Source: an uncultured Oscillibacter sp.
GTDB lineage: Bacteria > Bacillota > Clostridia > Oscillospirales > Oscillospiraceae
Length of the DNA stretch: 64,000 nucleotides
NCBI GenBank assembly: GCA_947365245.1
Contig: CANAWG010000006.1
Span: forward strand, 1 to 64,000
Direction of reading: 5' to 3'
In this document: positions 1 through 64,000 of the stretch, in pieces
Layout of the letters: the number at the start of each line of letters is the position of its first letter
How positions within the stretch are numbered: the stretch's first letter is position 1
Program-made: the position numbers and the translations under genes
The notes under the pieces: generated by a model
What the model was told of the DNA's origin: nothing
Seen by the model: only the letters and a program-made list of their open reading frames with translations
The model's database searches: none

Positions 1-46
1 CCCCCCTCGGTGTTTCCTTATATCCTCCCCCCCACATCTTTTGTTT

Positions 47-91
47 GGGGGGGGGGGGGGGGGGGCGGGCCCCCCCCCCCCCCCCCCCCCC
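47..91. repeat. Mirrored homopolymer tract G19-C-GGG-C22
   Basis: A run of 19 G is followed by C, GGG and a run of 22 C. The two runs are self-complementary and could form a very stable hairpin just upstream of the first permease. It may be an intercistronic hairpin limiting expression of the permeases relative to an upstream binding-protein gene outside the window, a slippage-prone tract, or an assembly artefact. Reading frames through it (ORFs starting at 10, 41 and 45) give only Gly/Pro runs and are not genes. Confidence 0.8.
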
Positions 92-124
92 GCCTCTCTA
101 TTTCAGAGAGAGAGGAGCGATTCC

Positions 125-997
125 ATGCGCAGCCCAGGCCGCAGCCGGTTTATTGCCCTGTGCGTCGCCCCCGCGACCATCCTGTTCTTCATTTTTATGG
201 TCATGCCCACTTTCAACGTCTTCCGCATGTCCCTCTTTGAGCGGGGGGCCTATTCCCCCACCGAGACCTTCGTGGGGCTGAACAACTTCAGGATCCTCTT
301 CAAGGATGTCAAATTCATCACCTCCATGCAGAACACCATCCTGCTGATTGTCACCGTGACCATTATCACGTTCTTTTTCGCCATCGTGTTCGCCGCCATC
401 CTCACCCGGGAGAAGATCAAGGGGCAGAATTTCTTCCGCATCGTCTTCTATATCCCCAACATCCTCTCGGTGGTGGTCATCGCCGGCATTTTCTCCGCCA
501 TCTACAAGCCGGACAACGGGATGCTCAACAGCATCTTCTCCCTGTTCGCCGGCCGGGAGATTATGGTTCTGTGGAAAGACCAGCCCATGGTCATCGTCAG
601 CGTCATCATCGCCATGGTGTGGCAGGCCATCGGCTACTACATGGTGATGTACATGGCCTCCATGTCCGCCGTCCCGGTGGACCTGTACGAGTCCGCCAGC
701 CTGGACGGCGCGGGGCGGCTGAGCCAGTTCTTCGAGATCACCCTGCCCCTGATCTGGACCAATATCCGCACCACCCTCACGTTCTTCATCATCTCCACCA
801 TCAACATGGCTTTCCTGTTTGTCAAGGCCATGGTGGCCAAGGGGATGGCCGACGTGGGTCTGAGCTTTATGTACGCCCAGAAGGACGAGGGCCTGTACGG
901 CTACGCCATGGCCGCCGGCGTCATCATCTTCCTGTTCTCCTTCACCCTGTCCGCCGTGGTGAATCGGGCCACCAGGCGGGACGTGCTGCAGATGTGA
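125..997 (+). CDS. Carbohydrate ABC transporter permease, LacF/UgpA type
   Basis: A 290-residue integral membrane protein, one of two permease subunits of a sugar importer. About six hydrophobic segments are visible, and the cytoplasmic EAA loop (ESASLDGAGRLSQFFEITLP, around residue 188) that docks the ATPase is intact. I start it at ATG 125, after the purine-rich site GAGAGAGGAGCG; the longer ORF from 41 reads through the poly-G/C tract. It is followed 16 bases later by its partner permease and then by a GH112 phosphorylase, so the likely substrate is a galacto-N-biose or lacto-N-biose-like disaccharide. The binding protein is presumably upstream, outside the window. Substrate is inference. 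Confidence 0.93.
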   Translation: MRSPGRSRFIALCVAPATILFFIFMVMPTFNVFRMSLFERGAYSPTETFVGLNNFRILFKDVKFITSMQNTILLIVTVTIITFFFAIVFAAILTREKIKGQNFFRIVFYIPNILSVVVIAGIFSAIYKPDNGMLNSIFSLFAGREIMVLWKDQPMVIVSVIIAMVWQAIGYYMVMYMASMSAVPVDLYESASLDGAGRLSQFFEITLPLIWTNIRTTLTFFIISTINMAFLFVKAMVAKGMADVGLSFMYAQKDEGLYGYAMAAGVIIFLFSFTLSAVVNRATRRDVLQM

Positions 998-1013
998 GAG
1001 GAGGGACGGAAAC

Positions 1014-1898
1014 ATGAAAAAAGCAAGCTCCGCCGATACCCTGTACAAGGTGTTTATCTACGTGGTGCTCATCACCCTGGCGGTTGTCATCATCGTGCCG
1101 GTGGGATGGGTATTCCTGGCATCCGTCAAGCAGAACAGCGAGTTCTACGGCAACCCCTGGACCCTGCCCGCCACTTTCTACTGGCAGAACTTTGTGGACG
1201 CCTGGACCGCCGCCAAGATGGGCAGCTACATGCTCAACTCCGTCATTGTCACCGCGTTGTCCCTGGCCATCCTGCTGGTGGTGGCCCTCCCCGCGGCCTA
1301 CTGCCTGTCCCGCTTCCACTTCCGGGGCGGCAAATTCCTGAACACCGCTTTCATGGCGGGGCTGTTCATCAACGTCAACTACATCGTGGTGCCCATCTTC
1401 CTCATGCTGCGGGACTGGGACAGCTGGATGAACTACCTGTTCAGGCTGAACAACGTCTTTATGAACAACCTGGTGACTCTGGCCGTGGTCTACGCCTCCA
1501 CCGCCCTGCCTTTCACCATCTACCTGCTCTCCGGCTACTTTGCCACCCTCCCCCACGACTTTGAGGAGGCCGCCTACATCGACGGCGCGGGCTACGGCCA
1601 GGCCATGATCCGGGTGATCTTCCCCATGGCCCAGCCCTCCATCCTCACCATCATCCTGTTCAACTTCCTGTCCTTCTGGAACGAGTACATCATCTCCATG
1701 ACCCTGATGAACAGCGCCACCGGACAGAAGACCCTCCCGGTGGGCCTTTTGAACCTGATGCAGGCGTCCCAGTCCGCGGCCCAGTACGGGCGGCTGTACG
1801 CCGGTCTGGTCCTGGTGATGCTGCCCACCCTGATCCTCTATATGTGTGTGCAGAAGAAGCTGACCCAGGGCATGACCGTGGGCGGACTGAAAGGATAA
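1014..1898 (+). CDS. Carbohydrate ABC transporter permease, LacG/MalG type
   Basis: The second permease, 294 residues, with about six membrane spans and the EAA motif EEAAYIDGAGYGQAMIRVIF near residue 183. It would form the heterodimeric channel with the preceding gene. Translation starts at ATG 1014 behind GAGAGGAGGGACGG. No ATPase gene is present; many sugar importers of this CUT1 type share a genome-encoded MsmK-like ATPase, which is probably the case here. The gene ends just before a small AT-rich hairpin. Confidence 0.93.
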   Translation: MKKASSADTLYKVFIYVVLITLAVVIIVPVGWVFLASVKQNSEFYGNPWTLPATFYWQNFVDAWTAAKMGSYMLNSVIVTALSLAILLVVALPAAYCLSRFHFRGGKFLNTAFMAGLFINVNYIVVPIFLMLRDWDSWMNYLFRLNNVFMNNLVTLAVVYASTALPFTIYLLSGYFATLPHDFEEAAYIDGAGYGQAMIRVIFPMAQPSILTIILFNFLSFWNEYIISMTLMNSATGQKTLPVGLLNLMQASQSAAQYGRLYAGLVLVMLPTLILYMCVQKKLTQGMTVGGLKG

Positions 1899-1901
1899 CC
1901 C

Positions 1902-1923
1902 GCTTTTTCTTGAAAGAAAAAGC
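1902..1923. other. Small AT-rich hairpin between permease and downstream genes
   Basis: GCTTTTTCTT pairs perfectly with AAGAAAAAGC across a two-base turn, just after the permease stop codon. It is GC-poor and has no T tract, so it is more likely an RNA-processing or stability element than a full terminator. The 100 bases after it hold no other recognisable feature. Confidence 0.45.
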
Positions 1924-2024
1924 AGGCAAAAAGAACTTTATTGCCGCTTCGATACCCTGAATATTGCGGATACATTTCCGCCCGGTAACGAAGCATTCAC
2001 ATTGATGGAGAGGACGTGTATTTT

Positions 2025-2225
2025 ATGATTTTTTGGAAAGAGCACGCCGGCCTGCGGATGATTCTGATGGCGGTCACCTTTGTGCTGGGCATGGTCCTGG
2101 TCATCCGGGGCTGGATGATGACCGGCCGGATGGCCGGCCTGGGGCTGATGCTGCTGGGCGTGGCCCTGCTGCTGGTAACCCTGTACCTCTATAACGCCCG
2201 CTTCGCAGACCGAAAAAAGCACTGA
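2025..2225 (+). CDS. Small two-span membrane protein of unknown function
   Basis: A 66-residue protein with two strongly hydrophobic stretches and a short basic tail (ADRKKH). The ORF track starts at GTG 2016, but ATG 2025 is better spaced from the ribosome site GGAGAGG. It ends 11 bases before the GH112 gene and so is probably co-translated with it. I do not recognise the family. Being between a sugar transporter and a sugar phosphorylase, it may be an accessory membrane peptide, but nothing in the sequence assigns a role. Confidence 0.7.
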   Translation: MIFWKEHAGLRMILMAVTFVLGMVLVIRGWMMTGRMAGLGLMLLGVALLLVTLYLYNARFADRKKH

Positions 2226-2236
2226 GAGGAAACACT

Positions 2237-4405
2237 ATGACCGATACACACAAGACGGGCCGGGTAACCATCCCCACCGACGTGGACGTGGTGCCGGAAA
2301 CCTTGGAGCTGCTGAAGCGCTGGGGGGCGGACGCCATCCGGGACTGCGACGGCACCGACTACCCTTCGGAGCTGAAAAGCGTAGACGCCAAGGTCTACTC
2401 CACCTACTACACCACCCGGAAGGACAACGCCTGGGCCAAAGCCAACCCCGACGAGATCCAGCAGTGCTACATACTGACATCCTTCCACACCGCCGCGGGC
2501 GGCCCGCTGTCCATCCCCCTGATGAAAGGGATCAGCACGGAGCTGATGGAGGTCAACACCCGGGACGACATCAAACGCTGGTGGGAGGTGGTGGACCGTA
2601 CCACAGGCGCGCCCCTCTCTCCCGACGCCTGGACCTATGACGCAGCCTCCGGCTGTGTGACGATCCCGGTCCCCGAGGAATTCCACGACTACACAGTCAG
2701 CTTTCTGGCCTATCTGATCTGGGACCCGGTCCACATGTACAACGCCGTCACCAACGACTGGCGGGACTTCGAGCACCAGATCACCTTTGACGTCCGCCAG
2801 CCCAAGACCCGGAAGTTCACCATGGAGCGCCTGCGGAAGTTCATCGCGGACCACCCCTATGTGGACGTGATCCGGTACACCACCTTCTTCCACCAGTTCA
2901 CCCTGGTCTTTGACGAGCTGAAACGGGAGAAGTACGTGGACTGGTACGGCTACTCCGCCTCCGTCTCTCCCTATATCCTGGAGCAGTTCGAGCGGGAGGT
3001 GGGCTACAGGTTCCGGCCCGAGTACATCATCGACCAGGGGTACTACAACAACCAGTACCGGGTGCCCTCCAGAGAATTCAAGGATTTTATGGCTTTCCAG
3101 CGCCGGGAGGTGGCCGCATTGGCCCGCGAGATGGTGGACATCACCCACGAGCTGGGCAAGGAGGCCATGATGTTCCTGGGGGACCACTGGATCGGCACCG
3201 AACCCTATATGGACGAGTTCAAGTCCATCGGCCTGGACGCGGTGGTGGGCAGCGTGGGCAACGGCTCCACCCTGCGGCTCATCTCCGACATCCCCGGTGT
3301 GAAGTACACCGAGGGCCGCTTTCTGCCCTATTTCTTCCCCGACACCTTCCACGAGGGGGGCGACCCCGTCCGGGAGGCCAAGGAGAACTGGGTCACCGCC
3401 CGCCGGGCCATCCTGCGCAAGCCCATCGACCGCATCGGCTACGGCGGCTATCTCAAGCTGGCCTGCCGGTTCCCGGAGTTTATCGACTATGTGGAGTCCG
3501 TCTGCAGCGAGTTCCGGGAGCTGTACGACAATATCAAAGGAACCGCCCCCTACTGCGTGAAGACGGTGGCCGTCCTGAACTGCTGGGGCAGGCAGAGGTC
3601 CTGGGGCTGCCACATGGTCCATCACGCCCTGTATCAAAAGCAGAACTACTCCTACGCCGGGGTCATCGAGGCCCTGTCCGGGGCCCCTTACGACGTGCGG
3701 TTTATCAGCTTTGACGACCTCAAGGCCGACCCCGGCCTGCTGGACGGGGTGGACGTCCTCCTGAATATCGGCGACGGCGACACCGCTCACACCGGCGGAG
3801 CCGTCTGGGAGGATCCGGAGATTTCCGCGGCGGTAAAGCGGTTCGTCTGGAACGGCGGCGGCTTCATCGGGGTGGGCGAGCCCTCCGGGCACCAGTACCA
3901 GGGCCGCTATCTCCAGCTGGCCGGGGTGCTGGGGGTGGAGAAGGAGACCGGCTTCACCCTGAACTACGACAAGTACAACTGGACCGAGCACCCCGAGCAC
4001 TTCATTCTGGCCGACTGCGCCGGGGAGGTGGACTTCGGCGAGGGAAAGAAGAGCATCTACGCCCTGCCCGGAGCCCAGGTGCTGGTCCAGCGGGACAAGG
4101 AGGTCCAGCTGGCGGTGAACGAGTTCGGCTCCGGCCGGGCGGTGTACCTCTCCGGCCTGCCTTATTCTTTCGCAAACAGCCGCCTGCTCCACCGGGCCGT
4201 CCTCTGGTCCGCCCACAGCGAGAATCAGCTTCAATTGTGGCTGTCCTCCAACTGCAATGTGGACGTCCACGCCTATGTGGAAAGCGGCAGGTTCTGCGTG
4301 GTCAACAACACATACCAGCCTCAGTCCACCACTGTCTACCGCGGGGATGGCTCCAGCTTTCCTCTGGACCTGGAGGCCGACGAGATCCGCTGGTACGAAA
4401 TCTGA
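2237..4405 (+). CDS. gnpA: GH112 1,3-beta-galactosyl-N-acetylhexosamine phosphorylase
   Basis: A 722-residue cytoplasmic phosphorylase, the usual GH112 length. The N-terminus (GRVTIPTD...RWGADAIRDCDGTDYP) is characteristic. The block GDHWIGTEPY places Asp316 at the position of the general acid known in the Bifidobacterium longum enzyme (Asp313). It would cleave Gal-beta-1,3-GlcNAc/GalNAc with phosphate to galactose-1-phosphate and the free hexosamine, feeding a Leloir-like route. The upstream permeases fit import of the disaccharide from mucin or milk glycans. GH112 also includes galactosyl-rhamnose phosphorylases, so exact specificity is not settled. Start: ATG 2237 behind GAGAGGAAAC. Confidence 0.92.
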   Translation: MTDTHKTGRVTIPTDVDVVPETLELLKRWGADAIRDCDGTDYPSELKSVDAKVYSTYYTTRKDNAWAKANPDEIQQCYILTSFHTAAGGPLSIPLMKGISTELMEVNTRDDIKRWWEVVDRTTGAPLSPDAWTYDAASGCVTIPVPEEFHDYTVSFLAYLIWDPVHMYNAVTNDWRDFEHQITFDVRQPKTRKFTMERLRKFIADHPYVDVIRYTTFFHQFTLVFDELKREKYVDWYGYSASVSPYILEQFEREVGYRFRPEYIIDQGYYNNQYRVPSREFKDFMAFQRREVAALAREMVDITHELGKEAMMFLGDHWIGTEPYMDEFKSIGLDAVVGSVGNGSTLRLISDIPGVKYTEGRFLPYFFPDTFHEGGDPVREAKENWVTARRAILRKPIDRIGYGGYLKLACRFPEFIDYVESVCSEFRELYDNIKGTAPYCVKTVAVLNCWGRQRSWGCHMVHHALYQKQNYSYAGVIEALSGAPYDVRFISFDDLKADPGLLDGVDVLLNIGDGDTAHTGGAVWEDPEISAAVKRFVWNGGGFIGVGEPSGHQYQGRYLQLAGVLGVEKETGFTLNYDKYNWTEHPEHFILADCAGEVDFGEGKKSIYALPGAQVLVQRDKEVQLAVNEFGSGRAVYLSGLPYSFANSRLLHRAVLWSAHSENQLQLWLSSNCNVDVHAYVESGRFCVVNNTYQPQSTTVYRGDGSSFPLDLEADEIRWYEI

Positions 4406-4470
4406 CCCGCTGCCCTCCAGGCAGCACACACCCCTCGCTTTCTTCAAGTCCGAACAGGCACACGTTCTGC

Positions 4471-4508
4471 GCAGGTCCTCCGCAAAAGGCGGGGGACCTG
4501 CGTCTTTG
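4471..4508 (+). terminator. Rho-independent terminator after the GH112 operon
   Basis: GCAGGTCCTCCGC pairs with GCGGGGGACCTGC around an AAA loop (13 pairs, one wobble), followed by GTCTTTGT. It ends the sugar transporter/phosphorylase operon. Confidence 0.8.
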
Positions 4509-4529
4509 TAAAAGCTTTAAAGATCCTCG

Positions 4530-4572
4530 GGTCCGCCGCTTGGGCGTTTTGGCATTTTTCAAACAAGGCCTA
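4530..4572 (+). repeat. Dispersed 43-base repeat, copy 1
   Basis: This stretch, ending TTTTTCAAACAAGGCCTA, matches 38181-38223 at 38 of 43 positions, same strand. All five differences are transitions. It lies just past the terminator. No gene is visible in the following 230 bases (4573-4800). Confidence 0.7.
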
Positions 4573-4800
4573 ATCAGTGGTTCCCTAGTTTCGCCTGAAA
4601 TATTGAAGACGGAGGAGGCATTTCCCCAGACAGCATCTGCACAAGAGAGACTGTGATCGATGCGACAGAATAGAAGCAGCATTCATCAAAGGTTCATCCG
4701 TTGGCGCAGAAAAGGTATTTGGGAAAAGCGTCCGGAAAGGCGAAAGAGTACCGGGCAGGATTTCCCTGCCCGGTACTGCTATTTGGAGGCGCTCTCCTTT

Positions 4801-5080
4801 TTACATCTGACTGCCGATCACCGCTCCGACGGCATCCGCCGCATCCTGCTTCATCTGTGCTGTGGCGGGGTGTAGTGTTGAACGTGAAGCCTGCGGAATA
4901 GAACAGAGTGTCTTCACGTCCACACCGTTCTCCAGCGATAAGGTGGCGAACAGATGCCGCATATCATGGAACCGCCAGCGTCCGTATGAAGTTCTGCGTC
5001 TCCTTTTTCTCCAGCTTCGGCAGTTTGCAGCCTTGAGCAGGGCAGCCGCTCTGACGCCGCCTGATCCAGGCAGTTGCTGC
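4801..5080 (-). pseudogene. Tyrosine recombinase (integrase) C-terminal remnant
   Basis: The minus strand reads RFHDMRHLFATLSLENGVDV followed by KTL, the HxxR region of tyrosine recombinases, then a frameshifted YSAGFTFNT segment where GHYSAGFTLDTY is expected, then AADAVGAVIGSQM and TAA at 4801. Upstream in another frame is GCKLPKLEKKE, the inter-domain stretch of the same family. The catalytic tyrosine region is scrambled and the N-terminus is gone, so the gene is dead. It marks one edge of the redox island; a related broken integrase lies at 17966-18535. Confidence 0.75.
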
Positions 5081-5260
5081 TGCCCTCCCGCTGAGAGCGG
5101 GTAAGCCTTGTGAGGAGCGGTTTAACATGAGGAAAGAGCTCTGTATAACATCCGATTTTGGGGGCATATCTGGATTTTCAAAAGGCTGTGTGCGCTCCAT
5201 GTTCAGGCTAAGTTTTAATTTGTCTGAATACCAACGTCCCGAATCCGCAGACTACCATGC

Positions 5261-6221
5261 TCAGTGGAATGGCTGTGCAGGCCTCTCTCTTTCTTTGAGA
5301 ACAGCGTTGCTTATTTCGCGGAAGCGAAAAAGCTCTGCATCCAGCCCCAGGCTGTTTACCCCGTCCGCCATGGTATTGCGGGGGATGCAGAAAGGTACAG
5401 TGGTCTTGCCGCTGAGATTTTCGCTTTCCAAAAAAGTATAGATAATACGGGGTGCATCGTTGTTCCAGCTGGGATAGCCCAGGAAGATCACGTCATACCG
5501 CTCCATGTCCGCCGCGCTGTTGGCAATGGCGGGATTTGCATGGCGGTCATAATTCATCAAAGCATCGGCGGCCTGGGCGCGGGCGGCGTTGGTCTTGGGG
5601 GAGAACACACCGCCGGAGGTGGGACGCACGATGCCGTTGGCACCGGCCCAGGCTGCGGCGGCGGCATAAGCGGAGATTGTGGAGGCGTCGCTGTAAGTGC
5701 CGTTCCCACCCGCTGCCGGGCTGCCCGCGCCGCGCCGGAGGATCGCGGCCATCTGCTCACGGAAAACCGGATCGTTGGGGCCGAACAGCCCGCCGCCATG
5801 GCCGCTTACAAGGTTCTGCCGGGAGGCCCGCAGCGCCGCATCAGCGTACCATGCGCCATCGGGCGTATCGGTAAATGCGTCCCTGCCGGTGACTGCCGGA
5901 GAACCGGTAGAGGACGGCCGCCGGCTGTGCGCGGGTCAGATTGCTTTCGGGGGCAAACGCAGTGTCAGAGGTTCCGAACATCAGGCTGTGTTCCCGGCAG
6001 TACATGACGGCCTCGGCATACCAAAAATCGGCACTAACATCGGAGACGCCGGTATCCGTCAGATTGGCAGAGGCCGTGACCGGCAGAACGAGGGTCAGGG
6101 TGGCCGCCATCATCAAAGCGGCCTCGATCTCCCGATCCCCTGCCCCGCCGATGGATCTGGTACCCAGGCCCAGGACACCGAGCTGGTCTTCCCCATGTGG
6201 GAGCTGTATTTTGCAAATGAC
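5261..6221 (-). pseudogene. Composite remnant: aldo/keto reductase start joined to SLH-flavodoxin
   Basis: Reading the minus strand from 6221, the first segment (LPHGEDQLGVLGLGTRSIGG) is the N-terminus of an aldo/keto reductase. It runs directly into a signal-peptide-like and SLH sequence (MMAATLTLVLPVTASANLTD, then SDVSADFWYAEAVMYCREH). A frameshift near 5900 moves the SLH reading to FTDTPDGAWYADAA and ARAQAADALMNYDRH. Then most of a flavodoxin is missing, and only its second half remains (DVIFLGYPSWNNDAPRIIYTFLE, KTTVPFC), ending in a foreign tail at 5261. At least one frameshift and two deletions are visible. It resembles the intact SLH-flavodoxins at 10707 and 40850. Confidence 0.75.
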
Positions 6222-6232
6222 ATTTCTCCTTT

Positions 6233-7603
6233 TTATTGAGCGATTACACCGGCCGTCCGCCAGACCTCCCGGCGATAACGCCAGACAAAGCACGCCGACC
6301 GGGCCAGCCAGTCCATGCCCATGGCGATCCACACGCCGATGACCCCCAGCTCCAACACCACGCCGAACAGGTAGGCCGACCCCAGGCGAAACACGACCAT
6401 GGAGAACACGCCCACATACATGGTGTACTTCACGTCCCCCGCCGCCCGCAGGCTGTTGGCAAGATTGAAAGACGTGGGGTGAAGGGCGATGGCCAGCAGA
6501 TTGTGCATGACAATGAGCAGCGCGGCCAGCCGTAAGGTCTCCGGTTCCAGGTTGTAAAACCGCAGAATCAGGGGGAGCGACAGGCAGACAATGCCGCTGA
6601 GAACAGCCGTGGCGATGTAGGAAATTTTCATCAGCTTTTTCGTGTAATACTCCGCCTGCTCATATTCTTTGGCCCCCACACACCGGCCCACCACGGTAAT
6701 CACCGCCAGATTCACGGCGCTCACCACGATAATGGCAATCTGGTTGATGGAGTTGGACACGCCGTTGGCGGCGATCTGCACCGTCCCGAAGCCGGAGACA
6801 ATGCTGGTGACCAGCACTTTCCCCAGGGCAAACAGGCCGTTCTCCACCCCGCCGGGGACGGCAACCCGGAGAATACATCCCACTGTGTCCCGCTCCAGAG
6901 TCAGGATATTGCCCCAGCGGAGCCGCACCTCATGCCCGGACCGGAAAGCCAGGGCGGACATGATAACCGCCGCCGAGGCCCTGGCGATCAGGGTGGGGAC
7001 GGCCACTCCCAGCACCCCGGCGCGGAGGATGGCCACTCCGATAAAGTCCCCCGCGATGTTGATGGCGTTCATAATAAGGGAGACGTACATGGTCATGCTG
7101 GTGCGCCCCAGGCTGCGGAACTGGGCCGCCGCCGCATGATAGACGCCCAGGAAGGGAAAGGAACAGGCGGTCACCAGGAAGTAGGTCAGGGCGGCGCCCA
7201 TTACGTCCGGCTCCACCGATCCGAAAAACAGATGGAGAATGGGTACCCGGAACGCCGCGCACACCGCCATGATTCCAGTGGAAAACAGGGCGGAGACGGC
7301 CACCAGCTGTCCCGCGGAAAACGCCGCCCGGTCCGGTTTCCCGGCACCCAGATACTGGGACAGCACCACCGCGCCTCCGGTGGTCAGGGCGGTGAGGACG
7401 GTGATGACCAGATAATTGACCATGTCCACCAAGGCCACGCCGGACACCGCCGCCTCCCCCACGCTGGACACCATCACCGTGTCCGCCATGCCCACCAGCA
7501 TCACGAGGATCTGCTCAATGACAAGAGGACACAGGAGCTTTTTTAAGTCGCGGTTTGAGAATAACAAGGCCTCGATTCTTTGAATTTGACAATGATGGGT
7601 CAT
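6233..7603 (-). CDS. MATE-family multidrug/toxin efflux transporter
   Basis: A 456-residue membrane protein with about twelve spans and MATE hallmarks: an N-terminal LLCPLVIEQILVMLVGMADT segment and two similar six-helix halves. MATE proteins export organic cations or small toxic metabolites using Na+ or H+ gradients. The ORF opens at TTG 7630; I prefer ATG 7603, although neither has a strong ribosome site. It follows the flavodoxin gene at 7812 on the same strand after about 210 bases without a gene. Export of reactive or aromatic compounds alongside the redox enzymes is plausible but unproven. A second, distinct MATE gene is at 25716. Confidence 0.9.
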   Translation of the reverse strand: MTHHCQIQRIEALLFSNRDLKKLLCPLVIEQILVMLVGMADTVMVSSVGEAAVSGVALVDMVNYLVITVLTALTTGGAVVLSQYLGAGKPDRAAFSAGQLVAVSALFSTGIMAVCAAFRVPILHLFFGSVEPDVMGAALTYFLVTACSFPFLGVYHAAAAQFRSLGRTSMTMYVSLIMNAINIAGDFIGVAILRAGVLGVAVPTLIARASAAVIMSALAFRSGHEVRLRWGNILTLERDTVGCILRVAVPGGVENGLFALGKVLVTSIVSGFGTVQIAANGVSNSINQIAIIVVSAVNLAVITVVGRCVGAKEYEQAEYYTKKLMKISYIATAVLSGIVCLSLPLILRFYNLEPETLRLAALLIVMHNLLAIALHPTSFNLANSLRAAGDVKYTMYVGVFSMVVFRLGSAYLFGVVLELGVIGVWIAMGMDWLARSACFVWRYRREVWRTAGVIAQ

Positions 7604-7811
7604 GGTTCTGCCGCACACGGATACATACAAAAGTCAGTCTGTTTTATGGCGAATCACCGCGGCCTCCCTGCCGGTTCCGCTCTCTGTCAGGGTAAACGCA
7701 TGTTCCAGGCCCTGGGTCACGCACCCCTGTCCTCCAAGGAGAGCCGTCCGGCTCTGGGTCGACTGCCTGAATATTTCCGCCCAGGTTCAATACACTTTTT
7801 TACGCATGGCC

Positions 7812-8555
7812 TCAGTATTTAAGACCCTCCAGCCATGTCTCCACTGTGGCCCGCGCCGTACTGAGCGGGGCGTCCATCCCCGGCCTCTGAACGCCCGCCG
7901 CATCCAACACCGTAACAGCGGGAAGGGCCGCTCGGATGTCCCTCACACTGGAGGCAGGGCCGCTGGTTCCATGGGCGCAGAACGGAATCACCGTTTTCCC
8001 TGTGAAGTCATAGCTGTCTAAAAAAGTGAATACCGCCATGGGGCAGGCGGCCCGCCAGTCCGGGCAGCCCAGGAACACCACATTGTATTCATCCATATTC
8101 CCCACGGAGCCGGACAGGGCGGGTCTTGCGTTGTCCGCCTTCTCATCGGCGGCCCGGTCCAGGCATTCATCGCAGCCGCTGGAATAGGGATCTGCCGTAA
8201 TGATCGAGAACAAATCGCCTCCGGTCTTCGCCTGTATCCACGCGGCCATCTGTGCCGCATGACCGAAAGCCAGAACGCTGGCCGAGGCGGCGGCGTCCAC
8301 ATCCACAGCGGAGGGGTCGTCTGCCACCGTGTTTTCCGCCCAGGTAAAATAGGCGATCAGGATTTTCGTGCGTTCTTCCGCCGCGCTTTCCGGCGGATTT
8401 TCCGGCTTGGCCGGCGAGGGGGCATTTTCCTCCGGTTGGGCCGGCGGTGAAAGCACTTCTGCGGAAAGCACTGTATTCGCGGTTCCGCAGACGGACAGGG
8501 CTAAACCTGCAGCCACGCATATTGGAAGTATGAACCGTTTATATTTCACTTTCAT
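7812..8555 (-). CDS. Exported flavodoxin-family protein, probable lipoprotein
   Basis: 247 residues. A hydrophobic leader ends in LALSVC (Cys23, a lipobox-like site with unusual Val at -1), then a Pro/Glu/Ala-rich linker to about residue 60, then a Flavodoxin_4-like domain with ILIAYFTWAENT (FMN phosphate loop), VVFLGCPDWRAACPMAVFTF and KTVIPFCAHGTSG. The usual YPxWW of the FMN loop is CPDWR here. The protein would sit outside the membrane holding FMN. Start ATG 8555 follows GAGAGAGAAGCG. The LysR-type motif at 8600-8645 lies 45-90 bases upstream, so it is a likely member of the LysR regulon. Confidence 0.88.
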   Translation of the reverse strand: MKVKYKRFILPICVAAGLALSVCGTANTVLSAEVLSPPAQPEENAPSPAKPENPPESAAEERTKILIAYFTWAENTVADDPSAVDVDAAASASVLAFGHAAQMAAWIQAKTGGDLFSIITADPYSSGCDECLDRAADEKADNARPALSGSVGNMDEYNVVFLGCPDWRAACPMAVFTFLDSYDFTGKTVIPFCAHGTSGPASSVRDIRAALPAVTVLDAAGVQRPGMDAPLSTARATVETWLEGLKY

Positions 8556-8599
8556 CGCTTCTCTCTCTTGAATCTATTGTAACTGAGGGTTTAACAAAG

Positions 8600-8645
8600 G
8601 TAAAATACCTAATATGGATTACCTACCATGCTCTAGCCGCATGAT
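8600..8645 (-). promoter_or_regulatory. LysR-type operator/promoter, copy 1
   Basis: GTAAAATACCTAAT followed by CATGC-N7-GCATG. The inverted repeat fits the T-N11-A form of LysR boxes. The same roughly 46-base block recurs at 13060 and 14216 in the same orientation. On the minus strand the box comes first and a conserved TATTTTAC (possible -10) follows, pointing at the flavodoxin gene 7812. Confidence 0.75.
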
Positions 8646-8654
8646 TGTTGGTGC

Positions 8655-8695
8655 AATAATACGACAGCCGCTTCAGGGACAGCTGTCGCATTATT
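8655..8695. other. Hairpin next to operator copy 1
   Basis: AATAATACGACAGC and GCTGTCGCATTATT form a 14-pair stem with one wobble. Part of it (TACGACAGC) recurs after operator copy 2 near 13116. It could be a terminator for an unseen transcript or an extension of the regulatory region. From 8696 to 8940 I see no gene, only short shadow ORFs. Confidence 0.45.
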
Positions 8696-8940
8696 GGGAG
8701 AAAAGAGGGAAATTCTATGCACCTGCAGGAATACATGTGAGCGTGTCAAACATTCGGAGGAAACCGATAAAGTGTAGACATTGTGTAAAGCGTTTTCTTT
8801 TCAAATACGTAATTCTATATCAGAAAACCGATCAACCACACCAGCAGAGAAGCGGTTGGAAGATTTGGGAGGATTGAACGCCGGGAGGAGATTGTATCTG
8901 AGACAACTCCCTCTCGGCTCGGACAGCGAACACGATCCTA

Positions 8941-9354
8941 TCAATTCTGATCCAGCCTGCCGTATTCCTCGTCTGTCACCGGCTCCAGCCACTCGTTGGA
9001 GATATTCTCGCCGGGGATCTCAATGGCAATATGGGCAAACCAGCTGTCCGCCGCCGCGCCGTGCCAGTGCTTCACGCCCGCAGGAATCGCCGCCACATCA
9101 CCGGCGCGGAGTTCCTGAGCGGGCTTCCCCCACTCCTGATACCAGCCGCGTCCGCCTGTGACCAGCAGAATCTGACCGCCGCCCTTGTCGCCATGATGGA
9201 TATGCCAGTTATTCCGGCAGCCCGGTTCAAAGGTCACGTTGGCAGCGCCAACGCCGTTAAGCTGCGTTAACAGAGCCAGATAGGACTGTCCGATAAAATA
9301 TTCACCAAAGGGATTGGGTTCGCCCTTTTCAAACATCGTCTCAAATTCATTCAT
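8941..9354 (-). CDS. Small cupin protein
   Basis: 137 residues, a single beta-barrel cupin with metal-ligand motifs HIHH and PAGVKHWHG. It closely resembles the cupin half of the CMD-cupin protein at 47506 (shared FIGQSYLA and NVTFEPGCRNNWHIHH). Such cupins occur beside carboxymuconolactone-decarboxylase-like proteins in redox and electrophile-response clusters; the reaction is unknown. Start is ATG 9354 after AAGGTGGT; the ORF-track start 9366 is a GTG inside that site. It is the distal gene of a pair with 9373. Confidence 0.88.
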   Translation of the reverse strand: MNEFETMFEKGEPNPFGEYFIGQSYLALLTQLNGVGAANVTFEPGCRNNWHIHHGDKGGGQILLVTGGRGWYQEWGKPAQELRAGDVAAIPAGVKHWHGAAADSWFAHIAIEIPGENISNEWLEPVTDEEYGRLDQN

Positions 9355-9372
9355 AAGACATACCACCTTTGT

Positions 9373-10056
9373 TTATTTTGTTCTGTAGCGAATGAAAACC
9401 GCGCCGGAATCGCAGGCTTTTGCCTCGATCAGCTCTAAGGGCGTTGGCTCACCGCGGCCGTTGTCCCTGCGGTTGAAAACAGGCGGGAAGGAGGCCCGGC
9501 CATCGATCCCGGCTCCGATCAGCACGATTACCTCGTCCAGGAGCCCCGCGTCCAGAAATGCCGTGTTGACGGCGGGACCGCCCACAATACCCAGCCGTTC
9601 AATGCCGAAAGTCTCCTTTAACACCGCGCAGGCAGCGGCCAGGTCGATCCGGGTATCGCCGGTCACGATGCAGGAAATGTTCCTCTCATCCAGATAGGCC
9701 AGATATTCCAGGCTGACCTGCTTGGAGGTAATGAGGATGTGGGGCTTGTCATACTGGCTGTCATGCTTCCAAAGCAGAGTACCCTTGGTATCCACCACAA
9801 TGTTGTAACCATTGCCGCTGTCTGCTTTCTTGGAAACCATGTCTTTCCCGGCGGGCACACTGTGTTCCGGCTTAAATTCACCCGGCTCCGCCAGCTCCAG
9901 TCGGGCGGTGGTCTTTCCACTGACCGCCGACTGAAGGCCCAGTTCCGCAAGCAGGGGGTAATAATCCTCCACGCCCGCAAGCCGGCCTACCATGTCGCAG
10001 TCAATCCTCCCATCAACGGAGGTCATCATGTAACATACGATATACGGTTTGTTCAT
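9373..10056 (-). CDS. RibD C-terminal / dihydrofolate reductase-family reductase
   Basis: 227 residues with the RibD-C fold pattern: YIVCYMMTSVDGRID at the start, the nucleotide-binding GIERLGIVGGPAVN near residue 160, and LLDEVIVLIG. Members are NAD(P)H-dependent reductases related to the riboflavin-pathway reductase. This is a stand-alone version without a deaminase domain, so its substrate is unknown. ATG 10056 follows GAAAGGAACG. The cupin gene starts 18 bases after its end, so the two are probably co-transcribed. Confidence 0.88.
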   Translation of the reverse strand: MNKPYIVCYMMTSVDGRIDCDMVGRLAGVEDYYPLLAELGLQSAVSGKTTARLELAEPGEFKPEHSVPAGKDMVSKKADSGNGYNIVVDTKGTLLWKHDSQYDKPHILITSKQVSLEYLAYLDERNISCIVTGDTRIDLAAACAVLKETFGIERLGIVGGPAVNTAFLDAGLLDEVIVLIGAGIDGRASFPPVFNRRDNGRGEPTPLELIEAKACDSGAVFIRYRTK

Positions 10057-10074
10057 CTAAATCGTTCCTTTCAA

Positions 10075-10632
10075 TCATTTTGCTGAGATATCGTTCTCCG
10101 CCGGCCAAGCGGCTACGTCTCCTGACAGGCTGGAGCCGCCGGAACAGGAGACGGCCAGCCCCTCGCCTAACGCAGCGTCAGGCGCCAGCTCTGTAATCGC
10201 CGTCAGGCTCTGCCCAAAACCGTCCGCCGCCGCGGGTGTTGCAATACTGGATGGCGTCCGTCCAGGAAACGCCTTCCACAGGGAAATCATCCCCAGTGAA
10301 GGAGCTGGGATTCTCTCCCATGGCAGCCTGATACTCAGCCCGGGTCACTTCATACCGGCTGATATAAAAGTCGCTGAGTGTGACCGTGCGGGCGGTTTCG
10401 TCCTCTGAACGCCACGGCTCTGATTCCGGACTGCCCATCTGGAAAGTTCCGCCGTTTATCAGAATAAATCCCTCTGGCGGCGCGATTTCAGGGGATGTGG
10501 GATCCGCAGGCGCAGCGTCAGCCCGGCTCGGCGTCTGGTTTGTTTCAGAGAGAGCGAAGGGCTCCTCCTGTTCGGCGTCTCCGCATCCCGCCAACGCAAG
10601 CGCCAGCAGGATAATACTGAAATACGCTTCAT
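10075..10632 (-). pseudogene. SUMF1-like/flavodoxin fusion lipoprotein remnant
   Basis: From ATG 10632 the first codons (MKRI) are one frame off from a lipoprotein leader IILLALALAGC, so the signal peptide carries a frameshift. The next frame gives a clear SUMF1/formylglycine-generating-enzyme N-terminus (INGGTFQMGS, SDFYISRYEVTRAEYQAAMG, VEGVSWTDAIQYCN). At a GGC-rich junction near 10240 the reading switches frame to a flavodoxin C-terminus (GFGQSLTAITELAPDA, GDVAAWPAENDISAK) ending at 10075. The centre of both domains is deleted. It implies an ancestral lipoprotein combining a SUMF1 domain with a flavodoxin. Confidence 0.72.
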
Positions 10633-10660
10633 GTGCTTTCCAACTCCTGTTTCATACGAA

Positions 10661-10690
10661 GAGGCCCCACCCCAGCCGGGATGGGGCCTC
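10661..10690 (-). terminator. Terminator after the SLH-flavodoxin gene
   Basis: GAGGCCCCA and TGGGGCCTC form a nine-pair stem directly downstream of the 10707 gene on the minus strand, followed by TTCGT rather than a long T run. It separates that gene from the SUMF1-flavodoxin remnant. Confidence 0.6.
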
Positions 10691-10706
10691 TCTCAGCATC
10701 CAATAT

Positions 10707-11861
10707 TTAAGCCGCGGGGGTCAGTGCCAATCCCAGGCCGTTCACCCAGGTCTCCACCGCGGAGCGGGAGGCCCCGCCGCTGAACCTCTGGCCATACAGC
10801 CATGTGGCGGAACCGGCGAGAGTGTGGAGATTTGCGGCGCTGGAGCCAATGCCGCTGCTGCCGGAGGTGCAGAAAGGCACAATGGTCTTGCCGCTCAGGT
10901 CATAGCTCTCCAGGAAAGTATAGATGATCTTCGGAGCCTGCCCCCACCAGATGGGGTAGCCCAGGAAAATCACATCATACTGCTCCATGTTGTCCACACT
11001 GCCGGAGACAGCGGGGCGGGCGTTCGGATCGTTCTGCTCCTGATTGGCGCGGCAGTCGGCATGATTGTAGTTCAGGTCGGCGCTGGTGTAGGGCTGCTCC
11101 GGCACGATCTCATAGAGATCGGCGTCCAGAATGGCGTCCAGGTGGTTTGCAATAGCTTCCGTATTGTTGGTGGCGGAGAAATAAGCGACCAGGACCCTGC
11201 CGCCGGCAGAGGAGGTATCCGGCGTTTCGGAAACGGCCGGGGTTTCGCCGCCGGAGGAACGGTTCATGTACTGATACAAAGCGGAGACGATCTCCACGCG
11301 GGCGGCGGGAGCGGCGGGGTCAAAGCGGCCATCCTCCCGGCCCGCCATGATGTTGTTGGCTCTGGACCAGTCCACGGCGGTCTGGGCATAGCCGGAAATG
11401 GCGCCGTCGTCTGTATAATCCTCAGCGGAGGCGTCCGGGCTCCCCGCCCAGCGCCAGAGAATGGCAATCACCTGCTGGCGGGTCACATTGTCGCCCACGC
11501 CGAAACGGCCGTCCTGGTATCCGTTGATGAGCCCGTTGTCCGCCGCCCAGCTGGCGGCGTCCACATAGTAAGCCCCTGCCGCCACATCGGAAAAACGGGT
11601 GGTGCCGGAGGCGGCGGGACTGCCTGCCGCGCGGTAGAGGATCGCGGCAAGCTGCTGTCGGGCCACATTGTCATGGATTCCGAAGCGGCCGTCGTTGTAG
11701 CCGTTGACGTAGCCCTGCTCCGCCGCCCAATTGACCGCTTCGGCGTAGGACGCACTGTCAGGCACATCGGAAAAACGCTCCGCTGCAAAGGCCGGGACGG
11801 CCAGGGACAGCGACAGAACCAGGGTCAGGAGCAAAGCTCCAAATCGTTTCAGATTTTTCAT
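10707..11861 (-). CDS. SLH-anchored surface flavodoxin
   Basis: 384 residues. A Sec signal peptide (about 1-26, ending PAFAA) is followed by three SLH repeats (about 28-205; RFSDVPDSASYAEAVNWAA, RFSDVAAGAYYVDAASWAA, and a third around YAQTAVDWSRANNI), a short linker and a flavodoxin domain (about 220-384). The domain shows VLVAYFSATNNTEAIANHLD, YDVIFLGYPIWWGQAPKIIY and KTIVPFCTSGSSGIG, so the FMN-binding loops are intact. SLH repeats bind pyruvylated wall polymer, placing a flavin protein on the cell surface. ATG 11861 follows AAAAAGGAGATC. A remnant of a similar gene lies just upstream. Confidence 0.92.
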   Translation of the reverse strand: MKNLKRFGALLLTLVLSLSLAVPAFAAERFSDVPDSASYAEAVNWAAEQGYVNGYNDGRFGIHDNVARQQLAAILYRAAGSPAASGTTRFSDVAAGAYYVDAASWAADNGLINGYQDGRFGVGDNVTRQQVIAILWRWAGSPDASAEDYTDDGAISGYAQTAVDWSRANNIMAGREDGRFDPAAPAARVEIVSALYQYMNRSSGGETPAVSETPDTSSAGGRVLVAYFSATNNTEAIANHLDAILDADLYEIVPEQPYTSADLNYNHADCRANQEQNDPNARPAVSGSVDNMEQYDVIFLGYPIWWGQAPKIIYTFLESYDLSGKTIVPFCTSGSSGIGSSAANLHTLAGSATWLYGQRFSGGASRSAVETWVNGLGLALTPAA

Positions 11862-11899
11862 GGTTGTGATCTCCTTTTTGTTTTTTATTTAATTGATCG

Positions 11900-12237
11900 T
11901 CAGTGTGCGGCGTTTTCCAGCCACTCGCTGATTTCCGCTCTGTCATAGGAGGAGCAAGTGACCTCCGGGCTTTCTTTGATGACGCGGGTGGAAGCGAGCT
12001 TTGCAATCGCGCTGATGGGCTGGCCGAGGTATCCGCCCCCATACAGAGCAGAAAGGGACGATGGTCTTGCCGCTGAAGGCGTACTGATCCACCGCCTGGG
12101 ACGCCTCCGTTTTTGCCATGTGGAAGCTGCCACCTGCTGCGCTGTGCCGGGTTTCGTCAGAACTGCGCTCCACCGGCCGGACCGCCCTCGATCCGGTAGA
12201 GGGCCGCGGCAAGCCGCGCTCGGGTCAGGCTGTTCAT
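11900..12237 (-). pseudogene. SLH-flavodoxin remnant
   Basis: An SLH scrap (MNSLTRARLAAALYRIEGG) from 12237 is followed in other frames by the second half of a flavodoxin: YAFSGKTIVPFCS, then after a further shift LYGGGYLGQPISAIAKLAST and AEISEWLENAAH, with TGA at 11900. The FMN-binding N-terminal half and signal peptide are missing. It is the third decayed flavodoxin in this island. Confidence 0.72.
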
Positions 12238-12253
12238 GTTTCCCGCCCCCTTT

Positions 12254-12790
12254 CTATTTCAGGGAAAGGCCCAGCTGATAGGCTTCCTGGGGAAACCGTG
12301 AGCGTTCAATGTCGGGACGGGCGCCGCAGCCCACCGCCAGTACCCGGCCGCTGTCCTGCCAGCGCATATACCGGGCCAGCGTCTCGTAGTGGGCTGTCAG
12401 GGCCGACATGGTCCAGTCGCTGCTGTCGTAGGCGGTTGCCATCAAAAACACTTTCTTGCCGCCGGTCAGCTTGCAGCTGTCGGCGTAGAAGCGGTCAATC
12501 ACTGTTTTGATCTGGGCGGAGAAGCCGAAGTAGTACAGCGGCGTCACCAATGCCACCGCCTGGGAGGCCAGCAGCTCCGGCATCAGCTTCTGCATGGCGT
12601 CTTTCTGGACGCAGGGGGCCGCGCCGATCCCGCAGCGGTTACAGCCCAGGCAGGGAGCTGCCTGCTCAAAGGCGGCATCGAAGCGGAAGGTTTCCCATCC
12701 GGCCTCCCGCGCGCCCCGGATAAACTCATCCGCCAGCAGAGCGGAGGTTCCCTTTTTGTGAGGGCTTCCTGTGATAATGGTTGCTTTCAT
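12254..12790 (-). CDS. NADPH-dependent FMN reductase-like flavodoxin-fold protein
   Basis: 178 residues, cytoplasmic (no leader). It starts with the flavin-phosphate loop ATIITGSPHKKGTSALLADE, followed by CLGCNRCGIGAAPC, a Cys cluster typical of iron-sulfur flavoproteins and relatives, and VTPLYYFGFSAQIKTVIDRF. Members reduce flavins, quinones or metal complexes with NAD(P)H. It sits 11 bases after the tautomerase gene on the same strand and so is likely under the LysR-type operator at 13060. Confidence 0.88.
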   Translation of the reverse strand: MKATIITGSPHKKGTSALLADEFIRGAREAGWETFRFDAAFEQAAPCLGCNRCGIGAAPCVQKDAMQKLMPELLASQAVALVTPLYYFGFSAQIKTVIDRFYADSCKLTGGKKVFLMATAYDSSDWTMSALTAHYETLARYMRWQDSGRVLAVGCGARPDIERSRFPQEAYQLGLSLK

Positions 12791-12801
12791 ATCCCCCCTC
12801 C

Positions 12802-13011
12802 TTAAATACCGGGCTTCACGAACAGGATCTTATCGGGAAATTGCTTCATGGACTCGGCCCACTTCTCCTTGGGGATGTCCTGGACGGACACAGAGACAAA
12901 CTTGGGATCCATGCCCAGCTCTCCCGCCAGGAACGCCTGCGTTTTCGATGCAAGAGCCTGTTTCGTCTCATTATCCCGTCCCGGAATCATCGTAATGGCG
13001 ATATGCGGCAT
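12802..13011 (-). CDS. 4-oxalocrotonate tautomerase-family protein
   Basis: 69 residues. The true start is ATG 13011, giving Met-Pro-His-Ile, so that Met removal exposes the catalytic N-terminal Pro1. The ORF-track start is an upstream TTG that would bury it. AAGGAGG lies seven bases before this ATG. Tautomerases of this size act on enol/keto forms of aromatic breakdown products or as promiscuous decarboxylases. It is the first gene after operator copy 2, suggesting induction with the flavin reductase. Confidence 0.88.
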   Translation of the reverse strand: MPHIAITMIPGRDNETKQALASKTQAFLAGELGMDPKFVSVSVQDIPKEKWAESMKQFPDKILFVKPGI

Positions 13012-13059
13012 ATTCAAAACCTCCTTGATGGGTTCATTGTAGCGAAAAAGAATATAAAT

Positions 13060-13104
13060 GTAAAATACCTAATCCGGATCATTTATCATGCCTTTTCTGC
13101 ATGA
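13060..13104 (-). promoter_or_regulatory. LysR-type operator/promoter, copy 2
   Basis: GTAAAATACCTAATCCGGAT, then TCATGC-N7-GCATGAT; perfect CATGC/GCATG arms in T-N11-A form. It lies 49-93 bases upstream of the tautomerase start, the same geometry as copy 1 to its gene. Confidence 0.78.
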
Positions 13105-13169
13105 TAGGAAATGATACGACAGCTGTCAAAAGATTGCTGCCGTACCATTCGCAAAGAAAGGAAGTACTA

Positions 13170-13943
13170 TTAACCGGCCAGTCCGAGCCGGGCCAGCCAG
13201 TCCGTCACGTCATCCGCCGCCTGGGGAGAACGGCTGTCACGCAGCGAGAGGCCCTCCAATACCGCGGCATCCGGTTCCGCATTTTCAATGGCTTGAATCG
13301 TGCCGGAAAAACCGCTGCCGCCCGAGGTGACGAAAGGAATGATGGTCTTGCCGCCGAGGTCGTATTCATCCAAAAAACTGTAAACTGCCATAGGCATATC
13401 GCCCCACCAGTTGGGGAAGCCCAGAAATACTGTGTCGTAGCTGTCTAAATTGTCAATATGGGATATCAGTTCCGGGCGGGCATTGGCGCCTTTCTCCGTC
13501 TGCCCCACGTCGATGGTGTCGTTGTAGTTGTCCGGGTACTGTTCCGCCGTCAGGATGGAGAACAGCTCGCCGCCGGTTGCCTCGGCGATCATATCCGCTA
13601 CAAGTCCGGTATTTCCGGTAAGAGTGCCGTCCGTTCTCAGCTGGATGCTGGCGGAAGTGGAGGCGTCCACGTCGTCAGACAGAGGAGCGTTTTCCCCATA
13701 GGCAAAGTAAACAATCAGGACACCGTTTCCGGCATTCCCCGCCGGCTCGGTCGTTTCGGGGGTATCCGCAGGGGCGGAAGTATCGGGCGGCTCTTGGGGC
13801 TGGGAGCTGCCGGGTGTTTCTTCAGGCTGGGATGCTGCAGGCGCAGAGGGGACGCCGCCGCTCGCCGCGCTCCGGCCGCCTCCACAGGCGGTCAGAGCGC
13901 AGCAAAGGACAAGGACCAACAAAAAAGAGAGGGAATTTTTCAA
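13170..13943 (-). CDS. Flavodoxin lipoprotein
   Basis: 257 residues. A clear lipobox, ALTAC with Cys20, is followed by a Ser/Pro/Glu-rich spacer to about residue 70, then a flavodoxin domain with VLIVYFAYGENA, SYDTVFLGFPNWWGDMPMAVYS and KTIIPFVTSGGSGFSG. It would be tethered to the outer face of the membrane. Translation begins at TTG 13943 behind AAAGGAG. It directly follows a cyclophilin-like remnant on the same strand, both downstream of operator copy 3. Confidence 0.9.
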   Translation of the reverse strand: MKNSLSFLLVLVLCCALTACGGGRSAASGGVPSAPAASQPEETPGSSQPQEPPDTSAPADTPETTEPAGNAGNGVLIVYFAYGENAPLSDDVDASTSASIQLRTDGTLTGNTGLVADMIAEATGGELFSILTAEQYPDNYNDTIDVGQTEKGANARPELISHIDNLDSYDTVFLGFPNWWGDMPMAVYSFLDEYDLGGKTIIPFVTSGGSGFSGTIQAIENAEPDAAVLEGLSLRDSRSPQAADDVTDWLARLGLAG

Positions 13944-13955
13944 GCAAAAGCTCCT

Positions 13956-14142
13956 TTACTGAACGATTTCAGATGTAACCTTTCCGATGGGATAGATCCG
14001 CATGGTCAGATTGGGATTGCCGGACTGGCTGTAAAAGATGGCGGCGGTGTTGTTGCCGGGGCAGTAGGTGATGTATCTTCAAAGCGGAGCCGGGCGACAA
14101 ACTGCCGGGCCATGCCGCTGTGAGTAATAAGATTCGTTTCAT
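13956..14142 (-). pseudogene. Cyclophilin-like domain remnant
   Basis: ATG 14142 has a good site (AAGGAGGAACC) but reads MKRILLLTA and then leaves frame. Another frame gives ITYCPGNNTAAIFYSQSGNP and PIGKVTSEIVQ, the C-terminal half of the bacterial cyclophilin-like fold, ending at TAA 13956. The rest has been deleted. The same fold occurs twice in the lipoprotein at 54940. Confidence 0.65.
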
Positions 14143-14215
14143 CTATGGTTCCTCCTTACTGCCGCCGGTTCTCTCCCCGCCGGATGCGGTCATTCTATCC
14201 GAAAGCAAAAAGAAT

Positions 14216-14261
14216 GTAAAATACTTATTTTGAATTATTTACCATGCTTATTATGTATGAT
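14216..14261 (-). promoter_or_regulatory. LysR-type operator/promoter, copy 3 (divergent region)
   Basis: GTAAAATACTTATTTTGAAT, then CCATGC-N7-GTATGAT, one mismatch in the right arm. It lies between the minus-strand flavodoxin unit and the plus-strand LysR gene, the classic place for a LysR autoregulatory site. Orientation matches copies 1 and 2. Confidence 0.75.
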
Positions 14262-14342
14262 AAAATAAGAACGCCGGCTTGACATGATCCTTTAAACCGC
14301 AGATAATAGAATAGAAAACAGGCATAGAGAGGTGTTCATGAT

Positions 14343-15227
14343 ATGGATATTCGATTGTTAGAATACTTCCTGGCAGTGGCAAAATACGGGAATATTACCC
14401 GCGCTTCAGAGCAGCTCCACGTCACCCAGCCCACCATCAGCCGCCAGCTGATGGACCTGGAGGAGACGGTGGGGACGCCGCTGCTGATCCGGGGCAAGCG
14501 GCAGGTGACGCTGACGGAAGCGGGCGTCCTGTTCCAGCAGCGGGCGGAGGAGATCGTGTCCCTGATGGAAAAGACCATGCGGGATGTGATCGGCCAGAAC
14601 GACCTGTTGGGCGGGACTGTCACCATTGGATGTGTGGAGACCCGTGCGTCCCGGATACTGCCGAAAGCGTTGAAAGGGTTTTCAGAGCAGTATCCCAAGG
14701 TGCAATATGAAATTTACAGCGCGGACGGGGACGACATCCGGGAGAAGCTGGATCTGGGCGAGCTGGACTTCGGCGTTCTGGTGGAGCCGGTGGAGTCCGC
14801 CAAATACGACTTTTTCCGTCTGCCCTACTGGGAGACCTGGGGGGTGCTGATGCGGAAAGACGATCCGCTGGCCCGGAAGCCATGCCTTGAAAAAGAGGAC
14901 GTCCTGCCGCTCCGCCTGATTATGCCCCGGCGGGAGATCGTACAGGATCACATTGCCGGCTGGTTTGGCGTGGAGCGCGGACAGCTGAACGTATTTGCCA
15001 GCCATAACCTCATCAATAACGCCGCCCTTTTGGTGGAGGCGGGCCTGGGCTGTGTGGTCTGCACCGGGGGCTGCTTTGAAATACGGGGCGGGGAAAACCT
15101 GCGTTTTGTCCCCCTCTCCCCGGAGCGGACCACCGGCCATGTGCTGGCCTGGAAAAAGAACCGGGTGTTCCACTCGGCGGCCAGCCGGTTCCGGGACTAT
15201 ATTCGGGAGACGGAAGCCGCGAAATAA
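14343..15227 (+). CDS. LysR-family transcriptional regulator
   Basis: 294 residues, the normal LysR length. An N-terminal winged HTH (MDIRLLEYFLAVAKYGNITR, ASEQLHVTQPTISRQLMDLE, about 1-60) precedes a periplasmic-binding-protein-like effector domain from about residue 90. Redox-responsive LysR proteins often use Cys pairs; Cys residues here include those in GLGCVVCTGGC, but I cannot say they sense anything. It is divergent from the flavodoxin lipoprotein with operator copy 3 between them, and upstream of an alcohol dehydrogenase-flavodoxin-DUF4405 unit. It is the natural candidate to bind the three repeated boxes. Confidence 0.93.
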   Translation: MDIRLLEYFLAVAKYGNITRASEQLHVTQPTISRQLMDLEETVGTPLLIRGKRQVTLTEAGVLFQQRAEEIVSLMEKTMRDVIGQNDLLGGTVTIGCVETRASRILPKALKGFSEQYPKVQYEIYSADGDDIREKLDLGELDFGVLVEPVESAKYDFFRLPYWETWGVLMRKDDPLARKPCLEKEDVLPLRLIMPRREIVQDHIAGWFGVERGQLNVFASHNLINNAALLVEAGLGCVVCTGGCFEIRGGENLRFVPLSPERTTGHVLAWKKNRVFHSAASRFRDYIRETEAAK

Positions 15228-15306
15228 TACAATTCAGGCATGATAAGCCATTCAATCAAAGCATTAGACTATTAAACTGTTTTGACTTATGATAGTGCCA
15301 AGGGTA

Positions 15307-15347
15307 GAAAAAACCGGCAGACGGGGTGGCCCGCTGCCGGTTTTCTG
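15307..15347 (+). terminator. Terminator or attenuator between LysR and alcohol dehydrogenase
   Basis: GAAAAAACCGGCAG pairs with CTGCCGGTTTTC, followed by TGTCT. It ends the LysR transcript. A possible promoter (TTGACT, 17 bases, TAGAAA) overlaps its left side, so transcripts for the next operon might begin at the hairpin itself. Confidence 0.7.
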
Positions 15348-15375
15348 TCTATTTGATCATCAGGGAGGCAATCAA

Positions 15376-16554
15376 ATGAGCTATATGATGTACGCACCCA
15401 CCCGTGTTTTGTTTGGAGCCGGACAGCTGAACCGCCTGCATGAGCAGGCTTTGCCGGGGAGGAAAGCCCTGCTGGTCATCACCGGCGGGAAATCCGTCCG
15501 AGAGAACGGAGCGTTGGACCGCACTTTGGAGGAGCTGGCCCATGCTGGAGTCCAGACTGTCTTGTTCGACAAGGTCCAGGCCAATCCGATGAAATCCACT
15601 GTTATGGCCGGGGCGAAGGCGGCCCGTGAAAATGGCTGCGACTTCGTTGTGGCCCTTGGCGGCGGCAGCGTCATGGACGCGGCAAAGATCATGGCGTTGA
15701 TGGCGGCCAACGAGGGCGACCTGTGGGATTACGTCAGCGGCGGCACCGGAAAGGGACAGACGCCGCCCAATGCGCCCCTGCCCGTGGTCTGCATCACCAC
15801 CACCGCGGGGACGGGCTCTGAGGTAGACCAGTGGGGTGTGGTCAACAATGAGGAGACCCAGGAGAAAATCGGCTGCGGCGGGCTGGACAGCCTGTTCCCG
15901 GTGCTGTCGGTGGTGGACCCGGAGCTGATGGCCTCCGCCTCCGTGCCGCCCCAATTCACCGCCTATCAGGGCTTTGACGCGCTGTTCCACTCCACCGAGG
16001 TCTATATCGGCAAAATGGCAAATCTTATGAGCGACATGGCGGCGTTGACGGCCATCGAAAATGTGGGCGGCTATTTGGTTCGCGCGGTAACGGACGGCGG
16101 CGACAAAGAGGCGCGGGAGCATGTGGCTTTTGCCAACACCATGTCCGGCTACTCTATGGTCACCGGCTGCTGCACCAGCGAGCACTCCCTGGAGCACGCC
16201 ATGAGCGCCTGCCACCCCAATCTCCCCCACGGCGCGGGCCTCATCATGATCTCTCTGGCCTACTATCAGCACTTCGTGGACAAGGGCTGCTGCCCGGAGC
16301 GGTTTGTCCGCATGGCAAAGGCGCTGGGAAACGCGGATGCGCAGAAACCCCAGGACTTCATCTCAGCCCTTGCCCAGCTGCAAGGGGCCTGCGGCGTGGA
16401 TGCCCTCAAGCTGTCCGACTATGGCTTCAAGCCGGAGGAGTTTGACGGCATTGCCCGCAGCGCCAGAGAGACGATGGGCGGGCTGTTCTTTGCCGACCCC
16501 TGCGAGCTGACCCACGAGGACTGCGTGGAGATCCTGAAAAAATCTTATCGCTGA
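15376..16554 (+). CDS. Iron-containing alcohol dehydrogenase
   Basis: 392 residues, cytoplasmic. The GGGSVMDAAKIMAL dinucleotide-binding stretch lies near residue 97, and the metal-binding region has FDALFHSTEVYIG and HSLEHAMSACHPNLPHGAGL. Group III Fe-ADHs of this type reduce aldehydes with NAD(P)H, and YqhD-like members detoxify reactive aldehydes under a neighbouring transcription regulator. I start at ATG 15376 behind CAGGGAGGC; the ORF-track start at 15289 lies upstream of the terminator hairpin. It leads a three-gene operon with a flavodoxin and a DUF4405 protein. Confidence 0.92.
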   Translation: MSYMMYAPTRVLFGAGQLNRLHEQALPGRKALLVITGGKSVRENGALDRTLEELAHAGVQTVLFDKVQANPMKSTVMAGAKAARENGCDFVVALGGGSVMDAAKIMALMAANEGDLWDYVSGGTGKGQTPPNAPLPVVCITTTAGTGSEVDQWGVVNNEETQEKIGCGGLDSLFPVLSVVDPELMASASVPPQFTAYQGFDALFHSTEVYIGKMANLMSDMAALTAIENVGGYLVRAVTDGGDKEAREHVAFANTMSGYSMVTGCCTSEHSLEHAMSACHPNLPHGAGLIMISLAYYQHFVDKGCCPERFVRMAKALGNADAQKPQDFISALAQLQGACGVDALKLSDYGFKPEEFDGIARSARETMGGLFFADPCELTHEDCVEILKKSYR

Positions 16555-16565
16555 GAGGTGCGGTC

Positions 16566-17045
16566 ATGTCGAAGAAAAGTTTGGTCCTGTATTACTCCTG
16601 GTCGGGAAATACCCGGAAAATAGCGGAACTGATTGCTCAGAAAACCGGCGCCGATCTACGGGAGCTTCAGCCGGAAAACGCCTATCCGCAGAATTATAAT
16701 GATGTACTCACCCAGGCCAAACGGGAGATTCAGGGCAAGTGGTATCCCGCCCTGCGTCCCATCGACATGGACTGGAGCGACTACGGGACTGTCTACCTGG
16801 GGACCCCCAACTGGTGGTCCTCCATCGCCCCGCCTGTGGCCTCCTTTTTGAACCAGGTCATGCCGACAGAAAAAGCCATCGCTCCTTTCTGCACCCACGG
16901 CGGGGGCGGTGCGGGACATATTGCCAAGGATATTGCAAAATTCTGTATCGGCTGCGATGTTCTGCCCCTGCTGGCCGTTCAGGAGGACGGAGGGACAAAT
17001 GCGGGAAAGTTGGTGGATCAGTGGCTGAAACAAATCGGAGCGTAA
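16566..17045 (+). CDS. Cytoplasmic flavodoxin
   Basis: 159 residues with no leader. VLYYSWSGNTRKIAELIA forms the phosphate loop; YGTVYLGTPNWWSSIAPPVA and APFCTHGGGGAGHI form the isoalloxazine loops. It would carry electrons in the cytoplasm, unlike its exported paralogs here. It starts 11 bases after the alcohol dehydrogenase (GAGAGGTGCG site) and its stop overlaps the open frame of the DUF4405 protein, suggesting coupled translation. Confidence 0.92.
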   Translation: MSKKSLVLYYSWSGNTRKIAELIAQKTGADLRELQPENAYPQNYNDVLTQAKREIQGKWYPALRPIDMDWSDYGTVYLGTPNWWSSIAPPVASFLNQVMPTEKAIAPFCTHGGGGAGHIAKDIAKFCIGCDVLPLLAVQEDGGTNAGKLVDQWLKQIGA

Positions 17046-17068
17046 AGAAAAAACAGGCTCTGCGCCAC

Positions 17069-17734
17069 TTGGCAGATTTTGCGATGACGCTCCTTGTGCC
17101 GGCCTTGATGGCCTACTCTGTCACCGGACAGATGGTTCATGAGTGGATGGGTGTCGGGATGCTTGTGCTGTTTCTCCTCCACCACGGACTGAACGCAGCG
17201 TGGCTGCGCTCTTTGACCAAGGGCCGCTATACACCGCTGAGAACACTTCAAACCGCATTGGTATTTCTCCTGTTTGTCAGCATGGCGTCGCAGATTGTCA
17301 GCGGCTTTGCTATGTCTCGCTGTGCCCTGCCATTCTTGAACATTCCTATTTCCACATCCACCGCCCGCCTTTTGCATTTAGCCTGCGGGTATTGGAGTTT
17401 TCTTCTCATGGGACTCCACCTGGGTCTGCATTGGAGCGCGTTTCTTGGCTTAGGCAGAAAATTGAGAGGGGGCCAGCCCCTCCCCTCAGCGGGACGCTGG
17501 TGCCTGAGAATACTGGCTGGAGCGGCGGCGACATGGGGTGCAATCTGCTTTATCCGGCAGAATATCGCGGACTATCTGTTTCTGCGGACGGAGTTCGTAT
17601 TTTTTGACTATGAAAAGTTCCCTTTGCTGGCACTGGGAGAGCTGGCCGCAATCATGGCGCTGTGGACACTGGTTGGGCATCGGCTTCAGCGGCTGGCGAT
17701 GCGATACGGAAAGTCATCGCACAGCAAAGACTAA
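17069..17734 (+). CDS. DUF4405 membrane protein (cytochrome b-like)
   Basis: About 221 residues with around five to six hydrophobic segments. Conserved His motifs in the membrane (VTGQMVHEW, LFLLHHGLN, LLHLACGYWSFLLMGLHLGLH) resemble the haem-ligand pairs of b-type cytochromes; haem binding is inferred. The start is unclear. The frame is open back into the flavodoxin gene, and by similarity to the copy at 46567 the protein should begin VKKKQALRHL at a GTA next to the flavodoxin stop; TTG 17069 and ATG 17084 are the usable starts. It could link cytoplasmic reductant to exported flavodoxins. Confidence 0.8.
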   Translation: MADFAMTLLVPALMAYSVTGQMVHEWMGVGMLVLFLLHHGLNAAWLRSLTKGRYTPLRTLQTALVFLLFVSMASQIVSGFAMSRCALPFLNIPISTSTARLLHLACGYWSFLLMGLHLGLHWSAFLGLGRKLRGGQPLPSAGRWCLRILAGAAATWGAICFIRQNIADYLFLRTEFVFFDYEKFPLLALGELAAIMALWTLVGHRLQRLAMRYGKSSHSKD

Positions 17735-17965
17735 ACCGCAAGGTCAGTCCTTTTTTGCCGTTTTTCTTTGGAGGTATCAGCGCAAGTAGCGCTCCATAGA
17801 AATCACCAGATTTATACCCGCGAAATCCCCCAATAACTCCTCAAATTCCTCTGCTTCTGCAGCCTTTTTCTCTCATGTCCCTTATGAATCTTTACCCTAT
17901 GACCATATATTTGCCCACAGACGGAAAACGCCGGTCTGCCGGGATGTTCTGGTGGGCCGCGGTTC
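17735..17965. other. Gap with a tiny coding scrap
   Basis: On the minus strand 17777-17874 reads KKAAEAEEFEELLGDFAGIN to a TGA with no start, possibly the tail of a lost mobile-element gene. I see nothing else in this gap. Confidence 0.4.
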
Positions 17966-18535
17966 TCAGCTTGCCCTGTTCTCCACACTCAGCCGCTCCC
18001 TTTCAGCAGCCGCCTCCGCTCTGCCGATGCCCCGGTCGATTTTGGCGGCGGCCTGCCTCTGCATTTTATCAGTGATGTGGGCGTAGATATTCAGAGTTGT
18101 GGCGCTGGAGATGTGACCGATGATAGTAGACAGGGTCTTGACATCCACCCCTTGCTCCAGAGCGTTGGTAGCGAACATATTTCCCAAGCCGTGGAACCGG
18201 ATGCTGGGGAGACCGGCCTGTTTCAGGAGAGTTTTCAGACGGCGATAGACAGAGCCAGGGTCAGCAGGCTGATCTGGTCTCAGCGGGTTGGGCCGCAGCG
18301 TGTCCGCCATACTCGCCAGCCACTGGTCGAGCCACTCGCCCAAGGTCATCCTGCTCTGCTCCGTCAGGTCAGCACTCTGGCAGCTGTCGATTTGCTGACG
18401 GAGCTTTGTGGATCACTCTTTTTGTGTTGGAGCGTAGACATAATTTCCCTTGTGTTCCACTACGATGCGGCCCTCTCAGCGGCCGTCGTCCCGCTTGCGC
18501 ACCATGCCGTCGCCGGACGGCCTGCGCTTTGCCAT
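17966..18535 (-). pseudogene. Tyrosine recombinase (integrase) with AP2-like N-terminus, inactivated
   Basis: ATG 18535 (site GGGAGGTG) opens MAKRRPSGDGMVRKRDDGR, then TGA where Trp is expected, followed by a frameshift at YAPTQKE. Downstream frames give MTLGEWLDQWLASMADTLRP, a deletion of the core including the first catalytic Arg, and the C-terminus VDVKTLSTIIGHISSATTLN with the YAHIT tyrosine segment. The HxxR box reads RFHGLGNMFATNA instead of RFHDLRHxFATNA, so catalytic Arg and His are gone too. It is a remnant of a Tn916-type element and marks the right edge of the redox island. Confidence 0.85.
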
Positions 18536-18811
18536 AATTCACCTCCCTTTCTGATATCGCCGTCGTTTTCATCCATGCACTCCGCCATCAGTCTGACGCC
18601 GAATCGGAAATCAAGGATGAAATTTTTGGCTGCTGTGATGCTGTTGATCTCATGCTGTGACCGAATGAGTTTTGCAAGAGTCTCTTGCCCAGCTTCCCCA
18701 AACTGCTCCAGGAGCTGTTTGGGGAGGCTGGCGACACGATCCGCTGCTTTCTTCATCTCTGAGCCAGGCGTCACCCTCTGTTCGGCAGAGATTTTCCAGA
18801 ATTGTTCTCAT
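18460..18811 (-). pseudogene. Small mobile-element protein remnant (DUF6809-like)
   Basis: ATG 18811 begins MRTILENLCRTEG, then a frame change leads into EMKKAADRVASLPKQLLEQF and a long alpha-helical segment ending MAECMDENDGDIRKGG, continuing open to 18460 over the integrase start. Proteins of this shape accompany integrases in Clostridial elements; the DUF assignment is from memory and uncertain. The frameshift suggests decay with the element. Confidence 0.5.
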
Positions 18812-19014
18812 GTCTACCGCCACCTCTGCAGCACCAAGACATACCACTCTTTTTTCAGGACTTTTATTCCTTGTTCTGCGGCGCAATATTTGCGTATATC
18901 CCCGCCTGGACCCGTCAGTATTGCGGCAGCTGTAAGGTGCGAGGAAAAACAGGCCCCCGCGCCGATTCTCACAGCAGAGCAGGTACGAATCACGTTTAGA
19001 CCACTGCTTGTACT

Positions 19015-19110
19015 TCACCCCGCACCTCCCCGGGTGTGCCGAGACACCCACACCGCGAATCTCTCCTTGGGCACCACCATCCGGCTGCCGATTTTCAGAA
19101 TGCTGCAGAA
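19015..19110 (-). pseudogene. Excisionase-like HTH remnant
   Basis: The frame KIGSRMVVPKERFAVWVSRH, ending at TGA 19015, matches the end of small MerR-like excisionase domains (usual form KIGSRxxIPKxxFxxWL). Its N-terminal half is missing; immediately upstream is a terminator hairpin. It belongs with the integrase remnant. Confidence 0.6.
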
Positions 19111-19144
19111 AAATCACCCGCCAGAGCTGGGCCTGGCGGGTGAT
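19108..19144 (-). terminator. Minus-strand terminator at the edge of the element remnant
   Basis: ATCACCCGCCAG pairs with CTGGCGGGTGAT over an eight-base loop and is followed on the minus strand by TTTTCTG. No intact gene reads into it now; its own gene was probably lost. Confidence 0.7.
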
Positions 19145-19331
19145 CGCATTGGAAGATTTGAGGGGTATCTGATGATGGGGCCGTACTTCTTTGTTTAGGA
19201 GAAGCGGAAACGGAGTCTTCAAAACCAGACCGCTTGACGAGAACTTCAGCACGAAACAAAAAACTTTTCTTTTTTCCGCAGCGATGATACCCTGTCATAC
19301 GAATATATCAACAGGGAAAGGCGGTGAGGCC

Positions 19332-19868
19332 ATGGAGCAGGAGAACAAATGGATACGGGACATCCAGCGCGGCGGCTCCCGTCAGGCGGCGGAACGGCTG
19401 GTGGAGCGGTACTACGACGAGATCTACGTCTTTGCCTGCCGCCAGACCGGTCAGAAAGAGGACGCCATGGACCTGACCCAGAGCATCTTCCTCGCGGTAC
19501 TCCGGGCGCTCCCCTCCTACGACCCGAGGAAAGCCGCTTTCCGCACCTGGCTCTACCGCATCGCCGCCAACAAGGTTATCGACGCCCACCGCCGGTTCCG
19601 CCCCGCTGTCACGCCCCTGGAGGAGACGGAACTGCCCATTCAGGAGGACTTTGTCTCTCAAATCCATGACCGGGAGCTGCTGGGGCGGATTGAGGGCTAC
19701 GTGTCCGGCCTGGACCCGGCGGTTCAGTCTGTCTTTCGCCTGCGGCTCTATGGGGAGCGGAGCTTCGGGGAGATCGCCGCCGCCCTGGGCCAGTCGGAGG
19801 CGGCGGTGAAGAGCCAATACTACCGCCTGTTGGGGCGGATCAGAGAGGAGTTTGATCCCGATGGATGA
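19332..19868 (+). CDS. ECF-type RNA polymerase sigma factor
   Basis: 178 residues. Region 2 (RYYDEIYVFACRQTGQKEDA, RTWLYRIAANKVIDAHRR, about 25-90) and region 4 (SFGEIAAALGQSEAAVKSQY, about 145-165) are both present, without the regions of primary sigma factors. Start ATG 19332 after AAAGGCGGTGAGG; the ORF track begins 141 bases too early. It overlaps the next gene by eight bases and heads a five-gene operon with an ABC exporter. No classical anti-sigma domain is seen, though the next protein could serve. Confidence 0.92.
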   Translation: MEQENKWIRDIQRGGSRQAAERLVERYYDEIYVFACRQTGQKEDAMDLTQSIFLAVLRALPSYDPRKAAFRTWLYRIAANKVIDAHRRFRPAVTPLEETELPIQEDFVSQIHDRELLGRIEGYVSGLDPAVQSVFRLRLYGERSFGEIAAALGQSEAAVKSQYYRLLGRIREEFDPDG

Positions 19869-20577
19869 AAAAATTCCCATGCCCACAGGCGAGGAGCGGC
19901 AAGGGGCCATCCGGCGCATTGTGGAACTGAGTGAGGCGGAGCAGCATCTCCGGCGGCGGCGGGTCCCCCTTTCCGTGGTGTTTTTCGGGGTGGAGGACTG
20001 CCTGTTCCTCCCTGTGCTGGCGGCGCTGCTGTGTCTGATTCCAGGGGCGGCTGCGACCCGGTTTTCCCCTGCGGTCCCGCTGCTGTTTCTGTTCTCCCCC
20101 GCCCTGTACGCCGCCCTCCATCTGCTGACCACATGGAAGGACAAAATGAGCGGCATGGCGGAGTGGCGGCGGAGCTGCAAGCTGTCGGCATGGACCATTC
20201 TGGCCCTGCGGATGCTGGTGTTTGGGGGACTGGCGGCGGCCCTGTGCGTCCCCGCCAATATCCTGCTGTGGCTGACCTCCGGACGGGTCTGGTCTCTGCC
20301 CTGGATGCTGGGGCTGTCCTTCTCCAGCCTGTTCCTCTACGCCGCCCTGACCCTGTTCTGTCTGAGGCTTCGCCGGGGGATGGTGCTGCCCCCCGCCGTG
20401 TGGGGTGCTGTTGGACTGCTCCTGGTTGTCTGGGAGGGGAGTTCCCGGTTACTGCTCCAAATCCCGGTGCTGGTCCTCTTTTCCCTAGCGGCGGCCGGAC
20501 TGGCCTGCTGTCTCCATATTTTGGGGCGGATGCTCCGCTATCCCAACCGGGGAGGTCGTTTTTATGCTTACAGTTGA
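19861..20577 (+). CDS. Membrane protein, possible anti-sigma or ABC accessory protein
   Basis: 238 residues: a charged cytoplasmic N-terminus of about 40 residues (GEERQGAIRRIVELSEAEQH) followed by six hydrophobic segments. I do not recognise a family. Its start overlaps the sigma factor stop and its end overlaps the ATPase start, so translation is coupled to both. A cytoplasmic N-terminus joined to membrane spans, right after an ECF sigma gene, is the arrangement of many anti-sigma factors, but no zinc motif is present. Confidence 0.75.
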   Translation: MDEKIPMPTGEERQGAIRRIVELSEAEQHLRRRRVPLSVVFFGVEDCLFLPVLAALLCLIPGAAATRFSPAVPLLFLFSPALYAALHLLTTWKDKMSGMAEWRRSCKLSAWTILALRMLVFGGLAAALCVPANILLWLTSGRVWSLPWMLGLSFSSLFLYAALTLFCLRLRRGMVLPPAVWGAVGLLLVVWEGSSRLLLQIPVLVLFSLAAAGLACCLHILGRMLRYPNRGGRFYAYS

Positions 20578-21415
20578 ACACGTCACCAAGCGCTACGGCA
20601 GTTTCACCGCCCTGGAGGACGTCTCTCTGCAATTCACCCCTGGGGTCTACGGCCTGCTGGCCCCCAACGGGGCTGGAAAGACCACCCTCATCAAAATGCT
20701 CACCACCCTGCTGTTCCCCACCTCCGGGCAGATTCTGTGGGAGGGGGAGGACATTCACGCCCTGGACGAGAGTTACCGGGGCCTGCTGGGCTACCTGCCC
20801 CAGGAGTTTGGCTACTACCCCGGCTACACGCCCCGGCAGCTTTTGCGCTACGCCGCCGCCCTCCAATGTATCCCACGGCAGGAGGCGGACCGGCGGATCG
20901 GCGAGCTGCTGGAGCTGGTGGGCCTGTCTGACGCGGAGCGCAAGAAAATGCGGCAGCTCTCCGGCGGGATGCGCCAGCGGGTGGGCATCGCCCAGGCCAT
21001 GCTCAACGACCCCAGGCTGCTGATCCTGGACGAGCCCACCGCCGGATTGGACCCCCGGGAGCGGGTGCGGTTCCGCAACCTGATCCACTCCCTGGCGGCG
21101 GACCGGATCGTCATCCTCTCCACCCACATCGTCTCCGACATCGAGACCATCGCCGGGCAGATCGTCATGCTCCGGGACCACAAGCTGTTCTGCTGCGACA
21201 GCCCGGCGGGCATCTGCGGCAAGCTGAGAGGCCGGGTGTTTGAGGTCCCGGCGGGGACGGCTTTGGAGCCGGAGCAATTTCTTCTCAGCGAACGGCAGGG
21301 GGAACAGGGGACAGTCCTGCGTATCTTTTCCGACACTCCGCCCCAGGGGGCCGTCCCGGTGACGCCCGGTCTGGAGGACGCCTTCCTGGCCATCTACCGG
21401 GAGGGGCAGGTATGA
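20564..21415 (+). CDS. ABC transporter ATP-binding protein (ABC-2 exporter type)
   Basis: 283 residues. Walker A is APNGAGKTT (Ala in place of the usual first Gly), Q-loop YLPQEFGYYPG, signature LSGGMRQRVGIAQAM, Walker B LLILDEPTAGLDP and switch His in STHIVSDIE. The C-terminal 70 residues are the accessory domain of this exporter class. It pairs with the two following membrane proteins. Such sigma-ABC operons often protect against lantibiotics or export peptides; the cargo is not evident. Confidence 0.94.
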   Translation: MLTVEHVTKRYGSFTALEDVSLQFTPGVYGLLAPNGAGKTTLIKMLTTLLFPTSGQILWEGEDIHALDESYRGLLGYLPQEFGYYPGYTPRQLLRYAAALQCIPRQEADRRIGELLELVGLSDAERKKMRQLSGGMRQRVGIAQAMLNDPRLLILDEPTAGLDPRERVRFRNLIHSLAADRIVILSTHIVSDIETIAGQIVMLRDHKLFCCDSPAGICGKLRGRVFEVPAGTALEPEQFLLSERQGEQGTVLRIFSDTPPQGAVPVTPGLEDAFLAIYREGQV

Positions 21416-22557
21416 GGCTGCTGAGATACGAGTGGAGCAAGCTGGCCCGCCTGCCCGCCCTGTGGGGATTTCTGGCCCTGTGCCTGGCCTTCAACTGCCT
21501 GCTCATCGGCAGTGGGGACCGCTGGCGGTGGGAGTGGAATGAGGCCGCCGGTATAACTGACGGTTTGGGCCAGCGGGTGGGCCGGGAGTTCCTGGACGGA
21601 CTGGGGCGGCACTCCCGGTCGGACTACCGGGACTATCTGCTGTCCGCCGCGGAGGGTATGACGGACATCTATGCGGACTACGACCTGAAAGCCCTCTCCG
21701 GCTTTTACAACGGCTATGTCAAGGGCTCTCCCGCCGCGGCGGCCCTGATGGAGCGCAAATATGACCGGCTGGCGGAGCGGGTCGCCCATCTGTCCCAGGC
21801 GGGGGCGGCCATGGACTGGTACGGCGGGCCGGTGACCCATTACGTCCACCAGTTTCTCTACGGGACCCTGATGCGGGCCGTCCTCACCGAGGGGGCGGTG
21901 CTGGGGATGCTGTCCATGCTGTTCCTGCTGGGCTACGAAAATCAGCAGCGGACGGCGGCGGGGGTCTACGCCTCCCGCACCGGGAGAAAGCTGTGCCGCC
22001 GTAAAATCCTGGCCGGGGTGAGCTGGGCCCTGGCGGCGTATCTGCTGCTGGCGGCGGTCACGCTGGGAATATTCCTGCTGTTCTGGGACTGGAGGGGCGT
22101 CTGGAGCGGCAGTGTCTCCGGCCAGTTCAACTACGTCATTGATCTCTTTTATCCCCGCCCGTTTTTCACCTGGGCGGACTTCACCGCGGGGGGGTATCTT
22201 GCGGCGGTCGTGGGGCTGGGCGGTCTGCTGACCGTGGTGTTTACCCTGCTGGCGGCCATCTGCGGGACGCTGATGCAAAATGTCTACCTGTCCGCCCTGC
22301 TGCTGGCCCTGCTGCTGTGCGGCGGCACGGCGGTTCAGGCGCTCTGCGCCCAGGCGGGACTGTGGATGGGGTACGCCCTGCTGACCTTCCAGCCCGTCAG
22401 CATCTGGCTGACGGTCAACGGCTGGTTTACCGAATTGGGCTTGAACGCATTCGTCCCCTGGCAGGAGACCATCGGTACAGGGCTGGGACTGGCGGTCTGC
22501 GGCCTGGGGACGGCCTTGGCGCTGAGACGCTTTGGGCGAAAGGACGTGATGACATGA
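21412..22557 (+). CDS. ABC transporter permease subunit
   Basis: 381 residues. An N-terminal anchor, a long extracytoplasmic region (about 40-150) and five further membrane spans resemble ABC-2-type permeases. ATG overlaps the ATPase stop as ATGA. It probably forms the exporter core with the ATPase and the following membrane protein. Confidence 0.88.
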   Translation: MRLLRYEWSKLARLPALWGFLALCLAFNCLLIGSGDRWRWEWNEAAGITDGLGQRVGREFLDGLGRHSRSDYRDYLLSAAEGMTDIYADYDLKALSGFYNGYVKGSPAAAALMERKYDRLAERVAHLSQAGAAMDWYGGPVTHYVHQFLYGTLMRAVLTEGAVLGMLSMLFLLGYENQQRTAAGVYASRTGRKLCRRKILAGVSWALAAYLLLAAVTLGIFLLFWDWRGVWSGSVSGQFNYVIDLFYPRPFFTWADFTAGGYLAAVVGLGGLLTVVFTLLAAICGTLMQNVYLSALLLALLLCGGTAVQALCAQAGLWMGYALLTFQPVSIWLTVNGWFTELGLNAFVPWQETIGTGLGLAVCGLGTALALRRFGRKDVMT

Positions 22558-23714
22558 GCCTCTTTTGGCAGGAAATCAAAAAAATCTGGCGCCCCGGCCT
22601 GATGACGGGTATCATTCTGCTGGGGCTGGTCTATTACTACATGTTCCCCAGCTTCTATATTGAGCACTTTTCCAACGGCCCCTCAGCACAAGTCGAGTTT
22701 GATTTATCAGTGGAATGGGTGGCGCGGTACGGCCCCACCCTGGAGCCGGAGGAGCGGGCGGAGCTGGACAGCCGGCTGGCGGAGGAGCTCGCCAAATTCA
22801 ACCGGCAGCTGCAGGAGTTCCCCGGGGCCGCGGCAGAGGGGATCACAGACTATGAGAGTTTTCGTGCCGCCTCCCAACAGAACAAGGGGGATGCCCGCTT
22901 GATGTGGGATATCCGGGAGGGGACCAACTGCTATACGATTGAAAATATCCGGCGGATGATGGAACGGTGTGACCTCCAGAGGGACTATCTCGGACAACCG
23001 GAGTTCTTCCAGTATTACACACCAAAGGAGCGGGCGCAGATGCTTGCGGTGGAAAGCTGGCCCAAGAGCCTCCTGTCCAGCTCCGTTATGGATTCCACCA
23101 ACAGCTATATTAAATATCTGGCCCAGTGGACAGCCATCAGCGTGATTTTGCTCCTGTCCCCCACCCTGGTGCGGGACCGGCTGCGGCGGATGCGGCCCAT
23201 CCAGTGGTCCAGCCGGCGGGGGCGGCGGGTGCTGCACACCCAGCTGGCGGCGGGGCTGGTCTCCGCACTGCTGCTGAGTGTGGTGAATGTGACGGCCTAC
23301 GCCGTCCCGTTTCTGGCACAGGGCCCCCTTGCACTGAAAGGCTGTCCTCTGGGCAACTCCGTCTGGGGCGGCGGAACGCCCTGGTTCAACTGGACCTATG
23401 GGCAGTATCTGGGCATTTTGGCCGGGATGGTGCTGGCGCTGGGGATCGGCGCCGGCGCTGTGACCCTGTTCCTGTCCCGGTTCAGCGAGAGCTATGTGTC
23501 CATGCTGCTCAAGGCGTTCCCGCTGTTTGTGGCCATGGGCGGATTTTTCGCCACATGGGTGATGAGTTATGCGTTCTTCTTCCGCCCCGCCTGGGATTAC
23601 GCGGATTTCTTCGTAACAAAGGGAGCGGAGGCGGTCTGTATCGCGGTGCTGCTGCTTGCGGGCGCGGCGCTGACGGGGTGGAGCTGTCTACGACAGAGAA
23701 AGCTGGAGTGCTGA
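22554..23714 (+). CDS. ABC transporter permease subunit
   Basis: 386 residues, starting at ATG 22554, which overlaps the previous stop by four bases; the ORF track extends it falsely to 22317. One N-terminal span is followed by a large outside domain (about 35-185, rich in Glu/Arg) and five C-terminal spans, the same layout as the preceding permease, so the two are likely distant paralogs. It is the last gene of the sigma-factor operon and converges with MerR. Confidence 0.87.
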   Translation: MSLFWQEIKKIWRPGLMTGIILLGLVYYYMFPSFYIEHFSNGPSAQVEFDLSVEWVARYGPTLEPEERAELDSRLAEELAKFNRQLQEFPGAAAEGITDYESFRAASQQNKGDARLMWDIREGTNCYTIENIRRMMERCDLQRDYLGQPEFFQYYTPKERAQMLAVESWPKSLLSSSVMDSTNSYIKYLAQWTAISVILLLSPTLVRDRLRRMRPIQWSSRRGRRVLHTQLAAGLVSALLLSVVNVTAYAVPFLAQGPLALKGCPLGNSVWGGGTPWFNWTYGQYLGILAGMVLALGIGAGAVTLFLSRFSESYVSMLLKAFPLFVAMGGFFATWVMSYAFFFRPAWDYADFFVTKGAEAVCIAVLLLAGAALTGWSCLRQRKLEC

Positions 23715-23751
23715 GCGGCGCTGGCTGTGCCGGTGAAGCATGAATCAGCAT

Positions 23752-24585
23752 TTATTCTGCTAACCGCACCGAGATCATCGACACCGCGTTTTTCTCCACC
23801 GAGTTGAGGATAAACCCGGCCAGGTCGCAGGCGTAAAAATCTCCTGTGGTTTTCAATCCCTCTTCCAGGATGTGATGTTGAAGAGCGGCATAACCTGCGG
23901 AAATGTCCCAGCGGCCACGGCAGCAAAGGTATAGATAATTCCCGGCGGGCTTCTCCAGGTAATAGGGGAAGTCCGCCTTTTCTTTTATTCTGGTATAGAG
24001 ATGGCTAATGGCCCCTGGCCCGCCCTGCTCCCCTGGCTGGTGGATGGCCCCCAGCTGAAAGTCTGTCTGTATCCTGTACCGCCCGCACAGCGCCTGACAC
24101 CGTTCCAGTACGGCAATCAGCATTTCCTCCTCGCTGGCAGCTGGGGTCATCAGGCCCTCCAGTTCCTCCACTGGGAGGGCCAGCAGATGCTCCGCGTCAA
24201 ACCACGCGGTCTGGGGCGCCATGTCGGAAGCCGGCCCAAATTCCAGATTGTGCAGAGCACTGGACAGTACAAAGTCCATACGCTCCAGTTTCTGCCGTTC
24301 CGCCTCCAGACGGCCCCGCTGCTCCCGCAGCAGCGTCAGCGTCTGAGCAGTATCCTGTTCACACAGGCAGCGGCGGATCTCCTCCAGGGGCGTCCCCGTC
24401 TGGCGGAAGATGGAGATGGCGTAAAAATCGTAGAATTGTTCCACATCGTAGTAGAAATATCCGTTGTCCCCCTGGCGGGCCGGGGAGAGGAGGCCAATGT
24501 CCTTGTAGTGCCGCAGCGTCTCTTTCGTTGTACCACACAGAGCAGCGAAAGCCCCGGAGGTCAGCCGGCTTTTTTGACGTTCCAT
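23752..24585 (-). CDS. MerR-family regulator with effector domain
   Basis: 277 residues from ATG 24585 (site GGGAGGAAA). The HTH (FAALCGTTKETLRHYKDIGL, then SPARQGDNGYFYYDVEQ) and dimerisation coiled coil (about 80-120) are followed by a C-terminal GyrI-like domain of about 150 residues, as in BmrR-type multidrug sensors. It is divergent from a choloylglycine-hydrolase-like gene whose promoter has the 19-base spacer that MerR proteins act on. Confidence 0.92.
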   Translation of the reverse strand: MERQKSRLTSGAFAALCGTTKETLRHYKDIGLLSPARQGDNGYFYYDVEQFYDFYAISIFRQTGTPLEEIRRCLCEQDTAQTLTLLREQRGRLEAERQKLERMDFVLSSALHNLEFGPASDMAPQTAWFDAEHLLALPVEELEGLMTPAASEEEMLIAVLERCQALCGRYRIQTDFQLGAIHQPGEQGGPGAISHLYTRIKEKADFPYYLEKPAGNYLYLCCRGRWDISAGYAALQHHILEEGLKTTGDFYACDLAGFILNSVEKNAVSMISVRLAE

Positions 24586-24615
24586 AAAAATTTCCTCCCA
24601 AAACGAAAACGCCTC

Positions 24616-24646
24616 TTGACTGCGTGGCAGCCACACGGTTTATGAT
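24616..24646 (+). promoter_or_regulatory. MerR-type promoter with operator in a 19-base spacer
   Basis: TTGACT (24616-24621) and TATGAT (24641-24646) are separated by exactly 19 bases, the long spacer typical of MerR-activated promoters. The spacer contains the perfect inverted repeat GTGGC-A-GCCAC. It points to the hydrolase-MATE operon. Confidence 0.85.
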
Positions 24647-24710
24647 ACCCTCTGTCAGAAATAAATGCAAGTCCACAGGACAACACTAGAGAAAACAGGA
24701 GGTTTTTTAT

Positions 24711-25709
24711 ATGGATTTTGGATGCAGCAGCTTTTCCTGGGAGACAAAAGACTGCCTTCACCTTTTGGGCCGGACCTACGATCAATTTGGGGACTTAGCC
24801 GCCAACCGGGTAATCAGCGTTCCCCGGGGGTATCCCTGTTCCCCGGCGCTTCACGGGGAGGGGGCCGTCCCCGGCGAGTATGGCTTTACCGGCATGGCGG
24901 TGCTGGGCTTCGGGGAGCCCATCCTGGTGGACGGGGTGAACTCCGCCGGCCTGACGGGGGCGCTGCTCCACTACCCGGGGTACGCGGTCTATCGGGACGG
25001 GCCGGAGAAAGGGACCAGGGCGGTCCACCCCGGCCGCCTGCTGGCCTGGCTGCTGGGCCGGTGCGCTGGAGTGGAGGAGGCGGTGGAGGAGCTGTCCCGC
25101 CTCACCCTGGTGGACGAGCCCATCCAGGGCAAGCCCCTGGCCGCCCACTATATCCTCAGCGGCCAAAAGGGCGAGGCCGTCATTATCGAGCCGGACGAAA
25201 CCGGTCTGTCTATTCACCGGAACACCATCGGCGTGCTGACCAACAGCCCCGACTATCTGTGGCACAGAACGAATCTGCGCAACTTCGTGGGGGTCACCAA
25301 TCTGCCCAAGGCGCCTCAGACCATCGCCGGTCACGAGCTTCGGGAGTTTGGCGAGCGGCTGGGAGGCGGCTCCGGCCTGCCGGGGGACTACTCCTCCCCC
25401 TCCCGCTTTGTGCGGCTGGCCTTTATGAAGGAGTTCGCCGTTCCGGGAAAAGATGAACTGGAGGGGGTCTCCCGCATGTTCCGGGTCTTCGCCCCGGTGG
25501 ATATCCCCGAGGGGCTGGCCAAGGCCGACCCCAATTACGACGTGTATGAGCAGACTCTCTGCACCAGCGTCATGTGCGCCGAGAGCGGCGTCTACTACTT
25601 CGCTCCCGCCTGGAACCGGCGCGTCTCCGCCGTCCGGCTTCCGGCGCAGGGAAATGAGATACAGTATTTCGACCTGGGGGACTGCCAGGACATCGACTGG
25701 AGGAATTAA
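24711..25709 (+). CDS. Choloylglycine hydrolase-family (linear amide C-N) hydrolase
   Basis: 332 residues of the Ntn-hydrolase fold: bile-salt hydrolase, penicillin V acylase and relatives. Visible family landmarks are CSSF, LGRTYD, LTNSPDYLWHRTNL and SRFVR. The candidate nucleophile is Cys5 (MDFGC), not Cys2, so either a four-residue propeptide must be removed or the start differs; no in-frame start codon lies closer. AGGAGG precedes ATG 24711 by eight bases. It is followed within seven bases by a MATE exporter and preceded by a MerR promoter, suggesting response to an amide-containing compound such as a conjugated bile acid. Confidence 0.87.
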   Translation: MDFGCSSFSWETKDCLHLLGRTYDQFGDLAANRVISVPRGYPCSPALHGEGAVPGEYGFTGMAVLGFGEPILVDGVNSAGLTGALLHYPGYAVYRDGPEKGTRAVHPGRLLAWLLGRCAGVEEAVEELSRLTLVDEPIQGKPLAAHYILSGQKGEAVIIEPDETGLSIHRNTIGVLTNSPDYLWHRTNLRNFVGVTNLPKAPQTIAGHELREFGERLGGGSGLPGDYSSPSRFVRLAFMKEFAVPGKDELEGVSRMFRVFAPVDIPEGLAKADPNYDVYEQTLCTSVMCAESGVYYFAPAWNRRVSAVRLPAQGNEIQYFDLGDCQDIDWRN

Positions 25710-25715
25710 AACGCC

Positions 25716-27050
25716 ATGGAGAAACTGAACTCTTACAATCTGCCCGTCACGGGCGGGAACATCCTGCGCTTCGCCTTCCCCACCATCGTGATGACCGTGT
25801 TCAACACCTTCTACACCATGGTGGACGGGCTGTTTGTCTCCAACCTGATTGGCATGGAGGCCCTGTCCGCCATCAACCTGACCGCCCCGGCCATCGCCCT
25901 GATTACGGCGGTGTCCGGGATGCTGGCCACCGGCGGCAGCGCTGTGGTAATGAAGAAAATGGGTGAGCACAAGGAAACAGAGGCCCGGCAGGATTTCACC
26001 CTGCTAATCCTCACCAACGCGGTGGTGGGCGCGGTGATGATGCTGCTGGGCTATACGCTTATGGACAGTTTGCTGGGGGCCATGGGCCTCTCCCCGGCGG
26101 TGTTCGGCTACTGCCACACCTACTTAAGCAATTACCTGCTGTTTACCATTCCCATCCTGCTGATGTATAACTTCTCCCTCTATCTGATTGCCGCCGACAG
26201 ATCCGCGCTGTCCCTGATCTGCACCGTGGCGGGCGGCGTGACCAATATCATCCTGGACTACGCGCTGATCTCCCTGTTTGATCTGGGCATACAAGGCGCG
26301 GCCATCGCCACCGGTCTGGGGTACTCCATTACCGCCGCGGCGGGCCTCCTGGTCTTCCGGAAGAAAGACAGTCTGCTCCATTTTGAAAAGCCGGTGTTCC
26401 GCGGAGGCGTGCTGTTTCACGCCTCCACCAACGGCATGTCGGAGCTGGCGACCTCCCTGGTGTCCGGCATCACCACCCTGCTGTTTAATTTGGCCATGCT
26501 GAAATACATAGGGGAGGACGGCGTGGCGGCCATTACCATCATCATGTATGCACTGATGTTTGTCAGCGCCCTGTTTATCGGCTACGCCTACGGCGTGGCT
26601 CCCATGATCTCCTACTACCACGGGGAGCAGAATCACGAGAAGCTGAAAAAACTGGTGAAGTTCAGCATCCGGTTCATCGTCGGGGCCTCCGTCCTGTGTA
26701 CGGTGGTTTCCATCCTGGCGACGGTACCCCTGGTGAGCATTTTCACCCGGCCAGACAGCCCGGTCTATGAGCTGGCCGTCACGGGAAACCGTCTTTGCTC
26801 CCTGGCGCTGCTGTTCGTGGGGCTGAATGTGTTCGCCAGCGGGATGTTCACCGCCCTGTCCAACGGCGTGGTGTCCGCCGTGCTGGCTTTCTCCCGGTCG
26901 TTTCTGTTCACAGCTGCCAGTATTCAGATCATGCCCGTCCTGCTGGGCGGCGTCACCGGCGTGTGGCTGGCGACGCCGGCGGCGGAGCTGCTGGGAGCGG
27001 CAATGACGGCGGCGCTGCTGCTGAGATACCGGAAGCGGTATGGATACTGA
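25716..27050 (+). CDS. MATE-family efflux transporter
   Basis: 444 residues, about twelve spans, with typical MATE features such as FAFPTIVMTVFNTFYTMVDG and internal pseudo-symmetry. It begins six bases after the hydrolase with its own site (TGGAGGAATT), so both are expressed from the MerR-type promoter. It may export the product or the inducing drug. It is not a close copy of the MATE gene at 6233. Confidence 0.92.
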   Translation: MEKLNSYNLPVTGGNILRFAFPTIVMTVFNTFYTMVDGLFVSNLIGMEALSAINLTAPAIALITAVSGMLATGGSAVVMKKMGEHKETEARQDFTLLILTNAVVGAVMMLLGYTLMDSLLGAMGLSPAVFGYCHTYLSNYLLFTIPILLMYNFSLYLIAADRSALSLICTVAGGVTNIILDYALISLFDLGIQGAAIATGLGYSITAAAGLLVFRKKDSLLHFEKPVFRGGVLFHASTNGMSELATSLVSGITTLLFNLAMLKYIGEDGVAAITIIMYALMFVSALFIGYAYGVAPMISYYHGEQNHEKLKKLVKFSIRFIVGASVLCTVVSILATVPLVSIFTRPDSPVYELAVTGNRLCSLALLFVGLNVFASGMFTALSNGVVSAVLAFSRSFLFTAASIQIMPVLLGGVTGVWLATPAAELLGAAMTAALLLRYRKRYGY

Positions 27051-27067
27051 TGGCACAAACCTGACAG

Positions 27068-27530
27068 TTACAAAAGCTGGCCGTGTCGAAGAGGGGAAGA
27101 CGCTATTTCATCGTTTGCTGATACACCGTATTTGACAGGGTATTTTCCTCCGATTGGCAGAAAAGCGGTGCATTCCACTGCCCGGAACGCACCGCTCTGT
27201 TTCATATTTGGCTGCGCATAAAAGTTGACGCTGTTGGGTATCCCGACGAACATGCGGCAGTAAACAATTCCGTCGCACTGGGTCACGCCCGCGCCGATGC
27301 AGTCGCATCTTGGGTCGATCATGGTCCGGACGCGGCCGGGGGAGTTGATCCAGTCATCAACGGCACGCTGGGCGGCGTCGGCTGCGCCGGTGAACACGGT
27401 CAGGATTGTCACCGAACCCTAGGGGCAGCCGGCGTCGACAGCGGCCTTGCTCTCCTCCGGGGAGTGATGCCAGGTGTACCGCCGGTTGGAGCAAATTTGT
27501 GCGGCGTTCATCTCGCGCAGCGAAGAAACC
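27068..27530 (-). pseudogene. CAP/SCP-domain protein remnant
   Basis: The minus strand reads EMNAAQICSNRRYTWHHSPE, then an in-frame TAG at about 27420, then RAVDDWINSPGRVRTMIDPR and CIGAGVTQCDG, the C-terminal half of a CAP (allergen V5/PR-1) domain, running open to 27068. No signal peptide or start is left. CAP proteins are usually secreted. Confidence 0.6.
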
Positions 27531-27636
27531 CGTGCTGCACCGGCCACAAAGGATGGATGGGTGATTGCCCGTTCTGCCGGAAGAAGAACATCCCGCATGT
27601 TGGAGCGCGGACTTTGATCCGTGATTTACTCTGGAC

Positions 27637-28527
27637 ATGCGGAAGATGCGGAAAACCGCGCTTATGAATCTTGACCCGCCTGAGTCAGCGGCCAACGAGC
27701 CCAGCTGTGTGATCTTCGACGAGCTCCGCGCCCAGCCCAGCCGGGACCTGTGGAGCATCATGACCGCCGGCCGGGAAATTCACGAGAAAGCTGCCGCCAT
27801 CCCGGGTGCGGCGAAACGCCACGGCCTCAAAGCGGCGGGCTTCGCCCCCTGCCTCAGCCGGACCACCACCCAGCGGCTTTCCAGGCACGTGACCACCATT
27901 GAGATTCCCCAGGACCTGAAAGCCCGGCATGGGCGGTGCCTGCTGGCCGGGGCGGCTCGGCAGTTGGAGAAAGCTTACTACGAGCGGGACGGCCAGCCCC
28001 TGGGCGTCCTCTCTACCAAAACGGACTCTGGCGGTTACGCCCAGGCCAGCGGCGGCGGAGTGCCGCGGGACCCGGACGGCTCCGCCGTTACCAGGCGGGA
28101 GAAGCTGCGCCGGGAGTGGGAAAAGGTCCACGCCGGGCCCAGCGCCGCCCACCGGATCGCGGTCCTGGACAACGGCCTTTCCTATACCCTGTCGCCGCCA
28201 GCAACCGGGACGCTCAGCTTGTGGGGCGCAGGGAGGTGTCCGCCCTTTCCCCTATTGTCTCCCAGTGCGAGGATGAACAGACCTGGGCGCTGCTTCTTCC
28301 TCTCGGAAAGGCGGGCAGGTCTGGAAATCCGGATCAACCTCATGGCGGAGCTCCAGGGCGGCATCCAGATGCTGGACACTGTCCGGGGGGGCCGTCCTCA
28401 GCGCCTATGCGATCCCGGTGTCAAGGCGGACCGGGGAGCGCTGCGCCGGATGGAGTGCCGAAACCTGGCTGACGGCCCAGGAGGCGGTGGAGCTGGAACG
28501 GGCGGACAGCGTGCTCTATCAAGATGA
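27637..28527 (+). pseudogene. Phage terminase large subunit / portal remnants
   Basis: The frame contains EPSCVIFDELRAQPSRDLWS, a Walker B-like terminase segment, then after a deletion KLRREWEKVHAGPSAAHRIA with VLDNGLSYT, typical of portal proteins, with a frameshift into NRDAQLVGRREVSAL. Terminase and portal genes have collapsed into one open frame. It marks the left end of a decayed prophage. Confidence 0.6.
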
Positions 28528-29548
28528 GACTGTCCCCCAGAACATAATGCACCGCCGGAGCGGGTCTCCGGGGTCCCGGGCTGAGGAGGCATCCTTAATA
28601 TCGCGCGTTTGCGGGCGGAGTGCCGGAAAGCGAAAACCGCCGGAGTCGGCGGTTCCTACTTGGCAAACCAAGTCCCGTTTGGATCTGGAAAAAATCGGAT
28701 TTTGAAGAGAAACAGAAGGAAAGAAAATCTGAGACTGAAGCCCATGGACATGGCGGAGGATCGGGGCGCCCTTTTGATGAAAGGCGAGCCGGCGGCCCTT
28801 TCGGTAAACGAGATCCGGGATCCCCCGGGCAGCGGCGTCGGCTCCATTCTGGCCCCGGTGTCCAGGACCTGACGGGCGCGGGGGCCTTTATGGAGCCCTA
28901 TGTGATCTCGGAGTTGGAGTCCAATTCCGGGAAGTCAGAGACTTTGGCGGGCGCCGCCCGGACTCAGTCCGTCGGCCCCGCTTTCGGCATCGCGGAGATC
29001 AAGCCCCTCGAGCTGAATGTCACCACCCTCGTGGACCGGAACATCTCTCCGCCGAGCCCCGCCAACTACTACGATAAAATCTCCGGCATGGCAATGCGGG
29101 CCATACCGGAGGCTGAAATTGCAGCCCCGCGCCGGAGGCGGCCCCGGGGACGCTTTCCGCCGCCCAGCCCCAAGCCCCGGAGGCGTCACCTGTGCCTCCC
29201 CGCTTCACCCCAGGCGGAGGCCTCTGTGCTGCCGGAACCCGAGCCCTCCGCCCCGCCCCTCATCCGTTTCTGGGGAAAGTGATCTGTTATGGCCACAGGG
29301 AGCACATTCAGGTCCAGTGCCTGACCCGCCGCCCGGAGGCCAAGGCTTTCACTTGGAAACTCGAGCGCAATACCCGGGCGGCGGAAGAGGCCGCCAGGCG
29401 GATTGAGCAGGTCGTGCTGCAGGAACTTGAAAAATAATTTTTGATCCTGTCGCACGGTTTTGCACAAATATTGGGGTTGTGCGGCCTCTTATTAGAGCGC
29501 GCTTGCTGTGGGACTTTCTGCGCTTCCTTTCTCTCTGAAAAAAGCCGC
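28528..29548 (+). other. Degenerate prophage stretch without an intact gene
   Basis: Several short open frames are present (for example LTGAGAFMEPYVISELESNS near 28.9 kb and FTWKLERNTRAAEEAARRIE near 29.38 kb) but none has a credible start, and I cannot assign them. By position between portal and sheath remnants, these are likely scraps of capsid or head-tail genes. Confidence 0.45.
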
Positions 29549-30226
29549 GTGTCCAGCGGCATTGTGGCGCTGATCCTGCGGGACGCCAAGGTGAAAGGGA
29601 TCTGGACCATCCGCCGGGAGATCGGCATCCTCACGGAGCTGGCCTCCCTGGTGAAGGCGCAGCGGACCAAGCGGTTTGTGGGCAAGGCGGTGCTGCCGGA
29701 CACCGCCGCGGACGACGAGGGCGTGGTGAATTTCACGGCCTCCGGCATTCAAGCCGGCGGCGAGACCTATACCGCCGCCCAGTACGCCGGCCGGATCGCG
29801 GGAATCCTCGCCGGAACGCCGGCGGACTGCAGCGCCACCTATGCCGCGCTGTCCGAGGTGACGGGAGCGGCGGCCGTTGAGAACCCAGACGCCACCGTGG
29901 AGGACGAGTACCTGGGCAGGTGCGCCAACAGCTATGACAACAAGTGCATCCTCCTGACGGCGTTCCGGGACTTCCTGGACTCTCTGGAGGCCCAGAACGT
30001 GCTGACGAAGGACTCCTCCGGCGCGGAGCTGGACGCGGAGGCCATTCGGACCTATCTGCTGGAGGAGGCCGCCAAGGCGGGGAATATGACGGAGGCGGCC
30101 CGTATCCGGGGCCTCAGCGATGACGCGCTGCGGCGGGAGAGCACCGGGAGCCATGTGTTCCTGAGCCTCTACGGCAGAGTCATGGACGCCATGGAGGACT
30201 TCCACATCACCCTGGAAGCGCAGTAA
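29549..30226 (+). pseudogene. Contractile tail sheath protein, internally deleted
   Basis: SSGIVALILRD is the N-terminal sheath motif, but the frame jumps to the middle and C-terminal parts (VKAQRTKRFVGKAVLPDT, EDEYLGRCANSYDNKCILLT, MEDFHITLEAQ). About 225 residues remain, clearly shorter than XkdK-like sheaths as I recall them. The start and internal pieces are lost; the 29441 start in the ORF track lies in unrelated sequence. It is followed 15 bases on by the tail tube gene. Confidence 0.7.
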
Positions 30227-30241
30227 GAGAGGAGAGATTGT

Positions 30242-30670
30242 ATGTCTGACGTATTGGATTCCAAGCTGGTACGGAGCGGCACGTGGGGCGCGCTCTGGAT
30301 GGACGGGGAGCAGGTGGCGGAGTGCTACGGCTTCCAGCTGAAGATCAACAAGAACAAGGAGGACGTGCCCCGGTGCCGGACGCTGGTGAGCGGGAAAAAG
30401 CTGACGGGGGTGTCCCTGACGGGGTCCGTGAAGCTGTACAACGCCACCAGCCGCCTGCTGGAGGCGGAGGGCCGGGCCATGGCCGCCGGAGAGGACATCC
30501 GGCACACCATCATCAGCAACCTGGACGACCCGGACAACCCCCGGAATCAGCGGATCGCCGTCAAGGGCGTGATCTTTGACGATCTGACGCTGGCGGACTG
30601 GGAGGCCGCCAAGCTGGGGACCATCGAGGCCCCCTTCTCCGCGGAGAGCTACGAGATTCTGGACTACTAA
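30242..30670 (+). CDS. Phage tail tube protein (XkdM-like)
   Basis: 142 residues, about the usual length for the tube of PBSX-type contractile tails, with the characteristic start SGTWGALWMDGEQVAECYGF and the segment VSLTGSVKLYNATSRLL. ATG 30242 follows GAGAGGAGAG. It is the best-preserved structural gene of the remnant and sits in canonical order: sheath, tube, assembly chaperone, tape measure. Confidence 0.88.
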   Translation: MSDVLDSKLVRSGTWGALWMDGEQVAECYGFQLKINKNKEDVPRCRTLVSGKKLTGVSLTGSVKLYNATSRLLEAEGRAMAAGEDIRHTIISNLDDPDNPRNQRIAVKGVIFDDLTLADWEAAKLGTIEAPFSAESYEILDY

Positions 30671-30680
30671 AAAGGCAAAA

Positions 30681-30698
30681 GCCGCCCCTGCGGGCGGC
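30681..30698 (-). terminator. Compact hairpin after the tube gene
   Basis: GCCGCCC-CTGC-GGGCGGC. On the minus strand it is followed by TTTTGCCTTTTT, an ideal terminator for an antisense transcript coming from the downstream structured locus; on the plus strand there is no T run. Confidence 0.65.
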
Positions 30699-30703
30699 AC
30701 GAA

Positions 30704-30733
30704 TTGACAAATTGCGGCGCGGCGTGATAAGAT
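30704..30733 (+). promoter_or_regulatory. Strong sigma-A-type promoter before the structured locus
   Basis: Perfect TTGACA, an 18-base spacer, then TAAGAT. It lies inside a tail operon, where no separate promoter is expected, and would start transcription of the toxin-like RNA near 30740. Confidence 0.75.
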
Positions 30734-30756
30734 AAGCGCGTCTCGAAAGAGACCCT

Positions 30757-30969
30757 GGGCGCTGTTACATAAAAGGCGGTTAGCTACTCCCCTGTGAAAG
30801 GGGGTGAGGCTGATGGGCTGGAGGCTTCTTCGCTTCCTGATATGTTTTATCATGGCCTTTCTGGTCATGGTTTACATAGCCCCAAAAGCGTGCTGACTGC
30901 CCGGTGGCACGAGCAGTCAGCGTAGTTCTCTATTCTGATTGTAAGGGCTGACCGTCAGTAACAGCGCCC
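30757..30969 (+). ncRNA. Structured RNA with 5'-3' long-distance pairing, type I toxin-like
   Basis: GGGCGCTGTTAC (30757-30768) is the exact complement of GTAACAGCGCCC (30958-30969). Inside it, GGCGGTTAGC (30775-30784) pairs with GCTGACCGTC (30947-30956) with two wobbles. The transcript ends would therefore fold together around a 27-codon hydrophobic ORF. This closed form is the pattern of type I toxin mRNAs, which are kept untranslated until processed. Another hairpin, GACTGC...GCAGTC, lies at 30895-30918. Confidence 0.65.
30813..30896 (+). CDS. 27-residue hydrophobic peptide, candidate type I toxin
   Basis: Too short for the ORF track. ATG 30813 follows the strong site AAGGGGGTGAGG. The peptide begins MGWRLLRFLICFIMAFLVMV and ends YIAPKAC: a basic N-terminus and one membrane span, like holin-like or Fst-type toxins. 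It sits in the centre of the paired RNA described above. Translation and toxicity are inferred. Confidence 0.6.
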   Translation: MGWRLLRFLICFIMAFLVMVYIAPKAC

Positions 30970-30984
30970 TTGTATGTTTATGAT

Positions 30985-31028
30985 ACCGCCCGGAGACCGC
31001 TTTGTCAAGTATGGCAGGGCGGTTTTTT
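30985..31028 (+). terminator. Rho-independent terminator of the structured locus
   Basis: ACCGCCC pairs with GGGCGGT and is followed by six T. It would stop the toxin-like transcript before the tail assembly chaperone gene. Confidence 0.7.
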
Positions 31029-31060
31029 CATACCTGAACAGATGAAAAAGGAGGAACATT

Positions 31061-31468
31061 ATGGCGGAAGAGATGAAGAAAGAGACGGCGGAGGCATCCG
31101 TGCTGGAGACGCTGCTGGGGGGCGCGGTGCCCAACGTGGAGAAAGAGCTGCCCACCGCGAAATACAAGGTGGACCGGCTGAGTGAGCTGGCGGGGCACGA
31201 CGTGGTGTTTACCCTGCGGGCGCTGCCCTACGGCAAGACCCACGACCTGGCGCGGTTTACCCAGGACGCGGACGTGAACATCCTGCTGGCGGGGTGCGCG
31301 GAGCCGGATCTGAAAGACCCGCGGCTGATGGAGAAGTTCGGCGGGGCCACGCCGGCGGAGGCGGTGAAGCGGATGCTGCTGCCGGGGGAGATCGCGGACC
31401 TCGGCATGGCCGTTGAGAAGCTGAGCGGCTACCGGCGCGTGACCATCACGGAAGTAAAAAACGGCTAG
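31061..31468 (+). CDS. Phage tail assembly chaperone (XkdN-like), short form
   Basis: 135 residues with the XkdN-like pattern: an acidic N-terminus followed by DVVFTLRALPYGKTHDLARF and KFGGATPAEAVKRMLLPGEI. It follows AAAAGGAGGAAC. Near its end lies a -1 frameshift signal that would fuse it to the downstream frame, as in the gpG/gpGT chaperones of lambda-like tails. It guides assembly of the tail tube on the tape measure. Confidence 0.87.
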   Translation: MAEEMKKETAEASVLETLLGGAVPNVEKELPTAKYKVDRLSELAGHDVVFTLRALPYGKTHDLARFTQDADVNILLAGCAEPDLKDPRLMEKFGGATPAEAVKRMLLPGEIADLGMAVEKLSGYRRVTITEVKNG

Positions 31469-31692
31469 AGGACGGCAGCGACGGGGAATTGGGGCTGCTG
31501 TACTACCTGTTCTCCGTCCACCACTGGGGGCTGAGCGATTTGAAGGCCCTGTGGGAGGGTGAGACCGGGTGGCACGACCTGATTTTCGCGCTGTCGTCCT
31601 ATGAGGTGGAACAGAGGGCGGAGGCATTCAAACATCGCCGGACGCCTAATATAAAAGCATTATATAGAGAGAAAAATAAAGCTCTTCTATAA
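31061..31692 (+). CDS. Tail assembly chaperone, -1 frameshift long form
   Basis: Shifting back one base on AAAAAAC at 31456-31462 continues ...VKKRLEDGSDGELGLLYYLF through YEVEQRAEAFKHRR to the stop TAA at 31690-31692, about 210 residues. The downstream part matches the separate ORF at 31489-31692, which has no ribosome site of its own. The long form normally binds both the tube and the tape measure. Confidence 0.75.
31456..31462 (+). other. Slippery heptamer A_AAA_AAC for -1 ribosomal frameshifting
   Basis: In the zero frame the codons are GTA-AAA-AAC-GGC-TAG, so the heptamer has the canonical X_XXY_YYZ phase two codons before the stop. Only a weak short stem (GCAGC/GCTGC) is obvious downstream. 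Confidence 0.8.
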
Positions 31693-31707
31693 AAGAAGAG
31701 CTTTAGA
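31678..31707 (+). terminator. Hairpin overlapping the end of the chaperone frame
   Basis: AAAGCTCTTCT pairs with AGAAGAGCTTT across ATAAA, and the stop codon of the long form is within the loop. It would reduce transcription into the tape-measure gene and marks the start of an AT-richer insert. Confidence 0.65.
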
Positions 31708-31726
31708 AAGGTAAAAAGACTGCGAA

Positions 31727-31933
31727 TCACATCAACAACAGGAGTAGTGGCAAACTTAATATCAACATCGGAATAAAAGTTAATGCCAAACCCATATATA
31801 GACTCTCTTTGCCGCCAGGAGTTTCCATCCTGCGAGAAAAGCTCTCTGGGCCACTAAATATCAATTGGACACCAACGCCAATGCAGACAAGACCTATCAT
31901 GGTAATGATAAGATAAAAGATCGCAAAGCCCAT
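31727..31933 (-). CDS. Small membrane protein, prophage moron
   Basis: 68 residues with two hydrophobic segments (FAIFYLIITMIGLVCIGVGV and LALTFIPMLILSLPLLLLLM) separated by a polar loop. ATG 31933 follows AGGAGATGATC. It is on the strand opposite to the tail genes and is AT-richer than its surroundings, the mark of a moron inserted between the chaperone and tape measure. Function unknown. Confidence 0.72.
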   Translation of the reverse strand: MGFAIFYLIITMIGLVCIGVGVQLIFSGPESFSRRMETPGGKESLYMGLALTFIPMLILSLPLLLLLM

Positions 31934-31965
31934 ATGATCATCTCCTATTTTTTAGTATATGTGTT

Positions 31966-33993
31966 TTGCAGAAGAAAGTCAAGATAGAGGTGAGAAAATT
32001 GCCTGAAAGCTCTATTGTTGTTACACTGGTAGACCGCTATTCGGATAGTGCGAAAAAGATGACTACGGTGACCAGGGCATTCAGCAAGGATGTAGATGAG
32101 CTGGAAGATCAGCTTCAGAAACTGAACAAAAATAAATATTCCCTGAAAGTGGACGCCCAAAAGGCCAAACAGGCACTTAAGGAGGCGGAAAAGCAGTTCG
32201 CCGCCACAGGAAAAGAGGCTGACGGCCTGAAAGTAGAGATGGCCATGGCGAATTATGACAATATCGTCAAACAGATCAATCTTGTCTCCAAAGCAGCACA
32301 GGAGGGAGAAAGACGCCTCCAAAAGATGGGGGATGCGGCCAGCAAAGAGGAGAACCGAGCTGGGAAAGGAATGCTGGACAGCATAAAAGGTATATTTAGC
32401 GGAGATGGGATCGGCGGCAAACTGGCTTCATCTGGCATATATAAAATGCTTGGTGATTCTGTGGCAGGAGCCATTGGGATTGGATTTGAAAGCACTGTTG
32501 GGCAGCCCATGGCGACTTTGGGCAGCAGTCTAATATCCGGCGTCACATCCGGTGCCTCTGCCGGCGCTATCTTCGGTCCATATGGAGCCCTTATTGGAGG
32601 TGGAATCGGTGCTTTTTCCGGTCTGATCAGCGGAGGAGCACAAATCTTTGAGGCCAAAGATGATGCCTTCAAGAGCTATGTGCAGGAGGCGTACGAGGGC
32701 CAGATGTCGGCGCAGGAAACCTCCCTGACCAGCGGCTCCGCCCTGGCGGCGCAGCGGGAGACGGACCGGATCTCCTTTGAGACGCTGTTCCGCCGGGGCG
32801 GCGTGGAGGATATGGGGATCGTGGAGACCTACCTTTCCAACCTGGTGGAGATGGCCAACAATACCCCGTTCCTCTACGGCGATCTGACGGCCATGAGCAA
32901 GACCCTGGCGACCTACGGGTACAGCGCCCAGGCGGACCAGGAAAAGGCACTTTCCGGAGAGAAAGACTACAACTACATCCTGGATGTCCTCCAGACCATC
33001 GGCGACGCCGGGGCGGCCCTGGGACAGTCCACCGGCGATATGGAGGCCGTGGCCACGGCCATCGGGCGGATGAAGTCCAGCAACAAGGCCACGCTGGAGT
33101 ACCTGAACATCCTCAACGACCGGGGCATCGGCGCTGTGGGAATGCTGGCGGAGGCCAGGGGTGTAGACCAGGGCGCCATGTACGACATGATCTCCAAGGG
33201 CAAGGTGTCCGGCCAGGAGGCGGCGGAGATCATCCTCCAGGCCATGACGGACAGCTTTTCCGGGTCCATGCTGGCCCAGTCCAGAACATTCTCCGGCCTG
33301 ACCTCCACGGTGGAGGGCCTGACCCAGGAGCTGGACAACGCCATGGGCCAGGGCTACAACGAGGGACGCATGAAAGGGCTGACGGCACAGCGGGACTGGC
33401 TCTCCGGGGAGAGCGGCGAGGCCGTCATGGAGGCCAACAAGGCCATCGGCGCGTGGAAAGCGGAGCTGGAGAACAGCAAAGAGCAGTATATCCGGGACGC
33501 GGTGGACGCCATGATGAAAACCGATGAGTACCGGACCGCCCAGGACACCGGAGACGCCGCGGAGATGGGCCGTCTCATCATGGAGGCCAAGGTCCAGGGC
33601 ATGAACGAGTACAACGCCAGCGAGGGGGCGCAGCTGGCCCTGGAGTCGGAGAAATCCCTGGCAGAGGCCATCCGGAGCGATACCAGCCTGGATTCGGACT
33701 ACTGGGACGCCGGATATGAGAAGGGGCAGTGGTTCACCAAGGGACTGGCGGCGGCCATCGGAGGCGGCAAATACTTTGTAAAGGTGGACATAGATCAAGA
33801 GACTGGTCTCACGGTCTATACCGATTCCTACGGCTTCACAGCGGACGCCATGCTGGTGGACCCCGGTGGGGCCAGCGGCCTGCGCGGGTCCGGCTACGCC
33901 TACGGGCTGGACTACGTGCCCTATGACAACTTCCCCGCCCTGCTCCACCAGGGGGAGCGGGTGCAGACGGCGGCGGAGGCCGGCTGGCCTTGA
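31966..33993 (+). CDS. Phage tail tape measure protein, probably truncated
   Basis: 675 residues as opened at TTG 31966, which lacks a ribosome site; GTG 31991 is another option. A coiled-coil N-terminus (DVDELEDQLQKLNKNKYSLK) precedes a Gly/Ala-rich membrane-like segment (GASAGAIFGPYGALIGGGIG) and a region with ALGQSTGDMEAVATAIGRM typical of tape measures. It ends at YDNFPALLHQGERVQTAAEA-GWP, where such proteins usually continue, so the C-terminus is cut. The first 230 codons are clearly AT-richer than the rest, showing mosaic origin. Confidence 0.82.
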   Translation: MQKKVKIEVRKLPESSIVVTLVDRYSDSAKKMTTVTRAFSKDVDELEDQLQKLNKNKYSLKVDAQKAKQALKEAEKQFAATGKEADGLKVEMAMANYDNIVKQINLVSKAAQEGERRLQKMGDAASKEENRAGKGMLDSIKGIFSGDGIGGKLASSGIYKMLGDSVAGAIGIGFESTVGQPMATLGSSLISGVTSGASAGAIFGPYGALIGGGIGAFSGLISGGAQIFEAKDDAFKSYVQEAYEGQMSAQETSLTSGSALAAQRETDRISFETLFRRGGVEDMGIVETYLSNLVEMANNTPFLYGDLTAMSKTLATYGYSAQADQEKALSGEKDYNYILDVLQTIGDAGAALGQSTGDMEAVATAIGRMKSSNKATLEYLNILNDRGIGAVGMLAEARGVDQGAMYDMISKGKVSGQEAAEIILQAMTDSFSGSMLAQSRTFSGLTSTVEGLTQELDNAMGQGYNEGRMKGLTAQRDWLSGESGEAVMEANKAIGAWKAELENSKEQYIRDAVDAMMKTDEYRTAQDTGDAAEMGRLIMEAKVQGMNEYNASEGAQLALESEKSLAEAIRSDTSLDSDYWDAGYEKGQWFTKGLAAAIGGGKYFVKVDIDQETGLTVYTDSYGFTADAMLVDPGGASGLRGSGYAYGLDYVPYDNFPALLHQGERVQTAAEAGWP

Positions 33994-34138
33994 CCATGGC
34001 GGAGAATTGTACAGCGAATGAACCGCCAGGTCCTTTGTAAATGGCGCCTGACAGCCGCCTCGATTCAAAATCGGCGAAATCGGCTTATCGACGATTAGAT
34101 ATAAAATTCCCCCCCTCCCGCGAGACATGATTTTGCAC
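33994..34138. other. Right boundary of the prophage remnant
   Basis: No gene and no clear attachment-site repeat found. The short palindrome TCGATTCAAAATCGGCGAAATCGGC here may be a trace of the lost end. Confidence 0.35.
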
Positions 34139-34167
34139 TTGCAAGACGGCGGAGAACTCGCTATAAT
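34139..34167 (+). promoter_or_regulatory. Promoter of the TetR gene
   Basis: TTGCAA, 17 bases, perfect TATAAT. Just downstream, CTGTGACAAAGTGTAACAG has CTGT/ACAG ends and may be an operator for the regulator itself. Confidence 0.7.
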
Positions 34168-34255
34168 AGGTCTCGCTGTGACAAAGTGTAACAGGTATCC
34201 GCGGGTTTATCCAGCCCTGATCCGCGCACTGTGGCAAGAACGGGAGATTTGTATC

Positions 34256-34798
34256 ATGGGAAGAGAAATCCGAAACAAGCAGAATCAGCTTGCCAGAGAG
34301 TGCATTACCTCGGCGCTGATCCAGTTGGTTCGGGAGAAGCCCTTGAGCGCGGTCAGCGTCAAGGAGCTGACCGCGCGGGCCGGGGTATCCAGAATGACTT
34401 TTTACCGCAACTACACGTCCACAGAGGACGTTTTGATCTCCCGCATCCAGGACATTCTGGCCCAGTACCGGCAGGATGACGCAGAGCGGGAGCGGCAGGG
34501 CCGTTTCTATGACGCTGAGCGTGTCCGTCACGGCCTCACCTATTTTTACCGGCACAGGGATTTTGCAGACAGTTTGACCCGCTGCGGTCTCAGTGACATC
34601 TTCCTGCGGGAGCTCACGAAATTCGCCCTGGACAAATGGCTTCCCCGACGGGACGACCCGGTGGAGCAGTACCGGCTGGTGTCTTTCGTGGGCATCCTGT
34701 TCAACAGCTATATGACCTGGGTCCAGTCGTCCCAGAGGTTGTCCCTGGAGGACTTGACCGGCCAGATCGCGGCCATCTGCCAAAAGGCTTATCTGTGA
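34256..34798 (+). CDS. TetR/AcrR-family transcriptional regulator
   Basis: 180 residues from ATG 34256 (site GGGAGATT). The HTH (SALIQLVREKPLSAVSVKEL, TARAGVSRMTFYRNYTSTED) is near residues 15-60 and the effector-binding domain fills the rest. It precedes the 2-hydroxyacyl-CoA dehydratase genes by 36 bases on the same strand, so it probably controls them. Confidence 0.9.
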   Translation: MGREIRNKQNQLARECITSALIQLVREKPLSAVSVKELTARAGVSRMTFYRNYTSTEDVLISRIQDILAQYRQDDAERERQGRFYDAERVRHGLTYFYRHRDFADSLTRCGLSDIFLRELTKFALDKWLPRRDDPVEQYRLVSFVGILFNSYMTWVQSSQRLSLEDLTGQIAAICQKAYL

Positions 34799-34834
34799 AA
34801 AGACAGTTCAAAATTTATCATAAGAAGGCACATC

Positions 34835-36112
34835 ATGAAAAAACACATTGAAATTCTGGGCGGGATCGTGGAAAAACAGGCCGCCGTCTCCCCGGAGCGG
34901 GCCAGAGGGCTTCTGTCGGCGGCCTACTCCTGGGTCCGGTTCTCCGGAGAGCACAGGGCCGGGGCGGGCGTCCACCCCGCCTACGACCGCATGAACGGCG
35001 CGGTGGCGGGAACCATCGTGGACTCCTTCCGCCGTCCCAAAGAGACGGTGATGGTCAACATCTTCCTGCCCTGCGAGCTGCTCCACGCCCTGGGCATTCA
35101 GCCCATGTTTCCGGAGGGGATGTCCGCATACGTGGCCTGCACCGCCTGTCAGCGGTTTTTCGGCGAGGCGGCGGAGGCCGGGGGCGTGCCGGAGACTTTC
35201 TGCTCCTACCACAAAACCATGTTGGGAATGGCGGAGAGCGGCGTCCTGCCCGCCCCGCTGATGATCGCCAATACCACCCTGGCCTGTGACGCCAACCAGC
35301 TCTCTTTCCGCCGCCTGGCGGAGCTCTACCAGGTCCCCCACACGGTCATTGACATCCCCCACGACTGCGGCGAGGACGCCGTCCGGTATGTGGCGGATCA
35401 GCTCCGCGCCCTGGGGACGCAGCTGGAGGAGCGGTGCCATCGAAAGCTGGACCCCCAGGCCCTGCGGGAGGCGGTGGGCCGCTCCCGGCAGACCATTGAA
35501 GCCTACCGGGCCTATCTGGCAAGACGGGGCGGCGTCACCCTGCCCGTGACCATGACCGGGGAGCTGTGCTCCATGATCGCAACCCACGTCATGCTGGGCC
35601 GTCCGGAGAGCGCGGACTATGTATCGCGGCTTCTGCATGCGGCGGAACAGGCGCCAAATGCCCCCTCCGGCAAAAAGCGGATCTTCTGGATGCACACCCT
35701 TCCCAACTGGCAGGACTCCATGAAAGACATCCTGGAGACCGGGGGGCGGTGCGAGCTGGCGGGGGCGGACATCGCCTCGGAGGCCCTGCTGGACATGGAC
35801 CCGGACCGGCCCTATGAGAGCATGGCCCGGCGGGTGGTGGAATCCGCCTCCAACGGCCCGGCCGCTCGCCGGGTGGAGGAAACCATCCGAAGGGCCAAGG
35901 AGCTTCGGGCGGACGGGGTGATCCTGTTCTGCCACTGGGGCTGCAAGCAGACCCTGGGGCTCAGCCAGCTGGCTAAGCAGCGGCTGGAGGAGGAGGGGCT
36001 GCCCACCCTGGTGCTGGACGGGGACGGCTGCGACGGCCGCAACGTGGCGGACGGACAGATGATCACCCGGGTCAACGCGTTTTTGGAACAGCTGGAGGGC
36101 AGAAGCGTATGA
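34835..36112 (+). CDS. 2-hydroxyacyl-CoA dehydratase-family subunit
   Basis: 425 residues of the HgdB/BcrC-like family. Recognisable are VNIFLPCELLHALGIQPMFP, ACTACQRFFG, ETFCSYHKTMLG and ILFCHWGCKQTLG, whose Cys residues would hold the [4Fe-4S] cluster. These enzymes remove water from (R)-2-hydroxyacyl-CoA after ATP-driven electron injection by an activase, in amino-acid fermentation; some relatives have other substrates. Its stop overlaps the next gene by four bases. No CoA-transferase is nearby, so the substrate is open. Confidence 0.9.
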   Translation: MKKHIEILGGIVEKQAAVSPERARGLLSAAYSWVRFSGEHRAGAGVHPAYDRMNGAVAGTIVDSFRRPKETVMVNIFLPCELLHALGIQPMFPEGMSAYVACTACQRFFGEAAEAGGVPETFCSYHKTMLGMAESGVLPAPLMIANTTLACDANQLSFRRLAELYQVPHTVIDIPHDCGEDAVRYVADQLRALGTQLEERCHRKLDPQALREAVGRSRQTIEAYRAYLARRGGVTLPVTMTGELCSMIATHVMLGRPESADYVSRLLHAAEQAPNAPSGKKRIFWMHTLPNWQDSMKDILETGGRCELAGADIASEALLDMDPDRPYESMARRVVESASNGPAARRVEETIRRAKELRADGVILFCHWGCKQTLGLSQLAKQRLEEEGLPTLVLDGDGCDGRNVADGQMITRVNAFLEQLEGRSV

Positions 36113-37761
36113 TTGGATATAACTGCAAATACACCCCCATTGAGCTGCTGCGGGCTTATGGCGGCCAGCCGGTTCTGCTGGACGGAGAGGAAACGGATTT
36201 CGAGCTGGCGGAGAGCCTGACCCACGCCAACCTCTGCTGCCACGCCAAGGCCCTTATCCAGCAGGGTGCCCGGACGGAGGAGCTGGCGCTGATGGACTGC
36301 TGTGACTCCCTGCGGAGAACATACGATGTGCTGTGCCAGGAGAGCCATCAGGCCTTTTTGCGGCTTGTGGACCTGCCCCACGACGACGGGACCTGCGCCC
36401 GGGAGCGGTTCAAGGAGGAGTTGATCCGCCTTGGGGAGGCCTACGGCGCGTACCGGGGGACCGCCTTTGACCGGAGCGCTTTTCTGGCCGCCTGCCGGGA
36501 GAGTGTCCAGCCCCTGCCGGAGGGACCCTTTCTGGCGGTGCTGGGGGCGCGGGCCAGTCCGCCCCTGCTGGAGCTGATTCAGCGGGGGATGCCCCTGCCG
36601 GTGGTCAATCTTACCTGCAGCGGAAGCCGCGGTCTGGAGGCGCCGCCGGAGGGCGCGGAGGAGATGGACTTTGACGCCCTCATGGCGTGGTACGCCGGGG
36701 CCCTGCTGGGGATGATCCCCTGTATGCGCATGGCCAGCGTGGCGGGGCGCAGGGCGCTGACCATCCACCCCAGGCTGAAAGGCGTGATCTACAACACGGT
36801 CAAATTCTGCGACTTTTACAGTTTCGACTACGCGGCGCTGAGGCGGGAGAGCGATCTTCCCGTTTTGAAGATCGAATCGGACTATATGCCCCAGCCGGCG
36901 GGACAGCTCGCCACCCGTCTGGAGGCGTTTGCCGAGAGCCTGTTCCCCAACGCGCCCGACAGGAGGGAAAAGAGAATGGAGACAAGGGGTCTATACGCGG
37001 GGATCGACAGCGGCTCCACCACCACCAACATGGTGGTGATCAACGAGAAAAAGGAACTGCTTGCCAGCGCCATTGTGCGCACCGGGGCCAAGGCCCAGAA
37101 CGGAGCCGCCGCCGCGCTGGCGCAGGTGTGCGGACAGCTGAACCGCCGCCCGGAGGACTTCACGGCGATCCTCGCCACGGGCTATGGCCGGAACAACATT
37201 CCCTTCGCCACCGGGACGAGGACGGAAATCACATGTCACGCTAAGGGCGCGGCTTTCCTCGATCCGTCCGTCCGCACCATTGTGGATATCGGCGGACAGG
37301 ACAGCAAGGTGATCTGCCTGGACGAGGACGGCGGGGTGGCTAATTTCATCATGAACGACAAGTGCGCCGCCGGAACAGGCCGGTTCCTGGAGATGATGGC
37401 CCGGACGCTGGAGCTGGACATGGAGCAGATGAGCAAGCGCGGCCTGGCCTGGAAGAAAGACCTGACCATCTCCAGCATGTGTACCGTGTTCGCCGAGTCG
37501 GAGGTCATCTCTCTGATCGCCGACAATCACACGGACAGCGACATCATCCACGGGCTCAACAAGTCCATCGCGGTGAAGACCGCCTCCATGGTCAGCCGCG
37601 CCAAGGGAGCGGGGCCCTATATGATGACCGGCGGCGTGGCCCGCAATCAGGGCGTGGTACAGGAGCTGGAGAAGCGGCTGGGGGAGAAGCTGTTCATTGC
37701 GGACGCACCCGACCTCTGCGGAGCCCTTGGAGCGGCCCTCTACGCGCTGGAGGAAAACTGA
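36109..37761 (+). CDS. Fusion of dehydratase subunit and acyl-CoA dehydratase activase
   Basis: 550 residues. The N-terminal half (1-289; YNCKYTPIELLRAYGGQPVL, LTCSGSRG) is a shortened 2-hydroxyacyl-CoA dehydratase subunit. The C-terminal half is a complete BadF/HgdC-type activase: GLYAGIDSGSTTTNMVVI, DIGGQDSKVI, NDKCAAGTGRFLEMMA and SSMCTVFAESEVISLI, the two Cys binding the dimer-bridging cluster. An AGGAGG at 36961 lies nine bases before the in-frame ATG 36976, so a free 261-residue activase of normal length could also be made. Confidence 0.88.
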   Translation: MIGYNCKYTPIELLRAYGGQPVLLDGEETDFELAESLTHANLCCHAKALIQQGARTEELALMDCCDSLRRTYDVLCQESHQAFLRLVDLPHDDGTCARERFKEELIRLGEAYGAYRGTAFDRSAFLAACRESVQPLPEGPFLAVLGARASPPLLELIQRGMPLPVVNLTCSGSRGLEAPPEGAEEMDFDALMAWYAGALLGMIPCMRMASVAGRRALTIHPRLKGVIYNTVKFCDFYSFDYAALRRESDLPVLKIESDYMPQPAGQLATRLEAFAESLFPNAPDRREKRMETRGLYAGIDSGSTTTNMVVINEKKELLASAIVRTGAKAQNGAAAALAQVCGQLNRRPEDFTAILATGYGRNNIPFATGTRTEITCHAKGAAFLDPSVRTIVDIGGQDSKVICLDEDGGVANFIMNDKCAAGTGRFLEMMARTLELDMEQMSKRGLAWKKDLTISSMCTVFAESEVISLIADNHTDSDIIHGLNKSIAVKTASMVSRAKGAGPYMMTGGVARNQGVVQELEKRLGEKLFIADAPDLCGALGAALYALEEN

Positions 37762-37769
37762 CTGTGCAC

Positions 37770-37816
37770 GGCGGAAAGAGCACCCCTATACCGCATACAG
37801 GAGTGCTCTTTCCGCC
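37770..37816. terminator. Bidirectional terminator after the dehydratase operon
   Basis: GGCGGAAAGAGCAC and GTGCTCTTTCCGCC form a perfect 14-pair stem, followed by the AT-rich ATAAATATTTTATATTTT. Confidence 0.85.
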
Positions 37817-38180
37817 ATAAATATTTTATATTTTCAGGAATAAGATCCATGATCTTCCGCGGGTTCTGCGGCCCTTTTTGGCAAAGCGCCCGCGGCGCAG
37901 CTTGATCTTTCGTCAACGTATCACCCATTCCGCAGGCGTTGTTGTTAAGGAGCGTATAGGGGATTTTCCGGGAGTACGCTGCAGGTAAATCCCGGTGATG
38001 GTCTGATTTTTGGGCAGTCCGGTGAGATTGCGCAGAATCCGGCCCGGTTCTCCTGACAGGGAACCGTCTGGCGCCGGCTGCTCGCTGGACGCGCCTGCGG
38101 GCGCAGTCGCCGGTCAAGGCGATTTGACGCCGCCATACTTTGTGTATGGCAGGGAAAATCAACGCAGAGCGGCGGAAAAA
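37817..38180. other. Gene-free stretch
   Basis: The ORFs listed here (37740, 37945, 38010) have no recognisable content. It leads into copy 2 of the 43-base repeat. Nothing else is evident. Confidence 0.5.
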
Positions 38181-38223
38181 GATCCGCTGTTTGGGCGCTT
38201 TGACATTTTTCAAACAAGGCCTA
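38181..38223 (+). repeat. Dispersed 43-base repeat, copy 2
   Basis: 38 of 43 bases match 4530-4572 (shared core ATTTTTCAAACAAGGCCTA). It touches the stop codon of the ArsR gene. Confidence 0.7.
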
Positions 38224-38583
38224 TTCTTTCCACTCGCTCCTGTCAGGAAGTCGTTCCATGATTGCCTTCGCATGGGTAAGCATTTGCAAAAGGCCGTTCA
38301 TGGCCTGAGCGTCCGTGTCAAAATAATAGTAATTTTTTGTTCCCTCCCGCCGCATTTTCACAATGCCCGCGTTCTTCAAAATCTGAATATGGTGGGACAC
38401 GGCAGGCCGGGAGAGATGGCTCCGCTCCTTAATCTCCGAGACCCGCGCGCCGCCGCAGCCCTCCATCTCCATCATGGTCAGGATCAGGTGCTGGCGGTTC
38501 TCATCTCCCAGAGCCAGAAGAATTTTCCGGCAGTTCTTGAATTCCTCCGCTAAGCGCAGAATGTCATCCTGTTGGTCCGGCAT
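38221..38583 (-). CDS. ArsR-family transcriptional regulator
   Basis: 120 residues from ATG 38583 (site GAGGTGAT); the ORF track starts 33 bases early. The winged HTH reads ARVSEIKERSHLSRPAVSHH then IQILKNAGIVKMRREGTKNY. No ArsR metal-site signature such as CxCxxC is seen, so it may sense redox or a small molecule. It is divergent from the nitroreductase with a long inverted repeat between them. Confidence 0.9.
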   Translation of the reverse strand: MPDQQDDILRLAEEFKNCRKILLALGDENRQHLILTMMEMEGCGGARVSEIKERSHLSRPAVSHHIQILKNAGIVKMRREGTKNYYYFDTDAQAMNGLLQMLTHAKAIMERLPDRSEWKE

Positions 38584-38646
38584 TCGATCACCTCGTCGTT
38601 CATTGGATAAAACCATTATACATGTTTTTCGGTCCCTCGGCGCATT

Positions 38647-38693
38647 GGTAAAGAAAATCGAGACGAAAGGAAATGGTCTCGACTTTCTTTACC
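38647..38693. promoter_or_regulatory. 18-base-arm inverted repeat between arsR and nitroreductase
   Basis: GGTAAAGAAAATCGAGAC and GTCTCGACTTTCTTTACC pair over 18 bases with one mismatch and an 11-base spacer. Because the flanking genes are divergent, a terminator is not expected here; an operator for the ArsR protein or a regulatory hairpin fits better. Confidence 0.65.
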
Positions 38694-38775
38694 GATGTTC
38701 AGCCGAAGTTTTTTTGTGCTATACTGGAATCGTTCAGCGGTTTCAACCAAGAGGAATTCCACGGGAGGTACCAAC

Positions 38776-39456
38776 ATGGATTTGATGGAAGCGATGAAAC
38801 GCCGCCACTCCGTCCGCGGCTACGAGGACCGGGCCATAGCGGATGACGCGCGGCACGAATTAGAGGAGCTTCTTGCGCAGCTCAACCAGGAGAGCGGTCT
38901 GAACATGCAGCTGGTTTTGAACGAGCCCAAGGCGTTCAGCGGCTTCATGGCCCACTACGGGAAATTTTCCGGAGTGAGGAACTACATCGCCCTGGTGGGG
39001 AAAAAGGGGCCGGAACTGGACGAGACCTGCGGGTACTGCGGCGAAAAGGCTGTGCTGAAGGCCCAGCAGCTGGGACTGAACACCTGCTGGGTGGCGCTGA
39101 CCTACAGCAAGATCAAAAAGGCCTTCCGGGTGGAAGACGGTGAAAAGCTGTGCTGTGTGATCGCCGTGGGCTATGGAACGACTCAGGGCGCGGAGCACCC
39201 GGTCAAGCCTATTGAGTCGCTCTATCGGGCGGACGGTCCCCTGCCCTCCTGGTTCCGGCAGGGCGTGGAGGCGGCGCGGCTGGCCCCCACGGCCATGAAC
39301 CAGCAGAAATTCCGCTTTTCCCTCAAGGACGGCATGGTATTCGCCGAGCCGGGGTCCGGCTTCTATACCAAGGTGGACCTGGGCATTGCCAAATGCCATT
39401 TCGAGATCGGCGCGGGAAATGCGGACTGGCACTGGGCAAAGCAAGGGAACGCGTAA
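38776..39456 (+). CDS. Nitroreductase-family protein
   Basis: 226 residues from ATG 38776 (site GGGAGGTACC). The start DLMEAMKRRHSVRGYEDRAI holds the FMN-phosphate-binding RRSxR-like motif; VEAARLAPTAMNQQKFRF is the second family block. Such enzymes reduce nitroaromatics, quinones or enones with NAD(P)H. It has the two-halved layout of the TM1586-like subgroup. It fits the redox theme and is likely controlled by the neighbouring ArsR. Confidence 0.9.
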   Translation: MDLMEAMKRRHSVRGYEDRAIADDARHELEELLAQLNQESGLNMQLVLNEPKAFSGFMAHYGKFSGVRNYIALVGKKGPELDETCGYCGEKAVLKAQQLGLNTCWVALTYSKIKKAFRVEDGEKLCCVIAVGYGTTQGAEHPVKPIESLYRADGPLPSWFRQGVEAARLAPTAMNQQKFRFSLKDGMVFAEPGSGFYTKVDLGIAKCHFEIGAGNADWHWAKQGNA

Positions 39457-39521
39457 AGGCCGGGAGCACCTGGGCCGCGGCGCCGTCGAGGGCCAGGCCC
39501 GGCGTGTCCCAGGGGAATATG

Positions 39522-39579
39522 AGCGGCTGGATAAGACGCGGGCTGTAACGTCCGCGGCCTCATCCAGCCGCTTTACTTT
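39522..39579 (+). terminator. Hairpin between convergent nitroreductase and alcohol dehydrogenase
   Basis: AGCGGCTGGAT pairs with ATCCAGCCGCT, followed by TTACTTT. It probably serves the nitroreductase and perhaps both genes. Confidence 0.65.
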
Positions 39580-39653
39580 GGAAACCGAAATTGATGCGGA
39601 TGGCACGGATTTTCCCAACGGAACGCCGGCCCGTCCGCTTCAAGGGTCCGCCA

Positions 39654-40838
39654 TCACAAGCATTCTTTTAAAATTTCAAAAATCTCGTCATGGCTGACGC
39701 CTGCCTGCCCAGTCTGAATCAGGTTGCAGCTGTCAGAAATCTCCCGCAGCACGGAATCTGTCAGCAGCTTTTCCGGCTCCCCTTTCATCCGCAGGTCACG
39801 CAGTCGGAGGGGCAGCCCGCATTTTGCAATAAAGTCCGCCAGGGCTTCCACACCGGCCAGGGCCAGCTCCCGCTCCGTCTTTCCCTCGCCGGAAACGCCC
39901 CAGACATTGACGGCGAGCCGGGCAAATTTCTCCAGAGCCTTTTCGCATACACGGCGGTAGAGGGGAGGGTGGATCACCGCCAGCCCCTGGCCATGGCCGC
40001 AGTCGGTGTAGGCTCCCAGCTGATGTTCAATCTGATGGGCCTGGAAGTCCGTCGCCCTGCCGCACTTCAAGATGCCGTTCTCCGCCATGGCGGAATCCCA
40101 CATCAGATTGCTGCGGGCGGTGTAGTCGTCGGGATTTTGGAGCAGAGCGCGCATACCGCGGATGGTGTTTCGCATGACCGCCTCCGCTATATCGTCGGAC
40201 ACATTGTCCCGGTCAGCCCTGCCGAAGTAGGTCTCCATGGCATGGCTCAGGGTGTCGAAAGCCCCGGAGATCACCTGGGAGAAAGGAACGGACAGGGTAT
40301 ACTCCGGGTCCAGCACGGCAAAGCGGGGGGCCGCGGCGAAGATGCCGGTCTTGATTTTCTTTTCCTCATGGGTGATGACCGCGCCGCCGTTCATCTCGGC
40401 TCCGGTGCCGGAGGCGGTGACCACCGCCCCCATGGGAATGGGCGGCACAGAGGGGAGCCGGTGCCGGACCAGCTCCATGTCCCATATATCCTCCTCCAGC
40501 ACCGCCTGGGCCGCGACGACCTTGCAGCAGTCGATGACGGAGCCGCCGCCCACCGCCAGAATAAAGTCGATCCTTTTCTCCCGGGCCAGCGCCGCGCCCT
40601 CCTGGACCTTGGCGTAGGTGGGATTCGGAGTGATGCCGCGGAACTCAGTGACCGCCTTGTCCGCCGCACGGAGGATTTCCATCATCTCGTCATAGACGCC
40701 GTTGCCCCGGATGGAACCTCCTCCGTAAGCCAGCATCACATTGGGGCCGTAGGCGCTCAGGGCCTTGCCCAGATGTTCTTTCGCCGCGCCTCTGCCAAAC
40801 AGCACCTTGGCGGGGCACTCATATACAAAGTTTTCCAT
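39654..40838 (-). CDS. Iron-containing alcohol dehydrogenase (BdhA-like)
   Basis: 394 residues. VGGGSVIDCCKVVAAQAV binds the cofactor, and FDTLSHAMETYFG plus HQIEHQLGAYTDCGHGQGLA carry the metal ligands. It resembles NADH-dependent butanol dehydrogenases, which act on broad aldehydes. ATG 40838 lies 12 bases after the SLH-flavodoxin stop, making it the last gene of the long minus-strand redox operon. It is a different subgroup from the Fe-ADH at 15376. Confidence 0.92.
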   Translation of the reverse strand: MENFVYECPAKVLFGRGAAKEHLGKALSAYGPNVMLAYGGGSIRGNGVYDEMMEILRAADKAVTEFRGITPNPTYAKVQEGAALAREKRIDFILAVGGGSVIDCCKVVAAQAVLEEDIWDMELVRHRLPSVPPIPMGAVVTASGTGAEMNGGAVITHEEKKIKTGIFAAAPRFAVLDPEYTLSVPFSQVISGAFDTLSHAMETYFGRADRDNVSDDIAEAVMRNTIRGMRALLQNPDDYTARSNLMWDSAMAENGILKCGRATDFQAHQIEHQLGAYTDCGHGQGLAVIHPPLYRRVCEKALEKFARLAVNVWGVSGEGKTERELALAGVEALADFIAKCGLPLRLRDLRMKGEPEKLLTDSVLREISDSCNLIQTGQAGVSHDEIFEILKECL

Positions 40839-40849
40839 TTACGTCTCCT

Positions 40850-42526
40850 TTATTGTCCCGCCTGGGACATGACCCGATTGATCCAGGGACGGATGCCGCT
40901 TTGACTGTTGGCGGTCAAGGCCTCCGCGATGACCGCGCCGGAGGCCAGCTCCCGGAAGATATGCAGGCTGTTGTCAATGGGGCTGTAGGAGCTGGTGCAG
41001 AAAGGGGCAACGACCTTGCCGCTGAAATCGTTCTCCGCCAGGAACGTGGCGATCATGGCAGGGGCGTCGTCCCACCAGATGGGATAGCCGACAAAGATCA
41101 CACCGTACTTGTCCAGATCATCGGCGTCCACGGTAATGTCCGGATGGGTCCCATTGTTGATCTCCGCCCGGGCCTCATCCTGCAGGCTGCCGTAGGGCTG
41201 CGCCCGTTTGATCTCAGCCAGATCGCCGCCGGTGTACTCCGCGATCTGCCGGGCCACCCCTCGGGTGGTGCCGGTCTGGGAGAAGTAGGCCACCAGGACG
41301 CTTTCCCCGGCGGTGGAATCCGGCGCGGGAAGCGGCTGGCTCTCTGCGGCCTTGGTATAGCCCAGCTCCCGCACCCAGTCTGCAATATCGCCCTTGGCCT
41401 CGGACACGCTGCTGCGGGAGACGGAGAAGCCGCTGCGCTCCACCTGAGCGCCGGGCTCCTGGGAGGCCACGGTGCCGATGGTCCCGGCAAAGCCGCTGCC
41501 GCCGTGGGCGGTGAAGGGAATCACGGTCTTGCCTGATAGATCGTAGGTGTCCAGAAAGCTGTAGACGGGCATGGGCAGGTCGGCGTTCCAGATGGGGTAG
41601 CCCAGAAAGATCACATCATAGTCGTCCAGATTGGAAATGCTGGCGGACAGCTCAGGCCGGGCGTTGGCCCGCATCTCGGCGGCGGCGAAGTCCAGCAGGG
41701 CCTGATGCTCGCCGGGGTAGGTCTGCACCGTTTCGATGGCAAAGACGTCGCCGCCGGTTTCCTCCCGGATCGTGTTGGCGATGAACTCCACGTTGCCCAC
41801 CACCTGGCCGTTCTCCACCACCCGGCTGGCCTGAGCCACCGCGTCCACACCGGAGGTCTCAGGAACGGTGAAATAGGCGATCAGAATTTTGGTGCCGCCG
41901 GCGGCAGGCTGAGACAACCGGTCATAGTTCATAAGGGCCGCCGCGATCTGGGCGCGGGTGGCGGGGCTTTGCGGCTGGAAAGCGCTTCCGGAAACAGCCG
42001 CCACAATGTCGTTGGACGCCGCCCAGTTGACGGCGGAAACGGCATAGGAGGAGACGGAGGCGCTGTCGCTGAGGGACGCGGCTCCCGCCGAGGGGCTGCC
42101 CGCATAGCGCCAGAGGATCGTAGTCATCTGCTCCCGTGTGACGGGATTGTTCGCGCGGAAGGTGCCGTCGCCGTACCCGGTGATAATCCCGTTGGCGTTG
42201 GCCCAGCGGACCGCCTGGGCATAGTAGGCGGTTTCCGGCACATCGGAAAAGGCGGCGGACCCGGCAACGCCGGGGCTTCCGGCGGCGCGGTAGAGGATTG
42301 CCGCCATCTGGCCTCTGGTGGTGGCGGCGTCGGGGGCGAAAGCGGCGGCGGAGGTCCCATTCATGATGCCCTTTTCCCGGACGTAGGCCACCGCCCCGGC
42401 GTACCAGGCGTCAGCGGCCACGTCGGAAAAGCCGGTGTCCTCCACCGCGGCGAGGGAGGGAATGCTCAGTGACAGCGCCAGCACCAAGACCAGCGCCAGG
42501 GAAAGCAGTCTTTTGTAATGTTTCAT
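40850..42526 (-). CDS. SLH-anchored surface protein with two flavodoxin domains
   Basis: 558 residues from ATG 42526 (AAGGAGAAACC). Order: signal peptide (1-27, ending PSLAA), three SLH repeats (about 32-205), flavodoxin A (about 213-385; KILIAYFTVPETSG, YDVIFLGYPIWNADLPMPVY) and flavodoxin B (about 400-558; VLVAYFSQTGTTRGVARQIA, YGVIFVGYPIWWDDAPAMIA). Domain A has an insert and a VPETSG loop like the lipoprotein at 46642; domain B has the canonical TGTT loop. Two flavin domains tethered in the wall suggest electron relay between different FMN sites. It lies between an FMN reductase-like gene and an alcohol dehydrogenase. Confidence 0.92.
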   Translation of the reverse strand: MKHYKRLLSLALVLVLALSLSIPSLAAVEDTGFSDVAADAWYAGAVAYVREKGIMNGTSAAAFAPDAATTRGQMAAILYRAAGSPGVAGSAAFSDVPETAYYAQAVRWANANGIITGYGDGTFRANNPVTREQMTTILWRYAGSPSAGAASLSDSASVSSYAVSAVNWAASNDIVAAVSGSAFQPQSPATRAQIAAALMNYDRLSQPAAGGTKILIAYFTVPETSGVDAVAQASRVVENGQVVGNVEFIANTIREETGGDVFAIETVQTYPGEHQALLDFAAAEMRANARPELSASISNLDDYDVIFLGYPIWNADLPMPVYSFLDTYDLSGKTVIPFTAHGGSGFAGTIGTVASQEPGAQVERSGFSVSRSSVSEAKGDIADWVRELGYTKAAESQPLPAPDSTAGESVLVAYFSQTGTTRGVARQIAEYTGGDLAEIKRAQPYGSLQDEARAEINNGTHPDITVDADDLDKYGVIFVGYPIWWDDAPAMIATFLAENDFSGKVVAPFCTSSYSPIDNSLHIFRELASGAVIAEALTANSQSGIRPWINRVMSQAGQ

Positions 42527-42546
42527 CGGTGGTTTCTCCTTATCTT

Positions 42547-43089
42547 TCAAACCTTGCGGCCCATCTCATAGGCCTCTTCCATAGCGGGATTGCCCTCGAT
42601 CTCGCCCCGCTGCCATGCGTTGGCCCCATAGATCCGGCCCTTCACCTTGGCGTTTGGAACGCAGTCGGTCAAGCCTTTCAGGCCGTCCATGGTCCGCTCC
42701 AGGGCGGGTTGATCCTCGGCGGCGGTGACGATGAAATAGAACTCCTTGCCCGCCAGGGTCTGGTCGTAGTAGCACGCCATCGTCCGGTCGATCAGCGTTT
42801 TCATCTGCGCGGTCATCTGGTAGAAGTAGACCGGGGTGGACAGCACGATCACATCCGCCGCCCCCATCTTCTTCAAAATCTCCGCCATATCGTCCTTCTG
42901 GACGCAGACGCCGGTCTTCTTGCAGGCGTAGCAGGCGGTGCAGAAATTCAGCCTTTTCTCCTGCAGGCGAACCAGCTCCACCGTGTGTCCGGCCTCCTCC
43001 GCGCCTCTGGTAAACTGTGCGCAGAGGGTTTCCGAGTTTGCGCCTTTCCGGGGACTGCCGGACAGAATCAGAATTTTCTTTCCCATCAT
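42547..43089 (-). CDS. NADPH-dependent FMN reductase-like flavodoxin-fold protein
   Basis: 180 residues, cytoplasmic. ILILSGSPRKGANSETLCAQ is the flavin loop; FCTACYACKKTGVCVQKDDM is a Cys cluster; STPVYFYQMTAQMKTLIDR completes the family pattern. It is a paralog of 12254. Start ATG 43089 (GGAGGTCAATC), with a second ATG next to it. It sits between EFR1 and the SLH-flavodoxin gene with gaps under 25 bases. Confidence 0.9.
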   Translation of the reverse strand: MMGKKILILSGSPRKGANSETLCAQFTRGAEEAGHTVELVRLQEKRLNFCTACYACKKTGVCVQKDDMAEILKKMGAADVIVLSTPVYFYQMTAQMKTLIDRTMACYYDQTLAGKEFYFIVTAAEDQPALERTMDGLKGLTDCVPNAKVKGRIYGANAWQRGEIEGNPAMEEAYEMGRKV

Positions 43090-43102
43090 GATTGACCTCC
43101 AT

Positions 43103-43882
43103 TTATGATTGATCTGTTTGGGTTTGGTTGTTGGCTTGGATGATCTCGTTGACTGTGATATACGGGTTGCGGTAGCGGGCGTTGGGATTTTTCTCCGGGA
43201 TGTTCAGCTGAACCGCTTTCTGCGGACAGAGGTGGGCGCAGGCCAGGCAGGTCTGGCAGTTTCCGGGAATGTGGACCGCCCTGCCGCCCTCCATGCGGAC
43301 GGAGGCGGAGGGGCAGACCCTGGCGCACAGACCGCAGCCGGTGCAGTCGTCCGTCACCCGAAGCAAGTGCTGCCATGCGTCGGGAGGAAGATGTTTCATC
43401 CCCTCCAAAAACTGCGCGTGAGCCGCCCGGTCCGCGTCCGTCACGGGGGCAATCATCTTCCTGCGGCTTTGAATATCCGCGGCGATCACCGCCAGGTGTT
43501 CCTCCACCCTCTTGTCCAGCTTGATCTGCTCCTCCATATCAAAGCCGGGGAGCCAGTTGTCCGCCATCATCAGCACATTGATGTAGCTGAGCCGGATCCC
43601 GCACGACCTGCACAGCAGATATGCCAGCTCCGCGGCTCCGCCGTGGCGGCTGCCGTAGGTGAGGACCATGTAGAAGTAGTCCGTGTGGAATTTTGCCCTC
43701 CGCAGGAACTCCTTGACCATGTGCGGCACCTCATGTCCATAAATGGGTGCCACGATGCCGATCTGCTCCGCGGAAAAGTCCAGCTCTGTCCCCCGCATCA
43801 CCTGGGGGATGCTCAAAGGATTCTTTTCGATCCCCTTTGCCGCGTAGAGGCTGTTTCCGGTTCCGGTAAAATAGAATAGCAT
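43103..43882 (-). CDS. EFR1-family flavodoxin-ferredoxin
   Basis: 259 residues: an N-terminal flavodoxin-like domain (MLFYFTGTGNSLYAAKGIEK) and a C-terminal double [4Fe-4S] ferredoxin (CTGCGLCARVCP and CQTCLACAHLCP, about residues 183-225). All eight cluster Cys are present. It would pass low-potential electrons between ferredoxin-type clusters and flavin in the cytoplasm, a plausible electron entry point for this operon. ATG 43882 follows AAGGAAGGAG. Confidence 0.93.
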   Translation of the reverse strand: MLFYFTGTGNSLYAAKGIEKNPLSIPQVMRGTELDFSAEQIGIVAPIYGHEVPHMVKEFLRRAKFHTDYFYMVLTYGSRHGGAAELAYLLCRSCGIRLSYINVLMMADNWLPGFDMEEQIKLDKRVEEHLAVIAADIQSRRKMIAPVTDADRAAHAQFLEGMKHLPPDAWQHLLRVTDDCTGCGLCARVCPSASVRMEGGRAVHIPGNCQTCLACAHLCPQKAVQLNIPEKNPNARYRNPYITVNEIIQANNQTQTDQS

Positions 43883-43901
43883 CTGTTCGCTCCTTCCTTT
43901 C

Positions 43902-44846
43902 TCAGCGCAGCTGATTGCTCAGATAATCCAAAATGTACTCCATGGCCAGATCGAAATTGCCGCCGCTGAACCCATGGCCAGCACCCTCGATCATCCTCAG
44001 CTCCGCCGCGGGGTACGCCTCTGCGGCTCTCTGGGAATAGGACAGGTCCACCGTCCCATCCCGGTCGCCGTGAAGAATCAGGACATCCCTTTCGTAGGCT
44101 GCAACATCCGCATAGACATCGTAATCCCAGACGTCCTCCACATAGCGGCGGCCGACGGTCAGCCAGGAGAAGAAGGATACCTGCTCCGGGACGCTCTCCA
44201 GCGATGAAAACTGCGCCCTTGCGTTTTCCGGGATGCAGAAGGCGGGGTACAGGAGCATCATCCCCCGGACCTCCTCCGGGTGGGCCGCGCCGGTCATGGC
44301 GGACACCATCCCGCCCTGGCTGGTCCCCATCAGGAAAACACGCTCCTCGTCCACATAGTCCAGCGACCGGATCATCGCCAGAACCGCCTCCAAATCGGCT
44401 TTCTCGGTGAAAACCGACATCTCCAGCGGGGAACCGTCACTGCGGCTTGAATTGCTGCCGCCCCGGAAGTCATAGCAGTAGACCACGAAGCCCTTTTGCA
44501 CCAGGGCCTGGGCGTAGGGCGCGCCGACGGCGTGGGTTCCGCCGTAGCCGTGGGAGAAGATCACGGCGGGCAGGGGCTCGCCGGCTCCATCGGGGATGTA
44601 GATCTCGCCATAGATGGCGCGGCCGTCCACCTGGGCGGGCAGCTCCTGGGTGGTATAGGAATAACTCAGGCTGTCCCAGTCGATGGCGGCATCCTGTATG
44701 CCGTCTGCCGCGGCGGGTACGGCTGTTTCCGCCCGCTGCGAACCGGGAGCCTCCGCCGGGGCGGCCGGCGGCTGCGATCCCCCGCCGCATCCGGCCAGGC
44801 TGAAAGAGAGCACGCAGCTCAATAAAAATGTCCATACTCTATGCAT
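43902..44846 (-). CDS. Alpha/beta hydrolase lipoprotein
   Basis: 314 residues. A lipobox LAGC (Cys20) and a Pro/Ala-rich linker lead into an alpha/beta hydrolase: oxyanion region FSHGYGGTH, nucleophile elbow GTSQGG, acid in HGDRDGTV and catalytic His in GAGHGFSG. It resembles dienelactone hydrolase/acyl-esterase-type enzymes. It would act outside the membrane. It is 15 bases downstream of apbE. Its link to the flavin proteins is unknown; it could release or modify an ester substrate. Confidence 0.9.
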   Translation of the reverse strand: MHRVWTFLLSCVLSFSLAGCGGGSQPPAAPAEAPGSQRAETAVPAAADGIQDAAIDWDSLSYSYTTQELPAQVDGRAIYGEIYIPDGAGEPLPAVIFSHGYGGTHAVGAPYAQALVQKGFVVYCYDFRGGSNSSRSDGSPLEMSVFTEKADLEAVLAMIRSLDYVDEERVFLMGTSQGGMVSAMTGAAHPEEVRGMMLLYPAFCIPENARAQFSSLESVPEQVSFFSWLTVGRRYVEDVWDYDVYADVAAYERDVLILHGDRDGTVDLSYSQRAAEAYPAAELRMIEGAGHGFSGGNFDLAMEYILDYLSNQLR

Positions 44847-44861
44847 CGGTTTGATACCTCT

Positions 44862-45896
44862 TTATGTTTCTTGGCGAACGACCTGCACCTCCCGCCCCGC
44901 CCCTGGGGAAAAGGCGTCGGCCAGTCCCTCGGTCACATAGATCGTCCGATCCTCTGTCAGCAGGATCATCTCAAAATCCCGGTGTTCCCGCCAGTATTGG
45001 ACGGCTTTATCCAGTCCCATGACAAAAAGAGCGGTGGAGAGGGCGTCGCAGCGTTTGCTTTCATCACTGACAACAGCGGTCTGTACCAGGCCGCTCCGGG
45101 CGGGTGCGCCGGTGGCGGGGTCCAGGATGTGCCAGTACCGCTCCCCGTCCCCGCCCACAAAGAATTTTTCATAGCCGCCGGAGACCACCACACTCTGGTC
45201 CGCGATTTCCAAAACGCCCAGATTCCCCTCGCTGTCCGGGTCCCGGACGCCCACCCGCCAGAAGGAGCCGTCCGGCTTGGTCCCGACGGTCAGGATATTG
45301 CCGCCGAAGTCCAGCAGGGCGGATGTGACACCGTTCTCCCGCAGAACAGCGGCGGCTTCATCGGCGGCATAGCCCTTGCCCACAGCGCCCAGGTCCAGCT
45401 GCATCCCGTCCGGGACGGTCAGAGTGGCGTCCTGCAGAGAAACCCTGGTATAATCCACCTTTTCCAACAGATGATCAAGCTCCTCCCGCTCCGGGATTTG
45501 AAAGCTGTCCGTGGTAAAGCCCCAGGCGGTCAGCACCGGGTAGAGGGTAGGCTCCAGCGATCCATCGGTCCGCCGCGCCATATCCAGCGCATAGCGGACC
45601 AGATTCGCGGTGTCCCCGCTGACGGCCACCGCCGCCCCTCCGCTGTGATTGGCGGCATAGATCTCGCTGTGTTCATCCGTCGCCGACCAGAGGCTCTCCA
45701 GCTCCCGGACGCGGTTTTGGGCCTGCTCCAGCGCCGCTTCCGCGTCTTCGCCGTAAGCGGTCAAATTAAGGTAAGTATCCATTCCAAACAGTCCGGCGCC
45801 GCCCTCGCCGTTCGGGGCGGCGCCCTCTTGGCTCCCGCAGGCCGCGCAGCTCAGAAGCGGCAAGACTGCGAGAATGGCGGCAATCAGACGTTTCAC
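44862..45896 (-). CDS. apbE: FAD:protein FMN transferase ApbE, lipoprotein form
   Basis: 344 residues starting at GTG 45896, which overlaps the stop of the DUF4405 frame. The leader MKRLIAAILAVLPLLSCAAC carries a lipobox at Cys17 or Cys20. ApbE motifs are visible: MDTYLNLTAYG, LGAVGKGYAADEA, LLDFGGNI, YWHILDPATGAPA and SKRCDALSTALFVMG. Known ApbE enzymes sit outside the membrane and attach FMN from FAD to Thr/Ser of target proteins such as RnfG/NqrC or FMN-binding domains. No such target domain is present in this window, so the local substrate is an open question. Confidence 0.94.
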   Translation of the reverse strand: MKRLIAAILAVLPLLSCAACGSQEGAAPNGEGGAGLFGMDTYLNLTAYGEDAEAALEQAQNRVRELESLWSATDEHSEIYAANHSGGAAVAVSGDTANLVRYALDMARRTDGSLEPTLYPVLTAWGFTTDSFQIPEREELDHLLEKVDYTRVSLQDATLTVPDGMQLDLGAVGKGYAADEAAAVLRENGVTSALLDFGGNILTVGTKPDGSFWRVGVRDPDSEGNLGVLEIADQSVVVSGGYEKFFVGGDGERYWHILDPATGAPARSGLVQTAVVSDESKRCDALSTALFVMGLDKAVQYWREHRDFEMILLTEDRTIYVTEGLADAFSPGAGREVQVVRQET

Positions 45897-46567
45897 GGCT
45901 CCCCGGCTCCCTTTCTATGTTTCCCCGCCAGAGATGCGGCGGCACAGGCAAGCAGGGCGAACAGCGCCATCATGCAGAGATGATCCCAAAAATACAGGGC
46001 CGCCGGGCGGTCAAAATCGAATACAATAAATTCACTGCGGAGGGTCAGGTACTGCCAGATCTGATGGGTCTATACAGCGCAGGCTCCATACAGGCCCGCC
46101 GCCGCCCCGACGCACCGGGACAGCGCGCCCGCCCTGCCGCCAAGCCTGCGGCGGAGCGGCGCCGTTACCGCGCCCCCATGCAGGCCCAGGTGGAACCCCA
46201 TCAGAACAAAGCCCCAATAGGAGGCCAGCATATGCAGCCGCCGGGCCGCGGCGGCGCTGCCCAGGCCGGGCAGAAAGGTGAACACATAGCGGGAGAGCCG
46301 GATTCCGCTGAACATCAGAGCCAGCAAATCCGCCAGCAAGAGAACATCCACAACCGTCTGGAGGATGCGCCGGCCGCTGTATCTCCCTTTCCCCAGCATC
46401 CCAAGCCAGTGCCGATTCAAACTATGGTGGGCGAGAAAGAGCAGAAGCATCCCGGCTCCCACCCACTCATGCACCGCCTGCCCGGTCACCGGATAGGCCA
46501 TCAGCACCACCAGCAGAGCGGTCATGAGTACGTCAATGGTGATCTTCGCTTTTTGTTTCGCTTTCAT
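45893..46567 (-). pseudogene. DUF4405 membrane protein interrupted by an in-frame TAG
   Basis: ATG 46567 starts MKAKQKAKITIDVLMTALLV and the frame carries the His motifs VTGQAVHEW, LFLAHHSLN and LHMLASYWGFVLMGFHLGLH, as in the protein at 17069. A TAG at 46070-46072 stops it after 165 residues, but the same frame continues without error (HQIWQYLTLRSEFIVFDFDR, YFWDHLCMMALFALLACAAA) to TGA at 45893, matching the full-length paralog. So one nonsense codon removes the last segments. It may be a recent mutation, a sequencing error or readthrough. Confidence 0.8.
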
Positions 46568-46593
46568 GGGTGTGCCCTCGCATTCTATTGGGT

Positions 46594-46632
46594 CCCTCCG
46601 GCGGCCTGCCGGAGAAGGAGGCCGCCGGAGGG
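46594..46632 (-). other. Strong intercistronic hairpin
   Basis: CCCTCCGGCGGCCT and AGGCCGCCGGAGGG form a perfect 14-pair stem between the flavodoxin lipoprotein and the DUF4405 gene. No T run follows, so it more likely stabilises the flavodoxin mRNA or lowers read-through than fully terminates. Confidence 0.65.
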
Positions 46633-46641
46633 GAAGTTCGG

Positions 46642-47361
46642 TCAGCTGAGGATCTCCAAGGCCCAGTCCATGGCCTCCTGCGCAGCGTTTGGAACACTGT
46701 TCCGGGAGATCGAGAGCCCGTCTGTGAGAACGGCGGCGTTTGGCTGGAGCTCCTGAATGGTGGAGACCGTCCGGGAAAAGCCGCTGCCGCCGTGGGTCAC
46801 AAAGGGGACGATGGTCTTGCCGGAAAAATCATAGCTTTCCAGGAAAGTGTAGAGCGGCATGGGCAGGTCGGCGTTCCAGTTGGGATATCCCAGGAAGATC
46901 ACGCTGTAATCGTCCGGATTCTCAATTTCGCCGGACAGCTCCGGACGGGCGTCCCGCCGCAGCTCGTCATAGGCGAAATCCAGCAGCGGCTGGTGCGTGC
47001 CGGGGTACTCCTGCACCGTTTCAATGGCGAACAGGTCGCCTCCCACCGCCTGCTGGATGGCCTGGGCGATAAACTGGCAGTTCCCCACCACGCCGTCCTC
47101 CGTGGCCACCCGGCTGGCGTTGGCCACGGTGTCCGTGCCGTCTGTCTCCGGTACGCCGAAATAGGCGATCAGGATGCCGCCGTCTCCGGCGGCCGCGGGG
47201 ATGGCGTCAGGCGTTCCGGCATTGCCGGACAACTCCGGGGCAGCTGCGGAACCGGAGTCCGGAGCATTCGGCGGACTGCCGGGGGGATCCGTTTGCCCGC
47301 CGCAGGCCGCCAGGGAGAGCATCAGGGCCAGCGTCAATACCAGAGAGAGTTTCTTTTTCAT
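46642..47361 (-). CDS. Flavodoxin lipoprotein, first gene of the redox operon
   Basis: 239 residues. Lipobox LAAC (Cys20), a linker to about residue 60, and a flavodoxin domain with ILIAYFGVPETDGTDTVANA, YSVIFLGYPNWNADLPMPLY and KTIVPFVTHGGSGFSRTV. It is closely similar to domain A of the SLH protein at 40850, which has the same VPET loop and inserted segment. The regulator-box promoter 47402-47455 lies directly upstream. Confidence 0.92.
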   Translation of the reverse strand: MKKKLSLVLTLALMLSLAACGGQTDPPGSPPNAPDSGSAAAPELSGNAGTPDAIPAAAGDGGILIAYFGVPETDGTDTVANASRVATEDGVVGNCQFIAQAIQQAVGGDLFAIETVQEYPGTHQPLLDFAYDELRRDARPELSGEIENPDDYSVIFLGYPNWNADLPMPLYTFLESYDFSGKTIVPFVTHGGSGFSRTVSTIQELQPNAAVLTDGLSISRNSVPNAAQEAMDWALEILS

Positions 47362-47401
47362 CGTGAGATTCCTCCGTTTTCAGAGATTTGCCTCGGTCAT
47401 T

Positions 47402-47455
47402 ACTCTACCGGGAATTTGTGAGAAAAGTGTGAGGAAATTCGCAGAATTTTGTGAG
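47402..47455 (-). promoter_or_regulatory. Promoter with three phased TGTGAG boxes
   Basis: TGTGAG at 47417, 47428 and 47450 (spacing 11 and 22 bases, one and two helical turns) and a TAGAGT -10 candidate (minus strand) 15 bases after the last box. Boxes, spacing and -10 are the same as at 54820-54873, and two boxes recur before the response-regulator gene. The pattern is that of OmpR/PhoB-type binding sites. Confidence 0.82.
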
Positions 47456-47460
47456 AAACA

Positions 47461-47504
47461 AAAAAGCCGGCTATCAGCGGGGATGAACTGATAACCGGCT
47501 TTTT
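47461..47504. terminator. Bidirectional terminator after the CMD-cupin gene
   Basis: AAAAAGCCGG and CTATCAG pair with CTGATA and CCGGCTTTTT, with A/T runs on both sides. It separates the two-component operon from the flavodoxin operon promoter. Confidence 0.85.
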
Positions 47505-47505
47505 C

Positions 47506-48252
47506 CTATCCTATTTTGCTGTATTGTTCCCCATCCACCGGCTCGCACCATTCGGTACGGGAATCTTCGCCGGGGACCTCGAGGGCCAGATGCTGAAACC
47601 AGGAATCCCGGGCCGCGCCGTGCCAGTGCTTCACTCCGGCCGGAATGTTTACCACATCGCCGGGACACAGCGCCCGCGCCTCCCGGCCCCACTCCTGATA
47701 CCAGCCCCGGCCGCCGACGCAGATCAGCATCTGCCCGCCGCCCTTGGAGGCGTGGTGGATATGCCAGTTGTTCCGGCATCCGGGTTCAAAGGTCACGTTG
47801 AACACCGGCACCTGCCGGGTGGACAGCGGGGCAAGGTAGCTCTGTCCAATAAAATACTGTGCAAACGCGTCGTTTTTCTCCCCCACGGGAAAAGCGGAGA
47901 GGCCGGCGGGATCGGTCGCTGCATCCTCGCCGTCTCCATAGACCTCCCGAATCAGCGGGAAGGTGCTCCACGCCTTGGGCCAGCCGCAGTAAAAGGCCAG
48001 CTGCGTCACGATCTCCACGGCCTCCTGTTTGGTGATGCCGTGGGTCTTGCCCAGATTCAAATGGGACTTGAGCTGGGGATACAGGCCCGCCGAGAACAGC
48101 GCCGCAATGGTAATCATGCTGCGGTCCCGGAGAGAGAGCTGCTCCTCCCGGGACCACACCTCGCCAAAGAGAACATCGTCGTTCAGCTGCGCGAATTGGG
48201 GTGCGAGATCGCCCAGATTATCCCGGCCCGCCGTCTGCTTTTTCGCCGTCAT
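47506..48252 (-). CDS. Carboxymuconolactone decarboxylase-cupin fusion protein
   Basis: 248 residues. The N-terminal CMD/AhpD-like domain (about 1-105; SMITIAALFSAGLYPQLKSH, NLGKTHGITKQEAVEIVTQL) lacks the AhpD CxxC. The C-terminal cupin (about 125-248; HIHH, PAGVKHWHG) is the counterpart of the stand-alone cupin at 8941. Function unknown; such fusions accompany oxidoreductases in electrophile-response clusters. ATG 48252 (AGGAGGAATC) lies 33 bases after the histidine kinase, so it shares its operon. Confidence 0.9.
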   Translation of the reverse strand: MTAKKQTAGRDNLGDLAPQFAQLNDDVLFGEVWSREEQLSLRDRSMITIAALFSAGLYPQLKSHLNLGKTHGITKQEAVEIVTQLAFYCGWPKAWSTFPLIREVYGDGEDAATDPAGLSAFPVGEKNDAFAQYFIGQSYLAPLSTRQVPVFNVTFEPGCRNNWHIHHASKGGGQMLICVGGRGWYQEWGREARALCPGDVVNIPAGVKHWHGAARDSWFQHLALEVPGEDSRTEWCEPVDGEQYSKIG

Positions 48253-48285
48253 TGTGATTCCTCCTGTATGTTGTAATGGATTTGA

Positions 48286-49731
48286 TTATAGAGAGACCGC
48301 GGAGCAGCGGAACCAGAAGCAGGTCAGCCCGTCCCGGCAGTCCACACCGCAGGTCATACCGTGGGCGTCCAGGATCGTTTTGACGATGGACAGGCCGATG
48401 CCCGTTCCCTGCCGCCGTCCGGCCTGGTGCTGGCTGCGCTGGTAACGCTCCCAGATAATCGCGCGGTCCTCCTCCGGGATCGGCTCACCGGGATTGACCA
48501 CCCGCACCAGACAGCCCTGCCCGTCTTTCGCCACCGAGACGGTAATCGTCTCCCCGTCTCTGGTGTGATTGATGGCGTTATTGAGCAGATTGCGCACCAC
48601 CTGGCTGATCTTCAGGGCGTCCACCTGGACGTTCAGTTCCTCGCCGGGGCCGTCAAAGGACAGCGCAAGGTGATTTTCCTGGGCGCTCTGCTCGCAGCGG
48701 CGCACCTCATTCTCCACGATTTCACATAAATCGTATATCCCCCGGTTCAGCTGGAGACAGCCGGACTGGAGCTGGGAGTAATCCAGAATATCGCTGACCA
48801 TGACGCTCATACGCCTGGCCTCGCTGATGATCAGATTCAGGTTTTCCTCCCGCTGGGCTTCGTCCTTCCAGGTGATGTCCCGCACCATCTCCGCATAGCC
48901 GCCAATGAGAGCCAGCGGGGAGCGCAGCTCGTGGGAGACATTGGCGATGACCTCTTTCCGCAGGACGTCCACCCGCTGGAGAGCCTGCCCCAGCTTCTCC
49001 ACGGAACAGGAGAGCCGGCCGATCTCGTCCCGCCGCTTCAGCCCCGGCTTGGCCGTCAAGTCCCCCGCCGCCAGAGCGTCCACCGTTTTTTTGACGGTCA
49101 GAATGGGGCTGGTGAACAGCTTCGACAGCACCCCCGCCAGAATTGCGGAGATCAGCGTCAGCAGGATCGTGAGCATCACCAGCTGCTGGCGGTTCATGTC
49201 CAGCACGGTATACAGCTCGCTGAAAGAGTGGTAGAGAATCAGGTAGGCGTCGGCGCCGTAGTACCGCACCGGCACGCCCTGCTCGTAGGAGACGATGCGG
49301 TTCCCCTCAACAGTTTCATGGCAGTAGGTCTCTCCCGCCAGAACGGAGGCGTAGTTTTCCCCGTCCGCGATCCGCTCCCACACCAAAATGTCCGTGCGGT
49401 TTTCCCTCAAATCAATCGGGTGTCCCAGGGTATAGAGGTCGATCAGCTGGCCGCTACCGTTGACAATCAGCAGTTTTCCGTCCGCCGCGTGGCTGAGGGA
49501 GGAGAGAAGCTGCTCATTATAGGCCAGATCCTCCGTTTTCAAGTCGTCCAGCACCGCCTCCACCTGGGCCTGCACCTCTGAGATATTGGATTCGATGTAG
49601 TTGCGCTCCATGAAATGGATCTGGAAGATCCACATAAAGGCCACTGTCACCAGCACCAGCACCATCATGATCCCCCACAGGAGAATCGCCATGCTGACGC
49701 AGCGGCAGTTCTTCTTATTCTCTGTACTCAA
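48286..49731 (-). CDS. Sensor histidine kinase
   Basis: 481 residues from TTG 49731, overlapping the response-regulator stop. Two membrane spans (about 13-35 and 185-205) enclose an extracytoplasmic sensor of about 150 residues; HAMP follows, then the H-box NVSHELRSPLALIGGYAEMV, N-box RNLLNNAINHT and G-box GTGIGLSIVK. It senses something outside the membrane, the same compartment as the flavodoxins whose promoter carries the same boxes as the regulator promoter. Confidence 0.93.
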   Translation of the reverse strand: MSTENKKNCRCVSMAILLWGIMMVLVLVTVAFMWIFQIHFMERNYIESNISEVQAQVEAVLDDLKTEDLAYNEQLLSSLSHAADGKLLIVNGSGQLIDLYTLGHPIDLRENRTDILVWERIADGENYASVLAGETYCHETVEGNRIVSYEQGVPVRYYGADAYLILYHSFSELYTVLDMNRQQLVMLTILLTLISAILAGVLSKLFTSPILTVKKTVDALAAGDLTAKPGLKRRDEIGRLSCSVEKLGQALQRVDVLRKEVIANVSHELRSPLALIGGYAEMVRDITWKDEAQREENLNLIISEARRMSVMVSDILDYSQLQSGCLQLNRGIYDLCEIVENEVRRCEQSAQENHLALSFDGPGEELNVQVDALKISQVVRNLLNNAINHTRDGETITVSVAKDGQGCLVRVVNPGEPIPEEDRAIIWERYQRSQHQAGRRQGTGIGLSIVKTILDAHGMTCGVDCRDGLTCFWFRCSAVSL

Positions 49732-50386
49732 ATTTATATCCTACCCCCCACACAGTCTCAATCAATTTCCGATACGGCCCCAGGTGTTCCCGCAGGGCCT
49801 TGACGTGGGTGTCCACCGTTCGGGCGTCCCCGAAGTAGTCAAAGCCCCACACCTGATCCAAAAGCTGATCCCGCGTAAAGACCATGTGCGCATTCTCCGC
49901 CAGCTTCAGCAGGAGGTCAAATTCCTTGGGCGGCAGGCTGACGGCTCTGCCGTCCACCGTCACGGTCCGGGCCTCTTTCCGGATCGTCAGGCCGCCGAAG
50001 GTCAGCCCGGCGGGACGCCTTTGCCCTCCCGCCCGTTTCAGCACCGCCCCCGCACGGGCCATCAGCTCCTTGGGGCTGAAAGGCTTGGAGACATAGTCGT
50101 CCGCCCCCAGATTGAAGCCCAGCAGCTTGTCGTACTCCTCGCCCCGGGCGGTGAGCATGATAACCGGGGCCTGGGTGAACTGCCGCAGCTCCCCCAGGGT
50201 CTCGAAGCCGTCCTTTCCCGGCATCATCACATCCAAAACAATAATGTCGGCCTCCGCCTCCCGGAGCAGGGCCAGCGCCTGGTCCCCGTTCTCCGCCTCC
50301 CGGCATTGGTAATTCTCCATCTGCGCGTAAGTCAGCACCAGCTTGCGCAGGTGGAGATCATCGTCTACGATCAGCATACTTGGCAT
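49715..50386 (-). CDS. OmpR-family response regulator
   Basis: 223 residues from ATG 50386 (AGGGGGGCG); the ORF track is 75 bases too long. Receiver domain with acidic cluster IVDDD and phospho-acceptor in IIVLDVMMPGKDG, then a winged-helix DNA-binding domain (FDLLLKLAENAHMVFTRDQL, TVDTHVKALREHLG). Its own promoter region has the TGTGAG direct repeats, so it probably autoregulates and also controls the genes at 46642 and 54940. Confidence 0.94.
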   Translation of the reverse strand: MPSMLIVDDDLHLRKLVLTYAQMENYQCREAENGDQALALLREAEADIIVLDVMMPGKDGFETLGELRQFTQAPVIMLTARGEEYDKLLGFNLGADDYVSKPFSPKELMARAGAVLKRAGGQRRPAGLTFGGLTIRKEARTVTVDGRAVSLPPKEFDLLLKLAENAHMVFTRDQLLDQVWGFDYFGDARTVDTHVKALREHLGPYRKLIETVWGVGYKFEYRE

Positions 50387-50420
50387 GGAACGCCCCCCTC
50401 TTTTGCCGGTATGATACCAC

Positions 50421-50452
50421 AGGATAGCGTATAGTTGTGAGGAAAGTGTGAG
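50421..50452 (-). promoter_or_regulatory. Promoter with two phased TGTGAG boxes
   Basis: TGTGAG at 50436 and 50447 (11-base spacing); a TATCCT element lies 15 bases after the proximal box on the minus strand, the same geometry as the two related promoters. The third, distal box is absent. From 50453 to 50666 I see only AT-rich upstream DNA of the plus-strand genes. Confidence 0.75.
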
Positions 50453-50666
50453 GAAATCCACAAAAACAAAAAATTTTGTTTGGGAAGTCCCTGCGAAACC
50501 GCAGTCTCCCCATGCTCTTATCGCGCTTCATCCCGGCTTCTTTTGGCAGAAAAATTATTTAATCATTCTCAAACAATTCTAAAACGCCGCAAAAACAATG
50601 GACTGCTATGATAGGCGCATCAAGTAAAGCACAGCTTGAAATCAAAACTTTGGGAGGTTCCCCGAC

Positions 50667-51035
50667 ATGAAGAAGAAAGACTTTGTAACCCTGCTGCTGA
50701 GCACGGTGGGCGGCATCCTGTTTGCCCTGGGTATGTGCATGGCCCTCCTGCCGGAGTGGGGGGCGATGACGCAGGGGATCGTGATCGGCATGATCGGTCT
50801 GGCGGTGCTGCTGGTCATGGTCATGGTGCGCCGCAAGATGGACGGCAAGCCCGCTATCGTGTTCAACGGCAAGGCGATCGCCGTCACTCTCTTTGCCATT
50901 GCCGCGGCCGTGGTGTTCGGTGTCGGTATGTGCATGACGATGGTCTGGAACATGATGGTTCCCGGCATTGTCGTTGGTATTGTCGGCATCGTCCTGCTGC
51001 TCTGCCTCATTCCCATCTGCAGGGGCTTGAAGTAA
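50667..51035 (+). CDS. Four-span small membrane protein
   Basis: 122 residues, four hydrophobic segments in two similar halves, each with a GMCM motif (ALGMCMALLPEW and GVGMCMTMVWNMMVPGIVVG). The second half closely resembles the protein at 54296. Family not recognised. ATG follows GGGAGGTTCC. It starts a three-gene unit of small proteins. Confidence 0.8.
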   Translation: MKKKDFVTLLLSTVGGILFALGMCMALLPEWGAMTQGIVIGMIGLAVLLVMVMVRRKMDGKPAIVFNGKAIAVTLFAIAAAVVFGVGMCMTMVWNMMVPGIVVGIVGIVLLLCLIPICRGLK

Positions 51036-51066
51036 CAGCACTGTGTGCGGAAAGGAGACGCCCAGC

Positions 51067-51189
51067 ATGAAGAGAGTATTTTCCATCGGTGCGGCGATTG
51101 CCGCTGCCCTCGCCGCAGCTGCCGCCGCCGTCACAGCAGTGATCCATTTTCACAAAAACAACCAAGCAGGAGGCAACACACATGGCTGA
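51067..51189 (+). CDS. 40-residue membrane-anchored peptide
   Basis: Below the ORF-track cut-off. ATG 51067 has the good site GGAAAGGAGACG. The peptide is a single Ala-rich span (GAAIAAALAAAAAAVTAVIH) with a His/Lys tail, and its end overlaps the next start by eight bases, so the two are translationally coupled. Function unknown. Confidence 0.65.
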   Translation: MKRVFSIGAAIAAALAAAAAAVTAVIHFHKNNQAGGNTHG

Positions 51190-51490
51190 TCTGGAAAAGA
51201 AAACGGAAGAAATCGCGGAGGCCGTCACCGGCGGTTTCCAGAAAATCGAGGACGGCGTTGTCGGCGGCTATCAGAAAATCGAGAGTACCGTTGTCGGTGC
51301 GTATCAGAGCCTGGAGGAGAGGTTTGTCGCCCGCTATCTGCTCCACGAAGGGGAAACCGTGGAGCAGGCCAAGGAGCGGCTGGCCCGGGAGCAGGCCGCC
51401 CGCGAGGAAGCGCGGAGGGCGGAGGCGGAAAAACGCGCCGCGGAGCAAAGGTCGCGAATGGAGGCCGGCAAACATATTGAAAGGCCGTAA
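51182..51490 (+). CDS. Small helical repeat protein
   Basis: 102 residues. Three short repeats with the pattern GGFQKIEDGVV / GGYQKIESTVV / GAYQSLEERFV are followed by a charged coiled-coil tail (EQAKERLAREQAAREEARRA). Such small proteins are common in Clostridia beside regulators but have no assigned role. Soluble; possibly partners the two small membrane proteins upstream. Confidence 0.78.
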   Translation: MADLEKKTEEIAEAVTGGFQKIEDGVVGGYQKIESTVVGAYQSLEERFVARYLLHEGETVEQAKERLAREQAAREEARRAEAEKRAAEQRSRMEAGKHIERP

Positions 51491-51503
51491 TGGCCGCCCG
51501 TTT

Positions 51504-51540
51504 GACCCATGCCGCCGCTGACGGCATGGGTCAGCTTTTC
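51504..51540 (+). terminator. Terminator after the small-protein unit
   Basis: GACCCATGCCG pairs with CGGCATGGGTC, followed by AGCTTTTC. Confidence 0.8.
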
Positions 51541-51626
51541 AAAAAATCCGCAAATCGAGAAAACGCAAACAAAACTTTAACAGTTCTGTGGTACAATGAG
51601 AAAAACAGCTCGCGGAGGTTTGCACT

Positions 51627-52298
51627 ATGTTCAAAATATTGGTTGTCGAGGATGACAGGGACCTGAATCGGGCGGTGTGCGCGTTCCTCAATCAAAGCGG
51701 CTATGAGGCCTCCGGCTGTCTGAACGCCAGTGACGCCTATGACGCGATGTACCGCGGCACCTTTGATTTGATTGTGTCCGACATCATGATGCCCGGTATT
51801 GACGGCTATGAATTCGCCAGGACCGTGCGGGAGCTGGATGAAAACATTCCCATCCTGTTCATGACGGCGCGGGATGACTTCGCCTCCAAGCAGCGGGGCT
51901 ACCGGGCGGGCATTGACGATTACATGGTAAAGCCTATCGACCTGGAGGAGCTGATTCTGCGGATCGGGGCGCTTTTGCGGCGGGCCGGGATCGCCAGCAG
52001 CCGCAGGCTGGAAGTGGGACGGCTGGTACTGGACGCGGAGGAACGCACCGCCCGTCTGGACGGCGAGGAAATCTCCCTTACCATGCGGGAGTTCAATATT
52101 CTCTACAAGCTGCTGTCCTATCCCAGAAAGGCCTTTACCCGCACACAGCTCATGGATGAATTTTGGGACGCGGACACCTCCACCGCGCCAAGAGCGGTAG
52201 ATGTGTATATGACAAAGCTGCGGGATAAGCTGTCCGCCTGCGACGATTTCGAGATCGTCACGGTGCGGGGACTGGGCTATAAGGCGGTGCTGAAATGA
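51627..52298 (+). CDS. OmpR-family response regulator
   Basis: 223 residues. Receiver with VVEDD, phospho-acceptor in LIVSDIMMPGIDG and switch Lys in DDYMVKPIDLEE; the C-terminal winged helix has MREFNILYKLLSYPRKAFTR and DVYMTKLRDKLSACDDFEIV. It follows a TACAAT -10 without a good -35, hinting at activator dependence. It overlaps the kinase gene by four bases. Confidence 0.94.
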   Translation: MFKILVVEDDRDLNRAVCAFLNQSGYEASGCLNASDAYDAMYRGTFDLIVSDIMMPGIDGYEFARTVRELDENIPILFMTARDDFASKQRGYRAGIDDYMVKPIDLEELILRIGALLRRAGIASSRRLEVGRLVLDAEERTARLDGEEISLTMREFNILYKLLSYPRKAFTRTQLMDEFWDADTSTAPRAVDVYMTKLRDKLSACDDFEIVTVRGLGYKAVLK

Positions 52299-53386
52299 GC
52301 CGGAAGCAAAGCGGGGCGCCGCGCTGGCTGGGTACGCTATGGCAGTATCTTGTGTTTTTCCTGCTGATTGCCTTTGTCGTCACCTGCTGTATGCTGCTGT
52401 TTTTGGAGATCCTGCAGGCCAATATGGAAATGCCGCTGACCCAGGAGATGATCGAAACCGCCGCCAGGCTGACGTTTGGGAATGTGGTGCTGATCAGCTT
52501 TCTCTGCACGGTCATCGACAGCGCGCGGCGGTGGTTCCTGGTGACAAGGCCCGTTCAGCGCATCGCGGACGCCGCCGAAAAAATCATGCGGGGCGATTTT
52601 TCGGTGCGCATCCGGCCGGTTCTCACCATGGGCGGACAGGATGGATTTAACACCATCATTCACGCGTTCAATCGAATGGCCGAGGAGCTCTCCGGCATTG
52701 AGACCCTGCGGACTGATTTTATCTCCAATGTATCCCACGAGCTGAAAACGCCCTTGGCGATCATCCAGAATTACGGGACCATGCTCCAGCAGCCCGGCCT
52801 GGCGGAGGAACAGCGGCGGGAGTACGCAAGGACCATAACAGATGCCTCCCGCCGGCTGGCGGACCTGATTACAAATATCCTGAAACTCAACAAGCTGGAA
52901 AATCAGCAGATTTATCCGGAAAAAGAGGCGTTTGATTTGGGCGAACAGCTTTGCGAGTGTCTTCTGGGGTTTGAGGATATCTGGGAGGAAAAGAACATTG
53001 AGCTGTGCACCGACATTGCGGAAGATGTCATCGTAAAATCAGACCGCTCCCTGTTATCCCTGGTATGGAACAACCTGTTTTCCAACGCCCTCAAATTTAC
53101 CGCGGCGGGGGGCCGCGTCTCTGTCAGCCTGAGGGCGGATGGGGCGCTTGCCGTCGTGCAGATCAGCGACACCGGCTGCGGCATCAGCCCGGACGTGGGG
53201 GCGCACATCTTTGAGAAGTTTTATCAGGGGGACACGTCCCACGCCGCACAGGGAAACGGGCTGGGCCTCGCCCTGGTCAAGCGGGTGATGGACATTGTAG
53301 ACGGCGGTATATCGGTCAGCAGCGAGGTCGGCAGGGGCAGCATTTTTACGGTGACGGTCAGGAGCGCGGAGAATGGAGCTGGCTAA
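52295..53386 (+). CDS. Sensor histidine kinase
   Basis: 363 residues. Two spans (about 15-40 and 58-78) with almost no extracytoplasmic loop, so it probably senses within the membrane, as kinases for membrane-active antimicrobials do. HAMP, then H-box ISNVSHELKTPLAIIQNYGT, N-box VWNNLFSNALKFT, and ATP lid DTGCGISPDVGAHIFEKFYQ with GNGLGLALVK. It is followed by a membrane protein overlapping its end by 14 bases. Confidence 0.93.
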   Translation: MSRKQSGAPRWLGTLWQYLVFFLLIAFVVTCCMLLFLEILQANMEMPLTQEMIETAARLTFGNVVLISFLCTVIDSARRWFLVTRPVQRIADAAEKIMRGDFSVRIRPVLTMGGQDGFNTIIHAFNRMAEELSGIETLRTDFISNVSHELKTPLAIIQNYGTMLQQPGLAEEQRREYARTITDASRRLADLITNILKLNKLENQQIYPEKEAFDLGEQLCECLLGFEDIWEEKNIELCTDIAEDVIVKSDRSLLSLVWNNLFSNALKFTAAGGRVSVSLRADGALAVVQISDTGCGISPDVGAHIFEKFYQGDTSHAAQGNGLGLALVKRVMDIVDGGISVSSEVGRGSIFTVTVRSAENGAG

Positions 53387-54281
53387 GAAAATTCTGAAAC
53401 GGGTATTTTTCCCGCCGCTCCCTCTCACTGTCTTCATCGCTGTACCGGCCTTTGCCGCGGTGTTTTATGTGCTGGCAAAGGAAATTGGCGGTCCGCCGGC
53501 CTATTTGTCTTATCTCGCCTCCGCCTATGCGCTGACGATATTGGTGCTGGGGCTTCCGGGCGCTGTTCGCTCCGCCCGCCGCTGGACGGATTGTCACCCT
53601 TTGGCAAAAAAAATACGGAGCATCCCCCTGAGCCGCCGCTATGTCGAGGATATAACCTTCCGTACAGAGGTATCTTTGGGCGTCGGATTTGCCGTCAATC
53701 TGCTGTATATCGCAATGAAACTGGTATCCGGCATCTATTACCGCTCAGCCTGGTTGATTGCCCTTGCGGTGTATTATACGCTGCTTGCCGTTATGCGCTT
53801 TCTGCTGCTCTGCCGCAAAAGATGGCCGGAGGGCAGAGCCCGTCAGGAATTGGAGCTGCGCCGGTATCGCCTTTGCGGCTGTGTACTGCTGCTGATGAAC
53901 CTGGCCCTCAGCGGAATTGTCGTTTTCATGGTGCGGTACGACAGGGGCTATCAATATCCGGGAACGCTGATTTACGCCATGGCGGCGTACTCCTTTTATG
54001 CCGTTATCAGCGCCGCAGTCAACGTAATCAAATTTCGCAGGTACGAAAGTCCCATACTCTCAGCGGCAAAGGCGATCAGCCTTGTGGCGGCATTGGTCTC
54101 AATCCTCTCCCTGGAAACCGCCATGCTGGCGCAGTTTGGGAGCGGGGACGACCCGCTGTTCCGAAAAGCCATGACGGGGGCCACGGGAGGCGGCGTCTGC
54201 GTCATGGTATTGGGAACGGCACTGTTTATGATTGTGAAGGCGTCCAGGCAGCTCAGGCAAAGCACTACCCAGAACACTTGA
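53373..54281 (+). CDS. Multi-span membrane protein linked to the two-component system
   Basis: 302 residues with about eight hydrophobic segments, no family recognised. Its start ATG 53373 lies within the kinase gene, so translation is coupled. Position suggests a target or sensory partner of the two-component system. A conserved-looking charged segment (VRSARRWTDCHPLAKKIRSI) lies in a cytoplasmic loop. Confidence 0.8.
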   Translation: MELAKKILKRVFFPPLPLTVFIAVPAFAAVFYVLAKEIGGPPAYLSYLASAYALTILVLGLPGAVRSARRWTDCHPLAKKIRSIPLSRRYVEDITFRTEVSLGVGFAVNLLYIAMKLVSGIYYRSAWLIALAVYYTLLAVMRFLLLCRKRWPEGRARQELELRRYRLCGCVLLLMNLALSGIVVFMVRYDRGYQYPGTLIYAMAAYSFYAVISAAVNVIKFRRYESPILSAAKAISLVAALVSILSLETAMLAQFGSGDDPLFRKAMTGATGGGVCVMVLGTALFMIVKASRQLRQSTTQNT

Positions 54282-54295
54282 AAGGACAAAACAGG

Positions 54296-54676
54296 ATGGA
54301 AGAAAAACGGGAAACCTTTATCTACACCTACTCCGCCGCCCAGCAGGAGGAGATTAAACGCATCCGGGAAAAATACGCCCCTCCGACCCGGGAGGAGGAT
54401 AAAATGGAGCGGCTGCGGAAGCTGGACAAGGATGTGACAAAGCCCGGTTTGATCGCGGCCCTGGTTGTTGGCATCGTCAGCACATTGGTCATGGGGTTTG
54501 GAATGTGCTGTACGATGGTATGGGGCGAGGGCCTTTTTGTTCCCGGCATTGTGATCGGCGTGATCGGCATCTTTGGCGTATGCGCCGCCTGTCCGCTGTA
54601 TATCCGTGTGACAAGACGGCAGCGGGAGAAGCTGGCTCCCGAAATTATGCGATTAACGGATGAGCTGATGAAATAA
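54296..54676 (+). CDS. Two-span membrane protein with cytoplasmic helical N-terminus
   Basis: 126 residues from ATG 54296; the ORF-track start at 53591 is false. A charged helical N-terminus (AAQQEEIKRIREKYAPPTRE) precedes two spans with GFGMCCTMVW and VPGIVIGVIGIFG, clearly paralogous to the second half of the protein at 50667. Site AAAGGACAAAACAGG. Family not recognised. Confidence 0.8.
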   Translation: MEEKRETFIYTYSAAQQEEIKRIREKYAPPTREEDKMERLRKLDKDVTKPGLIAALVVGIVSTLVMGFGMCCTMVWGEGLFVPGIVIGVIGIFGVCAACPLYIRVTRRQREKLAPEIMRLTDELMK

Positions 54677-54688
54677 GTCTCTGTGCGC

Positions 54689-54723
54689 AAACCGGACATT
54701 TCCCGCTTGGGGGTGTCCGGTTT
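54689..54723 (+). terminator. Terminator after the second two-component operon
   Basis: AAACCGGACA pairs with TGTCCGGTTT over a 15-base loop, followed by CATCG. Confidence 0.75.
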
Positions 54724-54819
54724 CATCGTCTCCAATGGCCAAGGCCTTTTCTTACCGGGAGCCTGCCTCACGATCATCACAGCCGGCCCGCATTTTTGCA
54801 GCGGCCTCCACGTGAAATC

Positions 54820-54873
54820 CTCACAAAATCCTGCTTTTTTTCTCACACTTTTCTCACAAATGAACAGTAGAGT
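54820..54873 (+). promoter_or_regulatory. Promoter with three phased CTCACA boxes
   Basis: CTCACA at 54820, 54842 and 54853 (22 and 11 bases apart), then TAGAGT 15 bases after the start of the last box. This is the same element, in the same orientation to its gene, as before the flavodoxin lipoprotein at 46642. Confidence 0.82.
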
Positions 54874-54939
54874 GTGACCTGCGAAATTCAAAAGGGCGCA
54901 TGAAAACTCCATAATCAAGCAGAAAGGATTTTGATTTTG

Positions 54940-55905
54940 ATGATGAAACGGAAATTCTATGCCCTGCTCCTGGCAGGAGCGATGATGCTGTCCCTGGCCG
55001 CCTGCGGGTCGAATTCTGCAAGTCCGTCCAGCAGCGAAACGGACGACGGCGCCGGTATTTCCCAGGCCCCCGTCACAGCACCGGACACAGCCCCCGCACA
55101 GACCGGCACAGCTGTCACGGCCGGCGGCCGGACCATCAGGCTGACCCTGGAGGGGGATGCGGGAACCCGGGAGATCACCGCCGCGTTGATGGATACTCCC
55201 GCCGCAGCGGAGTTCGCCGGACATTTCCCCTTCACCGTGGAGATGCACGAACACCTGGACCGGCAGAAAGAGGTCTATCTGGACTTCTCCCTCAGCGAGG
55301 AGAGCCAGACCAACAGCGTCCATGAGTATGAGATCGGCGATATTGTCTACTGGCATCCCGGTCCCACGATGGGCATCTTTCACGCCCACGATGGCCGCTC
55401 CATCAGCGCCGGCGTGGAAGTTCTGGCCAAGCTGGACGAGGGGGGCGTTGAGGCGATTGCCTCCTACGCCGACCTTGTGAGCGTGACCTTCGAGATGGCG
55501 GAAAGCGGAAACAGCGTCCCCGCCGGAGCGCAGCTGGAGATCGCTCTGTCCGGCGCGGAGGGTGACCACACAATCACCGCCGCTCTGCTGGATACCCCCG
55601 CCGCCGCGGAATTTGCCGCTCACCTTCCGCTGTCCTTTCACATGACGGACTACGCCAATCGGGAAAAACACGCCCACATGGACTTCTCCATTGACGATTC
55701 CCTGCTGGAGAACATCACAGTGGACTATGCAATTGGGGACATTATCTACTATCCCCCCGGCCCCACCTACGCCATATATTACGACCACGACGGCCGCACC
55801 ATCGCCGCAGGGATGGAGGTTATCGCCCGGATGGATCAGGCGGGGATTGATGCGCTGGGATCTTATGCCAACGATGTGGATGTAACGGTCTCCCTCGTCA
55901 GCTGA
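54940..55905 (+). CDS. Lipoprotein with two cyclophilin-like domains
   Basis: 321 residues from ATG 54940. Lipobox SLAAC (Cys22), then two similar halves of about 125 residues, each with a cyclophilin-like core: EYEIGDIVYWHPGPTMGIFH with HDGRSI in the first, DYAIGDIIYYPPGPTYAIYY with HDGRTI in the second. This bacterial cyclophilin-like fold often neighbours flavodoxins and alcohol dehydrogenases; I know of no defined activity. The promoter with regulator boxes makes it a partner of the flavodoxin operon. A remnant with this fold lies beside the flavodoxin at 13170. Confidence 0.87.
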   Translation: MMKRKFYALLLAGAMMLSLAACGSNSASPSSSETDDGAGISQAPVTAPDTAPAQTGTAVTAGGRTIRLTLEGDAGTREITAALMDTPAAAEFAGHFPFTVEMHEHLDRQKEVYLDFSLSEESQTNSVHEYEIGDIVYWHPGPTMGIFHAHDGRSISAGVEVLAKLDEGGVEAIASYADLVSVTFEMAESGNSVPAGAQLEIALSGAEGDHTITAALLDTPAAAEFAAHLPLSFHMTDYANREKHAHMDFSIDDSLLENITVDYAIGDIIYYPPGPTYAIYYDHDGRTIAAGMEVIARMDQAGIDALGSYANDVDVTVSLVS

Positions 55906-56305
55906 GCGGATCGATGTACCCATCGTTTTCCGAGAAATTCCTCAATATTCATCAGTTTGCCTCTGCGGAGCAGTCCAGATAAGCAGCAGGTTCTGTCTTG
56001 AAACGCTCCGCGGAATCAAAGCTCTGCGGGCAGAACAGCTCTGATTTGAGAAGCTCTCAATTACAACGTTATCCGGACAATGGCCTCTCCGGATCATACT
56101 CTGCCGGATTTTCGGCGTCGACGGTTATTTGCGGCGGGCCGCGCCGTCCACGGCGCGGATGCCCTTTCCGCGCTGCGGAACCGGCCGCAGGTCCCGCCGG
56201 AACCGCCTCGTCCTTTGAGTCGGACTTCCCTGGGCAGGAGCTCTTATCCAAAGTCGAATTCGCTTTGGCCGAACTCAAATAACGGAAATCGGATAGAGGG
56301 CGGAG
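55906..56305. other. Gene-free stretch before the surface-protein genes
   Basis: Short ORFs on both strands (55998, 56069, 56080) lack recognisable content or good starts. No repeat or RNA gene was recognised. Confidence 0.5.
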
Positions 56306-56354
56306 AAAGCGAAAACTCCGGCGGGAAATTTGATCCCGCCGGAGTTTTCGCTTT
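56306..56354. terminator. Perfect 21-pair terminator hairpin
   Basis: AAAGCGAAAACTCCGGCGGGA and its exact complement flank a seven-base loop. It lies downstream of the large minus-strand surface protein and works in either direction. Confidence 0.8.
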
Positions 56355-56477
56355 GCAGCGCCGGAATAGCGAATACGATATATCCGTGCTTTTTGACGGT
56401 ATCCGGATCTGCTCAATCCATCATCATCCGCCGGAGCTCCCCTCCCTGTTCAGCGCTTTCGCTCCGGTCTGCCGGAG

Positions 56478-59400
56478 TTACAGTCCGAACAGTTCCGCGT
56501 AACGCATGATGATGACGGCCACCTGCGCGCGGGTCGCGCTGCCCTGAGGCTCCAGCGTTGTGGGTGTGACGCCCTTGATCAGGCCGGCGCCAACGGCCCA
56601 GGACATGGCGTCGACCGCGTAGCCGCTGACGCGGTTCGCGTCGGCGTAGCCCCGCAGGTCCGCGCCTGTACCGCGCAGCTTGCCCGCAAGGACGGCGTAG
56701 CGGTAGATGATGGTTATCAGCTGCTCACGGGTGATGTTGTTGTCCAGGCCGGTCCCATCGGACAGGCCGTTGGCCACAGCCCAGGCGGCGCCTTTCTCGT
56801 GCCATGTGGCTCCGCCCACGGTATCCACGTCCGCGTAGCGGGCCAGCACCGTGACCAGCATTCCGCGGGTCATCTTGGCGTTGGGAGAGAACGCGTTGAC
56901 TCCGGTGCCGTAGAACAGCCCGCGGGCGGACACGAAATTCACCGCGTCGGCGGCCCAATGGCCCCTGGTGTCCGCAAAGGACATGCTGTTGTCCAGAATT
57001 TTAATGGTATCGCCGCTGTTCACCCGGATGGCGATGCCGTCCCGGGTGGGGATCGTATTCCGAATGATCCGCTCTGTGCCGTCGGATTCCATCAGGACCG
57101 CCACAATCCCGGCGCTCTTGCCGGCCAGGGGAATGTCCACCTTCACCCCTTTGACGCCGGAGGCGTTTATGGTCACAGTGGGCGCCCTGCCAATGTTCTG
57201 GGACGCGTAGACGCCCTGAATGGGCAGGGTCACCGCACCGCCTCCGTTCGCCGCCTTGCCGGCCACAGAGGCGGGCAGCCGGACGGTGGCCGTCGTCTGG
57301 CCGGAGGGGGCTATGACCGTGACGCCGCTGCTGCCATCCTTATTCTGCACGGTAGTGACCACGGTGCCGTCCTTTTTGGTCTCAACCGTGACCTTGCCGC
57401 CGTCCTGGGTGACGGTGGTGGTGCGGTCGACAGTGGGGTTATTGTCGAAGCCGCCGCCGCCTCCGCCGCCGCTGTTTCCGCCTCCATTGCTTCCGCCGCT
57501 GCCGCCGGACGCCTTGGGTATGCCGGCGGCCGTGCCCGGCTCGCTGTAGTCCATTTTGTTGAAGGCCTCCACGCTGACGTCGTATTGCGTGCTGTTGGTC
57601 AGGCCCTCCAGGGTATACGAAACCACGTTTGCGGCCAGGGTAACATCCAGAATGGTAATCGGCGTATCGCCCGTTGTGACCGTAAGCTTGTAGCCGGTAA
57701 TCGGCGCGCCGCCGTCGTCGGGAGCGGTCCAGCTGACAGTGAGCCTCCCGTCGCCCGCCGTGACCGAGACGCCGGGCTTGCCGGGCGCGACGGCCGGGAT
57801 CGCCGTGCCCTCGGAAACCAGCTCGCCGGTGCAGCCGTCCGCTGTCACTTTCACGCTGATGGTCCTGCCCCGGTCCGCGGCGGCGACCGTGTACTCGGCG
57901 CCGGCCGCGCCGGAGATGGGCCGGCCGTCCCGCAGCCAGGCGTAGGCAAACGTTTTGCCCTCCTCGAGCGCCGGGCCGCCGGTGACGCTGGCGGTCAGCC
58001 TGCTGCCGACAGAATCTCCCGTGCCGGCAATCGATACCTTGCCAGCAAGCGGAATCCTGCCCACCTCGATCTTGGCGGACTCAATGCTCCCGGCGTAGTT
58101 ATCGTTGGGCGTAAACACGGCGATAATCTCCCTGTCGCCCTCCGCGACGGTGTAGACAGCGCTATTGGCGTCTGTTCTGACCGTTCCGTTGACCTTCCAC
58201 GACCAGGCGCCGCCGATCTTCGCGGCGTCGGGGGTCACGCGGACAGCGGCGGTCAGCGTGGTGTTGGCCGCGATCCTGCCGTCCGCATCGGTATTGGTCG
58301 CCGTGATGGTCACGGCTCCGGCAACCGGGAACTTCGCCACGGTCACACCGTTGCTGACCCCGGATTCATCGCTGTAGTTGCCGTCCGCCTTGGCCCTTGC
58401 CGCAGCGGTAATGACCTTGTTGGAGTCCTCGGGCTCGACCTCGTAGCTGGCGGCCGTGCAGCCGGCGGCCTCGGCGCCGCCCACCGTCCAGGTCCACTCC
58501 AGCTCAGCGGCGTCCACGTCGGCCAGAGAGGCACTGAGCACCTGGCCGACGGCGGCGCTGCCGCTGACAACCGGCAGCTGAGCTTCGGTCAACGCCAGCT
58601 TCCCGATCACAAATCCCACAGTTTTTGTGCCGGTGTAATTGCCCACACCTGTGAAAGTAACCTTGGCAGTCCCGGCGTTGGTGTTATCGCTGTACTCCAC
58701 CGTGTAATCCGTGTTCTTTCCCAGCACCGTCGCGCCGTCCTTTACGGCATACTCCGGCGTCTGGGGCCGCTTGTTGTAAATCAGGCGCATGTTCTCCGGC
58801 GGAGTGAAAGCAAAGCCGTCCATGCTTTTGGCCTTAATCTCAAACCCCTTCAACGCAGACGCGCCAGAGTGGGTCCGGCTGTTGAGAACGGCCTGCACCT
58901 GATAAGCCCCCACGTCCGTGGGCTGCTGATCCAGCCTGGTGGTTCCATCGGCTTTGTAGTAGACGTAATCCCACTGAAATGTGCCGGTCTCATCAACGCC
59001 CCCGCCGTCTTTCTCCGTCTGCTTCGGCGTGCCGAGTTCCAGCTTCTCTCCATAGGTAATCGGACTGGCAGGACCGCTCCACGTCACATCCACCGGAATC
59101 TTAGGCGTGATGGTCAATTCAAACGTCGGAGGCGCGCCTTTGACCGTGGCCCAGGCGAGGGGGGTATAGGCGGGGGTCAGATTGACCTTCACTTCCCTGT
59201 TGGCGCTGGCGGCGCTTTCGGCCTTACTCTTGAGGGCGGCCAGCGTAAGAGCCCTGCCGTCCATCCTCCAGCCGGTGATGCCGCAGCCGGTCTGCCGGTC
59301 TGTCTCTTTGAATTTGTCCTTGGGATCCTGCTCTTCGACCTCCTCCGCGGGTTCGTTTTGGAAAACCAGCTCTGACGGCAGGCCCAGGGCGGTTTTCCAG

Positions 59401-62400
59401 TTTTGCTCCGTCAGGGCCCTGATATCCTCCGCCTTCACGGTTTTCCCGCTGCCGCCGGCGAGCTGAAACGGCTTGGAATTGACGGGGATCACCCGGACAT
59501 ACGCCCTGGGGCTTTCTCCGTTTGCCGGACTGAGAGCGGCTGTGTAGGAGTACCATACGTTCTCCTCGTAGCCCTTGGGCTCGAAAACCGCGTTGTTGTC
59601 CGCGCGCCAGGCGGCCGTGTAGGTCTTTCCGCCAACCGTATAGCTTCCCTTTCTCGTTTTTACAAGATTTAACAGCGATTCTCCCCTCTGATTATGCTGG
59701 CTGTTGGCGAAAATGGTTATGAAATATCCATTTTTCAAGTAGTGCTCATCCGTATCGTCATCGCCGCCCCCCGGTTCGTTGATCCTGAACTCGGGGACAG
59801 AAACTCTCACCTGATACTTCGTGCCGTTGTCGGCGGTAAACCAGACATCGACGGACCAATCCGTATACGTGTCGGGCCCTGTCAGCTCCTGATCGGGGTT
59901 CACCAGGGCGAACTCGCCCGCGGCCGGGACGTTGTTTACGGTGGCCGTGCAGCCGCTGAGGTCGACGATGCGGGACAGGACTGTGCCGGATGGGAATACG
60001 GCTTTATCGCCCTTGAGCTGCGCGCCGGTGACCACGACATGATCGTTGTAGACGGTCACGCTGACGTTCACCGTCTCATAGTTGTCGGACGTAAGAACAA
60101 GGGTGAACGTCTGCGTACTGCCGTTGGGCGCGTCATTTTTTGACTTCAGCGTAAATTCCGCCGCGCCGGCCGGGGCGGTGCATGATTCAATCAGACCGCC
60201 GCCGGGGTCCATGGCGGGCGCCGTCTTGATCTTCGCGCCCTTGGCCATGTTGCTGTTAATAAACGTCTCATCTATCTTGATCGTTTTTGTCTCGCCGTTG
60301 GGCACGGAGATGTACGCCTCGTCGGCGGCGCTGGCGGCCTTGGCGATGGTGAACGCGGCTTTGACCTGTGCTTCACCGGTATACTCCTGATCCGTACTGG
60401 TGAACGTCACCAGCAAAGTATAGTCTTTATACTCGCCGGAATTAAAAATTGTCTCCGCTTCCTTCAGGGCAAACGTACCCGGAATCTCCACGCCGCCCAC
60501 CGCGGCGGAACCGCCCTCCAACACAAGAATGTTCTTCAAGGGAGTGCCGTATGGGGGCGGAGCGCCAACTCCTCCGCCTCTCACGCTCGCTTTTGGCGGG
60601 GTAATAACCAGCTCTCCCACCTGGATCGTGACAAAAACGGTGACGTCCAGATCGTAGTTGTCGGAGGTCAGCGGAAGCAAAAACTGATCCGATGCGTTTT
60701 CCAACGTCGGCCTCGCGGTCACAGTGAAGCTGGAGTCGCCAGCCGCACCTGTGACTGTAACAAGCCCCTTGCCTCTGGTCAGTTCGAGCTTTTCCCTGAG
60801 CTTGGGGCCTGAATATATTTGAGTATTAACCAAGCTGTACAGGCTGAACCATTCCCTCTCGTTGGAAACCACGGTCATCCCGGCCTCGGCGGCGGCTTTG
60901 GCCTTGTTGATAATCAGGCGGCCGGCCTCGATATTATCCGCGTAGGCGAAATTCTCCCCCTCCTCGAAAGAGACATACACCACATACTCGCCCGCGTTCA
61001 CGGGCACTTTCGTGTCGGCGTACCCGGCGTAGCTGCCGTACCACTTGCCGTAGGTGACCGTGTACGCGCCCAGGCCCTCGCTTCTTGGCGTAACGGCGGC
61101 CGCGTGGGGCTGCCCGTCATAGGTGTGGCTTGGGATATCCACAGTGAAATCGGTGCCCAGCGCGGGTGCGGATTTGCCGCTGGTAATTTCGGCCCTCGTA
61201 AACTCATAAGTGGGATCGATCGTGTAGTTGTTCACGTCGTAGCCGAACAGCGTAATGTTGGACAGGGTCACGGTCTTGTTCCTGCCGACCTCGGGGTCAG
61301 TATATGGACCCACGGTCACTTTATCGTTGTCAACGAAGATGTTGTCATTTCCTGTTCTGTCCGTCATATCCAGTTTGCCCGACTTCGTACCGGGGCTGGT
61401 CGTGCCGTCATACTGTTTCGTCACTGAAAAATTTGTGTCATTGACGCCCACTTTTTTGGGGGTAATATTGGCGTAGGCCCATCTCTGGCTGTTTGAGACG
61501 TCAATTTTGTAGTTGGGGGCGTCCTTGCCGGTCAGACTATAGGTGCCGTATTGGATTGTAACATACTTATGTTCGCCGACATTTTTGTCATCAAATTTGG
61601 CATCGACGGAAACCTCCAGCGTGTCCCCGTCCTCCTTGTCGTTGATGACGGCGCTTTTCATTTCGGCGGACAGGTAGCCGTCGTATACCTTGTCCTTGAT
61701 GGTGATGTCAGAGATGGTGACGGGTTTGGGGTTGATGGTGAACGACGTGGTGGAGGTGCTTTTCCCGCTGTAGGTGTCGTGAATCAGCGTGGCGATTACC
61801 TTATATTCGCCCGCCTGGGTGGGCGGGGTTTCGCTGTCGTACGATGAGCCGCCGTAATAGGCGTTGATATGGTATCTGCCTGTATACCGGTACTCGAACC
61901 GGGCGTCCGTCAACAGCACACCGTTGACCGTCGCCGCCGCTGTCGGTTCCCCCAGCACACTGCCATAAGTGATATCAGCGGGCGGCGTGACCGTGATTTC
62001 CGCCGGACTGCCCTCGCCGACGGTCAGGGTAAACTGAGGCTTTTCCTCCAGCGTGGCCCAGACGGGGACGGCGTTTTCGCCGCCTGTGGCGTAGACGGGG
62101 GTCAGTTTGAGGTCCTGATATCCGCTGCTGCCGGCGGCGGCCCTGAGAGTCTCGACAGTGAGGTCCTCGCCGCCTATTTTCCAGCCGGTGATCCTGTACT
62201 GACCGTCCTCCTGGTGAAACTCCCCGGCAACCTTGTCCGGATCAAATCCCCCCTGCCCTTCGCGATAAGGGGCATAGGTGACGTCGACCGTCTCGGGCAG
62301 ACCCAAGTCGTCGATTTGAAAAGTATCCTTTCGGATGATCTCCCTGTCCACGGTCTTGTAGGTTGTTTCGAAAGTCTGGGCGGCCATGACGGCGACTACC

Positions 62401-62882
62401 AGAAAGTCTTTACTGCGCCATCCACTCGTAAATTGGAACGTGTACCCGGGAGGGGGAGCGGCAGTCGTAGAAAAGGAGGCCGGGTAATAATATTGGGCTC
62501 CGCCATGCAGCCATCCCTGGAAACCCTGGGGATTGAATGGCTTAGGGCCGCCGCCCTGATATTCGGGGTCGCCCCATGCGGCGGTTATCGGGACTGTCAC
62601 CGTGCTGCCGTTATGTGTGTAAGTGCCTGTAAAAGTGTATGAACCTACGACATAGTTTTTCAGCGATTCCGCGCTCGCATTGGCCGGATTGTTGGCGAAA
62701 ATATTTTTTAGGTTGCCGCTGCTGGTCACATTCACCGTAATTGGGGTATCGGCGGACGCGGGCGCCTCGTCAGGGCTTTGCGGGACGAAATCCTCCTCCG
62801 CCGCCGCGGGCGCCACGGCCAGAGAGCACACCATCACCAACGCCAGCAGCAGTGATATCAGTCTCTTCGTACCAAGTCTCAT
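56478..62882 (-). CDS. Large modular SLH surface protein (MBG/YDG-type repeats, Fn3)
   Basis: 2134 residues from the second ATG (62882), better spaced from AAGGAG than 62888. Signal peptide (to about 30, APAAAE); an alpha/beta module with NIFANNPANASAESLKNYVV; MBG/YDG-like repeats (about 390-700; KVYDG, KQYDGTTSPG, HTYDGQPHAA); further beta modules; a second copy of the first module (about 1060-1310; YFITIFANSQHNQRGESLLN); a fibronectin III domain (about 1695-1785); a Gly/Ser-rich linker; and SLH repeats (about 1965-2136). It is a wall-bound, probably adhesive or matrix protein. No catalytic domain is evident. Confidence 0.9.
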   Translation of the reverse strand: MRLGTKRLISLLLALVMVCSLAVAPAAAEEDFVPQSPDEAPASADTPITVNVTSSGNLKNIFANNPANASAESLKNYVVGSYTFTGTYTHNGSTVTVPITAAWGDPEYQGGGPKPFNPQGFQGWLHGGAQYYYPASFSTTAAPPPGYTFQFTSGWRSKDFLVVAVMAAQTFETTYKTVDREIIRKDTFQIDDLGLPETVDVTYAPYREGQGGFDPDKVAGEFHQEDGQYRITGWKIGGEDLTVETLRAAAGSSGYQDLKLTPVYATGGENAVPVWATLEEKPQFTLTVGEGSPAEITVTPPADITYGSVLGEPTAAATVNGVLLTDARFEYRYTGRYHINAYYGGSSYDSETPPTQAGEYKVIATLIHDTYSGKSTSTTSFTINPKPVTISDITIKDKVYDGYLSAEMKSAVINDKEDGDTLEVSVDAKFDDKNVGEHKYVTIQYGTYSLTGKDAPNYKIDVSNSQRWAYANITPKKVGVNDTNFSVTKQYDGTTSPGTKSGKLDMTDRTGNDNIFVDNDKVTVGPYTDPEVGRNKTVTLSNITLFGYDVNNYTIDPTYEFTRAEITSGKSAPALGTDFTVDIPSHTYDGQPHAAAVTPRSEGLGAYTVTYGKWYGSYAGYADTKVPVNAGEYVVYVSFEEGENFAYADNIEAGRLIINKAKAAAEAGMTVVSNEREWFSLYSLVNTQIYSGPKLREKLELTRGKGLVTVTGAAGDSSFTVTARPTLENASDQFLLPLTSDNYDLDVTVFVTIQVGELVITPPKASVRGGGVGAPPPYGTPLKNILVLEGGSAAVGGVEIPGTFALKEAETIFNSGEYKDYTLLVTFTSTDQEYTGEAQVKAAFTIAKAASAADEAYISVPNGETKTIKIDETFINSNMAKGAKIKTAPAMDPGGGLIESCTAPAGAAEFTLKSKNDAPNGSTQTFTLVLTSDNYETVNVSVTVYNDHVVVTGAQLKGDKAVFPSGTVLSRIVDLSGCTATVNNVPAAGEFALVNPDQELTGPDTYTDWSVDVWFTADNGTKYQVRVSVPEFRINEPGGGDDDTDEHYLKNGYFITIFANSQHNQRGESLLNLVKTRKGSYTVGGKTYTAAWRADNNAVFEPKGYEENVWYSYTAALSPANGESPRAYVRVIPVNSKPFQLAGGSGKTVKAEDIRALTEQNWKTALGLPSELVFQNEPAEEVEEQDPKDKFKETDRQTGCGITGWRMDGRALTLAALKSKAESAASANREVKVNLTPAYTPLAWATVKGAPPTFELTITPKIPVDVTWSGPASPITYGEKLELGTPKQTEKDGGGVDETGTFQWDYVYYKADGTTRLDQQPTDVGAYQVQAVLNSRTHSGASALKGFEIKAKSMDGFAFTPPENMRLIYNKRPQTPEYAVKDGATVLGKNTDYTVEYSDNTNAGTAKVTFTGVGNYTGTKTVGFVIGKLALTEAQLPVVSGSAAVGQVLSASLADVDAAELEWTWTVGGAEAAGCTAASYEVEPEDSNKVITAAARAKADGNYSDESGVSNGVTVAKFPVAGAVTITATNTDADGRIAANTTLTAAVRVTPDAAKIGGAWSWKVNGTVRTDANSAVYTVAEGDREIIAVFTPNDNYAGSIESAKIEVGRIPLAGKVSIAGTGDSVGSRLTASVTGGPALEEGKTFAYAWLRDGRPISGAAGAEYTVAAADRGRTISVKVTADGCTGELVSEGTAIPAVAPGKPGVSVTAGDGRLTVSWTAPDDGGAPITGYKLTVTTGDTPITILDVTLAANVVSYTLEGLTNSTQYDVSVEAFNKMDYSEPGTAAGIPKASGGSGGSNGGGNSGGGGGGGFDNNPTVDRTTTVTQDGGKVTVETKKDGTVVTTVQNKDGSSGVTVIAPSGQTTATVRLPASVAGKAANGGGAVTLPIQGVYASQNIGRAPTVTINASGVKGVKVDIPLAGKSAGIVAVLMESDGTERIIRNTIPTRDGIAIRVNSGDTIKILDNSMSFADTRGHWAADAVNFVSARGLFYGTGVNAFSPNAKMTRGMLVTVLARYADVDTVGGATWHEKGAAWAVANGLSDGTGLDNNITREQLITIIYRYAVLAGKLRGTGADLRGYADANRVSGYAVDAMSWAVGAGLIKGVTPTTLEPQGSATRAQVAVIIMRYAELFGL

Positions 62883-62897
62883 TTCCATCGCTCCTTT

Positions 62898-64000
62898 TTA
62901 AGGCTGTGCGTTTTCATCCGGCGTGATGGTCAACGCAAACGTCGGAGTGTCGGTGATGGTGGCCCAGGCGGGGACGGCGTTGTCACCGTCCGCGGCGTAG
63001 ACGGGGGTCAGCGGGATTTTTACATCCCCGCTCACGGCGCCGGCGGCCTTGGCCTTCAGAGCCGCGAGGGTGAGATCCTCGCCGTCCAGCCGCCAGCCGG
63101 CGATGTCATACACGCCGTCGGGCGTCGGGACGTACTCATCCGACCACGCGGGCCGCTCCACCGGCTCGTAGTGGACGGCGGCCGTCTCGGGCAGGCCCAG
63201 AGCGGTCTTCCAGTCTTCCTCCGTCAGGGCTGCGACAGCGGCCGCGCTCACGATCTTCAGGCTGTCCCCGTCCAGCTCCGCGGCGGCGATGACGGGGACC
63301 ACCCTGACGTACGCCTTGGGCTGGACGCCGCCGGCCGACAGGTTTTTCACGTTGACCCTCCAGGAGGACAGGGCGGCGGTATAGGCATACCAGTCGTACC
63401 AGATCACCTCTCCCGCCTGATGCGGCCTCTGGCCCCGGGGCTCAAAGGGCGGGCTGCCGCTGTCCGCGCTCCAGGCGGCGTCCAGTGTGATCCTCCTGCT
63501 GCCCCGGGAGACTGTGAAGGTCTCCTTTCTGTCCTGGACAAGCTCTCTGAGTTTCTCCGCGCTTACGTTATACGGGCTGTTGGCATAGGTTGTGATCCAG
63601 TAGCCGTCCCGGATGAACGCCTCGTCCCAGCCCAGGAACGTCACGCTGGCCGGCTGGATGGTGAATTCGGCGGGGACCGTCTTCGTATACTCCTGGCCGC
63701 CGCTGACAAACCGGAGCGCGATTCCCGTACTCTCCCCGACGCCATAGCACTTCTCAGGCTCCATCAGGGCAAACGTGCCCGGGGCGCTCTGGCCGTTCAG
63801 CGCGGCGGCGCAGCCCGTCAGGTCGACCATATCTTTCAGGGCGGTGCCGTATGCAAAGGCGCCCGGCGCCCTGACCTTCAGGCCGGTGATTTCCAGGTCG
63901 TCCGCCGCGGCGGACGCGGCGGCGGTAACGATGGCGGTCAGCTCCTGATAGTTGTCGGACGCGAGGGTGAACCGGAAGCTCTGGGATTTGCCGTCCTGCG
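62898..64000 (-). CDS. Modular surface protein, 5' end outside the window
   Basis: The frame is open to the window edge (QSFRFTLASDNYQELTAIVT near 64.0 kb), so the ORF-track start 63830 is only an internal Met. It ends TFALTITPDENAQP at 62898, 15 bases before the next gene. It contains a module (SPYNVSAEKLRELVQDRKET, EEDWKTALGLPETAAVHYEP, LDGEDLTLAALKAKA) homologous to two modules of the downstream protein. No SLH or LPXTG anchor is visible at its C-terminus, which stops at a module boundary, so it may be truncated or held by its partner. Confidence 0.82.
   Translation of the reverse strand, partial: QDGKSQSFRFTLASDNYQELTAIVTAAASAAADDLEITGLKVRAPGAFAYGTALKDMVDLTGCAAALNGQSAPGTFALMEPEKCYGVGESTGIALRFVSGGQEYTKTVPAEFTIQPASVTFLGWDEAFIRDGYWITTYANSPYNVSAEKLRELVQDRKETFTVSRGSRRITLDAAWSADSGSPPFEPRGQRPHQAGEVIWYDWYAYTAALSSWRVNVKNLSAGGVQPKAYVRVVPVIAAAELDGDSLKIVSAAAVAALTEEDWKTALGLPETAAVHYEPVERPAWSDEYVPTPDGVYDIAGWRLDGEDLTLAALKAKAAGAVSGDVKIPLTPVYAADGDNAVPAWATITDTPTFALTITPDENAQP

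Follow-up and report, generated by a model that had tools for sequence, protein, structure and literature searches.

A probable type I toxin-antitoxin-like cassette with mirror-image ends in a prophage remnant of an uncultured Oscillibacter sp., and its relatives in gut Oscillospirales

RESULTS

An approximately 350-base DNA element in an uncultured Oscillibacter sp. is, judging from its homologues, probably a type I toxin-antitoxin-like cassette of compact design, whose insertion point lies between the genes for the tail tube and the tail chaperone in what has become a prophage remnant. It occupies the interval 30704 to 31028 of the window, by which we mean the whole stretch of 64,000 nucleotides that was analyzed (contig CANAWG010000006.1, positions 1 to 64,000), and together with its relatives it looks like part of a large undescribed family of cassettes in the prophages and genomes of gut Oscillospirales, with at least three unrelated peptides. 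Comparative sequence analysis supplies the parts of the element, their conservation, the asymmetry of its promoters, and the covariation and strand-specific wobble of its helices, and it supports the type I toxin-antitoxin reading that an earlier note had given the locus. The parts in the window are as follows (strand in parentheses).

30681 to 30698 (minus): terminator-like hairpin GCCGCCCGCAGGGGCGGC followed by TTTTGCCTTTTT, a putative outer insulator (pattern scan)
30704 to 30733 (plus): sense (peptide) promoter TTGACA-N18-TAAGAT, start expected near 30740 (promoter scan, 10/12)
30757 to 30768 (plus): 5' outer arm GGGCGCTGTTAC, a terminal inverted repeat (sequence; covariation helix 1)
30775 to 30784 (plus): 5' inner arm GGCGGTTAGC (covariation helix 2, 98.7% paired)
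30786 to 30805 (plus): leader hairpin ACTCCCC/GGGGGT, predicted to sequester the Shine-Dalgarno sequence (sequence; pairing probabilities in relatives)
30813 to 30896 (plus): class A 27-aa open reading frame MGWRLLRFLICFIMAFLVMVYIAPKAC, hydrophobic and cationic, candidate toxin (ORF list)
30884 to 30974 (minus): predicted antisense RNA (antitoxin) of ~90 nt, ends estimated (minus-strand promoter, hairpin, and TTTT)
30892 to 30921 (minus): central hairpin GCTGACTGC...GCAGTCAGC, predicted antisense terminator (covariation; T-run)
30935 to 30941 (plus): CTGATTG, able to base-pair with CAGTCAG, the 3' half of the central hairpin, and a possible refolding partner (covaries with hairpin type)
30947 to 30956 (plus): 3' inner arm GCTGACCGTC (covariation helix 2)
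30958 to 30969 (plus): 3' outer arm GTAACAGCGCCC (sequence; covariation helix 1)
30980 to 31008 (minus): inward-facing antisense promoter TTGACA-N17-TATCAT (promoter scan, 11/12)
30985 to 31028 (plus): sense terminator ACCGCCC...GGGCGGT with T-run (transcript fold; sequence)

Most of the sense-strand parts had been picked out in the earlier note and were recovered here. The promoter scan finds the sense promoter where it had been placed, and the 27-residue membrane peptide is encoded by an ORF whose ATG lies behind the strong ribosome site AAAGGGGGTGAGG (the ORF list also holds an upstream GTG variant at 30804), so that the small, usually hydrophobic peptide with a strong ribosome site that characterizes type I loci is present in this class A copy. 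The outer arms pair at 12 of 12 positions, the second helix comprises 10 pairs, two of them G.U, and the sense terminator ends at approximately 31028. What had been overlooked is the near-consensus promoter on the minus strand (31008 to 30980), which outscores every other promoter match in the 3 kb scanned. Because this promoter faces inward, the arms are terminal inverted repeats lying just inside two convergent promoters; and because they are inverted, sense and antisense RNAs would carry the same sequence, that of the 5' outer arm, near their 5' ends. The minus-strand terminator that had been taken as a sign of an antisense RNA is indeed present (30698 to 30681) and would stop read-through antisense RNA, but it is dispensable for the antisense RNA itself, whose likelier end is the central hairpin, directly after the stop codon, with its minus-strand TTTT at 30887 to 30884. 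An RNA of this extent would be complementary to the 3' untranslated region and last codons of the mRNA, and its predicted fold has a z score of -3.7. The 288-nt sense RNA folds at -135 kcal/mol (z = -7.2; none of 200 shuffles was as good), and the stem-loop of its terminator contains the -35 box of the antisense promoter.

Covariation and promoter asymmetry

We collected 100 relatives of the element (93 nonredundant) and aligned 46 class A mRNAs over both helices of the arms and over the central hairpin. The earlier note would have given up its reading had pairing been lost where bases vary among homologous loci; bases do vary, and the pairing is kept, with 95.1% of cells paired. Two-sided changes affect 15 pairs, and compensatory cells number 109; shuffles give 36.5, and slid controls no more than 13. 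Arms also pair better with their own partners than when swapped (-49.2 versus -43.0 kcal/mol). Wobbles in the inner arm, read in the sense strand, are almost exclusively G.U (62 G.U versus 2 A.C in class A, 10:0 in class B, and 11:2 in class C), an asymmetry which argues that the helix is under selection as part of the mRNA rather than as DNA alone. Sense pairing is poorly kept by the three outermost pairs of the arms (26 A.C, 0 G.U).

Five of the nine pairs of the central hairpin have two-sided changes. Its wobbles in class A run the other way (0 G.U versus 15 A.C), although 14 of the 15 fall at one end pair and a second, symmetric scoring gives 8 G.U versus 4 A.C, and we treat this strand bias as weak evidence. 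Among class A copies, 58% have a run of at least four T residues after the hairpin on the antisense strand; on the sense strand, 9% do. Given the reversed wobble bias and the minus-strand T-run, the central hairpin most likely serves the antisense RNA as its terminator. Upstream, the Shine-Dalgarno sequence is predicted to be paired within the leader with a mean probability of 0.92, compared to 0.64 in shuffled leaders (66 relatives).

Within window positions 30913 to 30941 and the equivalents in A3, a short segment downstream of the central hairpin covaries with the 3' half of that hairpin, the pairing energy being -7.2 kcal/mol with its own segment, -5.2 with that of the other hairpin type, and -7.5 with that of the same type. 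This covariation suggests a mutually exclusive alternative helix, which might act as a refolding step or as a loop that starts RNA-RNA contact.

The two promoters differ in quality. The antisense promoter matches the consensus (TTGACA/TATAAT) at 12 of 12 positions in 77 of 91 relatives and at 11 in another 12; since it forms part of the search profile, its presence is partly due to selection, but its perfection is not. The sense promoter, which played no part in the selection of copies, reaches at least 10/12 in 66 of the 91 (versus 1% of shuffles) but is perfect in only 12, the usual defect being a single mismatch in the -10 box, and it is not recognizable within the searched interval in 25 copies, mainly of classes B and C. 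From this asymmetry, an excess of the antisense RNA, i.e., of the putative antitoxin, would be expected.

A family of cassettes with at least three peptides

Searches with the DNA of the element alone (BLAST) return copies in 25 of 86 congeneric genomes, the matches to the window copy being ~70 to 90% identical rather than near-identical. A profile of the antisense end (R1, 68 nt) extends this to ends in 40 of the 86 congeneric genomes, in 106 of 301 genomes at the family level (55 of 106 genera), and in 122 of 394 at the order level; in a class-wide sample searched at a stricter cutoff, it matched 11 of 245, all weakly apart from the window's own genome. Some genomes have ~20 end matches, although one element may match at both ends, and tandem cassettes occur. 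Named carriers, from which we name the order Oscillospirales, include Flavonifractor plautii ATCC 29863 (a class A copy), Pseudoflavonifractor, Oscillibacter, Dysosmobacter, and Yanshouia. A collection of phage DNA yielded one unannotated fecal phage contig at 72% identity.

We judged novelty on open-licence papers and on family libraries. Neither strand matched an Rfam family above the gathering threshold; there were three weak subthreshold matches, the best by E value being to the Manganese riboswitch model (E = 0.054; 16.2 versus 45 bits). Peptide searches of Pfam, NCBIfam, and PHROGs returned nothing above cutoff, and searches of the open-licence literature yielded no match for the architecture of the cassette or for toxin-antitoxin work in Flavonifractor.

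The peptides fall into three classes, A (LRFLVCL...KAC; 63 copies), B (MVTYSELFQF...KKK; 13 copies), and C (MRITLHIGRFTVTIIVKSRNRHPGR; 24 copies), each encoded at a nearly constant distance upstream of the common end. When only class A ends are used to build the profile, it scores 28 to 50 bits against class B and 9.5 to 52 against class C, while shuffles reach 5.7, and the chassis is therefore homologous across the classes. All three occur in the genome of the window (class A at L001, class B at L088, and class C at L089 and L090), where the four further copies (L088/L089/L090) comprise one of class B, two of class C in tandem, and one of class C. At one other locus (L100), class A and class C elements stand in tandem, ~370 nt apart, and the classes are thus combinable in one array. 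We could not demonstrate that chassis have often exchanged their peptides: the tree of shared ends needs 9 changes for the three classes but is almost without support.

Class A peptides have a mean hydropathy peak of 2.66 and a net charge of about +4, and class C peptides are much less hydrophobic. The ratios of pN to pS (0.33 to 0.69 in class A and 0.16 to 0.38 in class C) indicate that the peptides are under purifying selection, although part of this conservation may act at the RNA level, because the last codons of the peptides reach into or directly border the antisense terminator. In class C (e.g., L067, L096, and L089), the codons for the invariant C-terminal NRH fall in the 5' half of a hairpin resembling a terminator, and RNA constraint may therefore explain the conservation of this C terminus. 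Class A peptides matched no toxin family in Pfam, NCBIfam, or PHROGs; class B approaches Hol_Tox (PF16935) from below the Pfam gathering cutoff (the lowest E value of its 14 members is 0.0019, and one member scores 16.2 where the cutoff is 23.3).

These peptides could instead confer a trait on the phage (superinfection exclusion, lysis timing, or a holin-like function) under the control of the antisense RNA and with no addiction toxin involved, a possibility that we consider unlikely. In its favor are the hydrophobic cationic peptides, the presence of the pattern in 11 viral contigs, and copies that adjoin holin-like, endolysin, and tail genes by eye; however, several others lie near apparent chromosomal genes (adenylosuccinate synthase and a glycosyltransferase, again by eye), and one chassis is common to three unrelated peptides. 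The mechanism would in any case overlap that of the type I model, from which this explanation differs in role alone.

Genomic context

The earlier note had placed the element inside a phage tail operon. It does lie between the tube and chaperone genes, but the operon is a decayed remnant, and most relatives lack the inserted cassette at this site. The tail locus of the window (29441 to 33993) consists of a sheath gene lacking ~112 N-terminal residues, the tube gene, the element, the chaperone gene, and a tape measure gene lacking ~40 C-terminal residues, and the window contains none of the LysM and baseplate genes of the longer operon in a related genome, G049; on this gene content, it is a decayed prophage remnant. 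In G049, the tube (95% identical) and the chaperone (84% identical) are separated by 78 nt that contain no element, and most of the other relatives examined likewise have a short gap that holds no element. The site is occupied again only in G011, in a tail operon whose tube is 40% identical, and in Pseudoflavonifractor an element precedes what looks like the same chaperone family. By this comparison, the tail-locus element is a moron-like insertion. The empty gap of G049 (L158) has a strong hairpin of its own (GGCCCCGTCCC...GGGACGGGGCC), and elements may favor sites beside terminator hairpins.

An insertion of this kind could be a mobile inverted-repeat element resembling a MITE, with the arms kept as the DNA ends that a transposase or integrase recognizes, the promoters present by chance, and the peptide incidental. 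The terminal inverted repeats of ~70 bp, each matching the other in reverse, the many dispersed copies per genome, and the vacant locus in relatives all fit this explanation, which we nevertheless consider improbable. Arms that serve only as transposon DNA ends are unsupported by the strand bias of the wobbles, which is unexpected for ends acting at the DNA level, and purifying selection on the peptide, together with the Shine-Dalgarno hairpin and the antisense terminator, speaks against the explanation as well. The divergence of matches from the window copy is unlike recent transposition, and no target duplication is recognizable by eye against the empty site of G049, where the flanks are too diverged to call.

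It is very improbable that the element serves the tail operon as a cis-regulatory RNA or attenuator, governing, for example, expression of the chaperone, with the small ORF as its leader peptide: its intergenic position before the chaperone gene and its covarying alternative hairpins are as such an RNA would have them, but the element also occurs in unrelated contexts and in both orientations, has its own promoter and terminators, and is missing from related tail operons. A chance ORF between terminators, conceivable while promoter and terminator matches in a single sequence were the (weak) evidence, is refuted by 93 nonredundant homologues that share the architecture and show covariation as well as conserved coding, and its probability is negligible.

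DISCUSSION

Under the type I-like reading that we favor, the weaker sense promoter would yield an mRNA of ~285 nt for the 27-aa membrane peptide, predicted in class A to run beyond the central hairpin to the outer terminator, and the stronger antisense promoter would yield an RNA of ~90 nt (about 30974 to 30884) that ends at the hairpin by the stop codon. From these parts we infer transcription, antisense length, RNA stabilities, the involvement of RNase III, toxicity, and biological role. In the full-length mRNA, a hairpin would lock the Shine-Dalgarno sequence, and the 5' leader would be held to the 3' tail by the two-part long-range helix. Because the arms are inverted repeats and the 5'-arm sequence is common to both RNAs, the antisense RNA could bind the 3' tail of the mRNA in competition with the mRNA's own 5' arm, which it would displace. 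Pairing over ~90 nt would then shut down the mRNA, with RNase III as the simplest route. As antisense binding to the 3' arm releases the 5' arm, repression would need the Shine-Dalgarno hairpin or RNase III; the hairpin would keep the mRNA silent while it is committed to RNase III decay. Upon loss of the cassette or a stop in transcription, an unstable antisense RNA would decay first, leaving a stable mRNA to yield the membrane peptide, with addiction or abortive infection as the outcome. We file the element as a type I-like system, since it would work like one, and regard its membership as that of a candidate.

The wider proposal is that Oscillospirales possess a modular family of type I cassettes, in which an RNA chassis with mirror-image ends serves at least three unrelated peptide toxins and acts by 5'-end mimicry, the antisense RNA opening with the toxin mRNA's own start sequence. 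On present evidence, we regard this proposal as evenly poised.

Full-length toxin mRNAs of hok, aapA1, and tisB are translationally inert and engage in long-distance pairing of their 5' and 3' ends, as is predicted for the cassette; to our knowledge, none of them has convergent mirror-image promoter ends. The closest known design is that of Fst/par(pAD1), which likewise places a terminator hairpin between two convergent promoters and has a short membrane peptide, a Shine-Dalgarno sequence sequestered by a leader stem-loop, a complementary 3'-end hairpin that terminates the antisense RNA, and an mRNA 5' end that pairs intramolecularly, and which, with its chromosomal and phage relatives in Gram-positive bacteria, also resides on mobile elements (PMC7472228). 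The repeats of Fst, however, are direct (DRa/DRb) and transcribed in opposite directions (PMC7472228), whereas those of the cassette are inverted, such that both RNAs have the same 5' sequence, and the PxxxG motif of the Fst hydrophobic domain is absent from all 93 cassette peptides; for these two reasons, we place the cassette outside the Fst family. The predicted antisense RNA is also longer (~90 versus ~40 nt), and the class A mRNA would pass the central hairpin to reach the outer terminator.

Other type I systems of prophages resemble the cassette in fewer respects. In the sections of PMC6562991 available, the antisense RNAs of txpA/RatA and bsrG/SR4, from prophages of Bacillus subtilis, pair with the 3' end of the mRNA across ~100 nt; neither terminal inverted repeats nor 5' ends common to both RNAs are described in those sections. 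Class B peptides weakly resemble the Hol_Tox family, with matches that remain under the curated cutoff, and the peptides of classes A and C are unrelated to those of these modules. Modules of Clostridioides difficile, among them CD0956.2-RCd10, share the convergent overlap and the prophage location, and their toxins, of 34 to 53 aa with lysine-rich C termini, are not homologous to the type I toxins known from other bacteria, according to the available part of PMC6563280, in which no chassis shared by unrelated toxins is described.

A profile based on the chassis finds ends in about one-third of the sampled Oscillospirales genomes, often many per genome. The very small size of their components makes type I systems difficult to detect. 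If confirmed, the cassettes would offer a handle on prophage maintenance and phage defense in gut commensals and would imply that unrelated peptides can share one RNA control system; a specialist would be surprised by how widely they occur in a gut order of this importance, by ends that mirror each other, and by a single chassis that carries unrelated peptides, the basic principle being already known. The mirror-image design makes a specific switching mechanism testable.

At three loci from the order- and class-level searches (L148, L152, and L156), the same end adjoins further peptide types, e.g., MLMFFSTYESIFVFISAICDLIQLVVLIVKCIKNDRH and MGNEYIIYFMLILLLLVITIKK, hinting that more classes exist.

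Follow-up and report, generated by a model that had tools for sequence, protein, structure and literature searches.

A surface protein with three SLH repeats and two unlike flavodoxin domains from an uncultured Oscillibacter, a likely wall-anchored electron carrier

The locus and its gene neighbourhood

The window analysed here, a stretch of 64,000 nucleotides of DNA from an uncultured Oscillibacter sp., carries on its minus strand a gene for a protein that joins three SLH repeats to two flavodoxin domains, A and B (the SLH-A-B protein, Table 1). The open reading frame starts with ATG, has zero internal stops and is intact, and the ribosome-binding site AAGGAG lies upstream of it. The N-terminus of the product is a signal peptide (MKHYKRLLSLALVLVLALSLSIPSLAA, read by eye), which together with the SLH repeats marks the protein as exported, and Pfam gave three SLH matches (E 1e-34) and two Flavodoxin_4 matches (E 3e-48). 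Anchoring through SLH repeats requires CsaB, a pyruvyl transferase acting on the wall polymer. A profile search placed CsaB above the cut-off in the same genome, so both elements of the predicted anchor, SLH and CsaB, are encoded.

The gene is part of a same-strand run in the order CMD/cupin (47506), lipoprotein flavodoxin (46642), DUF4405 (46070), ApbE (44862), hydrolase lipoprotein (43902), EFR1 (43103), FMN_red (42547), SLH-A-B (40850) and Fe-ADH (39654). The gaps over the last six genes of the run are 11-20 bp, and a sensor kinase and a response regulator are encoded just upstream of the run. The initial annotation had proposed the 46642 lipoprotein as a possible membrane-side partner, and its position in the same tight gene run as a membrane cytochrome agrees with this. 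ApbE (PF02424) is likewise encoded with the domain A protein.

Table 1. Features of the gene run and of the SLH-A-B protein, in gene order (positions in the window)
Feature	Position	Strand	Basis
Flavodoxin lipoprotein, domain A lineage, probable membrane-side partner	46642..47361	-	profile matches, alignment, identity
DUF4405 membrane cytochrome, interrupted by in-frame TAG	46070..46567	-	PF14358; comparison with L072
ApbE, FAD:protein FMN transferase with lipobox	44862..45896	-	PF02424 E 1.4e-81
Alpha/beta hydrolase lipoprotein, same gene run	43902..44846	-	profile match, gene spacing
EFR1-family ferredoxin/flavodoxin protein, same gene run	43103..43882	-	NF038196
FMN_red flavoprotein, 20 bp upstream of SLH gene	42547..43089	-	PF03358; gap
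SLH x3 - flavodoxin A - flavodoxin B surface protein, 558 aa	40850..42526	-	ORF, Pfam and NCBIfam matches, orthologue L041
Three SLH repeats, residues ~31-204, predicted secondary cell wall polymer anchor	41915..42436	-	PF00395, three stretches
Flavodoxin domain A, insert (flavinylation) type	41354..41896	-	NF005389 match above cut-off at these coordinates; PF12682; AlphaFold
Predicted ApbE motif D-A-V-A-Q-A-S, residues 228-234, FMN expected on Ser234	41825..41845	-	D and final S aligned across insert-type relatives
Flavodoxin domain B, canonical phosphate loop SQTGTT, non-covalent type	40853..41299	-	PF12682/NF005501; AlphaFold
Iron-containing alcohol dehydrogenase, 11 bp downstream of SLH gene	39654..40838	-	PF00465; gap

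A TAG at 46070-46072 interrupts the DUF4405 frame. Past this stop the frame stays open for another 58 codons, as far as 45893, and these codons correspond to the C-terminal region of the homologue in Candidatus Intestinimonas pullistercoris (locus L072), which is intact. The TAG could be either a real nonsense change or a sequence error, and because of it the DUF4405 protein made from this gene may be shortened. Another DUF4405, which is intact, lies at about 17.0-17.7 kb of the window. The L072 locus has the kinase, lipoprotein, DUF4405, ApbE and hydrolase genes in the same order, with DUF4405 intact.

Two flavodoxin domains of separate lineages

The description of the protein in the initial annotation, as a surface protein with three SLH repeats and two different flavodoxins, is borne out by the profile matches, the intact reading frame and the separate lineages of the two domains. 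NCBIfam assigned domain A (residues 211-391) to PRK06934 and domain B (residues 408-551) to PRK07116. The sequence identity of domain A is 60% with the 46642 lipoprotein and only 35% with domain B, so the kinship between domain A and the lipoprotein that had been claimed, with a common insert, is right; both carry the beta1/alpha1 insert motif discussed below. In a tree of 36 domains, A falls among exported insert-type flavodoxins and B among canonical-loop ones; the nearest neighbours of B are the B domain of L041, an orthologue of the protein, and L046_B, an exported flavodoxin with a gene of its own. The two domains were therefore united from different lineages and not duplicated in place; an origin by tandem duplication of a single flavodoxin within the protein is ruled out by these separate lineages and by the grouping of B with the separately encoded secreted protein.

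The architecture is not an assembly accident, since an intact orthologue is present in Ca. Intestinimonas pullistercoris (L041, 63% identity over residues 8-554), on another contig than the syntenic L072 cluster. Intact SLH-A-B proteins were found in the window and in L041, and broken remains in L048; a chance or assembly fusion is ruled out by the orthologue and the broken copy. Related arrangements comprise SLH with an A-type flavodoxin (L042 and L045, the former carrying a cyclophilin-like domain in addition), SLH with a pair of canonical flavodoxins (L012, L015), a protein that has two flavodoxins but no SLH (L014) and, in a different Bacillota family, the reverse order SLH-B-A, in which the canonical flavodoxin precedes the insert-lineage one (L080). 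The A/B pairing thus recurs, in L041 and, in reverse order, in L080, which speaks for a benefit of carrying two flavins on a single anchored protein.

The canonical TGTT phosphate loop that had been read in domain B is present as S-Q-T-G-T-T. Aligned with the 4ici and 3klb sequences, domain B keeps SQTGTT, YPIWW and C-T-S, with the ring loop partly altered: the small clade to which it belongs (window, L041, L046) has a conserved ring-side loop C-T-S-[AS]-Y-S-x-I-D-N-S, the usual form being C-T-S-G-[GS]-S-x-I. In domain A the ring-side loops YPIW and HGGSGF are retained, and the phosphate loop has been traded for the insert. The AlphaFold models of the two domains are confident (pLDDT 89 for A, 90 for B). 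The nearest structures to A are 4ici, 4j8p, 3klb and 3edo, and B gave TM 0.83 to 4ici and 0.82 to the FMN complex 3klb, 4J8P and 3EDO being also among its best matches. 3KLB and 3EDO, both FMN complexes, are therefore among the nearest structures of both domains. These four Flavodoxin_4 structures have the same fold as domains A and B, but, unlike the SLH-A-B protein, they are single-domain and without the flavinylation insert. As far as these comparisons go, neither domain has lost all FMN contacts, which the initial annotation had named as the finding that would refute its reading: both are modelled as Flavodoxin_4, have FMN complexes as neighbours and keep their ring loops.

The insert of domain A and its association with ApbE

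Flavodoxins are classically cytosolic, and to our knowledge the recognition of exported, flavinylated members dates only from 2024. In exported Flavodoxin_4 proteins, a beta1/alpha1 insertion holds a Ser or Thr that ApbE loads with FMN, as was proven for two flavodoxins by Huang et al. 2024, and the genes of such proteins are found clustered with apbE and with the gene of the heme-b membrane cytochrome DUF4405 (PMC11334425). A long beta1/alpha1 insertion is common to domain A, the 46642 lipoprotein and the exported flavodoxins at 13170 and 7812. Judged by its sequence, the VPET insert of domain A is this flavinylation insert, and domain A has the sequence traits of the flavinylated Flavodoxin_4 class. 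The initial annotation, which was correct about the two flavodoxins on a wall anchor and about the kinship with the lipoprotein, overlooked this identity of the insert as well as the ApbE and DUF4405 genes alongside. With an insert of this type, domain A would most likely bind FMN covalently and domain B non-covalently.

In the alignment of domain A, the 46642 lipoprotein (D-T-V-A-N-A-S) and relatives from Bacillota, Spirochaetota and Synergistota, the insert follows the pattern D-x-x-[ASTG]-x-[A/S/P]-[S/T]. The textbook D-A-V-S-G-A-[S/T] is found in some relatives (L047, L026), the sequence being D-A-V-S-G-A-S in L047 and D-T-V-S-G-A-S in L052, and the Spirochaetota and Synergistota relatives carry the textbook form. 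The motif of domain A is relaxed, with A-Q-A-S in place of [S/T]-G-A-[S/T]: neither the first S/T nor the G is there, while D, A and the acceptor Ser are kept. Strictly, [S/T]GA[S/T] is not matched by domain A, a departure that weighs against the assignment although it is common in the lineage of domain A. In the AlphaFold model of domain A, the sole low-confidence inner stretch (local residues 23-28) is the motif loop, which may fit a flexible site awaiting its flavin.

Among 111 Flavodoxin_4 domains collected from the loci, 35 have the motif, all of them on exported proteins and 0 on cytosolic ones; export was scored automatically for 29 of the 35 and assigned by eye for the other 6 (cut contigs, broken frames, a TTG start). 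Motif and ApbE occur together in 26 of the 30 genomes with the exported insert lineage. Three genomes without the motif (G498, G486 and G577, 96-98% complete) are also without ApbE, and in one metagenome-assembled genome (G262) the motif is present with no ApbE detected. This co-variation gives a Fisher p of 0.001 with kinship ignored and with the three motif-less genomes not fully independent of one another. A further search for motif-less relatives gave no additional ones. In a fourth ApbE-less genome (G363), an exported canonical-loop flavodoxin is encoded directly before a DUF4405 gene.

It is conceivable that domain A holds its FMN non-covalently as in any flavodoxin, the insert having a structural or docking role and the motif being fortuitous. 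The departure of the motif from [S/T]GA[S/T] speaks for this, as does the persistence of the lineage in ApbE-less genomes with an insert that lacks the motif, from which it follows that the fold can work without covalent FMN. We nevertheless consider this decidedly unlikely: across three phyla, retention of the D and S is almost confined to genomes with ApbE; domain A (GNV) and the 46642 lipoprotein (GNC) no longer have the Thr of the phosphate loop, whereas the motif-less proteins of G498, G486 and G577 keep it (GNT); and flavinylation at this very insert is published (PMC11334425).

A possible electron route through the cell wall

A wall anchor with two unlike flavin domains, one of them very probably with a tethered flavin, looks like a cell-wall relay carrying electrons outward, and we think it likely that the SLH-A-B protein, anchored in the wall, carries electrons by means of two flavins as part of an ApbE/DUF4405 system for extracytosolic electron transfer. 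The protein would be exported unfolded and held on the pyruvylated wall polymer through its three SLH repeats; the neighbouring ApbE would give domain A its FMN through a phosphoester bond to Ser234, which we infer to be the flavinylated residue, and domain B would acquire non-covalent FMN in a flavodoxin site of the ordinary type. Electrons might then pass from membrane quinol to the heme-b protein DUF4405 and to the presumably flavinylated flavodoxin lipoprotein (46642), from there to wall-fixed domain A with its covalent FMN and on to domain B with its non-covalent FMN, and finally to a soluble or particulate acceptor outside. The two-flavin relay suggested in the initial annotation thus remains the most economical reading of two distinct flavodoxins on a wall anchor, while the electron flow itself, with its order, its direction and the external acceptor, is what we infer.

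It is also possible, though we offer this only tentatively, that the relay is specifically a wall-fixed hetero-flavodoxin one, with covalent FMN on one domain and exchangeable FMN on the other, in which the second domain hands over reduced FMN or is tuned to a different potential; the pairing would have arisen at least twice, in both domain orders, with the covalent site gained or lost together with ApbE. Alternatively, the protein could be a wall-bound flavoprotein reductase, in which domain A is the electron inlet only and domain B is an enzyme reducing a specific extracellular substrate (a quinone, azo or nitro compound), without any relay carrier. The conserved ring-side loop peculiar to the domain-B clade suggests a specialised partner or substrate, and FMN_red, nitroreductase-like and Fe-ADH genes are among the neighbours; however, no catalytic residue or substrate pocket was identified, and Flavodoxin_4 proteins of known structure are without established reductase activity in the data used, so that we regard an enzyme of this kind as rather unlikely. 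That the protein is a surface flavin store or a passive wall protein with no role in electron transfer seems scarcely credible to us: neither an acceptor nor an activity is known for it, but a cytochrome, an FMN transferase and a predicted flavinylated lipoprotein are co-encoded in a conserved cluster.

If the SLH-A-B protein is an electron carrier as proposed, the system bears on how Gram-positive gut bacteria move electrons across the wall. Having a tethered and an untethered flavin on one wall protein, together with a non-flavinylated lineage in ApbE-less relatives, it would be a direct system in which to ask why flavins are tethered extracellularly. Flavin-based extracellular electron transfer in Listeria monocytogenes likewise involves a membrane electron source and ApbE-type flavinylation of an extracytosolic lipoprotein (PMC8238504). 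The system proposed here would work alike, with the difference that its carrier is a flavodoxin and its membrane component is DUF4405. Multi-flavinylated FMN-bind proteins with SLH, Rib, FIVAR or LysM domains, for which wall redox chemistry was proposed by Meheust et al. 2021, join wall-binding domains with several flavins as the SLH-A-B protein does, but their flavins are all covalent and carried by FMN-bind domains, whereas here the folds are flavodoxins and one flavin is predicted to be covalent and the other not (PMC8238504). The flavinylated Flavodoxin_4 proteins of Anaerocolumna xylanovorans (SHO45324.1) and Desulfosporosinus lacus (WP_073032509.1), compared by description, resemble domain A in the beta1/alpha1 insertion with an ApbE-like motif, in export and in the ApbE and DUF4405 context, but, unlike for SLH-A-B, neither an SLH anchor nor a second canonical flavodoxin is mentioned for them (PMC11334425). 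SLH is absent from the main text of Huang et al. 2024, the form with SLH and two flavodoxins is not described in the main texts of PMC11334425 or PMC8238504, and nothing relevant on SLH with flavodoxin was found in the literature collection searched. It appears that the machinery is recently published and the pairing of these two flavodoxins on a wall anchor undescribed.

Several further flavodoxin genes were observed. In the ApbE-less genome G577, an SLH-flavodoxin, a motif-less insert-lineage flavodoxin and DUF4405 adjoin (L139, 3796-6422), which is probably a non-covalent version of the same system. A second flavodoxin cluster of the window (5261-17734), resembling the L042/L075 cluster of Pseudoflavonifractor sp. 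60, encodes an SLH-flavodoxin, an insert-type flavodoxin lipoprotein (D-A-S-T-S-A-S), FMN_red, a cytosolic flavodoxin and the intact DUF4405. Its SLH-flavodoxin gene (5261-6332, minus strand) is apparently frameshifted into two ORFs. A weak ApbE fragment (7710-7799, minus strand; profile 151-179, E 8.5e-4) just downstream of an exported flavodoxin is a probable relic, L042 having a full ApbE there. A truncated formylglycine-generating-enzyme-like gene (10178-10594, minus strand) has a full-length Pseudoflavonifractor counterpart with a C-terminal flavodoxin (L042, 14263-15795), and a single 652-aa frame in L042 (11100-13055) joins SLH repeats, a formylglycine-generating-enzyme-like region and a flavodoxin. 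Finally, contig C14 of the Oscillibacter genome itself encodes a lipoprotein (L002, 1492-3258, minus strand) with an alpha/beta-hydrolase-like region and a C-terminal canonical flavodoxin, of which Pfam matched only the flavodoxin part at the cut-off used.
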